In this document: positions 1-64,000 of the stretch, piece after piece
Position numbering within the stretch: the first letter of the stretch is position 1
How the letters are laid out: each line of letters begins with the position of its first letter
Assembly: GCA_930633525.1 (NCBI GenBank)
Contig: CAKNFP010000002.1
Location: forward strand, 682,001-746,000
DNA: 64,000 nucleotides
Source: Hyphomicrobiales bacterium
GTDB taxonomy: Bacteria; Pseudomonadota; Alphaproteobacteria; Rhizobiales; Beijerinckiaceae
Direction: 5' to 3'
Notes under the pieces: model-generated
What the model was told of the DNA's origin: nothing
Database searches by the model: none
What the model saw: only the letters and a program-made list of their open reading frames with translations
Position numbers and translations under genes: made by a program

Positions 1-27
1 CGACAACATTGCGGGAATGGCGCTCAT
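1..27 (-). CDS. 5' end of next ABC operon gene (probable permease), cut by window edge
   Basis: Only the first nine codons (MSAIPAMLS) are visible, reading off the left edge. The ATG lies one base after the stop of the ATPase gene. In NitT/TauT-type operons the order binding protein, ATPase, permease is common, so a permease is the likely product. That is an inference from position; the sequence seen is too short to show it. Confidence 0.5.
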
Positions 28-28
28 G

Positions 29-835
29 TCAGTTCCTCGCAGGCGCCGCCAGGAGACGCCAGACTTCATAGGTCAGGTCCCAAAAGCGCTTGTCGCGCCG
101 CATCTCGACCACGTCGCGCGGCCGTTCGAACGGGATGGCGAGGTCAGCCACGATGGTACCGGGCCTCGGCGACATGACGAGCACGCGATCCGCCAGGGTC
201 AAGGCCTCATCGACGCTATGCGTGATGAAAACGACGGTCTTACCCGTCTTCTCCCAGATGCGGAGCAATTCCTGCTGCAACACCAGGCGCGTCTGCTCGT
301 CGAGCGCGCCGAAAGGCTCGTCCATGAGCAGGATCTCGCGATCATCGACCAGCGCACGCGCCACCGACACGCGCTGCTTCATGCCGCCGGACAACTGGTG
401 CGGCCGGGCATTGGCGAAATCCGCGAGGCCGGTGAGCTGAAGCAACTCCCGCACCCGGACGTTCTGCTTGTCCCGCGCCACACCTTTGAGGCTGAGCGGG
501 AAAGCGATGTTCTCCGATACAGTCAACCATGGCAGCACCGAGGCTTCCTGAAACACCATCGCTGGCGGCGCGCTGCTATGCAGCCGGACTGAGCCGCTCA
601 GTTGCTGTTCGAGATCCGCGAGAATACGCAGCACGGTCGTCTTGCCACAGCCGCTGGGCCCCACGATGCAGACGAATTCCCCCCGCGTGACGGTGAAGTT
701 GACATCGGAGGCAGCGACCGTGATGCGATCGCCCTCGCTATCGTAAAACGCCTTGGTGAGATGGCTCACCTCGATCGCGGCATCGGCCGGGTTCGAACGG
801 CGCGAGCGATCTTTTTCAAGTAAAGCCGCCATCAC
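29..835 (-). CDS. ABC transporter ATP-binding protein, nitrate/sulfonate/taurine type (SsuB/TauB-like)
   Basis: This is the cytoplasmic ATPase that would energise import of a small organic anion, as in SsuB or TauB. The 268-residue protein has a Walker A motif GPSGCGKTT at about residues 59-67, the signature LSGGMKQ at about 148-154, Walker B ILLMDEP at about 168-174, and a switch histidine in FITHSVDEA. The LSGGMKQR form and the compact length fit the NitT/TauT family. The start overlaps the stop of the binding-protein gene by 4 bases (ATGA), so translation is probably coupled. Substrate cannot be read from an ATPase; sulfonates, nitrate, taurine or pyrimidine precursors are all possible. 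Confidence 0.9.
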   Translation of the reverse strand: MMAALLEKDRSRRSNPADAAIEVSHLTKAFYDSEGDRITVAASDVNFTVTRGEFVCIVGPSGCGKTTVLRILADLEQQLSGSVRLHSSAPPAMVFQEASVLPWLTVSENIAFPLSLKGVARDKQNVRVRELLQLTGLADFANARPHQLSGGMKQRVSVARALVDDREILLMDEPFGALDEQTRLVLQQELLRIWEKTGKTVVFITHSVDEALTLADRVLVMSPRPGTIVADLAIPFERPRDVVEMRRDKRFWDLTYEVWRLLAAPARN

Positions 836-1851
836 GGCTTGCTCGCGGCCAGTTCGTTGGCACGCTTCAGGAGATCGGCGCGATAGACGGAGTCGATATT
901 GGCTTGTCCCTGATATTCGAGGGCGCCTCGCTTGCGGAAAAACTCCTCCTGTTCACGCACCGAGGCCATATCGATGGCGCCATCCTCCGAGCGCACGGTA
1001 TAGGAGATGCCCTGGAGCGTGTCGCGCTCGGTGCCGGTATACTTCGCCACGATGTCGAGGATCTTGTCGTCCTTCCAACCACCCTTGTCGAGAAGCCGCG
1101 CCGCCTTGAGATAGGCGGCCATGAAGCGCACGACGGCATCTTCGTTCTTCTCGACGAACTCCTTGTTGAAGGCAATGAAACCAAGCTCGGTGCCGAAGGT
1201 GTGATCCTCGACGAGACGGCGGCCCAGCCCCTGCTTTTCGAGTTGCAGGGCAAAAGGCTCGATGCTCCAGCCGGCCTCCAGTCCACCATTGGCGAAGGCT
1301 GCCGCGGTGGCCGGTGGCGGCAGATAGACCGCCTCCACGTCCTCGACTGTCAGGCCGCCCTTCTCCAAGGCCTTGGCCACCGAAAACATGCCGAAGCCGC
1401 CCGGCCCCGGAATGCCGACCCGCTTGCCCTTCAGGTCCGCAACCCTGCGAATGCCAGCATCCCAAGCCTTCTGTGACACCATCAACGGCGAAGGCGACGG
1501 CACAGTGCTCGGCATCTTCGCGGAGGTCGCGATGATCGCGACCGTTGCGCCACGGTCAATTGCGTTGAAAAGGCCGGCGCCCCATGTGGCCGCTCCTGCC
1601 TCCACATTGCCGGAGGCAAGAAGCTGGATCGTCTCCGCGGTGCCGCCTTTGGGCGAGAGCGTAACATCAACGCCGAAGTCCTTGAAATAACCCAGCTCTT
1701 TGGCGACGAAGAAGGGCGCATAGTCCGCGAAGGGGGAATAGAGAAACTCAACTTTCGGCGTCTTCTGCGCCTCGGCGCCGGGGACCGCGCCGAGAAATAG
1801 GCCGGCCGCCAATGCTGATATGACGAAACCGCGACGATTGACTGAACGCAT
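832..1851 (-). CDS. ABC transporter substrate-binding protein, NMT1/SsuA-TauA type
   Basis: A periplasmic binding protein of about 339 residues, the first gene of the NitT/TauT-type operon. The N-terminus has a twin-Arg-containing basic stretch (NRRGF) followed by a hydrophobic segment and an AEAQ cleavage-like site at about residue 29, so it is exported. The body has the NMT1/SsuA pattern: VEFLYSPFADYAPFFVAKELGYF, then an LLASGNVEAG segment and a GKRVGIPG segment. The chosen ATG is preceded by AGGAG seven bases upstream. Another ATG 18 bases further upstream has no such site. The ligand is unknown. Confidence 0.88.
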   Translation of the reverse strand: MRSVNRRGFVISALAAGLFLGAVPGAEAQKTPKVEFLYSPFADYAPFFVAKELGYFKDFGVDVTLSPKGGTAETIQLLASGNVEAGAATWGAGLFNAIDRGATVAIIATSAKMPSTVPSPSPLMVSQKAWDAGIRRVADLKGKRVGIPGPGGFGMFSVAKALEKGGLTVEDVEAVYLPPPATAAAFANGGLEAGWSIEPFALQLEKQGLGRRLVEDHTFGTELGFIAFNKEFVEKNEDAVVRFMAAYLKAARLLDKGGWKDDKILDIVAKYTGTERDTLQGISYTVRSEDGAIDMASVREQEEFFRKRGALEYQGQANIDSVYRADLLKRANELAASKP

Positions 1852-1957
1852 GTCCACGCTCCTGAGCACGCTTTACCGCGCCTGCCTGCCGGATCCCGGC
1901 CGCTGATTACCCGACCCCGGCCCTCCCCATCTCGGGGGGCCTCGCGATCCAGGCGAA

Positions 1958-1971
1958 TTGACCTAGGTCAA
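1958..1971. promoter_or_regulatory. Perfect 14-bp palindrome, candidate operator
   Basis: TTGACCTAGGTCAA is a perfect palindrome in the 450-bp divergent region between the SsuA-like gene (reverse) and the GntR regulator (forward). It lies 107 bases upstream of the binding-protein start and contains a TTGAC -35-like hexamer on both strands. A regulator-binding role is inferred; no experimental site is implied. Confidence 0.45.
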
Positions 1972-1988
1972 CTTGGGCATCAGCTTGC

Positions 1989-2004
1989 ATCTAATGCATC
2001 AGAT
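1989..2004. promoter_or_regulatory. Near-perfect 16-bp palindrome, candidate GntR operator
   Basis: ATCTAATGCATCAGAT matches its reverse complement at 14 of 16 positions and is flanked by TTGC and TTGCAA, which extends the symmetry. It sits in an AT-rich stretch (about 1975-2065) some 300 bases upstream of the FadR-type regulator. FadR/VanR-type proteins bind short AT-rich palindromes of this size, so autoregulation is plausible. The rest of the 1870-2304 gap holds no convincing gene. Confidence 0.35.
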
Positions 2005-2304
2005 TTGCAAACTGATATCTTCAAGAATCCGCATTATTTTGTATTTTTTTATAAACTACAGAAAATTACGTGAAATTGACCCGTCATGGGTCGCGGCCAG
2101 GAGCGATCTCGCCCCGATTTTCGCCAGAAAATGTGTCGTATCGGGCGAGACAGCCGTCAAATAGCAGGATCCAAGCAGCCTGGCTGGTGGGTGGCAGCAG
2201 ATGCCATGACGATGCATTGGATTTGCAGTCGCAATGGCGCGCATCCGCCGCAGACTGATCAAGCTGTAAGACCGGGCGCTTTGAGCTCCCGCGCCTGTTA
2301 TCGT

Positions 2305-3156
2305 ATGATGAGTGAAATTAAACCGATCAGCCAAGTTGTTGCAATGAAAGCTTCCACAATTCGGCCCGCGCGCAAGGAACGCCTCGGGGAGATCATATAC
2401 GGTCAGATTCTCGAGCAGATTTTGGCCGACAACTATGGCGAAGGCGACAAACTGCCATCCGAGGCCGAGCTGTCATTGGCTTTCGAGGTGTCGCGACCGG
2501 TCATCCGGGAGGCCTTGATGCGCCTGCAGGCGGACGGGCTCGTGCAAGCGCGCCGGGGCATTGGCACATTTGTCTCCCATCGCCCCTCCAGTCGCCTGCC
2601 GGAACTGGTGAGCGCCAACGAACTCTCAGGCTATCTCAGAACTTTTGAGCCGCGCATCGTGTTGGAGGCGGAGGCCGCGCGGCTTGCCGCCAACCGGCGG
2701 ACGAACACCCAGCTCAGGCTCATGCGCGACACGATCGAGGCGCTACGCGCCGCAATCCAGGCCGGCAATCTCGGAACGGAGGAGGATATCGCCTTCCACG
2801 AGGCCATCGCGGAAGCCACCGGCAACGACTACTTCCCGTCGCTGTTGAACGATCTGCGCCGTCCGGTCGTCAGTACCATGGCAATCGGCCTCGAGCTTGC
2901 GCGCGAGCGCTCACCGGCCCGGCGCCTCCGGGTCGTCGAGGAACATGGCAAGATCTATGACGCCGTCGTCACACAGGACGGCGAATGCGCAGCCGCTTAT
3001 ATGCGCCACCATCTCTATCAGGCCCGCGCCGCCGTGACGGATGTTCACCATCTGGAACGCGACCAGTTCGATACGCCCGACAGCATACTGGATGACGCAG
3101 CTGAAAGCTCAGTGCATCACCCAGGAGAGAAACTCACGCGCGCGGGGCGTCCGTGA
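2305..3156 (+). CDS. GntR-family (FadR/FCD) transcriptional regulator
   Basis: DNA-binding regulator of about 283 residues. The N-terminal winged helix-turn-helix reads LPSEAELSLAFEVSRPVIREAL, followed by a wing ending RRGIGTFV. The C-terminal half is a helical FCD ligand-binding domain with the usual FHEAIAEATGN motif. The ORF is open further upstream, but similarity to the family begins only near MKASTIRPARKERLG, so the start is ATG 2305 or ATG 2344. The C-terminus runs 48 bases into the 3' end of the convergent ATPase gene. The neighbouring reverse-strand sugar/transport genes are the likely targets, which is an inference from position. FCD regulators usually sense organic acids or sugar acids. 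Confidence 0.88.
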   Translation: MMSEIKPISQVVAMKASTIRPARKERLGEIIYGQILEQILADNYGEGDKLPSEAELSLAFEVSRPVIREALMRLQADGLVQARRGIGTFVSHRPSSRLPELVSANELSGYLRTFEPRIVLEAEAARLAANRRTNTQLRLMRDTIEALRAAIQAGNLGTEEDIAFHEAIAEATGNDYFPSLLNDLRRPVVSTMAIGLELARERSPARRLRVVEEHGKIYDAVVTQDGECAAAYMRHHLYQARAAVTDVHHLERDQFDTPDSILDDAAESSVHHPGEKLTRAGRP

Positions 3157-3846
3157 ATTCGTGAAGAATTCTTCAGGCAGCGCGGTCTCCACGATCGCGC
3201 CGGCATCCATGAAGACGATGCGGTCGGCAATCTTCCGCGCAAAACCCATTTCATGGGTCACGCAGATCATCGTGGTCCCTTCGTTGGCTATCTCGGTCAT
3301 GGTATCGAGCACCTCGCCCACCATTTCCGGATCGAGTGCGGACGTCGGCTCGTCGAACAGCATCACTTCCGGGCTCATCGCGAGCGCGCGTGCAATCGCC
3401 ACACGCTGCTGTTGGCCACCCGAGAGTTGCGAGGGATACTTGTTGATCTGATCCTCGACATGCACGCGTCGCAGGTATTTCTCGGCCACGGCCCGTGCCT
3501 CGTCACGTTTCAGCCCCCTCACCCGCATCGGCGCGACCATGCAGTTCTCGACGGCCGTCATATGCGGGAAGAGATTGAAGTTCTGGAACACCATGCCGGT
3601 GCGGCGACGCACGAGGTCAATCGACTTGCGTTTATCCGTCAGCGCGATGCCGCACACCGAAAGCTCGCCGCCCTGGTGGGGCTCCAGGCCGTTGAGGCAG
3701 CGGATCAGGGTAGACTTCCCTGATCCGGATGGTCCGCACAGCACGACCCGCTCACCGCTCTTCACCTGCAAGTCGATATTCCGCAGGACGTGAAAATCGG
3801 AGAAGTATTTGTTAAGGCCGACGGCCTCGATCATCGTCTGGGTCAT
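3109..3846 (-). CDS. Polar amino-acid-type ABC transporter ATP-binding protein (GlnQ/HisP-like)
   Basis: ATPase of a PAAT-family importer, 245 residues. Walker A GPSGSGKST lies at about residues 38-46, LSGGQQQ at about 141-147, Walker B VMLFDEP at about 161-167, and the switch His in CVTHEMGFARK at about 198. The QNFNLFPHMTAVEN segment is typical of GlnQ/HisP. An upstream in-frame extension was discarded because family similarity starts at MIEAVGLNKYF. It is the last gene of the reverse-strand operon, 22 bases after the aldolase, and its 3' end overlaps the convergent GntR gene. Confidence 0.93.
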   Translation of the reverse strand: MTQTMIEAVGLNKYFSDFHVLRNIDLQVKSGERVVLCGPSGSGKSTLIRCLNGLEPHQGGELSVCGIALTDKRKSIDLVRRRTGMVFQNFNLFPHMTAVENCMVAPMRVRGLKRDEARAVAEKYLRRVHVEDQINKYPSQLSGGQQQRVAIARALAMSPEVMLFDEPTSALDPEMVGEVLDTMTEIANEGTTMICVTHEMGFARKIADRIVFMDAGAIVETALPEEFFTNSRTPRAREFLSWVMH

Positions 3847-3868
3847 GAAGTGCTCTGGTATTACGACG

Positions 3869-4891
3869 TCAGTTGATCTTGGGGTCCAGCGCACCGGACG
3901 CGTAACGACGCGCCATGTCGTCCATCGGGATGACCTTGATCTTGGACCCCTGCCCCGCGGTGTTGAACTCCTCAAGCCGCTGGCGGCACAGCTTGGCGAT
4001 GGCATCCATGCCAGGCTTCATCATGTTGCGGATGTCGAACTCGCCCGGGTCCTCCTGCATGACGCGGCGGATCTGGCCGATGAGCGCCATGCGATTGTCG
4101 GTATCGATGTTGACCTTGCGCACGCCGTGGCGGATGCCGCGCTGAATCTCTTCGATCGGCACGCCCCAGGTCTGCGGGATGTTCGCGCCGTACTTGTTCA
4201 TGATGTCCTGCAGTTCCTGCGGAACCGACGAGGAACCGTGCATGACGAGATGCGTATCGGGCAGGCGGCGGTGAATGTCCTCCAGGCGGTCCATGGCGAG
4301 CACTTCGCCGTCGGGCTTGCGCGAGAACTTGTAGGCGCCGTGCGAGGTACCCATCGCGATGGCGAGCGCATCGACCTTGGTTGCCCTGACGAATTCGACC
4401 GCCTGGTCTGGATCTGTCAGCAGCCGCTCATCGCGGCCGTGTTCGAGCTTGCCGAGCACACCGATCTCGCCTTCGACCGAGGCGCCCATGAAATGGGCGA
4501 AGCGCGAGACAGACGCGGTGACACGCACATTGTAGTCAAAATCGGACGGCGTCTTCCCGTCTTCCTGCAGCGAGCCGTCCATCATGACGGACGTGAACTT
4601 GCGCTGCAGAGCCGTCGCGCAGGTCGCTTCGCTGTTGCCGTGATCCTGGTGAATGCAGAGCGGCACATGCGGATACATCTTGATGAGCGCCTCGAAGAGA
4701 TGCTCGATCATGATATCGCCCGCATAGGCGCGGGCCTTGGTGCCGACCTGCAGGATGACGGGCGCGTCGACCGCATCGGCCGCCGACATCACCGCCAGCA
4801 TCTGCTCCATATTGGTCACGCTGAAAGCAGGGACGCCGTATTGATGTTCGGCGGCGTGATCAAGCAATTGACGGAGCGTGATGCGGGACAT
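3869..4891 (-). CDS. Class II fructose-bisphosphate aldolase
   Basis: Zinc-dependent aldolase of about 340 residues, expected to cleave fructose-1,6-bisphosphate or a related ketose bisphosphate to DHAP plus an aldehyde. The metal-binding CIHQDHG motif is at about residues 79-85. Further conserved segments are VEGEIG, MGTSHGAYK and VMHGSSSV, then GVRKVNIDTD near the phosphate site. The length and the extended C-terminus match the CbbA/type B subgroup. It is unusual in lying inside a transporter operon, between the binding protein (53 bases away) and the ATPase. With a second, unrelated aldolase nearby it may act on a substrate other than glycolytic FBP, such as tagatose bisphosphate. Confidence 0.9.
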   Translation of the reverse strand: MSRITLRQLLDHAAEHQYGVPAFSVTNMEQMLAVMSAADAVDAPVILQVGTKARAYAGDIMIEHLFEALIKMYPHVPLCIHQDHGNSEATCATALQRKFTSVMMDGSLQEDGKTPSDFDYNVRVTASVSRFAHFMGASVEGEIGVLGKLEHGRDERLLTDPDQAVEFVRATKVDALAIAMGTSHGAYKFSRKPDGEVLAMDRLEDIHRRLPDTHLVMHGSSSVPQELQDIMNKYGANIPQTWGVPIEEIQRGIRHGVRKVNIDTDNRMALIGQIRRVMQEDPGEFDIRNMMKPGMDAIAKLCRQRLEEFNTAGQGSKIKVIPMDDMARRYASGALDPKIN

Positions 4892-4944
4892 GTGAGCAAA
4901 CCTTTCGGATGGAGCGGCGGAGCCATCTCCGCCGCGTAGTTCAA

Positions 4945-5769
4945 TCAGAAGCGCGGCAGGTTCTCGTTGACGATGCCGAGCCATTCCTTCTGGGCCGCCT
5001 GGATCTCACCGGAATTCCAGAGCAGCATGATGTCGGTGTTCAGCCACTGCAGCAGATCGAACTCGCCACGGCGGACGCCAACACCCATCGGCGACTGGCG
5101 GACGGCGAGCTTGCGCTCGAACTCCTGGGTCTGCTTGTTGATCGCATTGGCGGCCGCGACACCGGAGACGATGGCGTCGACCTGGCCGGAGAAGAGCGCC
5201 TGATTGGTCGCCGCGTCGTCGTCGAAGCGCTGGATATTGGTGCCCTTGACGGCCTTTTCGGTGATGATGGTGTCGTTCGTGGTCGAACGTGTGACACCGA
5301 CCCGCTTGCCGACAAGATCCTCGAGCTTGGTGATATTGGACTTCGCCGGGGCGATGACCATCTGCTCGTCGACATAAATGGCATTGGAATACATCACCGC
5401 CTTCGCGCGCTCGGCCGTGATGCCGAATGACGATACGAGGATGTCCACCTTGCCGCTCGTGAGATTGGGAATGCGCGCCTGCGACACCTGATCCACGATC
5501 TCGAGTTCAACACCGAGGTCGCGTGCGAGGAGCTTGGCAATCGCCACGTCGAAGCCCGCCGGCTTCATGTTGGCATCGGTCATGCCATAAGGCGGCGTCG
5601 ACAGCGAAATGCCGACGATCAGCTTGCCGCGTTTGATGATGTCGTCAAAGGCCTTGCCGGTGGCATCGGCCGCTTGCGCCGCGCCTGCCGCGAGCCCAGT
5701 CACCATCATCGCGGCAGCACAAACGACAGCCGCCTTCTTGAGATAACCACCAATTGCAGACATGCCCAT
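4945..5769 (-). CDS. PAAT-type ABC transporter substrate-binding protein (SBP family 3)
   Basis: Periplasmic binding protein of about 274 residues with a signal peptide ending AAGAAQAAD. The family 3 core is visible: GKLIVGISLSTPPYGM, GFDVAIAKLLA, then SFGITAERAKAVMYS. Its Arg is the one that binds the alpha-carboxylate in amino-acid binders, and VDAIVSG carries the usual Asp. These residues suggest an amino-acid-like or carboxylated ligand. The ATG at 5769 has AGGAGG six bases upstream, which decides the start over ATG 5763. It follows two permeases (16-base gap) and precedes the class II aldolase. Confidence 0.92.
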   Translation of the reverse strand: MGMSAIGGYLKKAAVVCAAAMMVTGLAAGAAQAADATGKAFDDIIKRGKLIVGISLSTPPYGMTDANMKPAGFDVAIAKLLARDLGVELEIVDQVSQARIPNLTSGKVDILVSSFGITAERAKAVMYSNAIYVDEQMVIAPAKSNITKLEDLVGKRVGVTRSTTNDTIITEKAVKGTNIQRFDDDAATNQALFSGQVDAIVSGVAAANAINKQTQEFERKLAVRQSPMGVGVRRGEFDLLQWLNTDIMLLWNSGEIQAAQKEWLGIVNENLPRF

Positions 5770-5785
5770 TGCATTCCTCCTGGAA

Positions 5786-6439
5786 CTACTTTGTTTGGGT
5801 ACCGAGACGCCGCTCGAGATAACGACTGAGAAGGGTGAGCGGAAAGCAGACGACAAAATAGAACGTCGCAGCGGTGAGATAGACATCAAGCGGCTTGAAG
5901 GTGGCGTTGCTGACGATCTGCGACGTGCGTGTGAGTTCGACGATGCCGACAACAGAAGCCAGCGAAGTATTCTTGATCAACTGGACAAAGAACCCGACGG
6001 TGGGCGGCGTGGCAATGCGGATAGCCTGCGGAACAATGATGAAGCGCATCGAATCCGCATAGCTCAGGCCAAGAGCATGCGACCCCTCACGCTGTCCATT
6101 CGGCACGGATTCGATCGCGCCGCGCCAGATCTCGCCGAGAAAGGCTGCCGCATAGAAAGAAAAGGCAACCGCGATCGCAACGATCGGCGCGACATCGATG
6201 CCGAGCCAGCGAGCGCCGAAATAGGCGATGAACAAGGTGACGAGGAGCGGCGTGCCCTGGACCACGAAGATGTAGAAGCGCGCGGTGTTGCGCAGCACCG
6301 GGTTGTGAGCCACCCGCACCAGGGCCAGGATGGATCCCGTGATCGAGCCGCCGACGAGGGCGATCGCGGCGAGCCAGATGGTCGTGCCAAGACCACCCAA
6401 CATGAAGAACACATGATTCCAGGTGTAGGGCTGGAACAT
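5786..6439 (-). CDS. PAAT-type ABC transporter permease (HisM/GlnP-like)
   Basis: Inner-membrane permease, 217 residues, with an N-terminal TM segment (FMLGGLGTTIWLAAIALVGG) and about five hydrophobic helices. The EAA loop region reads EGSHALGLSYADSMRFIIVPQAIR, diagnostic of the His/Glu/Gln/Arg/opine permease family. The start lies two bases after the stop of the companion permease. It pairs with the adjacent gene to form the heterodimeric channel of the importer. Confidence 0.92.
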   Translation of the reverse strand: MFQPYTWNHVFFMLGGLGTTIWLAAIALVGGSITGSILALVRVAHNPVLRNTARFYIFVVQGTPLLVTLFIAYFGARWLGIDVAPIVAIAVAFSFYAAAFLGEIWRGAIESVPNGQREGSHALGLSYADSMRFIIVPQAIRIATPPTVGFFVQLIKNTSLASVVGIVELTRTSQIVSNATFKPLDVYLTAATFYFVVCFPLTLLSRYLERRLGTQTK

Positions 6440-6441
6440 CG

Positions 6442-7113
6442 TCAGCGACCAACAAACTTGTAGCCGAAGGCCCAGCGCTCGATGCCGAGCATCAGGCCGC
6501 GCAGAAGAGCGACGAGCGCCACATAGATGACCGCGATGACGAGATAGATCTCCATGTTACGTAGCGTCATGCCCTGGATATCATTGCCGACGCCCGTGAG
6601 CTCGGGGACCGAGATTGCGGAGACGACGCTCGACGACAGGAGGAGCAGAATGAACTGCGCGGACAGCGAAGGAAAAACGGCCGCCAGCGCCGGCTTGAGC
6701 ACGACGTGGCGAAATGTGCGGTAGCCCGAAAGCCCCAAGGCCCTTGCTGCCTCGATCTGCCCCTTGTTGATGCCCTCGATGCCCGCGCGCACGATCTCGC
6801 TGATATAGGCGCCGCCATAAATGGACATCGCCGTGATCGCGGCGGTGATAGGATCGAACCGCAGACCGAGAGCCGGCAAACCGAAGTAGATCAGGAAGAC
6901 CTGCACGATGAACGGCGTGTTACGGATCGCCTCGATATAGGCCAGCACTGTGATGCGAAGCACGCGGTTGCCGCCCAGGGTCAGGCAAGCGGACAGAACG
7001 CCGATGATAAGGCCGATAGCCATGGAGATCAGTGAGATCTGCGCAGTCAGCAGCAGGCCCTTGGCGAGCAAGTCGCCTCTGGCCAGGACACCGCTGAAAT
7101 CGAGATAGTCCAC
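6442..7113 (-). CDS. PAAT-type ABC transporter permease (HisQ/GlnP-like)
   Basis: First gene of the transport half of the block, 223 residues. Hydrophobic helices surround the family segment NTPFIVQVFLIYFGLP and the EAA loop EAARALGLSGYRTFRHVVLKPA. It starts with GTG preceded by GGGAGGATGAGGA. A putative promoter lies 56 bases or more upstream, overlapping the 3' end of the aldolase gene. Confidence 0.92.
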   Translation of the reverse strand: MDYLDFSGVLARGDLLAKGLLLTAQISLISMAIGLIIGVLSACLTLGGNRVLRITVLAYIEAIRNTPFIVQVFLIYFGLPALGLRFDPITAAITAMSIYGGAYISEIVRAGIEGINKGQIEAARALGLSGYRTFRHVVLKPALAAVFPSLSAQFILLLLSSSVVSAISVPELTGVGNDIQGMTLRNMEIYLVIAVIYVALVALLRGLMLGIERWAFGYKFVGR

Positions 7114-7168
7114 TCCTCATCCTCCCGGATGCAAGCCCGCAGTACTTGCTCCTTAGATCTTGGCCCGC

Positions 7169-7209
7169 ACTCTAGGGGCGCGCCCAACTTGTCGTCAATA
7201 AATATTACA
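7169..7209 (-). promoter_or_regulatory. Putative sigma70 promoter with shared operator-like element (transport genes)
   Basis: On the reverse strand TTGACG (7198-7193) and TAGAGT (7174-7169) are 18 bases apart. The -35 is embedded in TGTAATATTTATTGACGAC (7209-7191). A sequence identical at 16 of 19 positions lies at the same place in the promoter upstream of the kinase gene. The element overlaps the last codons of the aldolase gene. The repeated occurrence supports a common regulator, perhaps the nearby GntR protein. Confidence 0.5.
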
Positions 7210-8238
7210 TGTAGAGAGATCATCGCCGCCGTAGGCCGCGACAAAATCGCGGCCGCTCGGGCTCATCTCCACCACGCCGGCCCAGCACTTATGCTCGTTC
7301 CAGGGGGCCGCCAGACGATCGGTCAACGTGTTGAGCCGCTCCATGACGTCTGACTGCGCCAACCCCTCTTCCATGGCCTTCATATCGGGGAAATGACGGA
7401 AAGCGTCGGCCCAGATAGCCCGGCCGGCGAGATAGCCGTTGGCGCCGGAACGATAGGCGTAGGTCAGCAGCCGCATGAAATCGTCCGGATTGGCACCGCC
7501 GCTCAACAGGACCCATGGCCGCAGGATACCGCGCGCGACACGATCAAACGCGTCCTGCACGGCGGCCCCCTCAGGCCCGTCAGGGTCAGGGACGTTATGC
7601 ACCGCGACGGGCGGCTCCAGCTTGTAGAGATCAACGCCGGCGGGATTCATGACGTCGCTGTCCGCCAGCGCCTCGAGAACGAGAGCGACGCGCCGTTCGG
7701 CGAAAACGTCCGCGCTTTCGCCCGGGAATGGGTAGACGAGAAATTCCAGAACCAAGGCGATGTCATTGGCCTCGCAGGCTTTCCTGACGCCGTCGAGATA
7801 AGCGATCTGGTGGGTGCGGACATCCGCGCTGACATCCGACCGGAACCACAGATTGATCTTCACCGCATCGCCGCCGATACGGCGGATGACGCCGGCATCC
7901 CAGCCGGGGACGTTGCGTGACTTGCGGCCCGTTTCCGTCACCTCCCAAACCGCCCATTCACTGCCGATGACGAGGCCTGTCCGCGCCGGGATGTCATTGA
8001 TCGCCGCGGCGTAGCCGAATGGTGGATCGAGCAGGACCGCCGAGGCGTGGCGCGCGAGCCGCCGGGCAAGCATGGTCTTGACCGCGGCGATATCGGTATA
8101 GGGTGCCTGATCGAGGCCGCGCTTCTCCTTGATCGGGTTGACGATGGGACCCGTCTGGTCCATCGCCAGCATCTTTAAGCGGCCGTTGTCATCAGCGAGG
8201 CGCCGAAGGCCCCAGAGCTTGCCGGGCGAAATCTTCAT
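7195..8238 (-). CDS. LacD/YihT-type class I ketose-phosphate aldolase (tagatose 1,6-bisphosphate aldolase-like)
   Basis: Schiff-base aldolase of 347 residues. The MLAMDQTGPIVNP segment at about 23-35, then VDLYKLEPP with the expected Schiff-base lysine K206, PWVLLSGGA and GYLAGRAIWA reproduce the LacD/YihT barrel pattern. Related enzymes split tagatose 1,6-bisphosphate or, in YihT, 6-deoxy-6-sulfofructose 1-phosphate. The start at ATG 8238 overlaps the stop of the PfkB kinase by 4 bases (ATGA), so phosphorylation and cleavage are likely consecutive steps. It is longer than YihT (about 290 residues) and near LacD length. The exact ketose is unknown. Confidence 0.85.
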   Translation of the reverse strand: MKISPGKLWGLRRLADDNGRLKMLAMDQTGPIVNPIKEKRGLDQAPYTDIAAVKTMLARRLARHASAVLLDPPFGYAAAINDIPARTGLVIGSEWAVWEVTETGRKSRNVPGWDAGVIRRIGGDAVKINLWFRSDVSADVRTHQIAYLDGVRKACEANDIALVLEFLVYPFPGESADVFAERRVALVLEALADSDVMNPAGVDLYKLEPPVAVHNVPDPDGPEGAAVQDAFDRVARGILRPWVLLSGGANPDDFMRLLTYAYRSGANGYLAGRAIWADAFRHFPDMKAMEEGLAQSDVMERLNTLTDRLAAPWNEHKCWAGVVEMSPSGRDFVAAYGGDDLSTCNIY

Positions 8239-9143
8239 GGCACACCTTTCATCAATAGGGCATCGACCGCTGCGCGATCGGGGATGCTTTCCCAACCGCT
8301 GCCGCGCGCGCATTTAAGCGCTGCGGTGGCACTGGCCAGACGCGCGGCGCCCTCGACATCCAGCCCCTCGGCAAGGCCAAGCGCATAGGCGCCGTGGAAA
8401 ATATCCCCAGCCCCGTTCGTATCCACCGCCGCCACATCAAAGGTAGGGACATGACGCGGCGTGTCGCCGTCCAACCACCAGAAACCCTTCTCGCCGATCG
8501 TGACCGAGATGATGCCGCGGCAAAGCGGTGCAGCGCGGCGAAGCCCCAGCGCGACGTCTGTCGTACCGGTAAGGCGTTCGAGGCACGCGGCCGAGAAGAC
8601 GATGTGATCCGGGAGGAGCAGCAGACGCCTCACCGCATCCATGTCACCGACATCGGCATCGAGCACGGTCGTGATGCCGCGCTTGCGAGCCTCCTGAAAG
8701 ACCGCCGCAGCGCCTTGCCACCAACTGTAGTCGGCCATCACCGCGTCAACGCCATCCAGCCTGTCGAGCGGAAGCCAATCGGCATCATCACCAAGGTCGC
8801 GACCGATGAAGCCGAAAGCCATGCGCTCCCCGTTGGGTGACACGAGAACGGTGCCGATGGGGCTTACGCCTCCTTCCACCCGGCGAACGTGATCCGTATG
8901 GACGCCCGCGACACGCATGCGTGCCAGAATATCATCACCTGCAGCATCCTGACCAAGACGTCCCCAGTATTGGGTATCCGCGCCGAGCCGGGCTGTTGCA
9001 TAAGCCGCCGTCGCCGCGATGCCCCCACCGGTGCGCATGACGTTATTGGCACGAAATTTACAGGGTTCGGTCGGGAGGCGCGGCAAATAGACGATCGTAT
9101 CGAGGAAGGCATTTCCAAGAGTGACGATACGTTTGGCAGCCAT
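8235..9143 (-). CDS. PfkB-family sugar kinase (YihV/ribokinase-like)
   Basis: ATP-dependent carbohydrate kinase, 302 residues. The glycine-rich substrate motif GGG is at about 39-41 and the PfkB signature DTNGAGD, with the catalytic Asp, at about 241-247, followed by FHGAYALGLA. The layout (LPTEPCK, GGGIAATAA, GRLGQDAAGD) recalls E. coli YihV, the 6-deoxy-6-sulfofructose kinase. From memory of YihV, its Lys27 aligns with K29 here, but its sulfonate-contact Asn109 and Arg138 align with Gly and Ser140, so a sulfosugar substrate is not supported. The ATG follows GGGAAG; a GTG 15 bases upstream is less likely. It is the first gene of the enzyme half of the block. Confidence 0.88.
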   Translation of the reverse strand: MAAKRIVTLGNAFLDTIVYLPRLPTEPCKFRANNVMRTGGGIAATAAYATARLGADTQYWGRLGQDAAGDDILARMRVAGVHTDHVRRVEGGVSPIGTVLVSPNGERMAFGFIGRDLGDDADWLPLDRLDGVDAVMADYSWWQGAAAVFQEARKRGITTVLDADVGDMDAVRRLLLLPDHIVFSAACLERLTGTTDVALGLRRAAPLCRGIISVTIGEKGFWWLDGDTPRHVPTFDVAAVDTNGAGDIFHGAYALGLAEGLDVEGAARLASATAALKCARGSGWESIPDRAAVDALLMKGVP

Positions 9144-9209
9144 CGCGCTTCTTCCCACAGCATTCTATGTCCCGCTCGCGGCTTGTCGGGCACTGGTGAT
9201 TGCGCGAGC

Positions 9210-9250
9210 CTTGTAGCGACGGCGACAACCTGTAGTCAATATTTATTACA
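9210..9250 (-). promoter_or_regulatory. Putative sigma70 promoter with shared operator-like element (kinase-aldolase genes)
   Basis: TTGACT (9239-9234) and TACAAG (9215-9210) are 18 bases apart on the reverse strand. The -35 is embedded in TGTAATAAATATTGACTAC (9250-9232), matching the element at 7209-7191 at 16 of 19 positions with identical promoter geometry. Confidence 0.5.
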
Positions 9251-9569
9251 AGATATCCCACTATGCTGCGACGGGCGACCGGCCCCCTATGACGGGCCCG
9301 CTTTGCCCTCAGGCGACGGCCCAACGCCTCCCTGCCTAGGATGCGCTGCCAATCGTTACCGCAGTTTGATCAGGAAGGTCAGACAGCGCGTATTCTTCGA
9401 TGATTGCTGTGATTCGACACCATCGTGCGCTGATCATCAGGCGCGGGCCTGGCAATTCCCAACGAGGCGGTCGCAAGCCTCCTGCCCGTGGCGCTTCCTC
9501 GGCGACTTTGGTCAAGACCTTCAATTAAAAGGAAATCCAACCCGGATCCGGTTAGGGCATCAGGTCCCA
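9251..9569. other. Intergenic region, no gene recognised
   Basis: About 320 bases between the kinase promoter and the 3' end of the LysR gene. Short open frames exist on both strands, but none has a recognisable motif or a ribosome binding site. A run CAATTAAAAGG near 9523 is locally AT-rich. Nothing else supportable was seen. Confidence 0.5.
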
Positions 9570-10526
9570 TCACTTTGTGCGCATGACGTCGATCAATTCT
9601 CCGAGCAGCCACTGCAGCCCTTGGTCACGATCGCCACGTTGGTGCCAGATCACTTCCGCCGTGGCTTCAAGCGGCCTGTAAGGCAGCTCGAGGATTTCGT
9701 GGGTGCCCGCCTCCACAAGCCTGCGCGCCATCCGCTCCGGCAGCGTCGCGATCATGTCCGTCGCCGACAGAATTCCCGGAACAGCGGCGTAGTGCGGCAG
9801 CGAGACCGCCACATGCGCGACCGCATCTTCGTCCGTGGTCTCAATCAACAGGCGGTCTATCCAGACGCGCCGCCAGACGCCGCGCTCATCGATGAAGCCC
9901 TCGGCGGCCCGCTCGCCACTCCCGCTGAGTTCCACCACCACGAAGGGGTAGGAGAACAGTCGGTCACGGTCGATCGGTTGTCCGACGAGGGGATGCCCGC
10001 GACGGACGACGACGGCTTCGCGATCGACCAGCAAGCTGTTTCGCCGCATATGCTCCGGCACCTCGCTGAACCAACCGATGACGAGGTCCAGACGGCCTTC
10101 GTCAAGATGGCGGATCACGTCCATCCGGCTATAGGGGAAGATGCGTAGCTCCAGCTGCGGTGCCGTCTTGGCAAGTCGCTCGATGAGGGGTGTCAGGATG
10201 ATGGTCGATCCGAAATCCGTCGCGGACACCCGGAACGTGCGCGCCGTATTGGACGGCTCGAATGGCTTAGTCTTGATTGCCTCCTCGAAGCGTTCCAGCC
10301 CATCGAGAATGACCGGCGCGATCGCGAGGGCGCGCGGTGTCGGCTCCATTCCGTTCTCGCCATACATGAACAATTCGTCACCGACCGCCTGACGCAGACG
10401 GCTGAGTGCATGGCTGACCGCAGATGCCGTGACGCCCAGTTCCTTGCTGGCAATGCTGACGCTCCTTGTCTGCAACACTGCCTCGAACACCTTGAACAGA
10501 TTCAGGTCAACTCTACGGATAGACAT
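9570..10526 (-). CDS. LysR-family transcriptional regulator
   Basis: Regulator of 318 residues. The N-terminal helix-turn-helix reads DLNLFKVFEAVLQTRSVS then IASKELGVTASAVSHALSRL, of the NodD/LeuO-like subset that begins with DLNL. The C-terminal effector domain follows (FRVSATDFGST, LVIGWFSEVPEHM, GHPLVG). An open frame continues 137 codons upstream, but ATG 10526 has AGGAGG five bases before it and family similarity begins there. It is divergent from an AraC-type gene across 317 bases that carry two palindromes. Confidence 0.9.
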   Translation of the reverse strand: MSIRRVDLNLFKVFEAVLQTRSVSIASKELGVTASAVSHALSRLRQAVGDELFMYGENGMEPTPRALAIAPVILDGLERFEEAIKTKPFEPSNTARTFRVSATDFGSTIILTPLIERLAKTAPQLELRIFPYSRMDVIRHLDEGRLDLVIGWFSEVPEHMRRNSLLVDREAVVVRRGHPLVGQPIDRDRLFSYPFVVVELSGSGERAAEGFIDERGVWRRVWIDRLLIETTDEDAVAHVAVSLPHYAAVPGILSATDMIATLPERMARRLVEAGTHEILELPYRPLEATAEVIWHQRGDRDQGLQWLLGELIDVMRTK

Positions 10527-10843
10527 ACCCCCTCCTGAATTCGGCTCATGCGACACTGCAGTAACTTCAGCGTTTACCCGATCCCGTGATCCCGGCATTG
10601 TCCAACGTCGGCAGGATAACCCGGCTACACCGTGAAATTCACGCAGAAGACAATCTTGGCATGCAACTTCTCGCAAAAGAATAGCGAAGCATCGTTGGCG
10701 CGACATGAATTCACGTCGCATGCCCGGCCGATACGCGCAAGCGCCGTGGACCGAAGCCGCGCTGGTGGGGTTCCCCGCGCGCCGGAAGCCGCGACCGTTT
10801 CCACCACGCAATCCAAAAGAAAGGCCCATCGCTCCTCCGCGCC
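10527..10843. promoter_or_regulatory. Divergent regulatory region with two GTGAA/TTCAC palindromes
   Basis: The region separates divergent LysR and AraC regulator genes. It holds CGTGAAATTCACG (10631-10643; 6-bp arms about a central A) and GACATGAATTCACGTC (10702-10717; 14 of 16 positions symmetric). The shared core is roughly GTGAAnTTCAC, with centres about 72 bases apart. Paired operators for one of the two flanking regulators are a reasonable reading, not shown. No gene is supported here. Confidence 0.4.
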
Positions 10844-11899
10844 ATGAACAGAATGCAAAAGCCAGAAGCAACGGGCGTGGAAGCCCACGCCCCCTTGAAG
10901 CCAACCGAATTCGCCACAGATGGCCTTCCTCTTCCAACGCAGTTCAGCGCTTTCAGAGCGGCCTATCGCGGGGTCTTCGACATCCATTTGGAACGCGTCA
11001 GTGCTGGAGGCTTCCCGGTCCGCCAGACCGTCTGGAACCTCAACAGGCTGGTTCTTGTCAGCGTGCAGTTGCCCGGCCCCCAACATGTGTTCGGCTTGCG
11101 TCACAGCAGAAGCACAACGCTCGACCACTGGTATGCTCTCGTTCAATACGGCCGCGCCAGCCCGGAAGCTCCGGCGGAAGCTACTCATTTGAGCTTCCAT
11201 TGTCTCGCGGATCCCTTTCACGCCGAGATTGGGGCCAGCCACCTCTTGGTTGCGTTCCTACCGCGGGACGTGTTCCCTTTCGGCTTCGATTTCGAGCGAA
11301 TACGGGACCGCACATTCGACAGTGGAGCGCGCCTCCTTTTGATGGATTTTCTGGTCATTCTCAATCGCCGCTTGCCAGGACTGCACCTCTCCGAACTTGG
11401 AGGCCTGCCGAGCGCGGTGCGTGGCCTGCTGGCGCTGCATGGCACCTCCTCACCCGTACAACTAGCCCCGGCGCGCAACGCGGTCGACGTGAGGTTGCTT
11501 GAACGCGCGAAACGACTGATCGACCGGAAGATCGAGGACCCTGACCTTTCGCCTGGCTCCCTGTCTGAAGAATTGTTCGTCTCCCGATCGCGCCTCTACC
11601 GCGCCTTTGAGGCATTCGGCGGTGTATCAGTCTATATCCGGCGCCAGCGGTTGCTTCGTACACGCGAGGCTCTCGCCGACGCGTCTGACACGCGTTCCAT
11701 CCTCCGCATCGCGGAGCAATGGGGCTTCGCCGACGCTTCCGTTTTCAGCCGCGCTTTCCGGAGTGAGTTCGGCGTGTCGCCCAGCGCGATCCGCAGGGCC
11801 GGATGGATGGGAGGCGACCATCGGCAAGAGAAAAACTCCACCCGGGAGGGCTCCCAGGCAGCAAGCCTCGAACAGCTGTTGCGCCAACTTCGCTCCTGA
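10844..11899 (+). CDS. AraC-family transcriptional regulator
   Basis: About 351 residues. The N-terminal two thirds resemble the AraC-binding-like domain of NdhR/FeaR-type activators (VWNLNRLVLVSVQLPG, HWYALVQYG). The C-terminal AraC/XylS domain shows two helix-turn-helix units: LSPGSLSEELFVSRSRLYRAF at about 235-255 and ILRIAEQWGFADASVFSRAF at about 285-304, followed by FGVSPSAIRR. No strong ribosome binding site precedes the ATG. The gene stands alone, divergent from a LysR gene, so its target is unknown. Confidence 0.87.
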   Translation: MNRMQKPEATGVEAHAPLKPTEFATDGLPLPTQFSAFRAAYRGVFDIHLERVSAGGFPVRQTVWNLNRLVLVSVQLPGPQHVFGLRHSRSTTLDHWYALVQYGRASPEAPAEATHLSFHCLADPFHAEIGASHLLVAFLPRDVFPFGFDFERIRDRTFDSGARLLLMDFLVILNRRLPGLHLSELGGLPSAVRGLLALHGTSSPVQLAPARNAVDVRLLERAKRLIDRKIEDPDLSPGSLSEELFVSRSRLYRAFEAFGGVSVYIRRQRLLRTREALADASDTRSILRIAEQWGFADASVFSRAFRSEFGVSPSAIRRAGWMGGDHRQEKNSTREGSQAASLEQLLRQLRS

Positions 11900-12212
11900 C
11901 AACGGGCCAGGACAGCCAGAGGCTACTATGTTCCAGGGGTTCGCGACGAACACCGTCCCGGCAAAGGCTGGCATCAAGCCCATGCGCGCCCAACTATCAC
12001 CAATATACTTCTCCAATGAGAGTCTATTTCTCTGAAAAATATAAATAAATTCTATAGATCGCGCAATATACCGCCACAGTCACTTTGATTTACAAAATCA
12101 ACCATCCATAATTTTGCGAAAGAGAATTCTATATTGCGCTCTTTACTTCCTATTTGAAGCGCGATAGCCGACGTCAGCGTTGAGCCAAGTGTCCCCGCGG
12201 ATGATTGCTATG
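11900..12212. other. AT-rich intergenic region with inverted repeats between convergent genes
   Basis: Between the AraC gene (forward) and the DUF1398 gene (reverse). It contains a 10-bp perfect inverted repeat, GCGCAATATA (12061-12070) and TATATTGCGC (12130-12139). Inside the loop is a small hairpin with arms TTGATTT/AAATCAA (12085-12101). It is markedly richer in A+T than the flanks. The structures could serve transcription termination from either side; no gene is seen. Confidence 0.4.
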
Positions 12213-12614
12213 CTAGTCTGGAAAATGTTCGACATGGGATTCTGCAGTGCGGCCGATATAGAGAGCCCGGCGTCCGGAGAATGAAACGATATAGCCGACA
12301 CATCCAGCGGTAACGGCCTTTTTGCAGAAGCTTTTGTAGGTATAGCCAGGAACCATTTGCTGGGCTTCGCGTATGGCTTCTCGCATGAGGCCGATGTCGA
12401 ATGTCTCCGCGACCGGTCCGGTGGTCTGGTGGGTCGGTAACTCGACAGAAGCACCGTCGGGAAGATAGTAGGTCGCGGTCGCCCGTCGGAAATCGATGGC
12501 ATAGCTTTCGAAGCCGGCCTCCATCAACTTTCCGACAATTTGTGGAAAGGTCATTGTGTTCGCCTCCGCCCCTTCGAGACAGGCTTGAGCAGTCACCTTC
12601 TGGTTATCATTCAT
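12213..12614 (-). CDS. DUF1398 family protein (YbcV-like)
   Basis: A cytoplasmic protein of 133 residues resembling E. coli YbcV and other DUF1398 members: FPQIVGKLMEAGFESYAIDF, then ATYYLPDGAS, and a C-terminal KKAVTAGCVGYIVSFSGRRALYIGR. The biochemical function of the family is unknown. It sits 29 bases downstream of a MarR regulator, with which it should form an operon controlled by the inverted repeat at 13119-13158. An upstream in-frame extension was trimmed to ATG 12614, where family similarity begins. Confidence 0.82.
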   Translation of the reverse strand: MNDNQKVTAQACLEGAEANTMTFPQIVGKLMEAGFESYAIDFRRATATYYLPDGASVELPTHQTTGPVAETFDIGLMREAIREAQQMVPGYTYKSFCKKAVTAGCVGYIVSFSGRRALYIGRTAESHVEHFPD

Positions 12615-12643
12615 GGCTGTTGTCCCGATATAGGCTGGATTGA

Positions 12644-13105
12644 TTACGCGACAGGCGTCGCTGCGAGCCGATGATGCTGGACCATGTGCCTCAGGATCTG
12701 TTCCAGAAGCGCTCGCTCGGCACCGGTCAGACATGCGAAGAATTCCGCGTCGTTGCTGTCAGCAAGAGCCGCCAGCTTCGGAACGAGGTCGACAGCCCGA
12801 TCCGTCAGGGCAAGCGTTTGTGCCCGGCCGTCATGCGCGTTCGCCGCGCGCGTGACGAGAGATTTGGCGATGAGTCTGTCGGCAAGCTTCGTAATGGCCC
12901 CCTTTGTCATGCCCATGTCGTCCGCGAGGCGGCTCGGCGGTGTGGGCTCCTTGCCATAGAGCGTGCGCATAAAGCACCATTCAGCGACAGTGACGTCTTC
13001 GCCAGCGAGCTTGGCCGCGAACGCCTGTGAGACGTGATTGGAGACCATGCGCAACCAGTAGCCGAGGTGGGACGTGAGATCCGAAACAGACGGGCTTGAT
13101 GGCAT
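12644..13105 (-). CDS. MarR-family transcriptional regulator
   Basis: Winged-helix regulator of 153 residues. Helices typical of the family precede the recognition region PPSRLADDMGMTKGAITKLADRLI at about 56-79, followed by a wing AHDGRAQTLALT and a C-terminal dimerisation helix. Members repress their own operon and respond to small phenolic or oxidant ligands. The start lies 13 bases from the inner edge of a perfect 14-nt inverted repeat, a strong sign of autoregulation. It is the first gene of a two-gene unit with the DUF1398 gene. Confidence 0.92.
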   Translation of the reverse strand: MPSSPSVSDLTSHLGYWLRMVSNHVSQAFAAKLAGEDVTVAEWCFMRTLYGKEPTPPSRLADDMGMTKGAITKLADRLIAKSLVTRAANAHDGRAQTLALTDRAVDLVPKLAALADSNDAEFFACLTGAERALLEQILRHMVQHHRLAATPVA

Positions 13106-13118
13106 GTCACCTCCAATG

Positions 13119-13158
13119 GTTGACTAGGAAATTACATCGGTATGATTTCCTAGTCAAC
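13119..13158. promoter_or_regulatory. Perfect 14-nt inverted repeat, MarR operator candidate
   Basis: GTTGACTAGGAAAT (13119-13132) and its exact reverse complement ATTTCCTAGTCAAC (13145-13158) flank a 12-base spacer. The repeat lies immediately upstream of the MarR gene on its promoter side and contains TTGAC on each strand. MarR repressors bind inverted repeats overlapping their promoters. It may also influence the forward oxidoreductase gene that starts 212 bases away. Confidence 0.7.
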
Positions 13159-13369
13159 TATTCGATAAGCGCCGCCACATCTGCGTCTCACCGAGCCGTC
13201 TGGCCGTGAGGATACGCCCGACGTGGGCGCCCTTTTTGAATTGCCGGGCAGTTCAGGCGGCGGCGGCGCGGGCGCACCAATCCACCTTCGACGGAACAAC
13301 AGAGCTACACTACTCTTGTCTGGAACCAACCTGTTCTCGCCACGTTTAAGTTTTGTTGGAAGTATCCGC

Positions 13370-14605
13370 GTGGAGCACTTGGTGACAAAGCAGTCGGTTA
13401 CATCCAACCGCGATCTTCGCGAGGATCGCCCCTTGTGGGCTGACAGTCCGCGCATTTCGGTGATAACACACAAAGCTCCACGCGAGCGCGTCTACGACGT
13501 GGTCATCATCGGGGCGGGTATCAGCGGCGCCCTGATGGCCAATGCTCTTGCCGATGGAAAGCGTTCCATTCTGGTGGTCGATCGCCGCGGGCCCGTCAAG
13601 GGCTCCAGCATGGCCAGCACGGCTATGATCCAACATGAGATCGATGTGCCTCTGTTCAAGCTTGCGCAGGCCATCGGCTGGTCTCGCGCCGAGCGTGTCT
13701 GGCGCCGGTCGGCCCGGGCCGTGGAGGCGCTGAAGGCGCTCGTGGACGGCCTCGGCATTTCCTGTCAGCTTGAAGGAAGAAAGACGCTCTATCTTGCCGG
13801 CGAGGTCTATGGCGCTCGAGCGCTCAAAATGGAGAGCGAGGCGCGGGCTAAAGCTGGCCTGGAGGCGCGCTATCTGGATGCCGATGAGCTGGAACAGAAC
13901 TTCGGCATCGATCGCCCCGCCGCCATCGTCAGTTCGATGTCAGCATCGGCCAACCCCGCGCAGATGACCGCGGGCCTCCTGCGGGACGCTCGCAAGCACG
14001 GCTGCGAGATCGTCGCGGACATCGAGGTTACGGATCTCCATGCCGGTGAACAGGTGGTACTCGCGACGTCCGGCGGCCATCTGATCCTAGCGAGACATGT
14101 GGTCTTCTGCACCGGATACGAATTTCTAAAACCTCTTGCCGGCAAGCAGCATCGCATCATTTCGACCTGGGCCATCGCGAGCAGACCGAGGCTGAAGCTA
14201 CCCCCGTGGCTCTCGGAGTCCATGGTCTGGGAGGGGGCCGATCCATACATCTATTTTCGTACGACGCCGGATGGCCGATTGATCGCGGGTGGCGAGGATG
14301 AGGACAGTCCGGAAGCCTATCTGTCGGAAAGCAAGCTCAAGACCAAGGGCAGACTCATCGCCGAGAAGGTTGGCGACCTGCTGCACTGTGCGATCGGCGC
14401 GCCCGACTATGTATGGTCAGCAGGCTTCGGAAGCACACCGACCGGCCTGCCAATGATGGGCGAAGTGCCCGGGTTGAACAATGTCTATGCTGTCATGGGC
14501 TACGGCGGCAATGGCTTCACTTTCAGCAAGATCGGCGCCGAAATCATCGCAGCCAGGATCGGCAAGAAGAAAGATCCGGACGCGGACCTGTTCCCGTTCC
14601 GGTGA
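13370..14605 (+). CDS. FAD-dependent oxidoreductase, DAO family
   Basis: Flavoprotein of about 411 residues. A Rossmann dinucleotide fold YDVVIIGAGISGALMANALA is near residues 40-60, and the C-terminal DAO segment reads PTGLPMMGEVPGLNNVYAVMGYGGNGFTFSKIGAEII. Such enzymes oxidise C-N bonds of amino acids, sarcosine-like amines or opines with O2 or quinone as acceptor. The start chosen is GTG 13370 (VEHLVTKQSV) with GGAAG seven bases upstream. The open frame extends 49 codons further, but that part lacks coding character. It precedes the Ugp-like operon by 157 bases, and a link is not established. Confidence 0.85.
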   Translation: MEHLVTKQSVTSNRDLREDRPLWADSPRISVITHKAPRERVYDVVIIGAGISGALMANALADGKRSILVVDRRGPVKGSSMASTAMIQHEIDVPLFKLAQAIGWSRAERVWRRSARAVEALKALVDGLGISCQLEGRKTLYLAGEVYGARALKMESEARAKAGLEARYLDADELEQNFGIDRPAAIVSSMSASANPAQMTAGLLRDARKHGCEIVADIEVTDLHAGEQVVLATSGGHLILARHVVFCTGYEFLKPLAGKQHRIISTWAIASRPRLKLPPWLSESMVWEGADPYIYFRTTPDGRLIAGGEDEDSPEAYLSESKLKTKGRLIAEKVGDLLHCAIGAPDYVWSAGFGSTPTGLPMMGEVPGLNNVYAVMGYGGNGFTFSKIGAEIIAARIGKKKDPDADLFPFR

Positions 14606-14762
14606 CGATAATCAGGTCAATGCGGGGCCGCACCGTGGTTACGGGGGGCGGGGCCGTGCCACGGAAGCGCCGATCAAAATCACAGAACCGTTACAAATGT
14701 GCAAGATGGCTGACATGCAGCATCGCTAGCGTCCGTCGCGTCCCCCCGTGACAGGAGTTTGC

Positions 14763-16013
14763 ATGCGCCGTCTTCTCGCACCCATGGCTGCCTTGGCTCT
14801 TTTCGCCGTCGGCCAGGCCCAGGCCGCCGATCCCGTAACCATCAATTTCTGGCATTATCAGACATCAAACCGCGAAGATCTGACGCGAACCATCAACGAC
14901 TTCATGGCCAAGAACCCGGACGTGAAAGTCCGCGAGCAGTTCAAGGACAACAACAATCTGGCCACCGAGGTTCAGGCGGCGGCCCTTGCCGGCCGCGCAC
15001 CGGACGTTGCCCAGCTGCTTAGCCGTCTCACGATCGGCCTGGTCATGAACACCAAACCGGTCGCCCTCGACAGCGGCCCGGACAAGGGCGCATTCCTCAA
15101 GAATGTCGCGCCGAACTTCCTCGCGATCGGCACCTACCGGGGCCATCCTTATGCGGTGCCGCATTCCTTCGGCACACCAATCGTCTACTACAATAAGGAT
15201 CTGTTCCGTGCCGCGGGGCTCGATCCGGAGAAGCCGCCGCGGACCTGGCAGGAGATGCGCGAGCTGGCACGGCAGATCAAGACAAACACAGGCAAGCACG
15301 GCCTGTTCGTCTCCACCGGTGGTCGCGACGTCGGTCCGCAGCAGATGATCGTCAATACGGGCGCCGACATGCTGTCCGACGACTTCACGCGGGCGACCTT
15401 TGCCACGCCGGATGCGATTGCCTCGATGCAGCTCTGGCAGGACATGGCCGTTGCCGACAAGTCGCTCGCCATTTTCACCGAGCGCGAGAATACCTCGCTC
15501 TTCATGGCCGGCCAGATCGGCATGATGGTGACCTCGGTCGCCAGCTTCCAGGGCGCCAAGCGCAGCACCGAGGGCGTCTTCGAACTCGGCATTGGCCATT
15601 ACCCGACCTGGAATGACAAGCCGCGGCGTGTTCCAAATTCCGGCGCGGCGCTGATGGTATTCTCACAGGACGAAAAGCGCCGTGAGGCCACGTTCCGGTT
15701 CCTCGCGTATCTGATGCAACCGGAGGTCAGCAATCGCTGGGCCGTTGAATCAGGCTATCTGCCGATCGCCCCCGGCGCGCAGCAGGCCGAGATCATCAAG
15801 GAAGCGGTCGCCAAGGAACCGCGCTGGGGCGTCGCTGTCTCGCAGATGGATGACCTCGTCGCCACGGCCCGTTGGCCCGGCAGCCGTGTCGTCGAGATCC
15901 AGATCGTTCTTGAAAACATGGTCCAGGCGCTCTGGCAGGGCAAAGCCCCGGCGTCAGAGCTGGTGCCAGCCGCGCAAGCCGAGATCACCCGGCTGATCGC
16001 CCAGGGCAGCTAG
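14763..16013 (+). CDS. ABC transporter substrate-binding protein, UgpB-like (SBP family 1)
   Basis: Exported binding protein of 416 residues with a signal peptide MRRLLAPMAALALFAVGQAQA. The mature part has the UgpB/MalE-type pattern: ITINFWHY-like start (VTINFWHYQTSNRE), APDVAQLL, YAVPHSFGTPIVYYNKDLF and a C-terminal APASELVPAAQAEI. CAGGAG stands five bases before ATG 14763, so the earlier GTG was rejected. It heads an operon of two permeases, an ATPase, two phosphate-ester hydrolases and a SorC regulator. Those neighbours suggest a phosphorylated polyol or glycerophosphodiester ligand, which is an inference. Confidence 0.9.
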   Translation: MRRLLAPMAALALFAVGQAQAADPVTINFWHYQTSNREDLTRTINDFMAKNPDVKVREQFKDNNNLATEVQAAALAGRAPDVAQLLSRLTIGLVMNTKPVALDSGPDKGAFLKNVAPNFLAIGTYRGHPYAVPHSFGTPIVYYNKDLFRAAGLDPEKPPRTWQEMRELARQIKTNTGKHGLFVSTGGRDVGPQQMIVNTGADMLSDDFTRATFATPDAIASMQLWQDMAVADKSLAIFTERENTSLFMAGQIGMMVTSVASFQGAKRSTEGVFELGIGHYPTWNDKPRRVPNSGAALMVFSQDEKRREATFRFLAYLMQPEVSNRWAVESGYLPIAPGAQQAEIIKEAVAKEPRWGVAVSQMDDLVATARWPGSRVVEIQIVLENMVQALWQGKAPASELVPAAQAEITRLIAQGS

Positions 16014-16129
16014 CGCCGCCACGCACTGAGTGGTCGGCCGTCGCGATCGATGGGCCGGCCGACCATCACAGTCCATCGAGGAGCGTTGCCGGCGCGAGCC
16101 GACACGGTCCCACCTTCGCGGATACGCCA

Positions 16130-17056
16130 ATGACCAACGCGATCGATATCGCCGCCGTTGCCGATGCGCGGCCGACACGGCGCCGCCGACGTTTCGACGT
16201 AAGGCCTGCCCTCTTCCTCACGCCCTTCATCGTTTTGCTCGGGCTGTTCACCTACTGGCCCTTGATCGATACAGTCTATCTGAGCTTCATGAAGCTCAAT
16301 ACCAATGCGCCCGCGAGCTTTGTCGGCCTGAGTAATTTCCGGGGGGTTCTCGACAACAGTCAGTTTCACGATGCGGCGATCAATTCGTTGATCTACGTAT
16401 TCGTTTCAATTCCATTGAAGGTTCTCCTACCGATTCCATTGGCGGTCTTCATCTGGACAATTGGTGATCGCGCCGCGAATATCTACAAATCGCTTCTTTT
16501 TTTGCCAACTTTGCTCAGCTTTGTCGTCGTTTCCATCGTGTGGATATGGCTGCTCAATCCGGTGATGGGATTGTTCCAATCCCTCATCCGCCCCTTCGGC
16601 CTGCAGATGCCGGCGCTGTTGTCCGATGTCGGCACCGCGATCTACGTCATTATCGGCGTCGGCGCCTGGAAACTCATCGGCTTCAATGTGCTTCTCTATC
16701 TGGCTGGCCTGTCGAGCATAGGGCGGGACTATATCGAGGCCATGCGCCTCGATGGCGCCGGTGACTGGACTGTCCTGCGGCGGCTCATCATTCCCCTCCT
16801 CTCGCCAACCATCTTTTTCGTGCTGATCTCGACGGTGGTCTTTACCATCCAGCAGGTTTTCACACCGATCGACGTCATGACCGAAGGTGGTCCGCTGAAT
16901 GCGACCACGAACCTGTTCTACGTTGTCTATCAATACATGTTCCAGAGCTTCAATGTCGGGTACTCCGCCGCCGGGACAGTCATTCTATTCGTATTCCTCG
17001 GCGCATTGACTGTGTTCAAAGTCCTTGTGATCGAAAAACGCGTGCATTATTCCTGA
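16130..17056 (+). CDS. ABC transporter permease, UgpA/MalF-type
   Basis: Inner-membrane permease of 308 residues with about six helices. The first follows a basic N-terminus (RRRRFDVRPALFLTPFIVLLGLF). The EAA loop reads YIEAMRLDGAGDWTVLRRLIIPLLSPT. The NATTNLFYVVYQYMFQSFNVGYSAAG segment is typical of UgpA-like proteins. A 116-base gap separates it from the binding-protein gene; the companion permease follows after 10 bases. Confidence 0.93.
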   Translation: MTNAIDIAAVADARPTRRRRRFDVRPALFLTPFIVLLGLFTYWPLIDTVYLSFMKLNTNAPASFVGLSNFRGVLDNSQFHDAAINSLIYVFVSIPLKVLLPIPLAVFIWTIGDRAANIYKSLLFLPTLLSFVVVSIVWIWLLNPVMGLFQSLIRPFGLQMPALLSDVGTAIYVIIGVGAWKLIGFNVLLYLAGLSSIGRDYIEAMRLDGAGDWTVLRRLIIPLLSPTIFFVLISTVVFTIQQVFTPIDVMTEGGPLNATTNLFYVVYQYMFQSFNVGYSAAGTVILFVFLGALTVFKVLVIEKRVHYS

Positions 17057-17066
17057 GGCCACCCCC

Positions 17067-17891
17067 ATGATGAAATTGTCGCGGCCCTGGGCCGCCACCG
17101 GGCAGATCATCCTTTTCATTACAGGGCTGTCCGTCGCTCTGCCGCTGCTGCTTGTGCTGGGTACCTCGTTCAAGCCCGCGAATGAGATCTACGCGGGCTA
17201 TCCTTGGCCGCTCAATCCGACATTCGAAAACTACCGCGAGGTGTTCGACAAGCTCCCCTTCGGCGCATATCTCTTCAACAGCGCTGCAACCACAGCCTTG
17301 CGCGTCACCGGCCAGCTCATCATCGCGCTGCTCGCGGCCTATGCCTTCGCGCGCTATACATTCCGCGGTCGCGCCTTCGTCTTCGCGCTGGTGCTCGGCG
17401 CGATGATGATCCCGCACCAGCTCACCTTCCTGCCCGTGTATCTGCTCGTCAACAAACTGGGCTGGTTTGACAGCTGGGCGGCGCTGATCGTGCCCAACCT
17501 CGCCATGCCGCTGGCGGTCTTCCTGCTCCGCCAGCACCTCCTGTCCTTCCCGCGCGAGCTCTACGACGCCGCCTCCATGGATGGCGCCAGCGAATTGCGC
17601 ACCCTGTGGTCCATCGTCCTGCCGAACATCAAGCCGGTCATGGCGGCGCTGACCATCGTCCTGTTCGTCGACTGCTGGAATGAATACTTCTGGCCGTTGG
17701 TCGTGACGGAAACCGAGAACGCCATGACCGCGCAGATCGGCGTGCGCCGTTTCCTCGACGCGGAACGCGGCGACGACCTCGGGCCTCTCATGGCGGCTGT
17801 CACGCTGATCAGCCTGCCGGCGGTCGCCGTCTTCGTCCTCTTCCAGCGACAGATCATCAACACCTTCGTCTCCGTAGGCATCAAAGGATAG
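17067..17891 (+). CDS. ABC transporter permease, UgpE/MalG-type
   Basis: Second permease, 274 residues. It has the conserved opening GTSFKPANEIYAGYPWPLNPTFENY and the EAA loop LYDAASMDGASELRTLWSIVLPNIKPVM, both characteristic of UgpE/MalG. It ends in a hydrophobic helix plus FQRQIINTFVSVGIKG, the usual C-terminus that ends after the final EAA-type motif. It lies three bases before the ATPase gene. Confidence 0.93.
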   Translation: MMKLSRPWAATGQIILFITGLSVALPLLLVLGTSFKPANEIYAGYPWPLNPTFENYREVFDKLPFGAYLFNSAATTALRVTGQLIIALLAAYAFARYTFRGRAFVFALVLGAMMIPHQLTFLPVYLLVNKLGWFDSWAALIVPNLAMPLAVFLLRQHLLSFPRELYDAASMDGASELRTLWSIVLPNIKPVMAALTIVLFVDCWNEYFWPLVVTETENAMTAQIGVRRFLDAERGDDLGPLMAAVTLISLPAVAVFVLFQRQIINTFVSVGIKG

Positions 17892-17894
17892 ACC

Positions 17895-18965
17895 ATGGCC
17901 TCCATCAGATTTGCGGGCATCCGCAAGGTTTTCGACGATTTCGTCGCTGTCGAGAGGCTCGATCTCAGCATTGCCGACGGCGAGTTCGTTGTCTTCGTTG
18001 GCCCTTCCGGCTGCGGGAAAACGACTTCCCTGCGCATGCTGGCGGGCCTCGAGGATGTGACCGACGGCCATATCTGGGTCGGCCCGCGGGACGTCACCGC
18101 AGATCCGCCCAAGGCCCGTGACATGGCCATGGTCTTCCAGAACTACGCGCTCTATCCGCATATGACCGTCGCGGAAAACATCGGCTTTTCCCTCGGTCTG
18201 CGCGGTGTGCCCAAGGCCGAGCTCGCCCAGCGTGTCAGGGCCTCGGCGGAGATGATGGGCATCGTGCATCTGCTCGATCGCCGCCCCCGGGAGCTTTCCG
18301 GTGGGCAACGCCAGCGCGTCGCCGTGTGCCGGGCCATCATCCGTAATCCGAGCGTTTTCCTGTTCGATGAGCCGCTCTCGAACCTGGACCCGCAATTGCG
18401 CACCTCGGCGCGCGGCGAGATCCGCGCCCTCCAGCGCCGGCTGGGCGTGACCTCCGTCTACGTTACGCACGACCAGATCGAGGCGATGACCATGGCGGAC
18501 CGCATCGTGGTGATGCGTGATGGCCGCGTCCAGCAGATCGGAACGCCGGAGGAGCTGTTCGAACGGCCGCAGACGATCTTCGTCGCCGCCTTCATCGGTG
18601 CACCGCCCATGAACCTCGTCAGCGGTGCGGTCGAGAACGGCCAGGCCTGGGCCCTTGGCCGTATGGTCGATGCAGCCTCGCCGGCTAAAGGCCTGAAAGT
18701 GGGGGTTCGACCGGAAGACATCGCCTTTCGCGAACTCCGAGGAAACGACGACGCGGCCTTTCGCGTCGACCAGGTCGAGATGATCGGCTCGGAATGCCTG
18801 GTGCACGGGGATGTCGGCGCCGAGCGGCTTGTCGCCCGCGTCGCGCGGCACCTGGCGCCACGCATCGGCGAAAACGTCGGATTCGATTGGCCGATCGGTC
18901 AGACCCACATGTTCGACCCGTCGACGGGAAGCAGGATCGCCTCCAGCATGGAACTCGCCGCATGA
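17895..18965 (+). CDS. ABC transporter ATP-binding protein, UgpC/MalK-type
   Basis: 356-residue ATPase with Walker A GPSGCGKTT at about 36-44, the LSGGQRQRV signature, Walker B VFLFDEPLSNLD and switch His in YVTHDQIEAMTMADR. It also has a C-terminal TOBE/OB domain (VGVRPEDI onwards) as in UgpC and MalK. It may also serve other sugar importers in this genome that lack an ATPase, as MsiK-like proteins do, including the one at 54598-58629. The stop overlaps the start of the histidine-phosphatase gene (ATGA). Confidence 0.93.
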   Translation: MASIRFAGIRKVFDDFVAVERLDLSIADGEFVVFVGPSGCGKTTSLRMLAGLEDVTDGHIWVGPRDVTADPPKARDMAMVFQNYALYPHMTVAENIGFSLGLRGVPKAELAQRVRASAEMMGIVHLLDRRPRELSGGQRQRVAVCRAIIRNPSVFLFDEPLSNLDPQLRTSARGEIRALQRRLGVTSVYVTHDQIEAMTMADRIVVMRDGRVQQIGTPEELFERPQTIFVAAFIGAPPMNLVSGAVENGQAWALGRMVDAASPAKGLKVGVRPEDIAFRELRGNDDAAFRVDQVEMIGSECLVHGDVGAERLVARVARHLAPRIGENVGFDWPIGQTHMFDPSTGSRIASSMELAA

Positions 18966-19555
18966 ACGCGTTAGCCCCCATCTCCGTCCGCCGGTTGAAG
19001 CTTGACCCATCGATCTCAAGGTTTCTGTTCCTGCGCCACGGCCGCACCGCCTACAATCTGCGACGCATCGTTCAGGGCCATACCGATATTCCGCTGGACG
19101 CGGTGGGGCGCGATCAGGCTGTCGCGGCCGCCGAACTTCTCCTCGGCCATGGATCCATCGACCGTATCATCTCGAGCGATCTCTCGCGGGCCAGCGCGAC
19201 GGCCCAGACGGTGGCGAGCCGCCTTGACCTGCCGCTTCTGCTCGATCCGGACCTGCGCGAACGTGGCTTTGGTCCGTTCGAGGGCGGGCCGGCGATCCAG
19301 GGGCTTTGGTCCCGGGATACCGAGGGCATGGAGACCCTTGACCTGTTTGCCGGCCGCATAGCACGCGCCCTCGGACGCCATCTCGACGCGTCCTCATCCT
19401 TGCTGGTGGCCCATGGCGGTGTCCTGCGCGTGCTCGGTCTCATGCTCGGCGTGACGATTTCCGACGACCTCGTGCGAAACGCCGCGCCCCTCGCGTTCAG
19501 CCGTACCGACGCGGCGTGGCAGGTGACGGACTTGTCCGTCGCGATCAATCTTTGA
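18962..19555 (+). CDS. Histidine phosphatase family protein
   Basis: A phosphatase of 197 residues from the phosphoglycerate-mutase-like superfamily. The catalytic RHG is in LFLRHGRTAYN at about residues 22-32, and the second His in LLVAHGGVLRVLGLML. The proton-donor Glu follows in LRERGFGPFEG. Such enzymes hydrolyse phosphomonoesters. It is translationally coupled to the UgpC-like ATPase, which suggests it dephosphorylates the imported compound or its product. Its length matches small CobC/GpmB-type phosphatases. Confidence 0.87.
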   Translation: MNALAPISVRRLKLDPSISRFLFLRHGRTAYNLRRIVQGHTDIPLDAVGRDQAVAAAELLLGHGSIDRIISSDLSRASATAQTVASRLDLPLLLDPDLRERGFGPFEGGPAIQGLWSRDTEGMETLDLFAGRIARALGRHLDASSSLLVAHGGVLRVLGLMLGVTISDDLVRNAAPLAFSRTDAAWQVTDLSVAINL

Positions 19556-19572
19556 CAACGGATTTAGCAAAC

Positions 19573-20436
19573 ATGGCACAGGATTTTCGTATCGTTCAGG
19601 TCTCGGATCTGCACCTGAGCGGCACACGCGCGCGCTATCAGGACAATTGGGAGATCACGCTAGAGTGGATTCACGCCGAGAAACCTGACCTCGTCGTGGT
19701 CAGTGGCGATGTCGCTTTGTCGGACCCCGATGTGGTCGACGATCTCGTTTTCGCGCGGCGCCAACTCGACCGCATCAGCGTGCCCTGGCGGGTCATTCCG
19801 GGCAACCACGATATCGGCGACAACGTCGTGTCCGGAGGCATGGCCAAATCAGTCGATGCTGAACGACGGCAGCGCTGGCTTGATCTGTTCGGACCAGACT
19901 ACTGGCATGAAACCTGTGGTCAGTGGACGGCGATAGGCGTCAATGCCCAGATTCTGAACTCCGATGGTTTGTCCGCCGAGGAGGAGCAAAGCGAATGGCT
20001 GGCGCGGACATTGGCTGAGATCCCGCGCGAGCGGCCGATCGCGCTCTTCGTCCACAAGCCGCTGTTCATGGATCATCCCTCGGAGGCGAGCGTCACCTCG
20101 GATTGCCTAGATCCCGAGGCGCGCCAACGCCTGCTGCGCCCCTTTGCCGACAAATCGCTGAAGCTCGTCGCTTGCGGTCACAAGCACCAGTACCGCTCCT
20201 TTGGCATCAACGGCGTCGTCCACATCTGGGCGCCCGCCACGAGCGCCGTCAATCACCCTCCGGAGGTGAAAATGTGGGGCCTGCGCGAGGTCGGCTTCGT
20301 GGACATTCGCCTGAGCGAACGCGGCATTCGGCAACAACTCGTTGGACGCGACATGCTGTTCCGCCATGAATCCTATATTTACGCCAATGAGTATGGTTCG
20401 GCGGCGGCAGGGCCGGAGCAACCGGTCTCCCGATGA
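19573..20436 (+). CDS. Calcineurin-like metallophosphoesterase (GpdQ/CpdA-like)
   Basis: Dinuclear-metal phosphodiesterase of 287 residues. All five metal motifs are visible: VSDLHLSG (D12, H14), VVVSGDV (D46), GNHD at about 77-80, FVHKPLF and ACGHKHQ. GpdQ hydrolyses glycerophosphodiesters and CpdA hydrolyses cAMP; both belong to this family. Its place inside a Ugp-like operon argues for a glycerophosphodiester-type substrate, analogous to UgpQ, which has an unrelated fold. The ATG at 19573 lies 17 bases after the phosphatase stop. Its own stop overlaps the SorC start. Confidence 0.87.
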   Translation: MAQDFRIVQVSDLHLSGTRARYQDNWEITLEWIHAEKPDLVVVSGDVALSDPDVVDDLVFARRQLDRISVPWRVIPGNHDIGDNVVSGGMAKSVDAERRQRWLDLFGPDYWHETCGQWTAIGVNAQILNSDGLSAEEEQSEWLARTLAEIPRERPIALFVHKPLFMDHPSEASVTSDCLDPEARQRLLRPFADKSLKLVACGHKHQYRSFGINGVVHIWAPATSAVNHPPEVKMWGLREVGFVDIRLSERGIRQQLVGRDMLFRHESYIYANEYGSAAAGPEQPVSR

Positions 20437-21431
20437 CACGCCCGGAAAGAGACAATCATGAGCCAGCCCGCGGAGACGCGCTGCTTCTCGCGGCCGGCGA
20501 AGAGAGCCGGCTGCAGCTCGCCACTCGCGTCGCCTGGATGTATTTCATCGAGGGATTGAAGCAGGAGGATATTGCGGTTGCCCTGGGCATCAGCCGCATG
20601 CGCGTTAATCGTCTGCTCGCCGCGGCGCGGGACGAGGGCATGGTGCGTATCGACATCACCTCTCCCTTTCGCACCAGTGCCGATTGTGAGGGACGCCTGC
20701 GTGCGGCCTTCGGGCTGCGCGAAGTCGTGCTGGCGCCGACTCCGTCGAAACCGGATCAGATCGACGTGGTCGTCGGCCATGCGCTCGGCAGCTATCTGAA
20801 CCGCCGGCTCGCCAACGGCATGACCGTGGGCGTGCACCACGGGCGCTCACCTCACGCCATGTTCCAGGGGCTCAAGCCCGCGGTGATGCCGGATATGGCT
20901 GTCGTCTCCCTGAAAGGAAGTCTGTCGGCGGAAGGCCGTATGGCGCCCTATGAGACGGTCGCGCGGCTCGCATTGACCCTGCAGGCCAGCTGCTACCAGC
21001 TCGCGGCGCCGAGTTATGCCCGCACGGTCCAGGAATATGAGCTGTTCATGCGCCTACCGATGGTCGAGGCTGTCATGCGCCGCGCTGCGGCTTGCGACCT
21101 CGCGATCCTCACCGCAAGCCGCATCACCGACGACGGCGGTCTCGTCGGCTATGGCTACATCAGTCCTGCCGAGGCGAAGGCCCTGCGGGAACTCGGCGCG
21201 GTCGGCGCCGTTCTCGGCACCTTCATCGACGCGACCGGGCAAGTCATCGACCACGCGCTCAACCATCGGCAGATCGGGCTGGGATTCGACGATCTCGCCG
21301 CCGTGCCGGAGGTCATCCTGACCGGCGCGGGCTCCGGCAAGGTTCTCGCGCTGCGGGCTGCCCTGGCTCGAAGGCTAGCGACGGTCTTTGTGACAGACGA
21401 AGAGACGGCGGAACAGATTCTTGCCGTCTGA
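20433..21431 (+). CDS. SorC/DeoR-type sugar-binding transcriptional regulator
   Basis: Regulator of 332 residues. The N-terminal HTH reads YFIEGLKQEDIAVALGISRMRVNRLLAAARDEGMV at about residues 38-70. The SorC sugar-phosphate-binding domain follows, with LGREVVLAP-like and GYISPAEAKALRELGAVG segments. SorC regulators respond to phosphorylated sugars or polyols, which fits the two phosphoesterases in the same operon. It is the last gene, overlapping the metallophosphoesterase by 4 bases, so it is probably autoregulated with the transporter. Confidence 0.9.
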   Translation: MTRPERDNHEPARGDALLLAAGEESRLQLATRVAWMYFIEGLKQEDIAVALGISRMRVNRLLAAARDEGMVRIDITSPFRTSADCEGRLRAAFGLREVVLAPTPSKPDQIDVVVGHALGSYLNRRLANGMTVGVHHGRSPHAMFQGLKPAVMPDMAVVSLKGSLSAEGRMAPYETVARLALTLQASCYQLAAPSYARTVQEYELFMRLPMVEAVMRRAAACDLAILTASRITDDGGLVGYGYISPAEAKALRELGAVGAVLGTFIDATGQVIDHALNHRQIGLGFDDLAAVPEVILTGAGSGKVLALRAALARRLATVFVTDEETAEQILAV

Positions 21432-21560
21432 GTAAGCGCGCGGCTTAGTCGCAGACGGAGGTAGTTCGCCTTCGGCAACTGCGGCGCAACTGGACCCGGC
21501 TCCGCTGTCGGATGACAATGCCCTGGTTATCTCGTGACCAATATGACGTGAGGGTCATCC

Positions 21561-22046
21561 ATGAGCTTAGCCTTTCTCCATTCTCGCGGGACAGAGATGC
21601 CGATCAAGATCCCGGCCATAGGGCTCGATCTCTTCGTTCGCATGCCTCCTGACGCGAGTGCTGGCGCGGTCTGCATCATCGAGACGATCAACGCGCCAAA
21701 CGCCGGACCGCCCAGACATCGCCATCCGGAAGCCGAGATATTCCGCGTTATCGAAGGCCGCTATCTCTACGAAGTCGATGGCCGTCGTTTCTTCGCCGAA
21801 GAAGGTGATATCGTCAGCATCCCGGGTGGTGCAGCCCATGGCTTTGTCAACGTGTCGAGCCGGCCCGCGCGGCAGCTCGTCATGATAATGCCGGCCCTTG
21901 ACGCCAGCCGCTTCTTCGCCGAGCTCGGACAAGTCATGGAGTACGGAATGCCGGACCCGGCGCGCCTGAGCGCCTTTGGCCAGCGCTGGAACGTCGAGTT
22001 CCTGGGACCTCCCGTTCGCGCGACGGACGGAGCGAGTGAACCATAA
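21561..22046 (+). CDS. Cupin-domain protein
   Basis: Single-domain beta-barrel protein of up to 161 residues. The two cupin motifs are visible: PPRHRHPEAEIFRVIEGRY, supplying two His and a Glu for a metal, and GDIVSIPGGAAHGFVN, supplying the last His. Members of this shape include quercetin-dioxygenase-like and sugar-binding cupins; substrate is not predictable. An alternative start at ATG 21597 removes 12 residues, and neither start has a strong ribosome binding site. No operon partner is evident. Confidence 0.82.
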   Translation: MSLAFLHSRGTEMPIKIPAIGLDLFVRMPPDASAGAVCIIETINAPNAGPPRHRHPEAEIFRVIEGRYLYEVDGRRFFAEEGDIVSIPGGAAHGFVNVSSRPARQLVMIMPALDASRFFAELGQVMEYGMPDPARLSAFGQRWNVEFLGPPVRATDGASEP

Positions 22047-22113
22047 CGACCGTTGGAAGGCGCGTTCCATGGAACCACGAAGCCCGAGAGCGATTGAGCC
22101 GTCGGAGGTATAC

Positions 22114-22470
22114 ATGATGGCCCAACGCTCCTTCTGGAAAGGTTATCTCAAGCTCTCGCTCGTCACCTGCTCCGTGTCGATGACACCCGCTCTCTCAGAG
22201 AGCGAGAAGGTGCGGTTCCATACGCTCAATCGCAAGACCGGAAACCGGGTCGTCAGCCGCTATATCGATTCAGGCAGTGGGAAGCCTATCGATGAAGACG
22301 AGGCGGTCAGGGGTTATCCGCAGGGCGATGACGAGTACGTCGTGCTGGAAGACGATGAGCTCGAGGCCGTTGCGTTGGAAAGCACCCGCACCATCGATAT
22401 CGAGACCTTCGTACCGATCGAGAGCATCGAATGGATCTGGTACGACAGACCGCACTATCTCGTGGAATAG
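22114..22470 (+). pseudogene. Truncated Ku DNA end-binding protein (N-terminal fragment)
   Basis: The 118-residue product begins with RSFWKGYLKLSLVTCSVSMTPA, then FHTLNRKTGN, GKPIDEDEAVRGY, YVVLEDDELEAV and YDRPHYLVE. This is the N-terminal part of bacterial Ku, the non-homologous end-joining clamp, normally about 250-300 residues. It stops where YYLVPD would continue, and nothing downstream in any frame resumes the beta-barrel core or C-terminal domain. The fragment lacks most of the DNA-encircling bridge, so it is probably non-functional. No LigD is nearby. The first ATG may be 22114 or 22117. Confidence 0.75.
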
Positions 22471-22539
22471 GCAGCGACCGACCGAATGTCGGTTCCCGCC
22501 GTGCTTGCACCGCAGGGTCCCAGCAAAGCTCCAGTTGGC

Positions 22540-22563
22540 GCGCATGGGCGCATGGGCGCATGC
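22540..22563. repeat. Three tandem copies of an 8-mer
   Basis: GCGCATGG occurs at 22540-22547 and 22548-22555, followed by GCGCATGC at 22556-22563. It lies in the non-coding stretch after the truncated Ku gene. This short microsatellite-like array is consistent with slippage in unconstrained DNA. Confidence 0.6.
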
Positions 22564-22782
22564 TGACCTGTCATGTCCAGGAATCAACGGCTCCCCACAC
22601 TGGATGTTCCAAGCTGGTCAAACACCGGATGCTCGGATATCGGGAGGTTAAACACGACTGGATGACGGATTAAAGGCCGGATGCACGGAACTAAAGCGCC
22701 CGGCGCAGGTCCTCGCTCGCAGGCATGATAATAAAATTTCACCGTTTGTCGGAACGAATACTGCGGACTCGTGTTCGTACTG

Positions 22783-22896
22783 ATGAATGAACGATCAGTG
22801 AAGACCGAAGTCGATATTTTCGACGATGCAAATCTCCCCATTTTGGTGCATGAGGAGTTAAAGTCGCAACCTTTCCATGTGCAAGGCTTGAACTGA
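22783..22896 (+). CDS. Possible 37-residue small protein, unrecognised
   Basis: An open frame starting ATG AAT GAA (MNERSVKTEVDIFDDANLP) and ending TGA at 22896. It has a balanced, acidic composition but no clear ribosome binding site. It is the only coding-like signal in the 22471-23001 gap, which otherwise holds the 8-mer array and scattered CGGATG words. No similarity was recognised; it may be chance. Confidence 0.25.
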   Translation: MNERSVKTEVDIFDDANLPILVHEELKSQPFHVQGLN

Positions 22897-23001
22897 AGAT
22901 GAGTGCCAGTTGCAGTGGGGAGGCCCGTTCGAATTTCGACGGCCTCCACGTGCTCTTGGGGCGGAAAGCTTCACCGGCGCAGGAGAGTTAGGAGACATTC
23001 T

Positions 23002-23229
23002 ATGGAAAAAGACGCTGAACTGCGCGCGAAGAGCCAATCCGAAGATCTCAAGGGTGGTGACCCCATCCCCCCTATGCGCGCCGATGACCATTCAAGTGGT
23101 GATCCCGCCGTGCAAACACCTGTCGAGGCGCGTCAAGGCTTTCTTGATCGGCCTGTTTTGACGGTATTGATCGCGGGATTGACGCTTGCCATGCTGGCTT
23201 GGGTAGCAGTCGAGGTCATTGCCTCATGA
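23002..23229 (+). CDS. Small single-pass membrane protein, hypothetical
   Basis: A 75-residue protein with a charged, Pro/Asp-rich N-terminal 45 residues and one C-terminal hydrophobic helix (VLTVLIAGLTLAMLAWVAVEVIA). This gives a tail-anchored topology with the bulk on the cytoplasmic side. AGGAG lies seven bases before the ATG, which supports expression. The family was not recognised. It sits between a Ku fragment and a Crp/Fnr regulator, a setting sometimes seen for stress-response genes, but no function can be assigned. Confidence 0.6.
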   Translation: MEKDAELRAKSQSEDLKGGDPIPPMRADDHSSGDPAVQTPVEARQGFLDRPVLTVLIAGLTLAMLAWVAVEVIAS

Positions 23230-23309
23230 CGAAGCGAGGGCCCGTCCAAACCTCCTTCGCCGCACTGCCGGTCGGAACCTTCAGGAGGCCATGCCATCCG
23301 TAAGGCCGC

Positions 23310-23588
23310 CTACCCGAGGGACCGCCTCAATTCAGCAAACCGCCGTTCGAGATATTCTATCGCCTCCCTGGCTGCCTCGGCTTCATCCTCAACAGGCAGA
23401 GGTGTGATCGGTTGAAAGTTCTTGATGCCCTTTATCACCTCTCGCGCGATGTCGTCGAACTGCTCGGGAAAATGAGGAGCGCCGGCTGATCGTTGCAGCA
23501 AGATGACGACAACAGCGTGGAGCGCGTTGGCAAGCAAGGCATTGAAATGTGCATTCGCCCGCCAATAGCGTATGTCGTCTTCATTCAT
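23310..23588 (-). CDS. Hypothetical 92-residue protein
   Basis: A helical, soluble-looking protein: an opening MNEDDIRYWRANAHFNALLANAL, then AVVVILLQRSAG, and a C-terminal amphipathic helix EAAREAIEYLERRFAELRRSLG. Good alternation of hydrophobic and charged residues argues for a real gene, but no family was recognised and the ribosome binding site is weak. It is antisense to the upstream extension of the Crp/Fnr frame, which is a reason to start that gene at 23853. Confidence 0.5.
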   Translation of the reverse strand: MNEDDIRYWRANAHFNALLANALHAVVVILLQRSAGAPHFPEQFDDIAREVIKGIKNFQPITPLPVEDEAEAAREAIEYLERRFAELRRSLG

Positions 23589-23852
23589 CCCGTGGGGCCC
23601 CTATCCCGATACCAGCTAGGGGTACTTAGCGTGCAGAATCAAGATTATCCAGTAGATGCTGTACATGGCAGGCATGCTGCGAAATCGCATATTCGTGGGA
23701 GCGAGCCGTCTTCGAAAAAAGCAAAAACCCGTCTAGCGAATAGTGTTGAGGCGACAGCGGGCCCTCCTCGAATGACTTCCACCAAGGAATTGAGGCACCA
23801 CGGATTGATGAACCTCCCAATGCTTTTCGTTCACGAATATAAGGAATTTTTA

Positions 23853-24596
23853 ATGGCGATGCAGCAATCGGAGACACGCAATCGTCTTCTCTCACTGCTT
23901 CCTCACGATGACTTTCTTGCGCTTGCTCCGCATCTTCTCCCGATCGCTCTGCCCAAGGGTTACCTCATAGCCCGCGCGCAGCAGGAGATGGCGCATGCTT
24001 ACTTTCTCGAAGCGGGTATTGGGTCCATTGTCGCCCATTCCCCTGAAGGACAAAAGGCGGAGACAGGATTGGTCGGCCGTGAGGGTGTTCTGCCCGTGGC
24101 TTTCGCCTTGGATGTATCGATAAGCTCCCAGGAAATTATCATGCAGGTCGAGGGACACGGGTTACGAATCGAGAGTGGCGTGTTGCGCGAGCTATTGGCG
24201 AGTCGGCCGAGGGTTCGGCAGATTATGAGCCGTTTCGCGCATGCAATGTGGATCCAGACAGCACAGACAGCCCTCTCCAATGCAGTTCATACCGTCGAGG
24301 AGCGACTGGCGCGTTGGCTTCTCATGTGTCTCGATCGGGTGGATGACGGAGAGATCGCACTCACGCACGAGTATATGGCGATCATGCTGGCCGTGAGGCG
24401 TGCGAGTGTCACGACGGCGCTCCACGTCCTGGAAGGCAACCGTTTCATTCACGCCGACAGGGGCCGCGTGATCGTTCGCGATCGAAAGGCCCTTGAGGCA
24501 TTTGCGGCCGACGCCTACGGCGCGCCCGAGCTCGAATATGGTCGCCTTATCGGTCCGCTGACTGCCTGGAGCCGGCCGCGAGGCATTGAGGCGTGA
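23853..24596 (+). CDS. Crp/Fnr-family transcriptional regulator
   Basis: About 247 residues. The N-terminal cyclic-nucleotide-binding-like domain (YLIARAQQEMAHAYFLEAGIGSIVAHSPEG, then GREGVLPV) leads through a long helix to a C-terminal winged HTH (LTHEYMAIMLAVRRASVTTALHVLEGNRFI). The Cys residues of Fnr are absent, so oxygen sensing by an Fe-S cluster is unlikely. The ATG 23853 has AAGGA upstream; the longer open frame overlaps an opposite-strand gene. This type is frequent in Hyphomicrobiales as a stress or redox regulator. Targets are unknown. Confidence 0.88.
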   Translation: MAMQQSETRNRLLSLLPHDDFLALAPHLLPIALPKGYLIARAQQEMAHAYFLEAGIGSIVAHSPEGQKAETGLVGREGVLPVAFALDVSISSQEIIMQVEGHGLRIESGVLRELLASRPRVRQIMSRFAHAMWIQTAQTALSNAVHTVEERLARWLLMCLDRVDDGEIALTHEYMAIMLAVRRASVTTALHVLEGNRFIHADRGRVIVRDRKALEAFAADAYGAPELEYGRLIGPLTAWSRPRGIEA

Positions 24597-24620
24597 CGGC
24601 ACGCGAGCCGGAATAGCCGC

Positions 24621-25502
24621 TCACCTGCGTCGCTGCGGCTGGGACAAATCCCGCAGGCCATCGCCCAGCAGGTTGGTCGCGAGGACGAGCAGGAAGATCG
24701 CGATGCCCGGAATCCAGACGAGATAAGGCTTGGCAAACAGATAGGTCCGTCCCTCGGCTATCATCAACCCCCAGGAGGGCGTCGGTGCGCGAATGCCAAG
24801 GCCGAGGAAGGACAAGCTCGCTTCGCTCAGGATCGCCATCGCCATTTCAAGCGTCGCGATGACCAGAATGTGGTGAAAGACATTCGGCCGTATCTGACGC
24901 CAGATGATCGATGGAGCGGAGGCGCCCGCCACTTTGGCGGCCGCTACGAAATCGGCGCTGCGCACCTGTTGCGTCGCGGTTCGCACGACCACGGCATAGC
25001 GATCCCAGAACAACAGCCCCAGCACGAGAACGATTGTCAGCAATGAGCCACCAACGAGCGAGATAACCGCGAGAGCCACCAGAAGGCCCGGCATGCTGAG
25101 GCGGCTGTTGATGATATAGGTGACGACATCGTCGACCCTGCCGCCGAAATAGCCGCCGATGAAGCCCAGCGTCGAGCCTATGATCCCGGAGATCAGCATG
25201 GTCGAAAAGCCGACGATCAACGAGATCCGGCTGCCGTATAGCAGCCGGCTGAGATAGTCCCGCCCCAGATGGTCCGTGCCGAGCAGATGATCTGGCCGGC
25301 CACCCTGCATCCAGGAGGGCGGCAGCAGGCGGCCGGACAGGTTCTGAGCGATCGGATCATAGGGCGCGATCAGGGGCGCGAAGATCGCCACAGCCAGCGT
25401 GATGAGAAGAATGGCCGCGCCGAAAACAAAGCCGCCGTGGCGAAGCGCCCGGCGTAGCCGCAGGCGCCGCTCAGGCAGAGGGGGGACGTAGGTTTCGGCC
25501 AT
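24621..25502 (-). CDS. Dipeptide/oligopeptide ABC transporter permease, DppC-type
   Basis: 293 residues. An N-terminal TM after a basic stretch is followed by the OppC_N pattern (LLGTDHLGRDYLSRLLYGSRISLIVG) and the EAA region FVAAAKVAGASAPSIIWRQIRPNVFHH. The C-terminus GDGLRDLSQPQRRR is typical (GDxLRDxLDPR). It is the last gene of an operon with a binding protein and DppB, and its start overlaps the DppB stop by one base. No ATPase genes accompany this set. Confidence 0.92.
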   Translation of the reverse strand: MAETYVPPLPERRLRLRRALRHGGFVFGAAILLITLAVAIFAPLIAPYDPIAQNLSGRLLPPSWMQGGRPDHLLGTDHLGRDYLSRLLYGSRISLIVGFSTMLISGIIGSTLGFIGGYFGGRVDDVVTYIINSRLSMPGLLVALAVISLVGGSLLTIVLVLGLLFWDRYAVVVRTATQQVRSADFVAAAKVAGASAPSIIWRQIRPNVFHHILVIATLEMAMAILSEASLSFLGLGIRAPTPSWGLMIAEGRTYLFAKPYLVWIPGIAIFLLVLATNLLGDGLRDLSQPQRRR

Positions 25503-26428
25503 CAGCCCGTCCGCCGCTGCTGCAGCCGGGGATCGAGCCAGGCGTTCAGGACGTCGGCGAGGAGGGTCAGGACGATATAGCTCACCGACACGAACATCAG
25601 CGTCGCCTGGACAACCGGAAAATCACCTCGCTGGATCGAACGGTAGGTGAGGAGGCCGATCCCATCGATTGCGAAGACGGACTCCACGATCACCGATCCC
25701 CCAAGCAGGGCGCCGAGTTGCACCGCGGACAACGAGATGAGCGGCAGGATCGCATTGAGCAGCGCATGCCGGACCATGATACGTACGCCCGACACGCCCT
25801 TGGAGCGTGCCGTGCGGATATAGTCCTGGTCGAGCACCTCCAGCATCCCTGAACGCGTCATCCGCATCAGGGCCGGGATGGCGCCGATCGCCAGAACCGT
25901 AATTGGCATGACAAAGTGGAGCGGTGTGGTGGAGCCTGAGATCGGTAGCCAGCGCAGGGTGACGCCGAACAAGCTCACCATCATCAGAGCCAGAAAGAAG
26001 CTCGGTACGGCCTGACCGGCGAGCGCCAGAGCGCTGACCAGGCGATCGAGCCAGGAATTGGGGTGGAGCGCCGCCAGCATGCCCAGCGGCAGGCTCACCA
26101 CGATCGCCAGGATCAGTGCGCCGACGGCGAGAATGGCAGTGGTGCCAATGCGGGCCAGGAACAGCGACAGCACGGCCTCGCGGCTGAAGAAGGATTCTCC
26201 GAGGTCCCCGCGGAACGCGCCAGCCAGCCACTGCGCATATTGTGCGAGCAGTGGCTGATCGAGACCCATCTGGCGGCGGACGGCTTCTATCTGCGCGGCA
26301 CTCGCATTTTCTCCGGCGAGCGTGGCAGCCAAATCGCCGGAGAGATGCAGCAGCGCAAAGCCCGCCAGCGACACTGTCAGCATCACGAGAAGTGAAACGA
26401 TCACCTTGCTGCGTATGAAGCGCCACAT
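25502..26428 (-). CDS. Dipeptide/oligopeptide ABC transporter permease, DppB-type
   Basis: 308 residues with the DppB N-terminus FIRSKVIVSLLVMLTVSLAGFALLHLSGD. There are further helices and the conserved segment YIRTARSKGVSGVRIMVRHALLNAILPLI. It ends with LADVLNAWLDPRLQQRR, the usual DppB finish. It pairs with the adjacent DppC gene and lies 21 bases after the binding-protein stop. Confidence 0.92.
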   Translation of the reverse strand: MWRFIRSKVIVSLLVMLTVSLAGFALLHLSGDLAATLAGENASAAQIEAVRRQMGLDQPLLAQYAQWLAGAFRGDLGESFFSREAVLSLFLARIGTTAILAVGALILAIVVSLPLGMLAALHPNSWLDRLVSALALAGQAVPSFFLALMMVSLFGVTLRWLPISGSTTPLHFVMPITVLAIGAIPALMRMTRSGMLEVLDQDYIRTARSKGVSGVRIMVRHALLNAILPLISLSAVQLGALLGGSVIVESVFAIDGIGLLTYRSIQRGDFPVVQATLMFVSVSYIVLTLLADVLNAWLDPRLQQRRTG

Positions 26429-26449
26429 CTCCTCAGCCCGCTAGCCGCC

Positions 26450-27982
26450 TCACTTCGCCCAGGCCGCAAGCGAAATATCGGGAAAGTCGATGGCTGGCAC
26501 CGCGAATTTCACCTGATCGGAAGTCACGTAGGTCGCGACCGCACCGTAAAGGGGCAGGACATAGGCCTCCTCGTTGATCCGCGTCAGCGTCTTCCGGTAG
26601 AGAGCTTCCCGTTCAGCCTTGTCCATGGTGCGCGACGCGGTCGCGTTCCACGCGGCAATGTCCTTGTCCTTGACGTAGTCGGTCGAGGATCCGTTGAAGA
26701 AGATGCCGAGCGAGTTGGAAATGTCGAGCGACGACACACCGCTTCCCCAGCCGACGATGCTCATCTGCGACTCGCCCTTGATATAGCGTTCGCGCCAGGC
26801 CGGAAGCGGCAGGGTCTCGAGATTGACCTTGATGCCGATCGCCGACAGATACCCCTGCAGCGCCTCTCCGATCGGGCGCAGGCTTGCCTCCGCCATCAAG
26901 GTCACGGCGAAGCCGTCGGGATAACCGGCCGATTTCATCAGGGCCTTGGCCTTCTCACGATCAAAGTCATAGACCGGCTTTACATCGGTGATGCAGAAGC
27001 GTTGCGAGGGATTGCAGTCTGTCGCCAGCACGGCCGCATCGGGACTGACGAGACCATGCACCATCTCCGGCTTGTTGACCGCGTAGGAGATGGCCCGCCT
27101 CACATCGGCATTGCCGAGCGGATTGTTCTCCTTAGCCGCGACATTCATGCTGAGAAAATACATGCGGGTGGCCGGCCCCGTCTGGACGACGACGCCCGGC
27201 GCGCCCTGCAGGGCGATCGTATCCGCCGCGCTCAGCGAAAACGCCATGTCGACCCCGCCCGACATGAGTTCGGCGATCTGGGTCTGGGTCTCCGGAATGA
27301 CGCGGACTTCGATCGTCCCGATGGTCGGCTTCGGGCGCGGGCCGCCGAAATAATCGTTGTTCTTGACCAGCGTGTAGGAAGAACCCTTCTGCATGTTTTT
27401 CAGCGCGTAGGGTCCGGTGCCGACGGGCTTGGTCGCATGGATCATATGGCCGTTGGCTGCAGTATATTCGTTAGGCCAGATGCCGACGCGTGAAGCCAGC
27501 ACGTTCTCGAACGTCGGCTCCGGCTGCTTCAACGTCAGCTTCACCGTGTAGTCGTCGATCTTCTCGACCGCGGCGATATTGCCGAAATCCTGCTGCTGCT
27601 GGCGGAACTTGTTGTCCATGTCCATGAGCTGGCGGAAGGTGAAAACGACGTCGTCGGCGTTGAAGGCCTCGCCGTTCTGGAACTTCACGCCTTCACGCAG
27701 CTTGAACTCGACCGTTCTGTCATCCGTCCACTTCCAGGACGATGCGAGCAGCGGCTTGAACTCCCCGGTGGCGCGATCCGCGTAGATCAGCGTGTCGAAG
27801 ATGATGGTTCCGAAGAGGTCGGAATCAGCGCTGCTGGTGTGGATGGAATCTACGAAATCCGTCTCGCGAGAAACGGCAACCCGAAGCGTATCGTCAGCTT
27901 GACCCGCCCACGCCGTTGCGGCAGTCAGGACGAGTGGGATGAGGAACAGGAAGCGCGTGGACCGAATGAGTCGATTCTTCAT
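26450..27982 (-). CDS. Peptide/nickel-type ABC substrate-binding protein (SBP family 5)
   Basis: About 510 residues with a signal peptide (RFLFLIPLVLTAATAWAGQA). The family 5 body reads FKPLLASSWKWTDDRTVEFKLREGVKFQNGEAFNADDVVFTF, then VGTGPYALKNMQKGSSYTLVKNNDYFGG and ADVRRAISYAVNK. The chosen ATG (27982) has GGAGGG nine bases upstream; an ATG 24 bases earlier is less well placed. It is the first gene of the operon and divergent from the DUF2817 gene, suggesting import of a peptide or amide handled by that hydrolase. Confidence 0.92.
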   Translation of the reverse strand: MKNRLIRSTRFLFLIPLVLTAATAWAGQADDTLRVAVSRETDFVDSIHTSSADSDLFGTIIFDTLIYADRATGEFKPLLASSWKWTDDRTVEFKLREGVKFQNGEAFNADDVVFTFRQLMDMDNKFRQQQQDFGNIAAVEKIDDYTVKLTLKQPEPTFENVLASRVGIWPNEYTAANGHMIHATKPVGTGPYALKNMQKGSSYTLVKNNDYFGGPRPKPTIGTIEVRVIPETQTQIAELMSGGVDMAFSLSAADTIALQGAPGVVVQTGPATRMYFLSMNVAAKENNPLGNADVRRAISYAVNKPEMVHGLVSPDAAVLATDCNPSQRFCITDVKPVYDFDREKAKALMKSAGYPDGFAVTLMAEASLRPIGEALQGYLSAIGIKVNLETLPLPAWRERYIKGESQMSIVGWGSGVSSLDISNSLGIFFNGSSTDYVKDKDIAAWNATASRTMDKAEREALYRKTLTRINEEAYVLPLYGAVATYVTSDQVKFAVPAIDFPDISLAAWAK

Positions 27983-28069
27983 GCCTTTGTTCCCTCCGTA
28001 AGCCACATTACTTGCGCTCCCCTGCTTATACTTAGAATGTCGAAGGGGGCAAGAAGGGAGCAGTCCAGC

Positions 28070-29143
28070 ATGGAACGCTATTTTTCAAAAGATTATTCCG
28101 AGGCTCGGCAGCGTTTCCTTGCGGGGGCAGAGGAAAGACACATCGCCATCGCAACTTACGACAACCCGTCGCGCGGACCAGCCGGCGAGGCCCTGTTCAC
28201 CGACGTGGCGCGCATCGGCCCCGTATCGGCGCGTCGGGTGCTGATCCTGGAATCGGCTCTGCATGGGGTGGAGGGCTATGCCGGCTCCGCCATTCAGCTC
28301 GCGGCACTGGAGGGGATTGAACTGCCTGCGGATGGTGAGGTGGCGCTCTTGCTCGTCCACGCCATCAATCCCTGGGGCTTTGCCTCAAACCGTCGTTTCA
28401 ACGAGGACAATATCGATCTCAACCGGCATTTCATCGATTGGGACGAGGCAGGCAACCTCGACAACCCCGGCTATCGGGACATCGCCGATGTCGTCATTCC
28501 GGCTGATTTCTCCGAGGAGGCGCTCGCCGCTTCCGATGCGAAACTCGAAGCCTACAGGCAGGAAAAGGGCGACCAAGCGCTGCGCTCGGCCATCAAGCTC
28601 GGCCAATATTCACACCCTGAGGGTCTCTATTATGGCGGCCTGACGCCCTCCTGGTCGGCGCGCACGGTCCAGCGCATCGCGGAGGAGCATCTGCGCTCGG
28701 CCGAGATCTGCGGGCTGATCGACGTACACACGGGGCTTGGCCCCTTTGGCTTCGGGGAATGCCTCAGCGGCATGGCGCCGGACAGCGAAGAGGGTATGCG
28801 TTGCAGCGCCTGGTACGGCAATGTGGCCCATACGAAGAGCCCGAAAACCGACTATGCCGGAAGCGCCGCCTCCATTCTGGATGGCTACAAGCGCGCGGCA
28901 CCCTGGCCAGTCTGGACACCGATCGGGCTGGAGTTCGGGACACGATCGGAACGGGTGGTACGCGACGCCGTTCGCTTCGATGGCTGGCTCCACCTGAATG
29001 GCGGCGCGTCGAACCCTCGCGCCGCTGCGGTCAAAGCCACGATGCTTCACGCCTATTGTCCTGATGAGGCCGAATGGCGCGTAGCCGTCGTCAAGCGCGG
29101 CCTGGAGGTTGTGGGCTTGGGGCTCCAAGGGATTTCAGGTTAG
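28070..29143 (+). CDS. DUF2817 family protein, M14-like zinc carboxypeptidase fold
   Basis: A 357-residue protein. LILESALHGVEGYAGSAIQ near residues 63-81 contains the HxxE zinc-type pair. NPWGFASNRRFNEDNIDLNRHF and the DVHTGLGPFGFGE segment follow, all conserved in DUF2817. The fold is expected to resemble M14 peptidases or succinylglutamate desuccinylase-like amidohydrolases. It is divergent from a peptide ABC importer (87-base gap), so it probably cleaves a peptide or amide taken up by it. GGGAG lies nine bases before ATG 28070. It is followed by a palindromic repeat element. Confidence 0.87.
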   Translation: MERYFSKDYSEARQRFLAGAEERHIAIATYDNPSRGPAGEALFTDVARIGPVSARRVLILESALHGVEGYAGSAIQLAALEGIELPADGEVALLLVHAINPWGFASNRRFNEDNIDLNRHFIDWDEAGNLDNPGYRDIADVVIPADFSEEALAASDAKLEAYRQEKGDQALRSAIKLGQYSHPEGLYYGGLTPSWSARTVQRIAEEHLRSAEICGLIDVHTGLGPFGFGECLSGMAPDSEEGMRCSAWYGNVAHTKSPKTDYAGSAASILDGYKRAAPWPVWTPIGLEFGTRSERVVRDAVRFDGWLHLNGGASNPRAAAVKATMLHAYCPDEAEWRVAVVKRGLEVVGLGLQGISG

Positions 29144-29150
29144 GGGCGAT

Positions 29151-29348
29151 CCCTCACCCTGTCCCTCTCCCAATCGGGAGAGGGAACGCTTACGATTCAT
29201 CTCGCGTATCGTGGGCGAGTGCGGGTTGTGGTGAAGGGGACGCCGCCAAATCGCCGTCTTGAAAGACGGCAACATCCACGCCCAAAGCCGGTCACGCGGT
29301 TACCCGCTAGCGTCCCCTTTCCCGATTGGGAGAGGGACAGGGTGAGGG
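29151..29348. repeat. MITE-like/REP-type element with 39-nt terminal inverted repeats
   Basis: Left end 29151-29189 and right end 29310-29348 are inverted copies of each other over 39 nucleotides with two mismatches. Each contains a smaller internal hairpin (CTCTCCC-aatc-GGGAGAG on the left). The 120-base interior has no gene and carries a hairpin GCCGTC/GACGGC (29253-29270). The element fills the gap between convergent genes, 7 bases after one stop and 35 before the other. Similar CCCTCACCCTGTCCC-ended repeats are common between genes of Hyphomicrobiales. It may double as a bidirectional terminator. Confidence 0.8.
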
Positions 29349-29383
29349 TCTACGGCCGAGGCCAGCCCAAACCGAATAGCATC

Positions 29384-30703
29384 TCAAGACCAGTGCCGGG
29401 CGATGTCCGCGGCGACGCGCTCGCCGCTTGCCGCTGCGCCCGTGACCAGCGATTGCGCGAGGTAGTCGCCGCAGAAATAGACCCGGCGCCGCGCCGCTGA
29501 CTGGCGGTTGCGAAAGCTAACGACGGTGCTGGTATAGCCGGGATAGAAGACCGGCAGCTTACGCGCGATCCACTGGTTGTGGATGTCGACGCAATCACGC
29601 TCCAAAGTCGGATAAAGAGCCAGCACGCGTTCCTTCACCAGGTTATCGAGCCTGTCAGTCATGCCCCGGCGCAACGCCTCATCCACCGCCTCCGGTGATA
29701 ACTGGGCATAAAGCTGCGGGGCCTGTCCTATCGCCTCATTGCCCGGAACCTGCTGCCATGTGGCCAGCGGGCCCGACGCGTCGCGGGTGAAGAAATTCAT
29801 GGCCGGCGCCACCTGGCAGCCAAGCTGGTAATGGACGATGCCGAGAGCGTTATAACGCACGCTGGCAAGGAAGCTGCGGTCTTCTTCCTCGAGATAGGGA
29901 AAGAGCGCGGCGGCGAGCGAGCCTTCAGTCGCGCAGACGATCACGTCGGCCTCATGCAGCACCGCTTCGCCCTGCTGCTGCGCATGAACACGACAGGGCC
30001 CGACGATCGGCGTCTCGACCGTCACAACCCGGGTATTGCAGTCCACGGTCAGCCCGGCCATGAGGGCCGTCGGGAGCTTCCCCATGCCACCGGCGAGCAC
30101 GTGGACGGTGTCATGCCCGACCATATGCGGCGTGACCGACGCGAAAAAGGCGGCCGAGACGTCCTCGGTGTTCCAGCTGCGTGTGCCCCGGAAGACAGGC
30201 TCAATCATACGCTCGAGCACACCCGCACCCAGGGCTTGACGGATGTAGGCGGCAAGGGTGACGTCATCCTGCGCAAGCGCAGACGCGGCATCGTCGGGGT
30301 CGGTATGGGCGCGTGCGGCGAGCGCGCGGAGGCCGAAGGACACGAAACGCAGCCGTTCGGTCAACGACAAGCCTGGGGTGAAGAGGCTCTTCACCCCAGG
30401 CATCAGCTCGACCGTCCAGCGCCCATCCGAGCCTACACATTCGGCCGAGAGACGCCGTATCGGGATCAGCGCCGGCATCAGGCCGATTTCATCGAGCAGG
30501 CGGTTGAAGGGCTGGCTGAAGGCATAGAGAAGACGGGCGCCGGCATTGAATCGGATGCCTCGAACCTGCCGGTCGCCGACACGCCCTCCCGGCGTCTCAC
30601 CAGCCTCCAGCACACGCACGCTATGACCCGCGCGCGCAAGCCTGCGCGCCGCGACAAGCCCGGCAACGCCAGCGCCGATGACGATGATGCGCTGCCCGCT
30701 CAC
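29384..30703 (-). CDS. Flavin-containing amine oxidase / NAD(P)-binding protein
   Basis: 439 residues. The N-terminal FAD-binding Rossmann motif reads IIVIGAGVAGLVAARRLARAG, followed by ETPGGRVGDR (the GG-doublet). The C-terminal FAD motif is RRVYFCGDYLAQSLVTGAAASGERVA. The pattern is that of amine oxidases, protoporphyrinogen oxidase and phytoene desaturase relatives. Its first codons overlap the stop of the ThDP-enzyme gene by four bases, so both are co-translated and probably act on the same compound. The actual substrate (amine, cyclic ketone or other) cannot be read from the sequence. Confidence 0.85.
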   Translation of the reverse strand: MSGQRIIVIGAGVAGLVAARRLARAGHSVRVLEAGETPGGRVGDRQVRGIRFNAGARLLYAFSQPFNRLLDEIGLMPALIPIRRLSAECVGSDGRWTVELMPGVKSLFTPGLSLTERLRFVSFGLRALAARAHTDPDDAASALAQDDVTLAAYIRQALGAGVLERMIEPVFRGTRSWNTEDVSAAFFASVTPHMVGHDTVHVLAGGMGKLPTALMAGLTVDCNTRVVTVETPIVGPCRVHAQQQGEAVLHEADVIVCATEGSLAAALFPYLEEEDRSFLASVRYNALGIVHYQLGCQVAPAMNFFTRDASGPLATWQQVPGNEAIGQAPQLYAQLSPEAVDEALRRGMTDRLDNLVKERVLALYPTLERDCVDIHNQWIARKLPVFYPGYTSTVVSFRNRQSAARRRVYFCGDYLAQSLVTGAAASGERVAADIARHWS

Positions 30704-32376
30704 GGCCGCAGCGCCTCCGGCCCGGTGATCAGTTCTATCAGCGCGGGGCCGTCCGCCGACAAAGCCGATGCGAGGGCAGGCGCGAAGGCCTCAGTGGTCT
30801 CGACCCGGAAGCCATCCGCGCCGAAGGCCCGCGCATAGGCCGAGAGATCGACGGGCGACAGATCCGTGCCGACCGTGCGGCCGAAATGCCTGCTCTGGCT
30901 GGCCGCGATCGCGCCGTAGCTACTATTGTTGACGACGATCACAATCACCGGGAGCTTGTGCAGCACGGCAGTGGCGAGTTCCTCACCATGCATCAGAAAG
31001 CAGCCGTCGCCCGCCATCGCGACGACGCGCCGCCCCGGGCAGGAAGCCTGCACGCCGATCGCCGCTGACAATCCGTAGCCCATGGCTCCACTCTTGGGCC
31101 CAAGCTGCGTGCCGTAGACGGAGTGTGGGAAATACCGCTGCGGCCAGTGGGCATAGGCGCCGGCTCCAACCGTGAGCATGGCGTCCGCCGGCAGCGCCGC
31201 GCGCAGAACCCGACAGATCTCGCGCATGTCAATCGGCCCCTTGCCCGGCCGGCCGACGGCAAATGCCTCCCGCGCGGCACGCAGCGCGCTCCGCCAGTGC
31301 GACCAGTCAGGCAGGCTATGCGCAGACAGCGATTGGCCAAGCGGCTCGAACAGCATCTCGGCCTCGGCGCAAACGGGCAACGTGGCGCGATAGACGCGAT
31401 TGAGCTCGCTGGCGTCTGGATGGACGTGGACCAGCGTCTGGGCCGGCTGCGGCGCCGCGAGCAGGCGAAAGCCTTCGAAGACCCCAGCGCCGAACGTGTT
31501 GATTTCCCCAAGCCGCATGCCCGCCACGATGACGAGATCAGCCCGCGCGACCGCATCGAGTACAGCCGGGTCGGCCCCTATGCCCAACTCGCCGGCGAAG
31601 CAGGGATGATCCGCGGGCATGAGATCGCGCCGACGATAGGATGTCACCACCGGCAGGCCTGATGTCAGCGCGAAGGTTTGCAGTGCAGCCACGCCGGCCT
31701 GCGACCATCCGGTGCCGCCGACGACAAGGACGGGATTGCTCGCCCCGGCCAGCATCGCCGCAATGGCATCGGCGTCGGCAGCGGGTACGCGCGGCCGCGC
31801 GATGGCCGGCGGGGATAGGACCGGCGCGTCCACGGATTGCGCCCAAACGTCCTCGTTGACAGCGACGACAACGGGGCCGCGCTGTCCGGTCATGGCCGTT
31901 GCCCAGGCCCGCGAGAGCATTTCGGGCAGGCGGGCCGCGTCGGAGCAGGTTCCGATCCACTTCGCGACAGGGGCGAAAGCGAGTGAGAAGTCGTTGTCGA
32001 GGAACGGCTCGCGACCCGACTGACGCATGGACGGCTGGCCGATGATGAGGATCATCGGGGCGGCGTCCGTAAAGGCTGTATGGAGCGCGAGCGCTGAATT
32101 GAGTGCGCCGGGCGCGCGCCCCGCGAGGCAGATGCCCGGCTTGTTGAGCGCATGCCCGGCCGCTTGGGCCATGTAAGCCATACCGGCTTCGTGGCGGCAC
32201 GAGATCAGCGGCGCCCCGATATCGGCAAGCGTAACATCGGCAAGCGCATCGAGCGCTTCCAGGATCCCTTCACCGGGCACATGGAATATGGGGCCGCAAT
32301 CCCAATGCCTCAATGTCCGCGCGAAGAGCTGCGCCCCTGTCATCCCGGCTTTTCCCGGCCCGGCGTGTCCTGGCAT
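30700..32376 (-). CDS. Thiamine-diphosphate-dependent enzyme, acetolactate synthase/benzoylformate decarboxylase-like
   Basis: 558 residues with three ThDP-enzyme domains. The N-terminal Pyr domain has the catalytic Glu in SCRHEAGMAYMAQAAG at about residue 65. A central domain begins at NPVLVVGG. The C-terminal PP domain has AGDGCFLMHGEELATAVLHKLP then IVVNNSSYG (the GDG...NN ThDP motif). It is probably a 2-keto-acid decarboxylase or carboligase. No acetolactate synthase small subunit is nearby, so a catabolic role is preferred. ATG 32343 (MTGAQLFARTL) is an alternative start that fits family N-termini better. It is divergent from the peptide-type binding protein at 32598. Confidence 0.85.
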   Translation of the reverse strand: MPGHAGPGKAGMTGAQLFARTLRHWDCGPIFHVPGEGILEALDALADVTLADIGAPLISCRHEAGMAYMAQAAGHALNKPGICLAGRAPGALNSALALHTAFTDAAPMILIIGQPSMRQSGREPFLDNDFSLAFAPVAKWIGTCSDAARLPEMLSRAWATAMTGQRGPVVVAVNEDVWAQSVDAPVLSPPAIARPRVPAADADAIAAMLAGASNPVLVVGGTGWSQAGVAALQTFALTSGLPVVTSYRRRDLMPADHPCFAGELGIGADPAVLDAVARADLVIVAGMRLGEINTFGAGVFEGFRLLAAPQPAQTLVHVHPDASELNRVYRATLPVCAEAEMLFEPLGQSLSAHSLPDWSHWRSALRAAREAFAVGRPGKGPIDMREICRVLRAALPADAMLTVGAGAYAHWPQRYFPHSVYGTQLGPKSGAMGYGLSAAIGVQASCPGRRVVAMAGDGCFLMHGEELATAVLHKLPVIVIVVNNSSYGAIAASQSRHFGRTVGTDLSPVDLSAYARAFGADGFRVETTEAFAPALASALSADGPALIELITGPEALRP

Positions 32377-32597
32377 CGCTTCTGCATCCCTCCTGCTCTG
32401 GGGTCATTTGTCGCAAACCTGGGTCAGGCCGCAACCACACGCCGTATGGAGCCGGCCGCGAATGGACGGATTTCCAAAAAGCTATGCCCGGAAGAAAAAA
32501 GTCGTGCTCTGGCCAGATCGCATTGGGCCGCCGATACTCCATCCTGAAAAAATCCGCACGCGCTGCTTGCCTAGCGGACAAGAGAGTGGAACGTAAG

Positions 32598-34205
32598 ATG
32601 AGTGACGACGCCAATTCCGCAATCACGATGGACCGCCGTCAATTGCTGCTGTTCGGTTCGGCTGCTCTGCTCTCCGGCGCCATGACGCCGAACGCGGCGT
32701 TGGCTGCGACGGGCACCCTGGTCATGACCATCAATCCCGAGCCGAATGCGATGGTGAGCGCCTTCAACACGGCGTCGCCCGTCGCCGTGATCTCCGGCAA
32801 GATGACGGAAGGGCTCGTCCACTACGATTTCGGGCTCAATCCCCAGCCGGAACTCGCGACATCTTGGGACATAGCACCGGATGGCCTGTCCCTGACCTTC
32901 AAATTGCGGGACGGCGTCAAATGGCATGACGGCAAGCCTTTCAGCTCCGCTGACGTGGCCTATTCGATCATGGAAATCCTCAAGCAGCATCACCCGCGCG
33001 GCCGTGGCGTCTTTGCCAAGGTGACGGCTGTTGAAACGCCCGATCCCCTCACCGCGGTCATCAGGCTCAGCGAACCGACCCCTGCCATGATTTACGCGCT
33101 GGCGGGGTGGGAGTCGCCGATGCTGCCGAAACACGTCTATGAAGGCAGCGAAGTTCTCAAGAACCCCGCCAATAACGCGCCGATCGGCACGGGCCCCTTC
33201 AAATTCGTCGAATGGCAGCGCGGCAGCCATATCATCCTGGAAAAGAACCCCGACTACTGGGACAAGGGCAAGCCACTCCTCGATAAACTGATCGTGCGGA
33301 TCTATCCCGAGCCGAGCGCGCGCGTCGCAGCTTTCGAGGCCGGCGAGTTGAACCTCGGTGGTGACGGGCCGATTCCGCTCAACGAGGTCAAGAAATTCCA
33401 GGATAATCCGGCGTTCAAGGTGGAAACGCGCGGCACGGAAATGAACAACAGCCTCGACGTGCTGGAAACAAACCTGCGCAATGAACATCTCGCCAAGCCC
33501 GAGGTGCGCAGGGCGCTCATGCATGCCCTCAATAGGGATCTCATGGTGAAGACGGTGTGGTATGGGCTGGCCCAGCCCCTGACCGGCCCCATTCCGCAAA
33601 CACTGCCGCACTTCTACAGTGCCGATGTGCCATCCTATCCGTTCGATGTGGCCAAGGCAGAAGCCCTGCTCGACGCGGCGGGATACAAGAAGGACGCCAA
33701 GGGCACCCGGTTCAAGCTCCGGCTCATCTATCCGACCACGGGTGACACCTATGATCGGGCCGGGCAATTCCTGCGTCAGCAATTCCGAAGGATCGGCGTC
33801 GAGCTGGACCTGCAGTCGGCCGATGTGCCGACATTCATCCGGCGGGTCTACGGCGAATATGATTTCGACCTCTCGATGGTTCCCGCGTCGGTCACGGCCG
33901 ATCCCTCCATCGGATTGCAGCGGTTCTACCATTCGGCGGCGGCCAAGCAGGGCACACCGTTCGTGAATGCATCCGGCTACAAGAATCCGGAAATGGACGA
34001 TGTCTTGTCCAAGGCGGCCGTCGAGCCCGACGCGAGCAAGCGGGTGGAACTCTTCAAGCGGTTCCAGCAGATCGCCATGGAGGATCTGCCTATTCTTCCC
34101 CTGGTAAGGCCGATCTACGTCACCGTCGCCAGTGCCAAAGTGCAGCATTTCGTCACCGGGCCGGAAGGTGTGCGCAGCCATTATTCAACACTGAGCCTGG
34201 GGTGA
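32598..34205 (+). CDS. Peptide-type ABC substrate-binding protein (SBP family 5), second system
   Basis: 535 residues. A twin-arginine-like leader (MDRRQLLLFGSAALLSGAM) ends near AALAATG, suggesting Tat export. The family 5 body has PELATSWDIAPDGLSLTFKLRDGVKWHDGKPFSSADVAYSI, APIGTGPFKFVEWQRGSHIILEKNPDYWDKG and PEVRRALMHALNRD. It is followed by DppB, DppC, DppD and DppF genes in the same direction, a complete importer. It is divergent from the ThDP enzyme-amine oxidase pair, so those enzymes may process its ligand. Confidence 0.92.
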   Translation: MSDDANSAITMDRRQLLLFGSAALLSGAMTPNAALAATGTLVMTINPEPNAMVSAFNTASPVAVISGKMTEGLVHYDFGLNPQPELATSWDIAPDGLSLTFKLRDGVKWHDGKPFSSADVAYSIMEILKQHHPRGRGVFAKVTAVETPDPLTAVIRLSEPTPAMIYALAGWESPMLPKHVYEGSEVLKNPANNAPIGTGPFKFVEWQRGSHIILEKNPDYWDKGKPLLDKLIVRIYPEPSARVAAFEAGELNLGGDGPIPLNEVKKFQDNPAFKVETRGTEMNNSLDVLETNLRNEHLAKPEVRRALMHALNRDLMVKTVWYGLAQPLTGPIPQTLPHFYSADVPSYPFDVAKAEALLDAAGYKKDAKGTRFKLRLIYPTTGDTYDRAGQFLRQQFRRIGVELDLQSADVPTFIRRVYGEYDFDLSMVPASVTADPSIGLQRFYHSAAAKQGTPFVNASGYKNPEMDDVLSKAAVEPDASKRVELFKRFQQIAMEDLPILPLVRPIYVTVASAKVQHFVTGPEGVRSHYSTLSLG

Positions 34206-34386
34206 GGCGGAGCCGGGCTATCCCAGCAGGGCAATACGTCTCACGACTCCAGGCGCCCATGCGGCGGAGCCGCGTTCTTGGCATAGGCCCCAGGTTGACG
34301 AACGAGCGCGCCGCCGTAGGCGCAGTCGGGGACGCATGCGCGAACCAGCCGTCTCGATGCGGCGCGCCTGATCGAACGAGAACCTG

Positions 34387-35379
34387 ATGTCAGCACCGCG
34401 ACGAAATCTGCCGCTCCGCTTCATCGGCAAGCGAATTCTACAAGCCGTGCTGACGATCCTCGGCATTGCGATCATCAATTTCTTCCTTCTGCAACTGGCG
34501 CCCGGCGATGCGGCCGACGCGCTGGCCGGCGAAGCCGGGACTGCGGATGCGGAGTACCTGGCCAATCTCCGGCGGGAATTCGGTCTGGACCGGCCCTTGT
34601 GGGAGCAGCTCGCGGCTTTCCTGATGCGGATCGCCACATTCAACCTCGGCTATTCCTTCCGCTACGGCGAAAATATTTCCGCGCTGATCCTGAGCAGACT
34701 TCCGGCAACGCTGCTGCTCATGGCAGCAAGCATCCTCATCGCGCTTTTGGTTGGCATTCTCTTCGGCGTGACCGCGGCGCGATATTTCAACCGCTTGCCG
34801 GACCGGCTGATCTCGCTGCTCGCTCTTCTTTTCTATGCCACGCCGCCTTTCTGGATCGGCCTGATGATGATCCTCGTCTTCTCGGTTTGGCTAGGCTGGG
34901 CGCCGACAGGCGGCATGCGCGACATCACCGCACCGGATCGCGGCCTTGCCGGCTTTCTCGACATCGCTAGGCATCTCGCCTTGCCGGCGCTGACGCAGGC
35001 CTTCTTCTATCTCGCCATCTACACCCGGCTGGTGCGGGCGGGCATGCTGGAAGTGCTGAGCCTCGACTACATCCGTGTGGCCCGCGCCAAAGGCATCTCG
35101 GAGCAGCGCGTCGCCTATCGCCATGCGCTACGCAATGCGGTGCTGCCGCTGATCACGGTGGTGGGAACGAACATCGGCGGCTTCCTCGGCGGCGCGGTGC
35201 TGACGGAGACGGTGTTCTCCTGGCCGGGGATCGGGCGGCTGATGTTCGACGCCATGATGCAGCGCGATCTCAATCTGCTGCTGTCGATCCTGGTCCTCAG
35301 TTCGGTTTTCGTCGTCATCGCCAACCTCGTGGTGGACCTGCTCTATCCCGTTATCAATCCGACGGTGGAGCTGCGGTGA
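34387..35379 (+). CDS. Dipeptide ABC transporter permease, DppB-type (second system)
   Basis: 330 residues. The N-terminal helix is FIGKRILQAVLTILGIAIINFFLLQLAPGD, with LRREFGLDRPLWEQ next. The conserved region is YIRVARAKGISEQRVAYRHALRNAVLPLI, ending VVDLLYPVINPTVELR. A 181-base spacer separates it from the binding-protein gene. Nothing recognisable lies in that spacer. The stop overlaps the DppC start by one base. Confidence 0.93.
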   Translation: MSAPRRNLPLRFIGKRILQAVLTILGIAIINFFLLQLAPGDAADALAGEAGTADAEYLANLRREFGLDRPLWEQLAAFLMRIATFNLGYSFRYGENISALILSRLPATLLLMAASILIALLVGILFGVTAARYFNRLPDRLISLLALLFYATPPFWIGLMMILVFSVWLGWAPTGGMRDITAPDRGLAGFLDIARHLALPALTQAFFYLAIYTRLVRAGMLEVLSLDYIRVARAKGISEQRVAYRHALRNAVLPLITVVGTNIGGFLGGAVLTETVFSWPGIGRLMFDAMMQRDLNLLLSILVLSSVFVVIANLVVDLLYPVINPTVELR

Positions 35380-36215
35380 TGCACTACGTCTGGCTTGTGC
35401 TGCGGAACTGGACGACGGCGCTCGGCATCCTGCTCCTGGCTGCGGTCGTGATGATGGCGCTAACGGCCCATCTGGTCTTTCCGACCGATCCCTACGAGAT
35501 GGTCGGCGTTCCCCTGACATGGCCGGGGCAGGAGCCCGAGATGCTGCTCGGGACGGACAGTCTTGGTCGGGACATGGCGGCCGGCCTCTTCTACGGTTCA
35601 CGCGTGTCGCTGCTGGTCGGCTTTTCCTCGGCCTTCGTGGCGGCGACCGTTGGCGTCCTGGTCGGCGCCTTTGCCGGCTACTACGGCGGGTGGACCGACG
35701 ATGTGCTGATGCGCATCACCGAGCTGTTCCAGACAACCCCGCAGTTCATGCTGGCCCTCGCTGTCGTTGCCGTTCTCGGGCCGTCGGTGACGGTCATCAT
35801 CTTTTCACTGGCGGCGGTATCCTGGCCAGCCGTCGCGCGCCTCGTGCGCGGAGAATTCATGGTCATGCGCGAGCGGGCTTTCGTGCATGGCTGCATCGTG
35901 GCCGGAATGAGCGACCTGCGCATCATCTTCGCGCAGATCCTGCCCAATGTGGTGCCGGTCATCATCGTCATGTCCACCATCCTTGTCGCCACCGCGATCC
36001 TGATGGAATCGGCGATCTCCTTTCTGGGCTTCGGAGACCCGAATGTGCTGACCTGGGGCACCATGATCGGCATGGGGCGCGGCCAGTTGCGCGACGCCTG
36101 GTACATCATCGCCATTCCCGGGGTAGCGCTGCTGCTTACCGCGCTTGCGCTCAATCTGGTCGGCGAGGGCCTCAACGACGCGCTCAACCCGCGCCTGAAG
36201 CAAAGGAAGGGATGA
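35379..36215 (+). CDS. Dipeptide ABC transporter permease, DppC-type (second system)
   Basis: About 278 residues with MLLGTDSLGRDMAAGLFYGSRVSLLVG, the EAA region RAFVHGCIVAGMSDLRIIFAQILPNV, and the C-terminus VGEGLNDALNPRLKQRKG. A GTG directly before the ATG could also start it. Coupling to both neighbours is tight: one base shared with DppB and one with the ATPase ATG at 36215. Confidence 0.92.
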   Translation: MHYVWLVLRNWTTALGILLLAAVVMMALTAHLVFPTDPYEMVGVPLTWPGQEPEMLLGTDSLGRDMAAGLFYGSRVSLLVGFSSAFVAATVGVLVGAFAGYYGGWTDDVLMRITELFQTTPQFMLALAVVAVLGPSVTVIIFSLAAVSWPAVARLVRGEFMVMRERAFVHGCIVAGMSDLRIIFAQILPNVVPVIIVMSTILVATAILMESAISFLGFGDPNVLTWGTMIGMGRGQLRDAWYIIAIPGVALLLTALALNLVGEGLNDALNPRLKQRKG

Positions 36216-37192
36216 TGGGCGCTCCCTTGCTGAGCATAGAGGACCTTCAGGTCCGCATTCGCGGCAATCCGCAGGCAAGGCTCCTGCGCGGCGTGTCCCT
36301 GTCCGTCGATCGCGGCGAGACGCTGGCGGTGGTCGGCGAGAGCGGATGCGGCAAGTCGCTCACCTCGCTCTCGGTCATGGGCCTTCTTCCCGATGGGCTG
36401 GAAAAGCACGGCGGCGTGATCCGCTTCGACGGCGCGGATCTTCCAGTCACCGACAACGAGGCCATGCGCAAGGTGCGCGGGCGCCGGATCGGCATGGTTT
36501 TCCAGGAGCCGATGGCGGCCCTCAATCCCGTCTTTTCCATCGGTGACCAGGTCGCCGAAGTCATCCATGAACACGAGGCGGTAAGCCGCGCCGAAGCGAC
36601 AGCGCGCGTCGTCGATCTGCTCACACAGGTGCGGCTGCCGGAACCGGCGCGTATCATTCACGAATATCCGCATCGCCTTTCCGGCGGGCAAAGGCAGCGT
36701 GTGGTGATCGCCATGGCGCTTGCCTGCCGCCCAGACCTGTTGATCGCCGACGAACCGACGACCGCGCTCGATGTCACCGTGCAGGCGCAGATTATGCGAC
36801 TGCTGCACGATTTGCAGGAGGCGATGGGAATAGCGATTTTGCTGATTACCCATAATCTCGGACTGGTGGCGCAGATGGCAGACCGTGTTGCCGTGATGTA
36901 TGCCGGGCGCAAGGTCGAGGAAGCAACGGCGCGCATGCTGTTCGCCCGGCCGCAGCATCCCTATACACGCGGCCTCCTCGCCGCGACGCCGCGCCCCGGG
37001 CGGCGCCGGCCGGGTGAGCCGCCGCTGACGGAAATCCCCGGCGTCGTTCCCGCGATTACCGAAATGCCGTCCGGCTGCCGCTTCCGGCCGCGCTGCATTC
37101 TGGCCACGGACGCTTGCAGCCGAGAGGATCCGCCATTCGTCAACGGCGTCGCCTGTCATCACGCGGCGGCCTTCCAGGAGCTCGCGCCATGA
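36215..37192 (+). CDS. Dipeptide ABC transporter ATP-binding protein, DppD-type
   Basis: 325 residues. Walker A VGESGCGKSL, LSGGQRQRVVIAMAL, Walker B LLIADEPTTALDVTVQ and ITHNLGLVAQMADR are all present. The Opp/Dpp C-terminal extension carries the cysteine-rich FRPRCILATDACSREDPPF motif. ATG 36212 is adjacent, but GGAAGG is then only one base away, so ATG 36215 is preferred. Its stop overlaps the DppF start (ATGA). Confidence 0.93.
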   Translation: MGAPLLSIEDLQVRIRGNPQARLLRGVSLSVDRGETLAVVGESGCGKSLTSLSVMGLLPDGLEKHGGVIRFDGADLPVTDNEAMRKVRGRRIGMVFQEPMAALNPVFSIGDQVAEVIHEHEAVSRAEATARVVDLLTQVRLPEPARIIHEYPHRLSGGQRQRVVIAMALACRPDLLIADEPTTALDVTVQAQIMRLLHDLQEAMGIAILLITHNLGLVAQMADRVAVMYAGRKVEEATARMLFARPQHPYTRGLLAATPRPGRRRPGEPPLTEIPGVVPAITEMPSGCRFRPRCILATDACSREDPPFVNGVACHHAAAFQELAP

Positions 37193-37998
37193 CCCCGGTC
37201 CTTGCGGTGCGCGATCTCCACTGCAGTTTCGCGACGACGCGCGGGCCGGTCCACGCGGTGCAGGGGGTGAGCCTCAACCTCCATGCCGGAGAGACCCTGG
37301 CGCTCGTCGGGGAATCCGGATGCGGCAAGACGACGTTGGCGCGCTGCATTCTTGGCTTGCAGAAACCGACATCCGGCGCGGTTCTGCTGGACGGAAACAA
37401 TCTCATAGGCCTGTCGCGGCGCGAGGCGCGGCGGCACAGGCCGCGCATGCAATGCGTCTTCCAGGATCCCTTTGCATCGCTCAACCCGCGCAAGCGCGTG
37501 GAGGACCTGATCCGCGAGCCGCTAGACGTGCAGGGTGTCGGAACGGCCGCCGAGCGGCGCCGGCAGGTGCTTGAACTGATGGAGCGGGTCGGCCTTCGCC
37601 CTGACTGGGGCCGGCGCTTCCCCCATGAATTCTCGGGCGGCCAGCGACAGCGCATCGGTATCGCGCGCGCGCTATCGCTGCGGCCCGCCGTGCTCATCTG
37701 CGACGAGCCGGTCTCCGCGCTCGATGTGTCCGTCCAGGCGCAGATCATCAACCTGCTCTGGGAACTCCAGCGCGATCTCGGCATGAGCTATCTGTTCATC
37801 ACCCACGATCTGATGCTGGTGGAGAATTTCGCCGATCGGGTCGCGATGATGTACAAGGGCAAGATCGTCGAGGAAGGGCCCGCACTCGAGGTCTGGCGCA
37901 ATCCGCAGCATGAATTCACCCGCACCCTGATCGACGCGATCCCCATACCCGATCCGAACAGGCCGCTCGGGTCCGGGCGCTCCGCATTCACGGAGTAG
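37189..37998 (+). CDS. Dipeptide ABC transporter ATP-binding protein, DppF-type
   Basis: 269 residues: Walker A VGESGCGKTT, FQDPFASLNPRKRVEDLIREPL, SGGQRQRIGIARAL, Walker B VLICDEPVSALDVSVQ and FITHDLMLVENFADRVAMMYKG. It ends shortly after EVWRNPQHEFTRTLIDAIP, so it lacks the Cys-rich C-terminal extension usual in DppF; the final residues are LGSGRSAFTE. It is the last gene of the importer. Together with DppD it could also energise the ATPase-less system at 24621-27982. Confidence 0.92.
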   Translation: MTPVLAVRDLHCSFATTRGPVHAVQGVSLNLHAGETLALVGESGCGKTTLARCILGLQKPTSGAVLLDGNNLIGLSRREARRHRPRMQCVFQDPFASLNPRKRVEDLIREPLDVQGVGTAAERRRQVLELMERVGLRPDWGRRFPHEFSGGQRQRIGIARALSLRPAVLICDEPVSALDVSVQAQIINLLWELQRDLGMSYLFITHDLMLVENFADRVAMMYKGKIVEEGPALEVWRNPQHEFTRTLIDAIPIPDPNRPLGSGRSAFTE

Positions 37999-38039
37999 GT
38001 CCGAGCGGCATTCAAGAGTAACCTGAGGGGCCCGTTGGC

Positions 38040-38114
38040 ATCACCGGGTTCGTCCCGGTGATCCCGATCGGAAAGTTACCTCATAGGATCGGGACGGCCG
38101 GGACAAGCCCGGCC
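38040..38114. repeat. REP-like mosaic of nested hairpins
   Basis: Three stems in 75 bases after the DppF gene: ATCACCGGG/CCCGGTGAT (38040-38048 with 38054-38062), TCCCGATC/GATCGGGA (38062-38069 with 38087-38094) and GGCCGGG/CCCGGCC (38096-38102 with 38108-38114). The last resembles the CCGGGCTTGTCCCGG repeats found widely between genes in Hyphomicrobiales. It may stop transcription from the Dpp operon. No run of T follows, so a classical intrinsic terminator is not claimed. Confidence 0.65.
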
Positions 38115-38193
38115 ATGCCAGTCGGACAGGTGCTCTGGATGTCGATTGATTATTGCCCCTGAGCGATCTTCTGCAATCCTCGACCGATAGAGC

Positions 38194-39255
38194 TCAGGGC
38201 ATGTCTGTCGGCACCAGCCGCTGGCGCGCCTGTTTCGGTGTCAGCCCGAAATGCGCGCGAAAGGCCGACGTGAAACTGGCCTGATGGCGGAATCCGACGG
38301 CCTGCGCGACCGTGGCGATAGGCGTATCGCCTTCCGCCAGCAATTGCATGGCGCAATGCATGCGGTGGCGGTTGCGATAAGCAAAGATCGTTGTGCCGTA
38401 GAGCAGCCGAAATCCGCTCTTCAGCTTGGTCGCGTTGGTACCCAACTTTCGGGCGAGCCTTGGAATGGTCTGCGATTCGGAGAAGTCGCTCGCCAGGACG
38501 TCCCGCGCCCGATCGAACATCGCCAGCTCGCGCGCCGTGAAGACGATCGACTGCTCCTCCGCCTTGCCGCCGCGATCGACGGCGTCAACGGAGAGCACAA
38601 GGAGCTCGATGATGCGGGCGGCAGCGAGCGGAAGATCCCGCGGGCCGGTGAACTTGATCTCGAACAGATCGCGCAGAAGACGCAGGAACTCCGGATCGAT
38701 CTTTTGCTCCGACATGGCCATTGTGCCCTCGCGAGGCGACAGTAACTGCTGTGCCATGCTGTGCGAGACGTCCATGCCGAAGCTCTCCTCGAGGAGATCC
38801 GGCCTGACGTAGAAACTCGCCATCTTGTAGGTTCCGGGCTGGCAGACAACGTCATAAGCCATGCCCACCGCCTGCTGACAGACGATCAGCGAAACATTGG
38901 TCGGAGCGGTCGCGTCCCGTTCCTGGGGAAGGGAGAGCTCGACCGGCCCCTCAAGGAGAAAATGGAACTCCAGCAAACCCTCAGCGGCCACGCGCTCGTG
39001 GCGCATCGTGAAATATTCGCAGTCGGTCAGAACCGCGAATATGCCTTCGGAAGGGGACAGGAAACGCCACGCACCCTTCCCCTCCTTCGCGGGCAGATCA
39101 AAGCACGCGTGGAACAGGCCGAGACGTTCGTCGACTTGGAGTCTGACATCGGACTTTGCCAGGTTGCGAAACGTGGCGGAAACCGTTCCCTCCGGCCCTC
39201 CGAAATAGGCGCGGAACAGCCCTTTTGTATGCGCCGCGTCTTCACAATCGTCCAT
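38194..39255 (-). CDS. AraC-family transcriptional regulator of the kynurenine region
   Basis: About 353 residues. A long N-terminal sensory domain is followed by the AraC/XylS domain with IPRLARKLGTNATKLKSGFRLLYG and IATVAQAVGFRHQASFTSAFRAHFGLTPKQARQ. This second unit, with the FGLTPKQAR ending, resembles PchR-like regulators. It lies 93 bases downstream of the tryptophan dioxygenase gene on the same strand and may be cotranscribed or separately expressed. Position makes it the candidate regulator of the catabolic cluster. Starts upstream of ATG 39255 are possible. Confidence 0.87.
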   Translation of the reverse strand: MDDCEDAAHTKGLFRAYFGGPEGTVSATFRNLAKSDVRLQVDERLGLFHACFDLPAKEGKGAWRFLSPSEGIFAVLTDCEYFTMRHERVAAEGLLEFHFLLEGPVELSLPQERDATAPTNVSLIVCQQAVGMAYDVVCQPGTYKMASFYVRPDLLEESFGMDVSHSMAQQLLSPREGTMAMSEQKIDPEFLRLLRDLFEIKFTGPRDLPLAAARIIELLVLSVDAVDRGGKAEEQSIVFTARELAMFDRARDVLASDFSESQTIPRLARKLGTNATKLKSGFRLLYGTTIFAYRNRHRMHCAMQLLAEGDTPIATVAQAVGFRHQASFTSAFRAHFGLTPKQARQRLVPTDMP

Positions 39256-39348
39256 TCTTGTCTCCAGCCCGCTCGCACGGTCCGGACAAATTATCATTGA
39301 TTGTGAAGATTCGGCACGCAGGCGTCTCCCTTCGGCGATCAGCATCGC

Positions 39349-40182
39349 CTAAAGGTCGGACCGGACGTGCCAGAGTTCGGGGAACAGCTCGACCTCAAGC
39401 ATCCGGCGAAGATAGGAAACGCCGCCGGTGCCGCCGGTGCCGCGCTTGAAACCGATGATGCGCTCCACTGTGGTGACGTGGTTGAAGCGCCAGCGCCGGA
39501 AATAATCCTCGAAGTCGACGAGCTTCTCGGCCAGTTCATAGAGCGGCCAATGATGCTGGGGATCGGCATAGATCTGCCGCCACGCCTCCCGCACCTTCGG
39601 ATTGAGGGTCCTGGTCTGACGGATGTCGGCTCGCGGTTCGTCGCCGACATCAAAGCCGTTGCGCCGGAGAAGCGCGATCGCCTCGTCATAAATCGAGGGC
39701 TCGGACAGAATGCTCTCCAGCTGACCGAGGGTTTCCGGCCTGTGCTCGTGCGGCCGCAGCATGGCCAGGTTGCGGTTGCCCGCCAGATATTCGATCGCCC
39801 GGTATTGCCAGGACTGAAAGCCGGAGGACTGGCCCAGCGATGGCCGCATGATGTTGTATTCGGACGGCGTCATGGTCCGGAGCACGTCCCAGGCGGAATT
39901 GAGCTGGTCGAAGATGCGGGCGACACGCGTCAGCATCTTGAAGGCCGGCTGCAGCTGGTCGCTTCGCAGTGCTCTCGAAGCCGAGCGCATCTCATGGATG
40001 GCAAGCTTCATCCACAATTCCGCGGTCTGGTGCTGGATGATGAACAGAAGCTCGTCATGCGCGCCCGAGAGCGGCTTCTGTGCATTCAGCACCTCATCGA
40101 GATGCAGATAGTCGCCATAGGACATCTTGCGGTCGAAGGACATTTCCGCGCCTTCGACAGACGGATCATAGGGCTCGGTCAT
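39349..40182 (-). CDS. kynA: Tryptophan 2,3-dioxygenase
   Basis: Haem enzyme that opens the indole ring of L-tryptophan to N-formylkynurenine, 277 residues. [11 protein letters not shown] holds the distal His (H51), [17 protein letters not shown] the substrate-binding Arg (R113), and [23 protein letters not shown] the proximal haem ligand (H235) and the Gly-rich loop. The C-terminus EVELFPELW is typical. Its start overlaps the kynureninase stop (ATGA), so the two are cotranslated. The gene order kynureninase then dioxygenase is that of many proteobacterial kyn operons. Confidence 0.97.
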
Positions 40183-41372
40183 GTCACGGCTGCCTTGAGA
40201 TGATAGTCCGGTGTGTCCCACAGCCTTTTGTCCAGCACTTCGGCCAATACGGCCACCGCCTTGTCGATGTCGGCTGCGCCGAGATAGAGCGGCGTGAAAC
40301 CGAAACGCATGGAATCGGGTGCCCGGAAATCACCGATGACACCCCTGGCGATCAAAGCCTGCATGACGGCATAGGCATGGGGGTGGCGAAAGGACACCTG
40401 GCTTCCGCGCGCCGCCGGATCGCGCGGACTGCCGAGTTCAAGGCCAGGACAGGCAGCCTCGACCCCAGCAATGAAGCGCTCGCTCAAGGTGATGGACTGG
40501 GCTCGCACCGCGCTGAGCTCAACGCCTTCCCAGATGTCGAGCGCGACGTCGAGCACAGTCAGCGCGATAACGGGCGGGGTGCCGACCCGCATCCGCTCGA
40601 TGCCCGGCGCCGGGCGATAGTCGAGGTCGAAGGCGAAAGGCGCATCATGTCCCATCCAGCCGGACAGGCTGGGGCGGGCGCGGTCGGCATGGCGCGGGGC
40701 GACATAGATGAAGGCAGGCGCGCCGGGTCCGCCGTTCAGATATTTATAGGTGCAGCCGACGGCGAAATCCGCGTTCGCGTCCGTCACATTCACGTCCAGG
40801 GCGCCAGCGGAATGGGCCAGATCCCAGACCGTCACGGCGCCGGCGGCATGGGCCCTGGCGGTGAGGCGCTTCATGTCGTGGAGACGGCCGGTGCGATAGT
40901 CGACCTCAGTGATGAGCGTGACGGCGACACGCTCGTCAATGGCCTCCTCCACCTCCTCGGGATTGACGACCTTCAGCTCGTAGCCACGCCCCAGCGAGGC
41001 GAGGAGCCCTTGGGCGATATAAAGATCCGATGGGAAATTTCCGCTGTCGGATAGCACGACGCGCCGCTCCGGCACGAATTCGAGCGCCGCCGACAGCGCC
41101 TGATAGACCTTGATGGACAAGGTATCGCCCATCACCACCGTACCGGGCGCGGCGCCGATCAGCCGTGCCACCCGGTCGCCGACCTTGCGCGGCTGCACAT
41201 ACCATCCGGCGGTGTTCCAGCCGCGGATCAGTTGATCGCCCCATTCCTGCGTCAACATCCGGGCCAGGCGCTCACCAGCTGCGACAGGCAGCGGCCCGAG
41301 CGAGTTGCCGTCCAGATAGATGACCCCGTTAGGCAGATGGAAGGCAGCGCGGGTCTTGGTGAAATCGATCAT
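40179..41372 (-). CDS. kynU: Kynureninase
   Basis: PLP enzyme of 397 residues that hydrolyses kynurenine to anthranilate plus alanine, or 3-hydroxykynurenine to 3-hydroxyanthranilate. [11 protein letters not shown] opens the protein, [14 protein letters not shown] supplies the PLP-binding Asp, and [19 protein letters not shown] contains the PLP lysine (K210). [16 protein letters not shown] and RFGFTPLY follow. It lies 15 bases after the aldehyde dehydrogenase gene and overlaps the tryptophan dioxygenase gene. Preference between kynurenine and its 3-hydroxy form cannot be told by eye. Confidence 0.96.
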
Positions 41373-41387
41373 GCGCCTCGGTCCTGA

Positions 41388-42779
41388 TCAAGCGGCCACC
41401 GAACGGATGACGATCGCCTTTTTGCGGAGAAAACGGCGAAAGCCGCCATAACCATAGCGGGTGCCGCCGAGGCCCGAGCAGCCGAACGCGGTTTTCTCCG
41501 CGCGGGCACCGACACCGCCCATCGTATCGAAATCATTGATCCACAAGCCGCCGGCATTGATGCGGCTGCCGATCGCGATCGCCCTGGCCTCCTCGCCTAT
41601 GACGGCCGCGGAGAGACCGAATTCGGTGTCGTTGGCAAGCTTGACGGCTTCTTCTTCCGTGTCGAAGGCCATGATCGGAATGATGGGCCCGAAGGTCTCG
41701 TCGCGCATGACCGCCATGTCCTGCGTGACGTTGACCAGAACGGTCGGCTCGCACCAGAGCCCGCCGTCATGCGAGATGATTCTGCCGCCGGTCAGCACCT
41801 TGGCGCCCTTGGCGAGCGCATCGGCGAGCTGGTCGCGCAGTATCTCCGCCTGACGGGCGAAGATGACCGGCCCGAGTTCCCCCTGCTTGATGTCGGCGGT
41901 GTTCATCACGAGCGCCTTCATGCGCGCGACGACCCGCTCGCATACGGCATCGTAGACGCCACGCTGCACATAGACGCGCTCGATGGCGCAGCAGAGCTGG
42001 CCCGCATTCTCCACCGACCCGCGCACGATGATCTCCGCCGCGAAATCGGGCTCGGCACTGTCCAGCACGACAGCCGGGTCGCTGCCGCCGAGTTCGAGGA
42101 ACACGGTCTTGAACTGGGCGGCCGCGCGCTCCTGCACCTTGCGGCCGGTACGCACCGAGCCGGTGAAGACCAGCGTGTCGGTGAGATCCACGATCATCGC
42201 GCCCGTCTCACCGTCGCCCTCGAAGACATCGAGCACGTCGCGCAGATACTCGACTTCCGCGATGGCCGCGCGGAAGGGCTTGATGAAGCGTGGCGTGACC
42301 TCAGACGGCTTGATGGCGACGGCCGAGCCGGCGAGCAGCGCCGTAATGGCGTCGATCATGCAGAGAATGAGGGGGTAGTTCCACGGCGAGATGATGCCGA
42401 CCAGCTCATAGGGCACATGCTGCTGCTGGAAGCGCAGCGTTGGATCTGAGGAAGAGCCCGTCGCCTCCGCGAGCGCCTCGGCCGCCGTGGCGCAGCGCAT
42501 GCGCGTAATGCCCTTGAGGCCTTCGATTTCATTGACCGACCACTCGTAACGACCGGTGTCGGCGCAGAGCGCCTCGAGGATCGCGTCATAGTGGCGATCC
42601 ACCGCATCGCACAGGGCCAGCATCGCCTTCGCCCGGTCATCGATGCCCAACGCCAGCCACGCGGGCTGGCCGGCGCGCAGTTCCGCGCAGCGCGCCTCCA
42701 GCGCCTCACGGTTCAGGGGCGTTATCGCATAGTCATTCGCGCCGGTACGCGGATTGCGGATCTCGAGCGTGCGGGTCAT
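41388..42779 (-). CDS. Aldehyde dehydrogenase family protein in kynurenine cluster
   Basis: NAD(P)-dependent dehydrogenase, 463 residues. ISPWNYPL and KPSEVTP form the cofactor site, FTGSVRTGRKV the nucleotide loop, LELGG the general-base Glu (E229) and NAGQLCC the catalytic Cys (C263). It is the first gene of the reverse-strand operon with kynureninase and tryptophan dioxygenase. By analogy with NbaE/AmnC it might oxidise an aminomuconate semialdehyde, but it is shorter than those (about 490 residues). Other aldehydes from tryptophan are possible. The open frame continues 113 codons upstream into the divergent region; ATG 42779 marks where family similarity begins. Confidence 0.88.
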   Translation of the reverse strand: MTRTLEIRNPRTGANDYAITPLNREALEARCAELRAGQPAWLALGIDDRAKAMLALCDAVDRHYDAILEALCADTGRYEWSVNEIEGLKGITRMRCATAAEALAEATGSSSDPTLRFQQQHVPYELVGIISPWNYPLILCMIDAITALLAGSAVAIKPSEVTPRFIKPFRAAIAEVEYLRDVLDVFEGDGETGAMIVDLTDTLVFTGSVRTGRKVQERAAAQFKTVFLELGGSDPAVVLDSAEPDFAAEIIVRGSVENAGQLCCAIERVYVQRGVYDAVCERVVARMKALVMNTADIKQGELGPVIFARQAEILRDQLADALAKGAKVLTGGRIISHDGGLWCEPTVLVNVTQDMAVMRDETFGPIIPIMAFDTEEEAVKLANDTEFGLSAAVIGEEARAIAIGSRINAGGLWINDFDTMGGVGARAEKTAFGCSGLGGTRYGYGGFRRFLRKKAIVIRSVAA

Positions 42780-42948
42780 CGTGCATCCTCTTGTCTCGAC
42801 CAGAGCATGGCCGAGCGTCCCGCTTCTGCAAAGGGGCGCCTGCGGCGTCCTGCCGAATTCCAAAAAGTTAGGGCTGGCGAAGAAAAAGCGAAAGCTGTTA
42901 TCGGCTGCCGCAAGCGGATTAACTGGCGGAACCGAGAAGGAGACGACC

Positions 42949-44280
42949 ATGCGGCGATTCATCGAAGATCTGGCCCAACGCGGCGAACTTGGCGTCGTGC
43001 ACCGTGCGGTCGATCCGCGCCACCAGCTCGCTGCCATCACAAAAGCCGTCCAGAAGGCGGGCGAGCAGGCAGTGTTGTTCGAGACCGTCGAAGGCACCGA
43101 ACTGCCGGTCGTTTCCAACCTCTATGGCAGCCATGACCGGCTTTGCCGGCTGATCGGCGCCGGCGACGGCCAGACCTTCTGCCAGCGTTGGATCGAGCTC
43201 ACAGACGCCTGTATCGCCGCGCAAGACGATGACGTGCTGGAACAGGCGCCCCTCTCGGTCCAGTCGGAATTCGTGTCGGGCCGGCTCTCCGACCTGCCGG
43301 CTGTCACCTACCACGCACGGGATGCCGGCCCCTATTTCACATCGGCCATCTTCCTGGCGCGCGAGCCGGACAGCGGTGTGCCCAACCTGTCTTTCCACCG
43401 CGCCATGCAGGTCTCGGATGAGGAATTGCGGGTGCGCCTCGGCTCGACGCACGACCTCGCCCGCTACCAGGCCAAGGCGGAAGAGCGCGGGCAGCCGCTG
43501 GAAGCCGCGCTGCTGCTCTCCTGCCCGCCGGACATCTTCCTCGCCGCCTGCGCCTCCCTGCCCTACGAGGCGTCGGAACTGGCGATGGCCGCCAAGATCA
43601 GCGGCGGCAAGCTCGCAATGCGGCGCTGTGAGACGATCGACCTCAACGTCCCCGCCTCGGTGGATATCGTGGTCGAGGGCCGCTTTCTGCCCAACGTCAA
43701 GCGGCCGGAAGGACCGTTCGGCGAATTCATGGGCAATTACGTCGGTGTCGGTGACAACCACGTCTTCGAGGTCAGTCATGTGAGCTATAGGCCAGGTGCC
43801 GTCTTCCACGGGCTGGTGTGCGGCTCGCCGGAGGACCTGCGGCCGCTGGAAGCTGTCACGGCGGCCCGCATCTATCGCCATGTAGCCTCGCAAATGCCCG
43901 GCGTCATCGATGTCTGCTGCCGCCCCAACGTGATGATTTCCATCATCAAGATCCGCAAGACCTACGAGGGCCAGGGCAAGCATGCGATCCTCGCGGCGCT
44001 CGGTTCCCATCTCGACTACAACAAGGTCGTCATCGTGGTGGACGAGGACGTGGACATCTACGATCTCGACGACGTGATGTGGGCCTATATGACGCGCGGC
44101 CGCGCCGATACCCGCGCCATGATCCTCAACGACATTCCCGGCTTCTATCGCGATCCGCACAAGGATCATTGGGGTCGGCTCTGCATCGATGCGACCATGC
44201 CCTTCGGCCGCGAGGCGGAGTTCGCGCGCAAAACCATCCCCGGCGAGGACAGCATCGATCTGCGCGAATGGCTGGCGTGA
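42949..44280 (+). CDS. UbiD-family decarboxylase (prenylated-FMN type)
   Basis: 443 residues. UbiD enzymes reversibly (de)carboxylate aromatic or unsaturated acids using prenyl-FMN. The catalytic E-R-E set is visible: NLSFHR gives R151, and PEGPFGEF gives E254 and E259, spaced five apart as in Fdc1 (Arg173, Glu277, Glu282). VVEGRFLP and the C-terminal DIYDLDDVMWAYMTR are also conserved. AAGGAG precedes ATG 42949. It is divergent from the aldehyde dehydrogenase gene (169 bases) and followed by a Rid-family gene. The position points to a carboxylic acid of tryptophan breakdown as substrate, for example anthranilate or 3-hydroxyanthranilate. No UbiX gene is in the window, so prenyl-FMN must come from elsewhere. 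Confidence 0.9.
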   Translation: MRRFIEDLAQRGELGVVHRAVDPRHQLAAITKAVQKAGEQAVLFETVEGTELPVVSNLYGSHDRLCRLIGAGDGQTFCQRWIELTDACIAAQDDDVLEQAPLSVQSEFVSGRLSDLPAVTYHARDAGPYFTSAIFLAREPDSGVPNLSFHRAMQVSDEELRVRLGSTHDLARYQAKAEERGQPLEAALLLSCPPDIFLAACASLPYEASELAMAAKISGGKLAMRRCETIDLNVPASVDIVVEGRFLPNVKRPEGPFGEFMGNYVGVGDNHVFEVSHVSYRPGAVFHGLVCGSPEDLRPLEAVTAARIYRHVASQMPGVIDVCCRPNVMISIIKIRKTYEGQGKHAILAALGSHLDYNKVVIVVDEDVDIYDLDDVMWAYMTRGRADTRAMILNDIPGFYRDPHKDHWGRLCIDATMPFGREAEFARKTIPGEDSIDLREWLA

Positions 44281-44408
44281 GACAACCCAGCTTCGACACG
44301 GCTTCGAGGCCCGGCGCATGCCTTCTGCCGCTCGCCTAAAAGCTTCGCCCGATTGCGCAAGCCTCCGGCATTCCGTGCCAGCCGGCCTTCGCTAGTGTCT
44401 CCTCCAGA

Positions 44409-44453
44409 GCATCGGCCCGAAAAGTGGAACGCGGTTTTCGGGCAAGCCGATGC
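44409..44453. repeat. REP-like hairpin repeat
   Basis: Stem arms GCATCGG+CCCGAAAA (44409-44423) and TTTTCGGG...CCGATGC (44435-44453) pair with a four-base bulge (CAAG) and loop GTGGAACGCGG. This resembles the CCGAAAAGTGG...TTTTCGG intergenic repeats abundant in Hyphomicrobiales. It lies between the UbiD and Rid genes, so it may reduce readthrough or stabilise the upstream message. Confidence 0.7.
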
Positions 44454-44521
44454 ACAGACAATGAGCTACGGCATAGCGCCGGATCCGGCCTGATGCTGTA
44501 GCAACATGAGGAGCTTCACCT

Positions 44522-44899
44522 ATGAAGAACCGGATCTTCTCCGGAGCGCCGTCCGAGGACTTCGCCGGCTATGCCAAGGCGGTGATCGACGGCCCGACGA
44601 TTTATGTCTCTGGCACGATGGGGCAGGATGCCACGGGCGCCCTGCCCGAGGGCGTGGCGGAACAGGCGCGCAACGCACTCGCCTCCATCGACGCGGCACT
44701 GGTCAAGGCCGGCGCCAGCCTGAAGAACGCGGTCGCCTGCCGCGTCTACATCACCGACCCCGGCTATCTGAAGGAGGTAGCCACCGTCCTGGGCGAGGTG
44801 TTCCGAGATATCCGCCCGACCAACACACTCCTCGTCTGCCAGCTTCCGGCGCCGGGCGCCAAGGTCGAGATCGAGGTGACGGCCTCGACGCGCGGGTAG
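44522..44899 (+). CDS. Rid family protein (YjgF/YER057c/UK114), possible 2-aminomuconate deaminase-like
   Basis: 125 residues with the Rid pattern: YAKAVIDGPTIYVSGTMGQD, EQARNALASIDAALVKAGASLKNAVACRVYITD, RPTNTLLVCQLPAPGAKVEIEVTA. The archetypal imine deaminase RidA has an Arg (E. coli R105) in VARLP. Here the aligned position in VCQLP is Gln107, so this is a non-RidA subfamily member. The 2-aminomuconate deaminases NbaF/AmnD of 3-hydroxyanthranilate degradation belong to this superfamily, which fits the cluster. GAGGAG precedes the ATG. It is downstream of UbiD on the same strand (241 bases) and convergent with the Liv importer operon. Confidence 0.87.
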   Translation: MKNRIFSGAPSEDFAGYAKAVIDGPTIYVSGTMGQDATGALPEGVAEQARNALASIDAALVKAGASLKNAVACRVYITDPGYLKEVATVLGEVFRDIRPTNTLLVCQLPAPGAKVEIEVTASTRG

Positions 44900-44977
44900 C
44901 GATCTGTGGACATACAGCATGCCCCCAGGTGTCGTCACCGGAGAGAAACCGCTGATGACATCTGAGGGGCTCTCCGG

Positions 44978-46282
44978 TCACTTTCCGGGTATGAGGCCCT
45001 GAGGCCTGAAGCGCAGCACGACGATCAGAATCACGCCCATCACCAGGAGCCGCATATGTGCGGCGCTTTCCATCAAATGCTGTTTGAGCGGTGATCCTTC
45101 GCCCATCCCGGATGTGGCGAACGCCATCAGGCTGTTGCCCCAAGGCTCGACCTGCACCCACAGATACCAGATCAGAAAACCACCGAGCACCGCGCCGAGA
45201 TTGCTGCCGGAGCCGCCGACGACGACCATCACCCAGATCAGGAACGTGAAGCGCAGAGGCTGGAACGCGCCGGGGGTGAGCTGCCCCTCCAGGGTGGCCA
45301 GCATCGCGCCCGCGATGCCCAGCACCGCGCAGCCCAGGACAAAGATCTGCAGGTGCCGGCGCGTCACGTCCTTGCCCATCGCGGCAGCGGCCACCTCGTT
45401 GTCGCGGATGGCGCGCATCATGCGCCCCCAGGGGGAATGCAGCGCGGCCTCCGACAGCCAGACGAGCACCAGCAGCACCGCGAGGAACATGCCGGTGTAG
45501 AGCAGCTTGACGGCCACAGCCGAGGCGGCGACAGGATCGGCGCCAATCCATGAGGCCAACGACAGGAAACTCTGGCTCGCCTGGAGGTCGACTTCGAACG
45601 GAACGGGACGGGGAATATCGACGATGTTTTTGACGCCGCGATCCAGCCAGTCTTCGTTCTTCATCACCGCGATGACAATTTCGGCAATGCCCAGCGTGGC
45701 GATCGCGAGATAGTCCGAGCGCAAGCCGAGCGCGGTCTTGCCGATAAGCCAGCCGGCGCCCGCCGCCAGCAGACCGCCGACCGGCCAGGACAGGAGCACG
45801 GGTAGCCCGAGGCCGCCGATATTGCCCTGCAACGCCGGGTTGATGGCCTCGACGGCGGCGACTGCAGGATCGAGGATCCAGCGATAGACAACGAGGCCGA
45901 CGATCAGCAGCAGGGCGAGGGCGAGAATCCGAACCCGGCCCCGCGGCAACCGCCGGTGAAGCAGCGCTGCAGCAGCAATGATTGCCGCGCCGAACAGCAG
46001 GGCCGCCATGATCCGGAAACCTCCGGCCTGCCATGCGCCGGGAACCGGATCGAGCGCCACAAGGACCGTCGCCAGGCCGCCGAGGGCGACGAAGCCCATC
46101 GTGCCGACGTTGTAGAGGCCGGCATAGCCCCACTGGATGTTGACGCCGAGCGCCATGATCGCGGAGATCAGGCCCATGTTGACGATCGTCAGCGCCGCAT
46201 TCCAGCTCTGCGTCAGGCCGGTGAGCGCGATCAACGCGCCGACGATGAGGAAAAGCAGGACGTTGCGCGTGGTCTGGCTCAT
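44978..46282 (-). CDS. Branched-chain amino-acid-type ABC permease (LivM-like)
   Basis: 434 residues with about ten hydrophobic helices. The conserved LivM segments are WGYAGLYNVGTMGFVALGG, LRSDYLAIATLGIAEIV and WGRMMRAIRDNEVAAAAMGKDV, then VMVVVGGSGSNLGAVLGGFLIW. An insertion between helices makes it longer than E. coli LivM-core proteins. It is the last gene of an operon whose other members bring in the amino-acid-like ligand. The adjoining kynurenine genes suggest tryptophan or kynurenines. Confidence 0.92.
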   Translation of the reverse strand: MSQTTRNVLLFLIVGALIALTGLTQSWNAALTIVNMGLISAIMALGVNIQWGYAGLYNVGTMGFVALGGLATVLVALDPVPGAWQAGGFRIMAALLFGAAIIAAAALLHRRLPRGRVRILALALLLIVGLVVYRWILDPAVAAVEAINPALQGNIGGLGLPVLLSWPVGGLLAAGAGWLIGKTALGLRSDYLAIATLGIAEIVIAVMKNEDWLDRGVKNIVDIPRPVPFEVDLQASQSFLSLASWIGADPVAASAVAVKLLYTGMFLAVLLVLVWLSEAALHSPWGRMMRAIRDNEVAAAAMGKDVTRRHLQIFVLGCAVLGIAGAMLATLEGQLTPGAFQPLRFTFLIWVMVVVGGSGSNLGAVLGGFLIWYLWVQVEPWGNSLMAFATSGMGEGSPLKQHLMESAAHMRLLVMGVILIVVLRFRPQGLIPGK

Positions 46283-47289
46283 GCTGCCCTGCCGCGAAAG
46301 ATGCCGGTTGGCCTGAACAGAAGGACGAGAACAAGGACAATGAAGCTGACGGCGACCTTGTAGTCGGTGCTCAGGAGCTGCAGCAGCCCCTCCGGTTGCC
46401 AGCCGGATGGAAGCAGGTAGGTCGCGACCTTCTTGAAACTGTAGGTGAAGACGATTTCGGAGAAGGCAACGACGAAGCCGCCGGCAACGGCCCCCAGCGG
46501 ATTGCCGAGCCCGCCGACAACGGCAGCAGCGAAAACAGGCAGCAGGAGCTGGAAATAGGTGATCGGACGGAATGACTTGTCGAGGCCATAGAGGACGCCC
46601 GCAAGCGTGGCGAGCGCCGCCGATAGTATCCAGACGATCCTGACAACGCGCTCGGGATCGATGCCCGAAAGCAGAGCAAGGTTTTCATTATCGGAAAAAG
46701 CCCGCATGGACTTCCCGGTGCGGGTGCGTTTCAGAAACCAATGCAACCAGCCGACGACGAGGACCGTGGTCGCAAGAGTGATGACTTGCGTCGTACGGAG
46801 CGCCATCGTCTCCGCCAGCCCCGTCCACTGGCGGAACTGCGCCGCGGTGAAAATGAAACGCGCCCCATCCGCGAACTGGCGATCATCGACTCCGATGAAG
46901 ATGCGGACCAACCCACCCATGACGAACATGACGCCCAATGAGGTCATCACAAGCGTAATCGAATGGACTTTCCTCATGCGATAGGGGCGATAGACCAGTC
47001 GGTCGGTGGCCAGGACCACAAGGATGGTGGCGACAACGCCGACTGGCAGGGCGAGCAGCGCGACCGGCAGCGGCGCGATGCTCACCCCGACCGCCTGCAG
47101 CGTCCATGTCATCAGGATGGTCGCCATGGTGCCGAAGGCCATGGTGTCGCCATGCGCGAAGTTCGAGAAGCGCAGGATGCCGTAGACCAAGGTGACTCCC
47201 AGCGCGCCAAGCGCCAGTTGGCAGCCGTAGGTCATGGCCGGTAGCAGGACGAAATTAGTGAAGGCGACGAGTGCGTTGAGCACATCCAT
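46279..47289 (-). CDS. Branched-chain amino-acid-type ABC permease (LivH-like)
   Basis: 336 residues, polytopic. LALGALGVTLVYGILRFSNFAHGDTMAFG is the LivH N-terminal motif. GKSMRAFSDNENLALLSGIDPERVVRIVWILSAALATLAGVLYGL and FAAAVVGGLGNPLGAVAGGFVV follow. ATG 47289 was preferred over an upstream frame extension that lacks hydrophobic character. It overlaps the LivM start by four bases and lies four bases after the LivF stop. Confidence 0.92.
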   Translation of the reverse strand: MDVLNALVAFTNFVLLPAMTYGCQLALGALGVTLVYGILRFSNFAHGDTMAFGTMATILMTWTLQAVGVSIAPLPVALLALPVGVVATILVVLATDRLVYRPYRMRKVHSITLVMTSLGVMFVMGGLVRIFIGVDDRQFADGARFIFTAAQFRQWTGLAETMALRTTQVITLATTVLVVGWLHWFLKRTRTGKSMRAFSDNENLALLSGIDPERVVRIVWILSAALATLAGVLYGLDKSFRPITYFQLLLPVFAAAVVGGLGNPLGAVAGGFVVAFSEIVFTYSFKKVATYLLPSGWQPEGLLQLLSTDYKVAVSFIVLVLVLLFRPTGIFRGRAA

Positions 47290-47293
47290 ATCG

Positions 47294-48025
47294 TCAGCCC
47301 CCCAAAAAGGTGCTGCGCACCTCTGGGTCAGCGAGCAATTCCTTCCCTGTTCCGGTGAAGCGGTTTGCGCCCAGTACCAGCACGTAGCCTCGGTCGGCGA
47401 TCTCGAGGGCCTGCCGGGCATTCTGCTCCACCATCAGGACCGTGACGCCGATGCGTGCGATATCGATGATGCGGTCGAACAATTCATCCATGACGATGGG
47501 ACTGACGCCTGCCGTCGGCTCGTCGAGAAGGAGCACAGACGGCTCGGTCATCAGGGCACGGCCGACCGCGACCTGCTGACGTTGGCCGCCTGAAAGTTCA
47601 CCGGCGGCCTGGAAGCGCTTGTCCTTGAGCACGGGAAACAGCGAATAGACTTGTTCCATCGTCGCTCTGAAATCGTCGCGCCGCAGGAAGGCGCCCATCT
47701 CGAGGTTTTCCTCCACCGTCATGGACGGAAACACATTTTCGGTCTGCGGTACGAAGGCCATTCCCATGCCGACGCGCTCTTGCGGTCGAAGGCGGGTGAT
47801 GTCCTCGCCGCCCAGCCGCACGGTTCCTTCGCGCAGTTGCAGCATCCCGAAGATGGCCTTCATGGCCGTCGACTTGCCTGCGCCGTTGGGGCCCACGATG
47901 ACGGCGATTTCGCCCTTCTCGACCGCGATGGTGCAGCCGTTGAGGATGTCGGCGCCGCCGTAGCCGCCCGTCATGCCCGCGCCAACCAAAAAGGGGGACG
48001 TGCTTGCGATGCCGCCTGCCGTCAC
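47294..48025 (-). CDS. ABC transporter ATP-binding protein (LivF-like)
   Basis: 243 residues: VEKGEIAVIVGPNGAGKSTAMKAI (Walker A), FPSMTVEENLEMGAF, LSGGQRQQVAVGRAL, Walker B VLLLDEPTAGVSPIVMDELF and VEQNARQALEIADRGYVL. These are diagnostic of LivF. The start is a GTG overlapping the LivG stop by four bases. Confidence 0.93.
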   Translation of the reverse strand: MTAGGIASTSPFLVGAGMTGGYGGADILNGCTIAVEKGEIAVIVGPNGAGKSTAMKAIFGMLQLREGTVRLGGEDITRLRPQERVGMGMAFVPQTENVFPSMTVEENLEMGAFLRRDDFRATMEQVYSLFPVLKDKRFQAAGELSGGQRQQVAVGRALMTEPSVLLLDEPTAGVSPIVMDELFDRIIDIARIGVTVLMVEQNARQALEIADRGYVLVLGANRFTGTGKELLADPEVRSTFLGG

Positions 48026-48837
48026 GGTGCGGCCCCGCCGATCATCGCTTCGGAGATATCCCTGCCGACGACCTTGTTCTTCAGGCCGGTGCCGAGATAG
48101 GCTTCTATCACCTGCTCGTTGCGCACGATTTCAGTCGGCCGGCCTTCCGCCAGCATCTTGCCCTGAGCCATGACGATGACGCTGTCGCACAATCGCGCAA
48201 TGAAATCCATATCGTGCTCGATGACGCAGAAGGTGTAGCCACGCTCCCTGTTCAGCCGCACGATCGCATCGCCGATCGTCCTGAGCAGAGTCCGGTTCAC
48301 GCCTGCGCCGACCTCATCCAGAAAGACAATCCGTGCGTCGACCATCATCGTGCGGCCGATTTCGAGCAGCTTCTTCTGGCCACCGGACAGGTTACCCGCC
48401 AGTTCGTCGCGCATGGGGCTGAGCTCAAGGAAGGCCAAGACTTCCTGTGCCCTGGCGCGCAGCTCCTCCTCCTCATGCGCGATTCGACGTCGATGGACCC
48501 AGGTGTTCCAAAGCGTCTCACCGCTCTGGCGCGCGGGCACCATCATCAGGTTCTCCAGCACACTCATGGTGGGAAATTCGTGGGCGACCTGAAATGTGCG
48601 CAGCACACCCCGGGCAAAAAGCGCGTGCGGCGGCAGCCCGGTGATGTCTTCGCCGGCCATCGTGACGCTGCCTGCCGTCGGTTTATGGACGCCGGCGATG
48701 ACATTGAAAAGTGTCGACTTGCCGGCGCCATTCGGCCCGATCAAGCCAGTGATGGCGCCGTCCGGTATCGTCAGCGACATACCGTCGACAGCGCGGAAGC
48801 CGCCGAAATGCTTGTGAATGTCATGACAAACGATCAT
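48022..48837 (-). CDS. ABC transporter ATP-binding protein (LivG-like)
   Basis: About 271 residues: GLIGPNGAGKSTLFNVI (Walker A), GVLRTFQVAHEFPTMSVLENLM, LSGGQKKLLEIGRTMM (an LSGGQKK form typical of LivG), Walker B IVFLDEVGAGVNRTL and VIEHDMDFIARLCDSVIVM. Walker B has DEVGAG where most LivG have DEPxAG. An in-frame GTG 66 bases upstream is possible, but ATG 48837 fits family N-termini. Confidence 0.92.
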   Translation of the reverse strand: MIVCHDIHKHFGGFRAVDGMSLTIPDGAITGLIGPNGAGKSTLFNVIAGVHKPTAGSVTMAGEDITGLPPHALFARGVLRTFQVAHEFPTMSVLENLMMVPARQSGETLWNTWVHRRRIAHEEEELRARAQEVLAFLELSPMRDELAGNLSGGQKKLLEIGRTMMVDARIVFLDEVGAGVNRTLLRTIGDAIVRLNRERGYTFCVIEHDMDFIARLCDSVIVMAQGKMLAEGRPTEIVRNEQVIEAYLGTGLKNKVVGRDISEAMIGGAAP

Positions 48838-48939
48838 CCGCCCCCCGCCGGCTCCGAAACCGCTGGACGTCCCGCCCTCCGGCAGATCGGCTGAGCGACC
48901 CACCGCTCTTCCGGCAATGGGTCACCAAACCTCACGGTA

Positions 48940-50136
48940 TCAGTGGTACTTCACGGTCTTCATCTCGCCGTTTTCCACCACGATTTCGCGATAGGAACCA
49001 GCACTTTCCCCCTTGCCGATGAACTCGACCGCCGAGGCGCCGACATAGTCGATGTCGCCACCCTCCTTGAGAATCTTCAACGCTTTGGCAAGTTCGCCAG
49101 GATAGATCTTTTCGCCCGGGGCATTCACGACGCTCATGATCTTGGACTTGTAGTCAGACGGCTTCGCGGATCCCGCTGCCTGCATGGCCAGCAGCATGAT
49201 CGCGGTGGCATCGTAGGTTTCCGGCACGAAGGTGGCCGTGCCATTGATGCCGGCGGCCTTGGTCATCTCCAGCAGCTTCGCCGCGCCCGGGCTGTCGGAG
49301 CCAGGACGATCGCCGAAGGCGCCATCGAGCTGCTTCCCGAACTTCTTGATCAGGCTTTCGCCCCACATGCCGTTGGGGAATACGAATTTGGAGAACGCTC
49401 CGGTGTCGAGGACGGTCTGCACAACACCGGCCCCACCCTGGTCGGCATAACCCGCCACGACGATCGCGTCGCCACCAGCGGAAGCGAGAGCGCCGATCTC
49501 CGCCGAATAATCGCTCTTGCCGTCTTCATGAGGGGCACTGAGCGTGATCTTGCCACCGAGCTTCTCGAAGGCGGACTGGATGGAGGACGCGATGCCCTTC
49601 CCATAGTCGTTGTTGGTGTAGCTGATCGCAGCGGATTTGATACCGCGCTCCGACATCATCTTCGCGAGAATTTCGCCCTCACGAGCATCTGACGGCGCGG
49701 TGCGGAAAAACAGGCCCTTGCCGTCGATTGTCGAAAGGCCCGGCGATGTCGCCGACGGCGAGATCAGGACCATGCCATTCGGAATCGCGACATTGGTCAG
49801 GACTGCGCTCGCGGCCCCTGAGCAGGTTGGCCCGATAATCCCCGACACTTTGTCGGAGGTGATCAGCCGCTCGGCCGCAGCGGTGGCCGCACCTGCGTCG
49901 ATGCAGGTCTCATCCCCCCGGATCGGGATGACCTTGGCTCCATCCAGGAAAATGCCGGAATCGCTGACCTCCTTCATCGCGAGTTCAGCGGCTTGCGCCA
50001 TCGGCGGCGTCAGTGTCTCGATAGGCCCGGTGAAGCCCATTTCGATGCCGATCTTGATGTCCGCAGCCTTGGCCATGCCCGTCAGAGCAAGGCTGGAAAT
50101 GGACGCGATCAGAAGCCGCTTGATTGCTTGTCCCAT
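48940..50136 (-). CDS. Amino-acid-type ABC substrate-binding protein (LivJ/K-like, Peripla_BP_6)
   Basis: 398 residues with a signal peptide (LLIASISSLALTGMAKAAD). The mature protein shows GFTGPIETLTPPMAQAAELAMKEV, VSGIIGPTCSGAASAVL and SYTNNDYGKGIASSIQSAFEKLGGKITL, the type I binding-protein pattern of the HAAT family. It lies upstream of LivG and downstream of the formamidase-like gene. The 130-base gap on its 5' side may hold a promoter; none was pinned down. Ligand inferred from neighbours: tryptophan, kynurenine or another aromatic amino acid. Confidence 0.92.
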   Translation of the reverse strand: MGQAIKRLLIASISSLALTGMAKAADIKIGIEMGFTGPIETLTPPMAQAAELAMKEVSDSGIFLDGAKVIPIRGDETCIDAGAATAAAERLITSDKVSGIIGPTCSGAASAVLTNVAIPNGMVLISPSATSPGLSTIDGKGLFFRTAPSDAREGEILAKMMSERGIKSAAISYTNNDYGKGIASSIQSAFEKLGGKITLSAPHEDGKSDYSAEIGALASAGGDAIVVAGYADQGGAGVVQTVLDTGAFSKFVFPNGMWGESLIKKFGKQLDGAFGDRPGSDSPGAAKLLEMTKAAGINGTATFVPETYDATAIMLLAMQAAGSAKPSDYKSKIMSVVNAPGEKIYPGELAKALKILKEGGDIDYVGASAVEFIGKGESAGSYREIVVENGEMKTVKYH

Positions 50137-50266
50137 AAGTCCCCTCTCTACCGTCTGGGACGCGGCGTTTTTTAACGTCCTGCGTCCGATTCCAGGAATT
50201 TGCTTCCAGTATGTGACCTTATCGCGAGCAGTTTCACAATGCGGCTGTCGCAGACGGTCTCATTTT

Positions 50267-51133
50267 TCACATTTCGGCTTTTTCGCGCGGTTCTGGCTGA
50301 CTGCCGCAACCGAGCAGCGCCCGCGTCAGGGGATGCTCGGCGTCGGCGAGCCCGTCGAGAATGTTGAAGTGATGGCGATCCGGTTCGACGACGACGGTCG
50401 TCGCGGCCCCAAGCCCGCTCCAGATATTCGCCAGCAGCGCATTCTGGCGCAAAAACTCCTGGCGTTCAGCCCCACCCGCCCAGCAGATGATGCGGACAGC
50501 GGACATCGGCCGCAGCAGCGCCGGGCTCTCAGCCAACGCCTCAGGCTCGTCGATCCGCAACACCGCGTTCATGCTTGTCTTCATCAGGGGGCGCAAATCG
50601 TGAAGACCGGAGATCGAGATCACGTTCCGGATGCGCTGCCGTGCAGCATCGGGAAGGGGCGTCGTCGCGGAAACCATCCGGCTTACCAATTGTCCGCCAG
50701 CGGAATGCCCGCTCAGCACGATCGGCCCCTCGATCAATGCCGCCGCCGTCCCAATGGCCCGGGCTACCTCGCCCGCGATGCCAGCGATCCTGATGTCGGG
50801 GCACAGGGTATAAGTCGGCATTGCCACAGCATAGCCGCTGTCCACCGACCCGGCTGCGAGATGCGACCAAGCGCGTTGATCGGACTCCATCCAGTAGCCG
50901 CCATGGACAAAAACCACCAGCCCCTTGGGTTTGGCCTCAGGCAGAAAAAGATCGAGCCGCTGGCGCGGGGCGCTGCCATAGGCGATGTCCAATCTGGCGC
51001 GACCGGCGGCTGTCAGACCATCGCGAAATTGCTCCGCCGCCTCCATCCAGAGGGCAGGCCACCGGTGACCGCCAGCGATGTTGTCACTGTTCGAATAGGC
51101 GCCGTCCCAGTCCTCGACACAATATTCGAGCAT
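50267..51133 (-). CDS. Alpha/beta hydrolase, kynurenine formamidase-like
   Basis: 288 residues. The oxyanion motif HGGYW (77-81) is the signature of arylformamidase-type hydrolases, and the nucleophile Ser144 is in SGHSAGGQ. The catalytic His is H254 or H255 in EPDRHHFNILDGL. Arylformamidase converts N-formylkynurenine to kynurenine plus formate, exactly the missing step between tryptophan dioxygenase and kynureninase in this region. It replaces the unrelated metal-dependent KynB seen in many bacteria. It heads the reverse-strand operon with the Liv importer. The assignment combines motif and context; a general esterase is the alternative. Confidence 0.85.
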   Translation of the reverse strand: MLEYCVEDWDGAYSNSDNIAGGHRWPALWMEAAEQFRDGLTAAGRARLDIAYGSAPRQRLDLFLPEAKPKGLVVFVHGGYWMESDQRAWSHLAAGSVDSGYAVAMPTYTLCPDIRIAGIAGEVARAIGTAAALIEGPIVLSGHSAGGQLVSRMVSATTPLPDAARQRIRNVISISGLHDLRPLMKTSMNAVLRIDEPEALAESPALLRPMSAVRIICWAGGAERQEFLRQNALLANIWSGLGAATTVVVEPDRHHFNILDGLADAEHPLTRALLGCGSQPEPREKAEM

Positions 51134-51290
51134 GGGTCCCTCCCCCGTCGACGGTGCCGTAGCAATGGCCAGCCGTGGCCAGTTAGGTCAAGGGGCGGGA
51201 ACAAAAAACTTTAGGCATAAATTAACTTCGGACGCAGGCTTTTCCGTCGCCGGCCAGAAGCCGGCCTGGCCAGGTTCAGCGACGCGTTGA

Positions 51291-51602
51291 TCAGTGCGTA
51301 CGTGGCCATTCATCGCTGAAGGGGTTCTCACGCAGATAATCCTCGACCCGACTGCGGGCCTGATCGGGCACGTGTTCCAACCCATAGTAACGAACCGAGA
51401 CCCAGGACATGAATGCAATGATGTCTTCTGAGGTTTTGCCGAGCGCGTCGACAATCATCTTCGTCAGCATATCGAGGTCCTGTGGGGCCAGCATGATGCC
51501 GGTTTCCCTTTGGAAAGCCTGGCGCATAATGTCATTGTCGTAGGCCCACATCACGAAGTCGCGCCATGCCATAGCGTTGGTAGCATCAGTGGCGGTGCTC
51601 AT
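51291..51602 (-). CDS. Hypothetical 103-residue protein
   Basis: An acidic, helical, Trp- and Met-rich protein (MAWRDFVMWAYDNDIMRQAF, then LDMLTKMIVDALGKTSEDIIAFMSWVSVRYYGLEHVP) ending with a proline-poor basic tail. Composition is coding-like and the ATG is preceded by GAGACGAAG. No family was recognised. It stands alone between the formamidase gene and other small genes. Confidence 0.5.
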   Translation of the reverse strand: MSTATDATNAMAWRDFVMWAYDNDIMRQAFQRETGIMLAPQDLDMLTKMIVDALGKTSEDIIAFMSWVSVRYYGLEHVPDQARSRVEDYLRENPFSDEWPRTH

Positions 51603-51957
51603 ACTTCGTCTCTATTGCGTGGCGAAAAGCCATGTGAATGACAGATGTTATGTATCTGTAAATCACAATAACCCCCACTTTCCCAGCTTCCAGCAGGCAT
51701 TAACCCTCCGCCCCCGACCGGCACAGTCATTGCCTTGCGGGCTCCAAGAGCGGGAGCCTGGGTGCAGATGGTCGCGGCCCCGTCGCCCAGCCAATGCTTG
51801 ATGAGATTGAAGGCGTCGGCGAGGCCCCGCGCGTCCAAACGGACGATATCGATCCGCTCCCGGATGTATCGGGCCGTCGTCGAGTGACGGAGCTTCTCCG
51901 GCCTGCTGATACGGCAAGCTGGCCAGGGAAGAATGCTGGAATCGAGGAATGCTGCGG
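51603..51957. other. Gap with possible decayed coding remnant on the reverse strand
   Basis: No intact gene. On the reverse strand one frame reads RPEKLRHSTTARYIRERIDIV, followed by DAFNLIKHWLGDG, from about 51915 to 51790. This has protein-like composition but neither a start with a ribosome site nor a recognisable continuation. It may be the remains of a gene. About 51600-51680 is AT-richer than its surroundings. Confidence 0.25.
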
Positions 51958-52179
51958 TTAATCTTCTTCGTATGTGATCGCTGAGATAGCCGCTATCGGG
52001 ATAAGGGTGCGGAATTTCTTCGTAGGATCGCCAACGACGACGTAATCGGAGGCGAGCTCGATGATTGCGCCATAGGCCTTTGTTTCACGGTCGTTCAGAA
52101 TGTAGTTCACCGCCTTCTTCGATCCGTGGATCGTTTTGAGGAAGGAGAGCAGATTTGCTCGCGTGGCTGTGGGGCTCAT
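51958..52179 (-). CDS. Hypothetical 73-residue protein, possibly Sm-like
   Basis: Begins MSPTATRANLLSFLKTIHGSKK, then has alternating strands: YGAIIELASDYVVVGD, KKFRTLIPIAAISAITYEED. A strand order with a buried VVV segment and a closing IPIAAISAI strand recalls LSm/Hfq-type small barrels, but the Hfq signature is absent; this is a weak guess. AGGAG lies five bases before the ATG, which supports translation. No operon partner is apparent. Confidence 0.5.
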   Translation of the reverse strand: MSPTATRANLLSFLKTIHGSKKAVNYILNDRETKAYGAIIELASDYVVVGDPTKKFRTLIPIAAISAITYEED

Positions 52180-52351
52180 TGGTTCTCCTACTCTTTTAAC
52201 ACGGCCCAGCATAGCTGCCGCCCCGAAATGAGGCCATCATGTCATGCAGCTTCCCGGAAAGGGGGGATGTTTCACGCAGCATAGCTGGTCAACGTGGCCG
52301 CTCCCGGCTCGATAAGACGATGGCGCGCAATACGCCGTGCGGGGCCTTGTC

Positions 52352-53104
52352 TCAGGGTTGCCCGAGGCGCGTAACGGCCGAGGCGAGCGGCCCTTGGGAA
52401 ACCCTGATATAGCCGAGGTAAGGGTGGTCCATATCGATAATCAAGGCCAGCGCGCCTGTTATCGACAGCGAACAGACGAACAAGGTGAAGACCACGGTTG
52501 CGTTACGAGGAGCCAAAAGGCCAAAAGAGCCGAAGAGCAGGGCCAGCCAAACCACCAGGAATGCAACGAAGAGGCTCGGAAATTCCTCAGATTCGGTTTC
52601 CGGTCTGAGCCAATGCGCCTCGGCAATCTCCGCGCTGAGTTGAAGTGCTCGCGTCTGCAGCCACCGCTGAGCGTTATTCTCAGGCACCAAGCTTCTTAAG
52701 CCATGCTGGATCGATTCGACATCGAGGCCGTCTTCAACGGGAAGCGCAGCGTCATAGTCCCCGCTGATTCGGCGCTGTCTTGCCTTAACCACTGCCCGGA
52801 GTTCACCGCGCATCTCCTTCGTCTCCGGACCATAATGAGCCATGACCCGGTCAAGTAGAACCACGCGTGCCGACCAGGTTCTCAGTTCAATATTGGCATC
52901 GTCGAGCGACCGCTTTGACGAGGCGATTAAGAGGCCAAGGGCAAGGGCCGAGAGGGTTCCGATAATGGCGGTCGCCAGCTTGATCGCATCCCGCGAGTCT
53001 CCCGATAGATGACCATCCGGCAGGCGGGAGTGCAGGAGCATCCCCAGACACGCGGCGCCAAAAACAAAACAAAAGGCAATACCGCCGATTGCAAGTGGGC
53101 TCAT
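52352..53104 (-). CDS. DUF4239/bestrophin-like membrane protein
   Basis: About 250 residues with four hydrophobic segments, two near each end (LAIGGIAFCFVFGAACLGMLLH, TAIIGTLSALALGLLIAS; SLFVAFLVVWLALLFGSFGLLA, VVFTLFVCSLSITGALALIIDMDHPY). A cytoplasmic helical region separates them. GLLIASSKRSLDDANIELR and the final IDMDHPYLGYIRVS are hallmarks of the DUF4239 family, whose function is unknown. It is an orphan gene. Confidence 0.75.
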   Translation of the reverse strand: MSPLAIGGIAFCFVFGAACLGMLLHSRLPDGHLSGDSRDAIKLATAIIGTLSALALGLLIASSKRSLDDANIELRTWSARVVLLDRVMAHYGPETKEMRGELRAVVKARQRRISGDYDAALPVEDGLDVESIQHGLRSLVPENNAQRWLQTRALQLSAEIAEAHWLRPETESEEFPSLFVAFLVVWLALLFGSFGLLAPRNATVVFTLFVCSLSITGALALIIDMDHPYLGYIRVSQGPLASAVTRLGQP

Positions 53105-53303
53105 AGGTACCCGCTGCCTCTCCATTCAGCAATGACATGCGTTAGCGGGATACTACAGGAGAGAAATGCCCAAGCACGATAAGATATTGCGCATGTATTG
53201 GGACATGAAGGAAAGCACGCGGCCTTCCATTCTCTCGATCGCTTTCGAACCGCTTCCGCGTCGTGTGGTGTCTCCACAGCCATTCGAAGTGCGATGGATG
53301 ACA

Positions 53304-54338
53304 CTATCCGGCGGCCATCCGCGTGGAGCGCGCGACAGGCGCTGGCCCGGTGGATTGGCGGACGGTCAGTGACGCCGGAACCTTTTCGCGTTCGCGCAGC
53401 ATGGGCAGCCCGAGCAACCGGGTGAGAAGCATGTTCGTCGCCGTCCGCGCGACCTGATCGATCCGAGCTGTCAGCGTCGTCAGCGGCGGGGAACAGAAAT
53501 CGGCGCCGAAAATATCGTCGCATCCCACGACGCTGATATCTCCCGGTACCGACACGCCAAGCTCCGCGAAGCGCTTCAAACCTGCGATCGCCAGCATGTC
53601 GTTGAAGAAGAGGCAGGCGGTGACCTTGTGATGCAGGGCGGCGTCGGCGGCCGCGGCGCCGGATTGAGTCTCCCCGAAATTGCCCAGATTCAGACATTCG
53701 ACCTGCAGTCTGTCCGCAGCCGCCTGCAAGGCCTCCCAACGTTTGCGGCTCGACCAGGACGAGAGCGGGCCGCCGAGGAAGGCAACGCGCGAATGGCCGA
53801 GCGACGCGATATAGTTCAGGGCCTGCGTGACGGCGGTCGATGTGTCCACGACCACACTTTGCACGCCCTCAATCTCCCGGTTCACGACAACCATCGGCAG
53901 CTTCTGCGCAATCGCGACAAGACGCTCGTCGGACAACCGCGATCCGGCGAGGACGACCCCGTCCACCGCCGCAGAAAGCTCTTGGAGATACTGCTCCTCC
54001 AGGTCGGCGGAGGCCTCAGTGTCCACCAGCATGTGGCGATAGTTGCGAACCTTCGCTTCCGCCTGGGTGCCGCGGATAAGGTCGAAAAAATAGGGATTGG
54101 TAGCGCCGGGGATGAGGAGCGCCAGGGTATGGGTACGGCCGGACGACAGCGAGCGAGCCTGGAGGTTGGGGCGATAGCCGAGTTCCACGGCAACGTTCAG
54201 GACGTGCTTGCGCATCGTCTCGCTGACACGGCCGGATTGAGTCAGGGCGCGGGAAACCGTTGATGTCGCCACCCCGGCCTCGCGGGCCACATCCAGGATG
54301 GTGACCGCCTCCTTCAGATTCTCCGCACGTCTCTTCAT
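53304..54338 (-). CDS. LacI-family transcriptional regulator
   Basis: 344 residues. The N-terminal HTH with hinge reads TILDVAREAGVATSTVSRALTQSGRVSETMRKHVLNVAVELGYRPNLQARSL. The periplasmic-binding-like sensor domain follows (TLALLIPGATNPYFFDLIRGTQAEA, VVGCDDIFGADFCSPPLTTL). AGGA lies seven bases before ATG 54338. It is divergent from a sugar importer operon, and two LacI-type operators lie in the intergenic region, so it probably represses both itself and that operon in the absence of the sugar. Confidence 0.92.
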   Translation of the reverse strand: MKRRAENLKEAVTILDVAREAGVATSTVSRALTQSGRVSETMRKHVLNVAVELGYRPNLQARSLSSGRTHTLALLIPGATNPYFFDLIRGTQAEAKVRNYRHMLVDTEASADLEEQYLQELSAAVDGVVLAGSRLSDERLVAIAQKLPMVVVNREIEGVQSVVVDTSTAVTQALNYIASLGHSRVAFLGGPLSSWSSRKRWEALQAAADRLQVECLNLGNFGETQSGAAAADAALHHKVTACLFFNDMLAIAGLKRFAELGVSVPGDISVVGCDDIFGADFCSPPLTTLTARIDQVARTATNMLLTRLLGLPMLREREKVPASLTVRQSTGPAPVARSTRMAAG

Positions 54339-54417
54339 TCCATATCCTCGTGGCCGCCAGGCCTCATAGCCCGCCGAAACAGAGCCTGCCATAGCCAAAT
54401 AAGCCTTCCGCCATACT

Positions 54418-54435
54418 TTGGCAAACGTCTGCCAA
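54418..54435. promoter_or_regulatory. LacI-type operator candidate, regulator side
   Basis: TTGGCAAACGTCTGCCAA is symmetric at 16 of 18 positions with a central CG, the mark of LacI/GalR operators. It lies 80 bases upstream of the LacI gene start, suited to autorepression. Confidence 0.6.
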
Positions 54436-54501
54436 ACTTTGCGAACCTTATTTCACTCACAATCTAGCAAATTTCCCTTGGAAATAAAGGAAATGAGTCT
54501 G

Positions 54502-54531
54502 TTGACAACGGATGGCAAGCGATTGCACAGT
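54502..54531 (+). promoter_or_regulatory. Putative promoter with embedded LacI-type operator
   Basis: TTGACA (54502-54507) and CACAGT (54526-54531) are 18 bases apart. Between them lies GCAAGCGATTGC (54515-54526), a palindrome with central CG that shares GGCAAnCG with the site at 54418. A LacI-type repressor bound here would block RNA polymerase. It lies 67 bases upstream of the binding-protein ATG. Confidence 0.6.
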
Positions 54532-54597
54532 TAGGGGGCCAACGCGAGTTTCGGGTTCAACCGAACGTCTTTGCTCATGACAAGTTGGAGGAAACCG

Positions 54598-55842
54598 ATG
54601 AGGGGTGTTTTCGGAACACGTCGGCAGTTTCTGACCGCTGCCGCGACCACGGCGCTATTTGCAGCTGCCAACCGCGCGCATTCCGCACAATCAAACGTCA
54701 TCACCATCTGGGTGGGAAGCTGGTGGGAACCTCAGATCCCGTTGGCGCAGCAGCTATGGGCGAAGGACTTTCCAGATGTCCGCCTGAATATCCAGGCCTT
54801 GCCGATCAACGGCTATCTCGACAAGTTCACAGCTGCCGCGCTCGGCGGCTCTCCGCCCGATGTCAACGATCTCGACACGACGTGGGTTTCGACGGTGGCG
54901 GCTCAAGGCCTGCTCGAGACCCTGGACAAGCTGGTCGACAAGGTCCCCGTTGCGGATCTCGCCCCCGCCGTCTGGAAGGCCAGCCAGTTCAAGGGCACGC
55001 AATATGCCATCCCGATGCGGAGCGGGCCGGGCGTCTATTACTATAACAAGACTGTCTTCGATAAAGCGGGCGTCCCCTATCCGAAGGATGGATGGACCTA
55101 CGCCGACCTGCTCGACATCGCTCAGAAAACTACAATCCCGGGGCAGCAATATGGGATCGGCGTCCCGGCCGACATCAGCGATCCCTCGAATGTATTGACT
55201 TTGTTCGCCCCCATCCTCTGGGCCAAAGGCGGTGACTTCATCACCCCGGATGGGTCCGCTCCCGCCATCAACACGCCCCAGTCCGTCGCGGCCATCACCT
55301 ACTGGTCCGATCTCTATCTCAAGTACAAGGTCACGCCGGAGGGCACGCCAAACTTTACGACGACGCGCGACATCCAGCCCTTGTTCGAGGCCAACAAGGT
55401 TGGCCTCCTGACCTCCTCCTCCAATGCTTTCGACACCTTCTCGAAGAACGCCAACCTGAAATGGGGCATGGTGCTCTCGCCCGATGGCGTCAATCGCGGC
55501 GGGGGCTGGACCATGGGAGTACCGGTGGGCGCGAGCAACCCGGATGGGGCCAAGCAGTTCCTCGTTTGGCTGTCCCAGCCGGACATTCTCGCCAAGGTGC
55601 TGAACCGTTTCCCGGCGAACAAGAAGGCACTGGAGCTCCCACCGTGGAATAATCCGGCAATCGCCATCTTCAAGGAGGCCGAACAGGGCGCGCGCTCCGT
55701 TCCCTCAGTGGCGGGTTGGTTTCAGATGCAGGAGGCCACGATCGTCGAGCTGCAGAAAATCCTGGTTGGCCAGAAGTCTCCGCAGCAGGCGGCAGATGCC
55801 GCCGCCGCTACGATTGCGCGAATTATTTCCGAAAATAAATAG
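54598..55842 (+). CDS. Sugar ABC substrate-binding protein (SBP family 1), Tat-exported
   Basis: 414 residues. A twin-arginine leader (TRRQFLTAAATTALFAAANRAHSA) points to folded export. The body has VITIWVGSWWEPQIPLAQQLW, GGSPPDVNDLDTTWV, AIPMRSGPGVYYYNKTVFDKAGVPYP and NPDGAKQFLVWLSQP, the UgpB/MalE-like pattern. GGAGG stands six bases before ATG 54598. It is the first gene of an eight-gene forward operon controlled by the divergent LacI regulator. The ligand is probably a sugar, glycoside or polyol. Confidence 0.92.
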   Translation: MRGVFGTRRQFLTAAATTALFAAANRAHSAQSNVITIWVGSWWEPQIPLAQQLWAKDFPDVRLNIQALPINGYLDKFTAAALGGSPPDVNDLDTTWVSTVAAQGLLETLDKLVDKVPVADLAPAVWKASQFKGTQYAIPMRSGPGVYYYNKTVFDKAGVPYPKDGWTYADLLDIAQKTTIPGQQYGIGVPADISDPSNVLTLFAPILWAKGGDFITPDGSAPAINTPQSVAAITYWSDLYLKYKVTPEGTPNFTTTRDIQPLFEANKVGLLTSSSNAFDTFSKNANLKWGMVLSPDGVNRGGGWTMGVPVGASNPDGAKQFLVWLSQPDILAKVLNRFPANKKALELPPWNNPAIAIFKEAEQGARSVPSVAGWFQMQEATIVELQKILVGQKSPQQAADAAAATIARIISENK

Positions 55843-55951
55843 TCCGCGCCACGACGCGACGCAATTGCATCACGACATCCGCGATCATCTTCGTGCGCAC
55901 CGCGCAGCGGTGCGCTGCGTTCAGCGGACAGCATTAACGGCGAGAACACCG

Positions 55952-56770
55952 ATGATAAGGTATGGCTTCAGCACCATTGGCTGCCCGAACTATGACGTTC
56001 CCCAGGTCGTTGCGCTTGCGCGCTCCCATGGTTTCAAGGGCGTCGAGATCCGGTTCCTGCGCGGAACCGTGGATCTGGCATCGCTGGCGGCATTCTCACC
56101 CGCCGGCCTCTCTGACACGCGCAAGCGTTTCCAGGATGCGGGCATCGAGGTCGTGGGGATCAATACGGGTGTTCGCATGGTCTCGCTTGACCCCGCGGTC
56201 CGCGAGCAGCAGCGAACCGCAGCCAAGGCCAATCTGGATATCGCGCTGGGGCTCGGCGCGCGCTACCTCAGGGTCTTCGGCGGCCCCATACCGGCCGATC
56301 AGGACCGTGAGCGCAGCCTGGATGCCGTCGCCGAGGGGCTTGGAGAGATCGCCGACCTCACATCCGCGTCGGGTGTTCACTCCCTGATCGAAACGCATGA
56401 CGCCTTTTGCCGAGCGGACAGCATTCTTGATCTTTACAAGCGCGGTGCCAGCCGCAATCTCGGCGTTCTCTGGGACACACTCCATTCCTATCGCCATGGC
56501 GAAACAGGCGAGGAGACCTGGGCCAAGCTCAACGACCAGATCAAGCTCGTCCACGTGAAGGACGCCAACACGGCAACGCCGGAGACGTTCGACTTCGCGC
56601 TCACCGGTGAAGGCACCGTGCCCGTCGGCTCGTTCCTCGACCTGCTCGAACGCGAGAATTTCGACGGCTTCGTCAATTTCGAATGGGAGAAGGGCTGGCA
56701 CCCCGAAATCGCCGATCCCGAGGTCGCCATTCCGCATTTCGCGCGTTTCATCACCGCCCGGGGAGGATGA
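55952..56770 (+). CDS. Sugar phosphate isomerase/epimerase-type TIM barrel (xylose isomerase-like), first copy
   Basis: 272 residues. RYGFSTIGCPN opens the barrel, followed by HGFKGVEIRFLRG. The metal-site segments are SLIETHDAFC (Glu, His), GVLWDTLHSYRHGE (Asp, His), KLVHVKDA (His) and FVNFEWEKGWHPEI (Glu). The family covers sugar isomerases, epimerases, myo-inosose dehydratase and 3-keto-glycoside-cleaving enzymes. It sits between the binding protein and the permeases, which suggests action on the imported compound. Confidence 0.87.
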   Translation: MIRYGFSTIGCPNYDVPQVVALARSHGFKGVEIRFLRGTVDLASLAAFSPAGLSDTRKRFQDAGIEVVGINTGVRMVSLDPAVREQQRTAAKANLDIALGLGARYLRVFGGPIPADQDRERSLDAVAEGLGEIADLTSASGVHSLIETHDAFCRADSILDLYKRGASRNLGVLWDTLHSYRHGETGEETWAKLNDQIKLVHVKDANTATPETFDFALTGEGTVPVGSFLDLLERENFDGFVNFEWEKGWHPEIADPEVAIPHFARFITARGG

Positions 56771-56773
56771 GCC

Positions 56774-57742
56774 GTGGCTGCTTCGCATGCAGGAGCCGCG
56801 CCGATGGTGAGCACGCGCCGGACAGCGTTGCGGCGCAGCAAGAGCATCAGCCTCAAGACGCAGCGCAGGCGACGCGCCTACCTGCTCGTGGCGCCGGCTA
56901 TTATCTTGATCGCGCTCATGATGATCTATCCGATCGTCCAGACGATTTACTTCAGCTTCTCGAAAGTTCAGCTCCCGGCACTGCGGACCACTTTCGTCGG
57001 ATTCGACAACTTTGTGCGAATTCTCAACAATCCGGAAACCGGCCCGCTGGTACAACGCACCCTCGTCTGGATCGCGGGCAGCGTCGCGCTGAAGATGGCG
57101 CTGGGGCTGATCGCTGCACTCGTCTTCAACGCGAAGGTGCGCGGGACGGTGTGGATGCGTGTGCTCGTCATCCTGCCCTGGGCCATCCCTTCCGTCGTCG
57201 GCGCCAATCTGTGGCGCTGGATCGTGCAGACCGATGCCGGTGTCCTCAACCAGACACTGCGATCCTGGGGCCTTGAGAGCTGGGCGCTCAACTGGCTGGG
57301 CGACCCGAGTACAGCCATGTTCACAGTGATCGTCGCGTACTCCTGGGGCGGTTTTGCCTTCGTCATGCTGCTTATTCTGGCGCGGCTTCAGGGATTACCA
57401 GAGGACATCAACGAGGCCGCGCGCGTCGACGGCGCCAACTGGTGGCAAATCTTTCGCTATATCACCCTGCCCTCCCTGAGCGGCGTGCTAGCCGTCGCGC
57501 TGATCCTCGAAATCGTCAGCGGCATGAACTCCTTTGACACCCTGATGATCATGACCGGCGGCGGCCCCGCCAACGCCACGCGTATCTGGGGCATCGACAT
57601 CTACAAGACCGGCTTCACCGAATTCAATCTCGGCGGCGCTGCCGCGCAGAGCGTGCTCATGTTCGCCGCCGTCATCGTCGTCTTCTCCATCTACGGAGGC
57701 GTCAACAGCCGCATCGCGCGGCGCCAGGGAGAGCCGGCATGA
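56774..57742 (+). CDS. Sugar ABC transporter permease, MalF-type
   Basis: 322 residues starting at GTG with GGAGG seven bases upstream; ATG 56804 is an alternative. A basic N-terminus (SLKTQRRRRAYLLVAPAIILIALMMIYP) leads into six helices. The EAA loop is INEAARVDGANWWQIFRYITLPSLSG. NATRIWGIDIYKTGFTEFNLGGAAAQSVL is typical of MalF/UgpA. It overlaps the MalG-type start by four bases. Confidence 0.92.
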   Translation: MAASHAGAAPMVSTRRTALRRSKSISLKTQRRRRAYLLVAPAIILIALMMIYPIVQTIYFSFSKVQLPALRTTFVGFDNFVRILNNPETGPLVQRTLVWIAGSVALKMALGLIAALVFNAKVRGTVWMRVLVILPWAIPSVVGANLWRWIVQTDAGVLNQTLRSWGLESWALNWLGDPSTAMFTVIVAYSWGGFAFVMLLILARLQGLPEDINEAARVDGANWWQIFRYITLPSLSGVLAVALILEIVSGMNSFDTLMIMTGGGPANATRIWGIDIYKTGFTEFNLGGAAAQSVLMFAAVIVVFSIYGGVNSRIARRQGEPA

Positions 57743-58629
57743 CCGCCATCCCTTCAATCGGGCGCCCGAAGACGGCGCGTGACTATGCCGTGCGTCAGAT
57801 GATCGGCACGATCGGAAAATATGGACTCGTCTACGGCTTGGGACTGATCTTCGTCCTGTTCAGCACCTTGCCACTGATCTGGGGCATCAGCACGGCCCTG
57901 AAGGTGCCATCGGAGGTCTATGCCTTTCCGCCAAGCTGGATACCGACAACGCTGACCTTCGAAAACTTCCTTCTCGTGGTGCAAAACAAGAATCTGCTGC
58001 GCGCTTTCCTCAACACGCTGATCATCGCGTCGGGTACGACATTCGTCGCGCTGATTGTCGGCGTTCTCGGCGGCTACGGATTTGCGCGTTATCACTTTCC
58101 CGGCCGTAACATGCTGTTGTGGTCGGTGCTGTTCACGAAACTTTTTCCGCGCGTCGTGGTGATCGTTCCGTTCTTCGTCACGCTGCGCAATCTGCAGATG
58201 ATGAACACTTACCAGGGCCTTATCCTGGTCTATCTGATGGTGACGTTTCCGGTCGCCATCTGGCTGCTCAAGGGCTTCTTTGACAAGATCCCGGTCGAGA
58301 TCGAAGAGGCAGCCGTCATCGACGGATGCAACCTCCCGCAACTGCTCTGGTATGTGATCCTGCCCATGTCGCGGCCTGCCCTGATTGCCGTGGCGATGTA
58401 TTCCTTCATCCTCGCCTGGAATGAATTTCTCTTTGCTCTCGTGTTCACCAATGGTCTTGAGCGGCGTCCACTGTCGATCGCACTCGCCTTTTTTATCGAT
58501 GAAAATGGAATTCGCTGGGGCGAGCTGATGGCTGCTTCGGTCGTCATGAGCCTGCCCGCCATCATTGTTTTCAGTTTCGCGCAAAAGCTTCTCGTGCGCG
58601 GCCTCAGCGACGGAGCCGTAAAGGGATGA
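57739..58629 (+). CDS. Sugar ABC transporter permease, MalG-type
   Basis: 296 residues. LPLIWGISTALKVPSEVYAFPPSWIPTTLTFENF and the EAA loop EIEEAAVIDGCNLPQLLWYVILPMSRPALI match MalG/UgpE, and FAQKLLVRGLSDGAVKG is the standard C-terminus. It overlaps the SDR gene by four bases. No ATPase follows, so the importer must borrow one. Confidence 0.93.
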   Translation: MTAIPSIGRPKTARDYAVRQMIGTIGKYGLVYGLGLIFVLFSTLPLIWGISTALKVPSEVYAFPPSWIPTTLTFENFLLVVQNKNLLRAFLNTLIIASGTTFVALIVGVLGGYGFARYHFPGRNMLLWSVLFTKLFPRVVVIVPFFVTLRNLQMMNTYQGLILVYLMVTFPVAIWLLKGFFDKIPVEIEEAAVIDGCNLPQLLWYVILPMSRPALIAVAMYSFILAWNEFLFALVFTNGLERRPLSIALAFFIDENGIRWGELMAASVVMSLPAIIVFSFAQKLLVRGLSDGAVKG

Positions 58630-59360
58630 ACGATCGCAAGGGACAAGTGGCCCTGGTTACCGGCGCGAGCTTCGGCGTCGGACGCGCCACGATCGCGGCA
58701 CTCACGGCTCGTGGCATGGAGGTCATCGCCGCCGCGCGCGACATCGGCCGGCTGGAGGCGGCGATCGGCGAGCTAGCCCCGGAGCATCGCGATCATGTCA
58801 CGCCGATCGCCGCGGATGTGCGCAAAGAGAGTGACGTGATGCGCCTGAGCCACCAGGCCATCGACCGCTTCGGGCGTATCGACGTCCTGGTGAACAGCGC
58901 CGGGGTCAGCATGTCGGCGCGCACCCGGCTGGTCGACAGCACATCGGAAGAGTGGCACAAGATCATCGAGACCAATCTCACCGGCACCTACCTCATGTGC
59001 CGCGCGTGCCTGCCGCATCTGGAAAAATCCCCGGACGGCTACATCCTCAATGTCCAGTCGACAGGGGCCTATCGGGCGAGCCCCGGCGTCAGCCTCTATG
59101 CGGCCTCGAAGTTCGGCGTGCGCGCGTTGAGCGAGGCGCTGATCGAGGAATATCGTCATTCCAACATCCGCATCACGTCCGTCAGTCCAGGGCCCATCGA
59201 CACCAATATCTGGTCACACAAGGTCGAGCCGCCCTCGGCGGAACGGCGGGCCCTGATGCTGCGGCCGAGCGACATCGCCGACATCTTCGTCTGGCTGCTC
59301 GATCGGCCCCGGCACATGCATATTCCCGATATCACCGTCACGCCGTGGACGGGCATCTAG
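58626..59360 (+). CDS. Short-chain dehydrogenase/reductase
   Basis: 244 residues. TGASFGVG (12-19) binds the nicotinamide cofactor, NSAG (90-93) stabilises the fold, and S145, Y158 and K162 (YAASK) form the catalytic set. It probably oxidises or reduces a hydroxyl of the imported sugar or polyol. It lies in tight overlap with the permease gene and 11 bases before the Gfo/Idh/MocA gene, giving two dehydrogenases in the same operon. Confidence 0.92.
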   Translation: MNDRKGQVALVTGASFGVGRATIAALTARGMEVIAAARDIGRLEAAIGELAPEHRDHVTPIAADVRKESDVMRLSHQAIDRFGRIDVLVNSAGVSMSARTRLVDSTSEEWHKIIETNLTGTYLMCRACLPHLEKSPDGYILNVQSTGAYRASPGVSLYAASKFGVRALSEALIEEYRHSNIRITSVSPGPIDTNIWSHKVEPPSAERRALMLRPSDIADIFVWLLDRPRHMHIPDITVTPWTGI

Positions 59361-59371
59361 CGAGACAATCC

Positions 59372-60544
59372 ATGAAAACCGTATCCGTCGGCTTCATCGG
59401 AGCCGGATTCTCCGCCCATCTCCATGTGGAAGGTTTGAAGAAAGTCTACGGTGTTACCGTGCGCCTGGCCGGTGTCACGGCGACGCGCCCGGAGCGCGCG
59501 GTGGCTTTTGCCAAGGCCCACGGCGTCGCGGAAACATTCGCTACCTGGCAGGATCTCCTCGCTTCGCCAGCAATCGACGTGGTGTGCATCTGTGTGCCGA
59601 ATGGGCTCCACGCCGAGATTGCCATCGCCGCCGCGCTGGCCGGCAAGCACATCATCTGCGAGAAGCCGATGACCGGCGCCTTTGGACCGTCCAATGGCCT
59701 GACCGGTGCGGCGCGTGCCCATGACGAACGCGAGCGGGCGCTGGCCTCGATTGATGCCATCCGCCGGGCGGTACAGGAGGCAGGCGTGCTCTTCCTCTAT
59801 GCGGAGAACTGGGTCTACGCACCCGCCATGCTCAAGACGAAGCGCCTCCTCGAAACCGCTAAAGGCGCCATCATCGATATCCGCGCCGAGGAAAGCCACA
59901 GCGGCTCCCATGCCCTGCGGTCACGCCGGCGGGAGACGGCCGGCGGCGGCGCGCTGATGATGCTCGGCTCTCATCCCATCGGCGCCGCCCTTCACCTCAA
60001 GGACTACGAGGCACAGATTGCAGGCGTGGCGCCCATCCGTGTGACGGCCGTGACCTGTGAAACGCGCGCGCTCTACGATACCGAGGCCGTCCGGCGCGCC
60101 GGCCACACCTGGATCGTCTCCGATTGGCAAGACGTCGAAACCTGGGCCAACCTCATCATAGGCTTCAGCGACGGATCGCAGGCGGTTATATCAGCCTCCT
60201 TCGCCATGCTTGGCGGCGTGCGCAACACGTTTGAAGTCTACACCACCAATGCGGTCTATCGCGGCAACATGACGCCGAATGACGGGCTGCTCGTCTATAC
60301 GCCCGATCCTCAGAGTTTCGGCAACGAATACCTGCACGAGAAGATCGAAACACGGACCGGCTGGATCACCGCCGCTCCCGACGAAGACTGGGTGCGAGGC
60401 TATCCGCAGGAAATGCAGGACTTCATGGAGGCCATCGCGTCCGCCAGGCAACCCGTGTCTGGCCTCACCCTCGCGGCCGATGTCGTGGACGTCATCTATG
60501 CCGCCTATCAATCAGCGGAAGAAGGTCGACGGATCAACCTCTGA
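59372..60544 (+). CDS. Gfo/Idh/MocA family oxidoreductase
   Basis: 390 residues. An N-terminal Rossmann fold (VGFIGAGFSAHLHVEGL) and the family motif CEKPMTG (E97-K98-P99) are present. A C-terminal alpha/beta domain carries the catalytic-region His in GGGALMMLGSHPIGAALHL. Members oxidise sugars, inositols or glycosides at a ring carbon, often to 3-keto sugars, using NAD(P). An insertion after the EKP motif (about residues 102-125) is unusual. The long open frame upstream belongs to the SDR gene region and was discarded. Confidence 0.9.
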   Translation: MKTVSVGFIGAGFSAHLHVEGLKKVYGVTVRLAGVTATRPERAVAFAKAHGVAETFATWQDLLASPAIDVVCICVPNGLHAEIAIAAALAGKHIICEKPMTGAFGPSNGLTGAARAHDERERALASIDAIRRAVQEAGVLFLYAENWVYAPAMLKTKRLLETAKGAIIDIRAEESHSGSHALRSRRRETAGGGALMMLGSHPIGAALHLKDYEAQIAGVAPIRVTAVTCETRALYDTEAVRRAGHTWIVSDWQDVETWANLIIGFSDGSQAVISASFAMLGGVRNTFEVYTTNAVYRGNMTPNDGLLVYTPDPQSFGNEYLHEKIETRTGWITAAPDEDWVRGYPQEMQDFMEAIASARQPVSGLTLAADVVDVIYAAYQSAEEGRRINL

Positions 60545-60575
60545 CCCGGCGCAGAATAATGACTGGAGAGATACG

Positions 60576-61379
60576 GTGATTTACGAACTGAATCATTACG
60601 GCATCGTGGTGCGCGACTTACAGAAATCCCTCGATTTCTACCAGGGACTGCTGGGCGCGCGGATCGTCTACAAGGGATTCATTCCGCCCTCCAAGACGGA
60701 TGTTATCTATTTGCTCATCGCGGGCGGTCTCATCGAACTGCTCCACCCGGCCGAGCCGGGCCCGGATACGAAGTTCGGCATTACCCATATCGCTTTCATG
60801 AGCAACGATCTGGACGGCGACTACGAGCGGCTCACCAAGTTGGGTTACGTCGGGCATGTCGCCCCCAAGGTGGCAGGGAGCGGCGTCGGCCGGCTCGCCT
60901 TCCTCGGCGATCCCAACGGAGCCCGCATCGAGTTGATCCAACGCGACGTGCCGATGCGCGACGACCCGCCCAGGCACGCTGTCATCCGCGCGTTCGACCA
61001 CTACTCGCTGCTCGCCAACGACCTCGATGGAGCGCTCAAGCTCTATCGCGACGCCATGGGCATGAAGGTGCTCAAGGAGATGACGGTCCCTCACCCGACC
61101 AATCCGCTATCGATCGTCTACCTCAACTGGGACTACGACGTCCTCGAACTGCTTCATCGTCCATCGCCCGATCCGAAGGCCGAACTCTACGGCCATTTCG
61201 CGCTGCGCGTGGATAGCGTCGACGACGCCCTCAAATACTTCGCCGATCACGGCGTTCCCGCCGAGCCCGGCACACCGAAGGCCGCCGGCACCGGCATCGG
61301 CCGCATCGGCATCATCCGCGATCCCGACGGGGTGAAGATCGAGCTCGTCGACCGCGCTGACCTGCGTGACTTGCCATGA
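60576..61379 (+). CDS. VOC-superfamily protein with two glyoxalase-like domains
   Basis: 267 residues starting at GTG with GGAGAG five bases before it. Two tandem VOC domains are visible: LNHYGIVVRDLQKSLDFYQGLLGARIV to IELIQRD, and FDHYSLLANDLDGALKLYRDAMGMKVL to DPDGVKIELVD. Each has a His near the first strand and a Glu in the last, as expected for metal binding. VOC enzymes include lyases, dioxygenases and epimerases. In a sugar-oxidation operon it might act on a keto-sugar or released aglycone. It overlaps the following TIM-barrel gene by four bases. Confidence 0.87.
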   Translation: MIYELNHYGIVVRDLQKSLDFYQGLLGARIVYKGFIPPSKTDVIYLLIAGGLIELLHPAEPGPDTKFGITHIAFMSNDLDGDYERLTKLGYVGHVAPKVAGSGVGRLAFLGDPNGARIELIQRDVPMRDDPPRHAVIRAFDHYSLLANDLDGALKLYRDAMGMKVLKEMTVPHPTNPLSIVYLNWDYDVLELLHRPSPDPKAELYGHFALRVDSVDDALKYFADHGVPAEPGTPKAAGTGIGRIGIIRDPDGVKIELVDRADLRDLP

Positions 61380-62242
61380 GGTTCTCGCTGTTCACCGGCT
61401 CCTGCCCGGAGTGGGCACCCGATGAGGTCGCTCAGCACTGCGCCGCGCAGGGCTGGGACGGGGTGGAATTCCGGATCGCCGATCAGGCCCCAAGCGCGAC
61501 GCCCGGCTTCTGGGCCGGGAATCGCGCGACCTTTCCCTTGACCGGTCTGGAGGACAACGCGGGACATCTCGCCGATGTGGCGCGTCAGAACGGGCTCGCT
61601 CTCTCCGGGCTCGCTCCCTATGTCCCCCTGGCGGACCACGCCAATGCCGAGCGCGTGCTGCGGGTGGCGGCACAGACAGGCGCGAAGCGTGTACGCTTCA
61701 CGTCGCCAAAGCCGGCGGACGATATCGGGTTCGACACGCTCTTCACGAAGGCACGCGCCGATCTTGAGGTTCTTCAGGACATTGCCAGGCCATTGGACGC
61801 GCAGGTGGTGATCCAGATCCACCACGGCAATATCGTATCCACGGCCTCATGCGCCCGTCGTCTCGTCGAGGGCCTCGATCCACGGGCCGTGGCCGTCATG
61901 CACGATCTCGGCAATACCACCATCGAGGGACGCGAGGGGCTGCTCAACCTCAAGATGGGCCTGGAGATCCTTGGGCCTTATCTCGCCCACGTGCATATCA
62001 AGAATGCCGTCTGGCAGCCGGCTGGTACAGACGAGGACGGCGCGGTCCAATGGAAATGGGCATGGGCCACTCTGCGCAAGGGCATGGGTGATGTGAAGGC
62101 TTATTTTCGAGCACTGAACGCCGTGGGTTACGACGGCTGGGTCACGCTTGAGGAGTTCACAACGGAGCTCCCCCTGGAGGAGCGGCTTGCCGATGACCTC
62201 GCCTTCCTCAAGTCCTCCGCCGCTGCGGCGGGCTATCGTTAG
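61376..62242 (+). CDS. Sugar phosphate isomerase/epimerase-type TIM barrel, second copy
   Basis: 288 residues. The opening MRFSLFTGSCPEWAPDEVAQHCAAQGWDGVEFRI leads to metal-site segments QVVIQIHHGNIV, AVMHDLGNTTIEG (His, Asp), LAHVHIKNAVW (His) and DGWVTLEEFTTELP (Glu). It is clearly diverged from the first copy at 55952, so the two probably catalyse different steps. It is the last gene of the operon; no obvious terminator hairpin was found in the 79 bases before the convergent mntP gene. Confidence 0.87.
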   Translation: MRFSLFTGSCPEWAPDEVAQHCAAQGWDGVEFRIADQAPSATPGFWAGNRATFPLTGLEDNAGHLADVARQNGLALSGLAPYVPLADHANAERVLRVAAQTGAKRVRFTSPKPADDIGFDTLFTKARADLEVLQDIARPLDAQVVIQIHHGNIVSTASCARRLVEGLDPRAVAVMHDLGNTTIEGREGLLNLKMGLEILGPYLAHVHIKNAVWQPAGTDEDGAVQWKWAWATLRKGMGDVKAYFRALNAVGYDGWVTLEEFTTELPLEERLADDLAFLKSSAAAAGYR

Positions 62243-62321
62243 GGATCGTTCGGGTCCGGGGGCTCGGTCAGCTCGAAACCTCCTTCCTGTTATGCGGAGC
62301 CTGCCTCCTCCCCGGCTCACC

Positions 62322-62885
62322 TCAGGTCGCGCTGAGGTGGCTGAACAGGATGGAAATGCCGAGACAGACAAGGGCCAGCCCACCGAGGCGCTCGGCCCAC
62401 CGGCCAAAAGCAGCACCGATCAGATTGCCCGCCATCATGCCACTGGTGGACATCAGAAAGGTCGCAAAGCCGATCGCGCAAGCAACCAAAACGATGTTCA
62501 CATCGAGGAAAGCCAGCGAAACCCCCACAGCCATAGCATCGATGCTTGTTCCAATGGCGGTCGCCATCAACACCCAAAGGGAGCGGCTCGGCGCCTGCGC
62601 GTGCTCGGCCGATGGCCTCATCGAATGGACCACCATGCGCCCACCCACGACAGCAAGCAATACGAAGGCTATCCAGTGATCGACGGCGGCGACATATTGG
62701 CTTGCAGCGATCCCCGCACCCCAACCGAGCAACGGGGTGACGGTTTCCACAAGTCCGAAAACGATGCCCGTGCGGAGCGCCTCGGTGAAACGCGGACGCT
62801 TCGACAAGGCGCCCCTGCTGATCGAGGCCAATAGGGCATCGATAGACATGCTCACGGCAAGAACGGTAATGGACGCAGGCGACAT
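62322..62885 (-). CDS. mntP: Manganese efflux pump MntP
   Basis: 187 residues, six predicted TM helices. The paired motifs [21 protein letters not shown] and [26 protein letters not shown] place the conserved Asp residues in TM1 and TM4, and GWGAGIAAS and [13 protein letters not shown] complete the family pattern. It exports Mn(II) from the cytoplasm. The start at ATG 62885 follows a leader with a yybP-ykoY-type manganese riboswitch, the usual control of this gene. It is convergent with the sugar operon. Confidence 0.93.
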
Positions 62886-62932
62886 GACACTCTCACTCGC
62901 GGACGCGGGACCGGACGGATCTCGCCCCTCAT

Positions 62933-63060
62933 CCGCAGGGACTTGATCGTCACGGTCTCGTCGAGCCGGATCATGCCCAGCCGGCCGCACCACGCGGATA
63001 CTCCGCGAGCGTGTTGATACGACCATACGCCTCAGCGTACCGCTACTCCCCGCTGCGGGG
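62933..63060 (-). promoter_or_regulatory. yybP-ykoY-type manganese riboswitch
   Basis: Read on the reverse strand, the hallmark GGGGAGTAGC (63051-63042) is followed about 80 bases later by the second core element GACGAGACC (within 62964-62949). A closing P1 stem pairs CCGCAG next to the GGGGAGTA with TCCCTGCGG (62941-62933), nine pairs with one bulge. The element ends 47 bases before the mntP ATG. yybP-ykoY RNAs bind Mn(II) and switch on exporters such as MntP. The stem pairing was checked by eye only. Confidence 0.78.
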
Positions 63061-63485
63061 ATGTTTAGCGGAACAGCTATAAATCGTCAATAACATAGAA
63101 TTATCAACCCATTATGAATGCGACGCATTCGCATCTACGGATGAATATCTGAATGGATATAGAAAATTTGCAAATTCGCGAAAATTATATATCTAATAGA
63201 ACTTACCATACAAAAATATCATGTTTACTTGAGAAAAGATCACACTTCTACAACAAGATTCTCCCATAAAACTCCCAGCACCATAAATATTGTTTCCGTC
63301 ATGCCTTCCGCCGGCCCGCGCTGGCAAAAGGCCACACATACCGGCCTCGGCAGGCTACAAGAGTGCGCCGCGCTCTCCCGAGGCGAGATCATGCGCCCGG
63401 TGATCATGAGCGCATGGCGTTAATAGAGAGCCAGAGGACATATTTCCGAAAAAGTTCTGGACGTCATGGCGCTCCAGAACCACGG
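63061..63485. other. AT-rich intergenic region, no gene recognised
   Basis: From about 63070 to 63300 the sequence is strikingly A+T rich for this genome, with runs such as GAAAATTTGCAAATTCGCG and ATTATATATCTAATAG. Then GC content returns to normal. The 64-codon frame at 63229-63423 has no ribosome site or motif and is not called. The region may contain promoters for mntP. Nothing else was supportable. Confidence 0.5.
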
Positions 63486-64000
63486 TTACGCTTCCGCCCT
63501 GACGATCGCCACGGCCGATTTGGCTGCACCCGAGAGCAAACCCGTATCGCCGTTCACCGTGACCATGCGGAAGCCCATGCGCACAGCTTCCCTGGCAAAG
63601 GCCGGTGCGCCGCAGTGAAGCGCAGCGATGATTCCGTTGCGCTCAGCAGCAGCGACAACAGCCGCATAGGCATCCATGAGCTCGGGGGCCGTGTTATCGA
63701 TGCGCGGTTCCAGCCCCATAGAGAAGGCCAGATCGGTCGGGCCGACATAAAGGCCGGCGATGCCCGGCACCGCGGCAATAGCTTCCACATTGGCCAGAGC
63801 TGCCGCTGTTTCGATCATCGGCAGCAGAACGACGCGCGCGTTGGCGACCTTCTGATAGGCACCCGGTTCGTGATAGAGCACGGCGCGCGTCGCGCCATTA
63901 CTACGCCGGCCGGCCGGCGGATACAGGCTGTCGGCGACGAAGCGGGCGACGTCATCGGCCGTCTCGATCATCGGACAGATAAGACCCGCGGCGCCAGCGT
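63486..64000 (-). CDS. HpcH/HpaI aldolase family protein, 5' part cut by window edge
   Basis: About 171 C-terminal residues are visible and the frame is open through the window end (AAGLICPMIETADDVARF). Class II, metal-dependent 2-keto-acid aldolase pattern: VVLLPMIETAAALANVEAI with the metal-binding Glu, and GIAGLYVGPTDLAFSMG with the Asp. A C-terminal FRMVTVNGDTGLLSGA segment follows. Full-length relatives have about 250 residues. They cleave 4-hydroxy-2-keto acids to pyruvate plus an aldehyde. No partner genes are visible. Confidence 0.9.
   Translation of the reverse strand, partial: AGAAGLICPMIETADDVARFVADSLYPPAGRRSNGATRAVLYHEPGAYQKVANARVVLLPMIETAAALANVEAIAAVPGIAGLYVGPTDLAFSMGLEPRIDNTAPELMDAYAAVVAAAERNGIIAALHCGAPAFAREAVRMGFRMVTVNGDTGLLSGAAKSAVAIVRAEA

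Follow-up and report, generated by a model that had tools for sequence, protein, structure and literature searches.

A gene for a UbiD-family prFMN decarboxylase, the genes of the kynurenine route and genes for enzymes of a type that removes side chains form one island in the window (the whole stretch of DNA analysed, 64,000 nucleotides). The evidence that they belong together is good, and support for the link between UbiD and the kyn genes is strong. Operon and motif now tie this clade of prFMN decarboxylases to tryptophan ring opening, and its substrate thereby becomes searchable as a carboxylated compound that precedes or results from the action of KynA-KynU.

Extent and gene content of the island

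The genes named by the initial annotation (kynA, kynU, an aldehyde dehydrogenase (ALDH), UbiD, Rid and a formamidase-like hydrolase) were all confirmed in place by family models. The interval it had given, 38194..51133, holds them but falls short of the island, which extends over about 24.6-51.1 kb, and its gene list, correct in itself, lacked the LivHMGF+SBP transporter lying within that interval. The gene set recurring beside the UbiD clade reaches left to about 24.6 kb and includes an FAD amine-oxidase-like enzyme, a TPP enzyme, Dpp-type transporters and DUF2817. The features are:

24621..28006, minus, Dpp-type ABC transporter parts (permeases 24621-25502 and 25502-26428; SBP 26450-28006)
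28058..29143, plus, DUF2817 (PF10994) hydrolase, 318.9 bits; 76-78% homologues beside UbiD in L015/L016
29384..30703, minus, FAD amine-oxidase-like enzyme, 74% to L012 homologue
30700..32376, minus, TPP-dependent enzyme (PRK08199-like), 66% to L019 homologue
32465..32483, plus, operator-like motif between TPP and DppA genes, 16.7 bits, p=0.013 vs 225 control intergenic regions
32601..37998, plus, Dpp-type ABC transporter (SBP to 34205; 34387-35379; 35376-36215; about 36212-37192; about 37189-37998)
38194-39345, minus, AraC-family regulator, PF12833, 77.8 bits; homologues adjoin ALDH/UbiD in relatives
39349..40182, minus, kynA, tryptophan 2,3-dioxygenase, TIGR03036, 412.8 bits vs cut-off 390.7
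40179..41372, minus, kynU, kynureninase, TIGR01814, 278.5 bits vs cut-off 246.4
41388..42779, minus, ALDH, PF00171, ATG at 42779, 15 nt from kynU
42851..42869, plus, operator-like motif, training site; promoter region of the divergent ALDH and UbiD genes
42949..44280, plus, UbiD-family prFMN decarboxylase, TIGR00148, 301.4 bits vs cut-off 244.85
44522..44899, plus, Rid (YjgF/UK114) protein, PF01042, 79.4 bits vs cut-off 27.3
44978..50136, minus, Liv-type ABC transporter (livM, livH, livF, livG, SBP), 76-90% homologues in L011-L013
50261..50279, minus, operator-like site ahead of the Liv operon, weak at 12.3 bits (p=0.097, not significant)
50267..51133, minus, alpha/beta hydrolase (HGGYW), kynurenine formamidase candidate from context and 4e11

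The genes are tightly packed. ALDH is followed by kynU after 15 nt, kynU overlaps kynA, and AraC comes 3 nt further on, with UbiD divergent about 170 nt off; the amine-oxidase and TPP genes overlap by 4 nt. Family scans of the neighbours used representative proteins. Genes were called with a GC-position filter, and boundaries in relatives' loci are approximate. The amine-oxidase homologue L011:11355-12680 (71%) matched PF01593 (148.5 bits) and the TPP homologue L020:11118-12797 matched NF006052 (620 bits vs cut-off 539). The Dpp-type parts at the left end show 78-85% identity to transporters adjoining related UbiD genes in L015/L016, and the SBP of the second Dpp-type transporter 79% to its L069 homologue; these transporter families recur near the UbiD clade. 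Rid stayed below the TIGR00004 cut-off (55.8 vs 106.25). Searches were run with ALDH starts at 42776 or 43118 and, for kynA (ATG at 40182), at 40188 or 40221.

KynA aligns in full to the solved enzyme 2nox (384 bits). KynU aligns to 1qz9 (424 bits) with W, G and T residues in common, as counted on the alignment; this Trp/Gly/Thr set is that of the P. fluorescens enzyme and not the human set, and we take it to mark a kynurenine-type kynureninase, which the island KynU looks to be. The gene for an arylformamidase-like hydrolase is present as annotated, but its name conflicts with the NCBIfam model for 'hormone-sensitive lipase' (HaHSL; 354.9 vs 320). It matches 2pbl (1e-74) and, weakly, the solved kynurenine formamidase 4e11 (E 8e-14), and 54-68% identical homologues lie beside kynA in L111, L113 and L115. 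Context and the weak 4e11 match make it a candidate kynurenine formamidase.

Linkage of UbiD and kyn genes in relatives

From 313 relatives the best 79 loci were retained, and 24 of these genomes were searched for kynA. In 13/25 genomes kynA and this UbiD are no more than 40 kb apart. This proximity exceeds chance, an 80 kb span making up about 2% of a genome of this kind. In the other 12, kynA is on another contig in eight (draft assemblies) and without a match in four. The initial annotation had held that a UbiD clade found mostly away from kyn genes would refute its hypothesis; the distribution proved mixed. Its view of UbiD as a working part of a kynurenine island is upheld by the operons, by ubiX in the kyn operon of three relatives, by the operator-like motif and by repeated joining of kynA.

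In L012, L014 and L069, ubiX stands in the same run behind kynA, within the ALDH-kynU-kynA operon. The one-strand order is TPP-AmOx-kynU-kynA in L020 and TPP-AmOx-Rid-kynU-kynA in L112. On the kynA tree the UbiD-linked label needs five changes, at least four of them forced, and kynA appears to have joined the UbiD module repeatedly; on the kynU tree clustering of the same label was no better than shuffled (268/500). In L011 and L013, kynA and kynU are absent between ALDH and ubiX and lie on another contig, adjoining a benzoate-CoA-ligase-family gene. Within 10 kb of the UbiD of L015/L016 neither ALDH nor an oxidase or TPP gene was seen, and ALDH had no match anywhere in these genomes. In G155, the 60 kb surrounding a 75% UbiD showed only ubiX. 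Hydantoinase A/B adjoins kynU in L105-L107.

The genes might share a regulon while acting on separate intermediates. Amine oxidase, TPP enzyme, ALDH and UbiD would then degrade another amino compound, such as an arylglycine-type or heteroaryl amino acid, with kynA/kynU kept as the substrates co-occur. The module does recur without kyn genes, for example in Paraburkholderia and Caballeronia loci (UbiD, UbiX, ALDH, AraC, FAD oxidoreductase and TPP enzyme), and a paralogous TPP-ALDH-UbiD-UbiX cluster is found on the island's own replicon. Against this stand the placing of kynA/kynU inside module operons (L020, L112, L012, L014, L069) and the apparent repeated joining of kynA, and such a separation is rather unlikely.

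No open-access PMC paper on the combination of UbiD with kyn genes was found by title and abstract start. Single open-access PMC papers do carry the words UbiD/UbiX together with kynureninase/kynurenine.

A recurring operator-like motif

At the sequence level, a recurring operator-like motif ties together UbiD, ALDH-kynU-kynA, TPP/amine oxidase with Dpp, and Liv as a putative regulon. The weight matrix was trained on eight ALDH/UbiD sites (window, L010-L014, L020 and L069), and controls were at first mostly coding windows, then 225 intergenic regions. The ALDH/UbiD site of L033, outside the training set, scores 28.0 bits, and sites in L011-L013 at the position corresponding to the Liv site score 16.6-19.5. 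A fixed rule selected 73 leading regions outside the training set. The 5% control level is passed by 18 of them, against an expectation of 3.7, and the 1% level by 14, against 0.73. The 18/73 is the figure relied on; 32 hand-picked promoters (16/32, p<=0.05) had been chosen after scores were seen and omitted UbiD-leading promoters that miss.

The remaining 55/73 promoter regions fall below the 5% level, among them 11/14 UbiD-, 9/9 Rid-, 3/3 formamidase- and 3/3 DUF2817-leading regions. The kynU-leading regions of L032 and L105-L107 also miss it, and that of L019 alone passes. In the window no motif was seen at the Dpp parts 24621..28006, at DUF2817 or at Rid's own promoter. By pairwise motif comparison the TPP/Dpp region was not separable from shuffles (15/18 matches; shuffles up to 15).

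The decarboxylase and its substrate

By family model and catalytic E-R-E residues the island UbiD is a member of the UbiD family and a predicted prFMN decarboxylase, with further domain matches to PF01977, PF20695 and PF20696. The complete R151/E254/E259 set reported by the initial annotation is identical in 87/87 aligned UbiD rows, and UbiX, which it had proposed to seek elsewhere in the genome, occurs at C2:623314 and C2:649502 (PF02441). The former is 68% identical to L012 UbiX, which exceeds the TIGR00421 cut-off. The nearest solved structure is HmfF (6h6v, about 219-220 bits), which acts on a heteroaromatic acid, followed by E. coli UbiD (150), AnInD (146) and a phenolic acid decarboxylase (146 bits), a ranking that does not pin down one class of substrate.

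AnInD, an indole-3-carboxylate decarboxylase, lends some colour to two tryptophan branches under one regulator, in which oxidase, TPP enzyme and ALDH would remove the alanine side chain (indole-3-pyruvate type), UbiD would have an indolic acid, for instance indole-3-carboxylate, as its substrate, and KynA-KynU would open the ring in parallel. Excerpts of PMC11676955 give the indolepyruvate route the same order of deamination, TPP decarboxylation and ALDH, with an aminotransferase first. The best model for the TPP homologue L020:11118-12797 was, however, PRK08199, with no indolepyruvate-decarboxylase model in the best 25 of 57. Indole-3-acetate, moreover, is chemically implausible as a UbiD substrate. 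Two such branches are distinctly unlikely.

Fate of anthranilate

The initial annotation had placed UbiD after kynureninase, acting on 3-hydroxyanthranilate (to give 2-aminophenol), on anthranilate or on an aminomuconate-type acid, and had let ALDH and Rid take the product further. From anthranilate the product would be aniline. Co-localisation of UbiD with kyn genes agrees with this, and the deaminase of the aminomuconate pathway is Rid-like. That pathway likewise uses a dehydrogenase and a deaminase (AmnC/AmnD, in excerpts of PMC4539516). Other evidence disfavours it. KynU is of kynurenine type, and the search for 3-hydroxyanthranilate 3,4-dioxygenase (HAO; PF06052) gave no match in the own genome, or in any control either, so that it lacked a positive control; both disfavour 2-aminophenol formation. 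Aniline formation is disfavoured by the lack of a Rieske ring-hydroxylating oxygenase (0 PF00848 matches in the own genome; 4/14 control genomes positive). Aminomuconate roles for Rid and ALDH require a ring-cleavage dioxygenase, and none was seen among the island genes. Relatives couple kynA/kynU with a CoA ligase, the own genome holds candidates for the anthranilate-CoA (2-aminobenzoyl-CoA) route, the oxidase and TPP enzyme would be left without a role, and in four genomes with a UbiD of this kind kynA had no match. Action of UbiD on any of these acids is improbable.

Decarboxylation of kynurenate was set aside, as KynU, ALDH and the TPP enzyme would stay unused. A hydroxyproline/pyrrole-2-carboxylate reading was likewise considered and not retained.

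Proposed pathway

We tentatively favour one co-regulated catabolic island in which UbiD acts before KynA, at a likelihood somewhat short of even. The order of flow is our own construction; no sequence gives its direction, and the starting compound is a proposal. A tryptophan-type compound would be imported and its C-N bond oxidised by the FAD amine oxidase; the resulting imine would be hydrolysed with Rid, the TPP enzyme would decarboxylate the alpha-keto acid, and ALDH would oxidise the aldehyde, giving a (hetero)aromatic acid. UbiD, its prFMN supplied by a UbiX encoded at another place on the replicon, would take off the carboxylate of this acid. From the product, probably L-tryptophan, the sequence KynA, formamidase, KynU would yield anthranilate and alanine, the anthranilate leaving by the 2-aminobenzoyl-CoA route.

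This reading as a whole is supported by the operons, the nearby kynA in 13/25 genomes, the label changes on the kynA tree and the motif counts; by the CoA-ligase-family gene beside the kyn genes of L011/L013, the CoA-route candidates and the want of a Rieske oxygenase in the own genome; and by the heteroaromatic substrate of HmfF. Against it count the 12/25 genomes without nearby kynA, the gene-poor L015/L016 and G155 loci, the 55/73 promoters that miss, the ranking of solved UbiDs after HmfF, the rejection of indole-2-carboxylate and pyrrole-2-carboxylate by AnInD, and the kynU tree. If UbiD feeds KynA, the kynurenine route would gain a funnel for which the open-access literature searches gave no counterpart, and UbiD would be a decarboxylase with an indole-type substrate.

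A more specific version, itself a long shot, has the island strip a carbon substituent at indole C2 of tryptophan, from tetrahydro-beta-carboline-3-carboxylates via 2-carboxytryptophan. The substrates would be tryptophan-aldehyde or tryptophan-glyoxylate adducts; amine oxidase and Rid would open the C1-N bond, the TPP enzyme would remove an oxalyl group where present, ALDH would give 2-carboxytryptophan, and UbiD would decarboxylate this to free L-tryptophan for ring opening by KynA. If true, a Pictet-Spengler adduct would give back a proteinogenic amino acid through a prFMN step.

Comparison with known systems

The island UbiD shares a full-length alignment and the E-R-E set with HmfF, the furan-2,5-dicarboxylate decarboxylase, and differs by D296 in place of His at HmfF chain position 296; Asp occupies this column in 27/27 rows of the clade. 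The His is probably the H297 named as key for furan specificity in excerpts of PMC7976604, the numbers differing by one, and its replacement disfavours an FDCA decarboxylase. AnInD (7p9q) resembles the island UbiD in family and, prospectively, in an indole-type acid, but is more distant than HmfF (146 vs 220 bits). According to excerpts of PMC8988006, its authors put it near HmfF, and it is strict for indole-3-carboxylate, rejecting indole-2-carboxylate and pyrrole-2-carboxylate.

TPP-ALDH-UbiD-UbiX-racemase clusters on Paracoccus denitrificans plasmid 1 and at C2:617-628 kb of the own genome are comparable in TPP enzyme, ALDH, UbiD (47-50%), UbiX, racemase and DUF2390/TIGR02444. They have other oxidoreductases and another transporter, and kyn genes were absent from the parts of them that were read.

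With the kynurenine/anthranilate pathway the island shares KynA and KynU, both above curated cut-offs. The formamidase candidate is of alpha/beta-hydrolase type, whereas L031 carries the cyclase type. What sets the island apart from that pathway is the link of these genes, through operon structure and the motif, with UbiD, ALDH, FAD oxidase and TPP enzyme, and in relatives also with UbiX.

Gene Content and Organization of the Island

All genes named in the initial annotation were found by family-model scans of the window, in the families then stated, and alignment confirmed the R151/E254/E259 residues of UbiD. Chelatococcus supplies the closest UbiD records, at 96% and 92%. The window covers positions 682001–746000 of replicon C2 in a genome of 7.16 Mb, which has one kynA (two matching stretches of one gene), one kynU, five UbiD genes and two UbiX-like genes, the latter on the same replicon as the window. 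The gene at 50267–51133 is taken in by the NCBIfam equivalog HaHSL (hormone-sensitive lipase); its gene context suggests a kynurenine formamidase. Comparison with related loci (best 79 of 313 relatives kept) extends the island beyond the interval first annotated.

Island features recurring beside the UbiD clade in related loci
24621–29143, second Dpp-type set and DUF2817 hydrolase
29384–30703, FAD amine-oxidase-like gene
30700–32376, thiamine-pyrophosphate (TPP) enzyme, overlapping the preceding gene by 4 nt
32601–37998, Dpp-type transporter

ALDH (aldehyde dehydrogenase), kynU, kynA and AraC are co-directional neighbors in the window, at spacings of 15, -10, and 3 nt (kynU/kynA overlap 4 nt with the kynA ATG at 40182), and UbiD is divergent, 172 nt off (169 nt with ATG at 42779). 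The ALDH-kynU-kynA run of the related loci L012, L014, and L069 continues behind kynA with ubiX, whose product supplies the UbiD cofactor. In L011 and L013, kynA and kynU are missing between ALDH and ubiX, and are found on another contig, adjoining a benzoate-CoA-ligase-family gene (scanned in locus L102, assigned in L103 by 80% identity to that of L102). By family scan, L102 also has a member of the salicylyl-CoA 5-hydroxylase family, which includes 2-aminobenzoyl-CoA monooxygenase. TPP, oxidase, kynU, and kynA genes are in succession in L020, and TPP, oxidase, Rid, kynU, and kynA in L112 (Devosia). Three Rhodobacter-type genomes (L105–L107) have hydantoinase A/B genes, assigned in L105 by similar layout, and a GntR regulator between ALDH/Rid and kynU. 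An Asp/Glu/hydantoin racemase family gene is present in 17 loci.

Co-localization of UbiD and kyn Genes

The UbiD-kyn association is real, and new within the material searched; no paper on UbiD combined with tryptophan-catabolism genes was found in searches of the open-access literature. kynA was searched in the genomes of 24 of the 79 loci (L010–L032 and L069) and matched in 20. The check on co-occurrence raised by the initial annotation has a mixed outcome: kynA is within 40 kb of UbiD in 13 of 25 (own, L010, L012, L014, L017, L019, L020, L021, L023, L024, L031, L032, L069), and 12 lack a nearby kynA. Among the latter, kynA is on another contig, so no distance is readable, in L011, L013, L015, L018, L022, L025, L026, and L029, and the genome search found no kynA match in L016, L027, L028, and L030 (4/24). 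Distances are ~21, ~21, and ~39 kb in L021, L023, and L024, with the UbiD and kynA contigs taken as one and the same because their lengths are equal, and ~15 kb in L017, where UbiD itself was found on the fetched kynA contig (L112). The L029 UbiD is not a member of the 27-row UbiD clade, which is well supported.

The clade is rare, five of 397 genomes of the order matching at E<=1e-140, two of these at >=75%. Of 25 genomes (those searched for kynA at the 24 loci, plus G155), all but G155, L015, and L016 gave a strong ALDH match (22/25). In L015 and L016, UbiD is accompanied by DUF2817 and a Dpp transporter, with no ALDH, oxidase or TPP enzyme within 10 kb. UbiD with DUF2817 and Dpp is a second association of the same clade, with its window counterpart at 24621–29143. 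In Pseudomonas sp. CFII64 (L030:15274–20575), which lacks a kynA match, genes for an aminotransferase, an ApbA-like reductase, a class II aldolase, an amidase, and an acyl-CoA-dehydrogenase-like flavoprotein extend the UbiD run. In Paracoccus versutus (L004, L032) the ALDH and UbiD copies may be broken or mis-sequenced because their matches are incomplete or split.

In the UbiD tree the kyn-linked label requires six changes, at least five forced by well supported branches (counted without four distant kynA links); in the kynA tree the UbiD-linked label requires five, at least four forced. The kynU tree gives five changes, at least three forced, no better than shuffled labels. The neighbors of UbiD, ALDH, and Rid in Novosphingobium L031 include kynA, a divergent kynU, alanine dehydrogenase, and a formamidase candidate of the cyclase type. 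The simplest account is repeated joining of kyn genes and UbiD, plus some losses.

Operator-like Motif

Eight ALDH/UbiD intergenic sites (TGCCGAWWTCSAAAAA) were used to train a weight matrix, which then scored other promoters. These were taken by rule as the 260-nt stretches preceding leading genes of the island, with training sites excluded, and 225 intergenic regions served as control. The 5% control level was passed by 18 of 73 regions (3.7 expected) and the 1% level by 14 (0.73 expected); the binomial value, 1.5e-8, is overstated because rows are related (L105–L107 are near-copies). Passing regions precede Liv (L011, L012, L013, L025), TPP/Dpp (window, L069, L027), Dpp (L020), ALDH (L032, L105–L107), kynU (L019), UbiD (L029, L030, L033), and ubiX (L027, L031). 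At 12.3 bits, the Liv site of the window misses the 5% level, as do kynU of L032 and L105–L107, UbiD in 11 of 14 regions and, among others, all rule-picked regions of Rid (9/9), formamidase (3/3), DUF2817 (3/3), and SBP1 (2/2). By this pattern the operator-like motif links UbiD/ALDH-kynU-kynA, TPP-oxidase/Dpp, and Liv; DUF2817, the second Dpp set, and Rid and formamidase on their own stand outside it.

Proposed Place of UbiD in the Pathway

UbiD was initially proposed to decarboxylate a kynureninase product. KynU aligns best with Pseudomonas fluorescens kynureninase 1qz9 and shares W64, G281, and T282, counted on the alignment, which we take to be the kynurenine-type set. The own genome gave no match to 3-hydroxyanthranilate 3,4-dioxygenase in a search run without positive control, and none to a Rieske alpha subunit, which matched in four of 14 control genomes. 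Anthranilate 1,2-dioxygenase and aniline dioxygenase are both Rieske enzymes, therefore neither is expected. Taken together, these results make the proposed step unlikely. In the own genome, homologues of the L102 CoA hydroxylase (50%, with L102-like neighbors) and CoA ligase (56%, adjoining a Liv transporter) are candidates for a CoA route.

The best supported reading, still tentative, places UbiD before KynA. The side chain would be removed first by the FAD oxidase, the imine-active Rid protein, the TPP enzyme, and ALDH; UbiD would then decarboxylate, and KynA would act last. This order is economical because these enzymes are at hand and the closest solved UbiD is HmfF, a heteroaromatic acid decarboxylase (PMC7976604). 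Against it stand the 12 genomes whose UbiD has no kynA nearby and the sparse surroundings of UbiD in L015, L016, and G155. The solved UbiDs that rank next after HmfF are non-heteroaromatic enzymes, and AnInD failed on indole-2-carboxylate (PMC8988006), which also speaks against this order. Tryptophan-derived tetrahydro-beta-carboline carboxylates are described as occurring in foods.

Paralogous Cluster

A DUF2390/TIGR02444-type protein (two representatives scanned) is encoded beside UbiD or UbiX in L004, L011–L013, L015, L017, L018, L021, L023, L025, L027, L031, and L097, and may serve prFMN enzymes in an accessory role. L097, at 612000–631999 of the window's replicon, is a second cluster of TPP, ALDH, GntR, UbiD (50%), UbiX, racemase, FAD oxidoreductase, and DUF2390 genes. 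It resembles a cluster on Paracoccus denitrificans plasmid 1, and several of its genes have homologues on S. meliloti pSymA.
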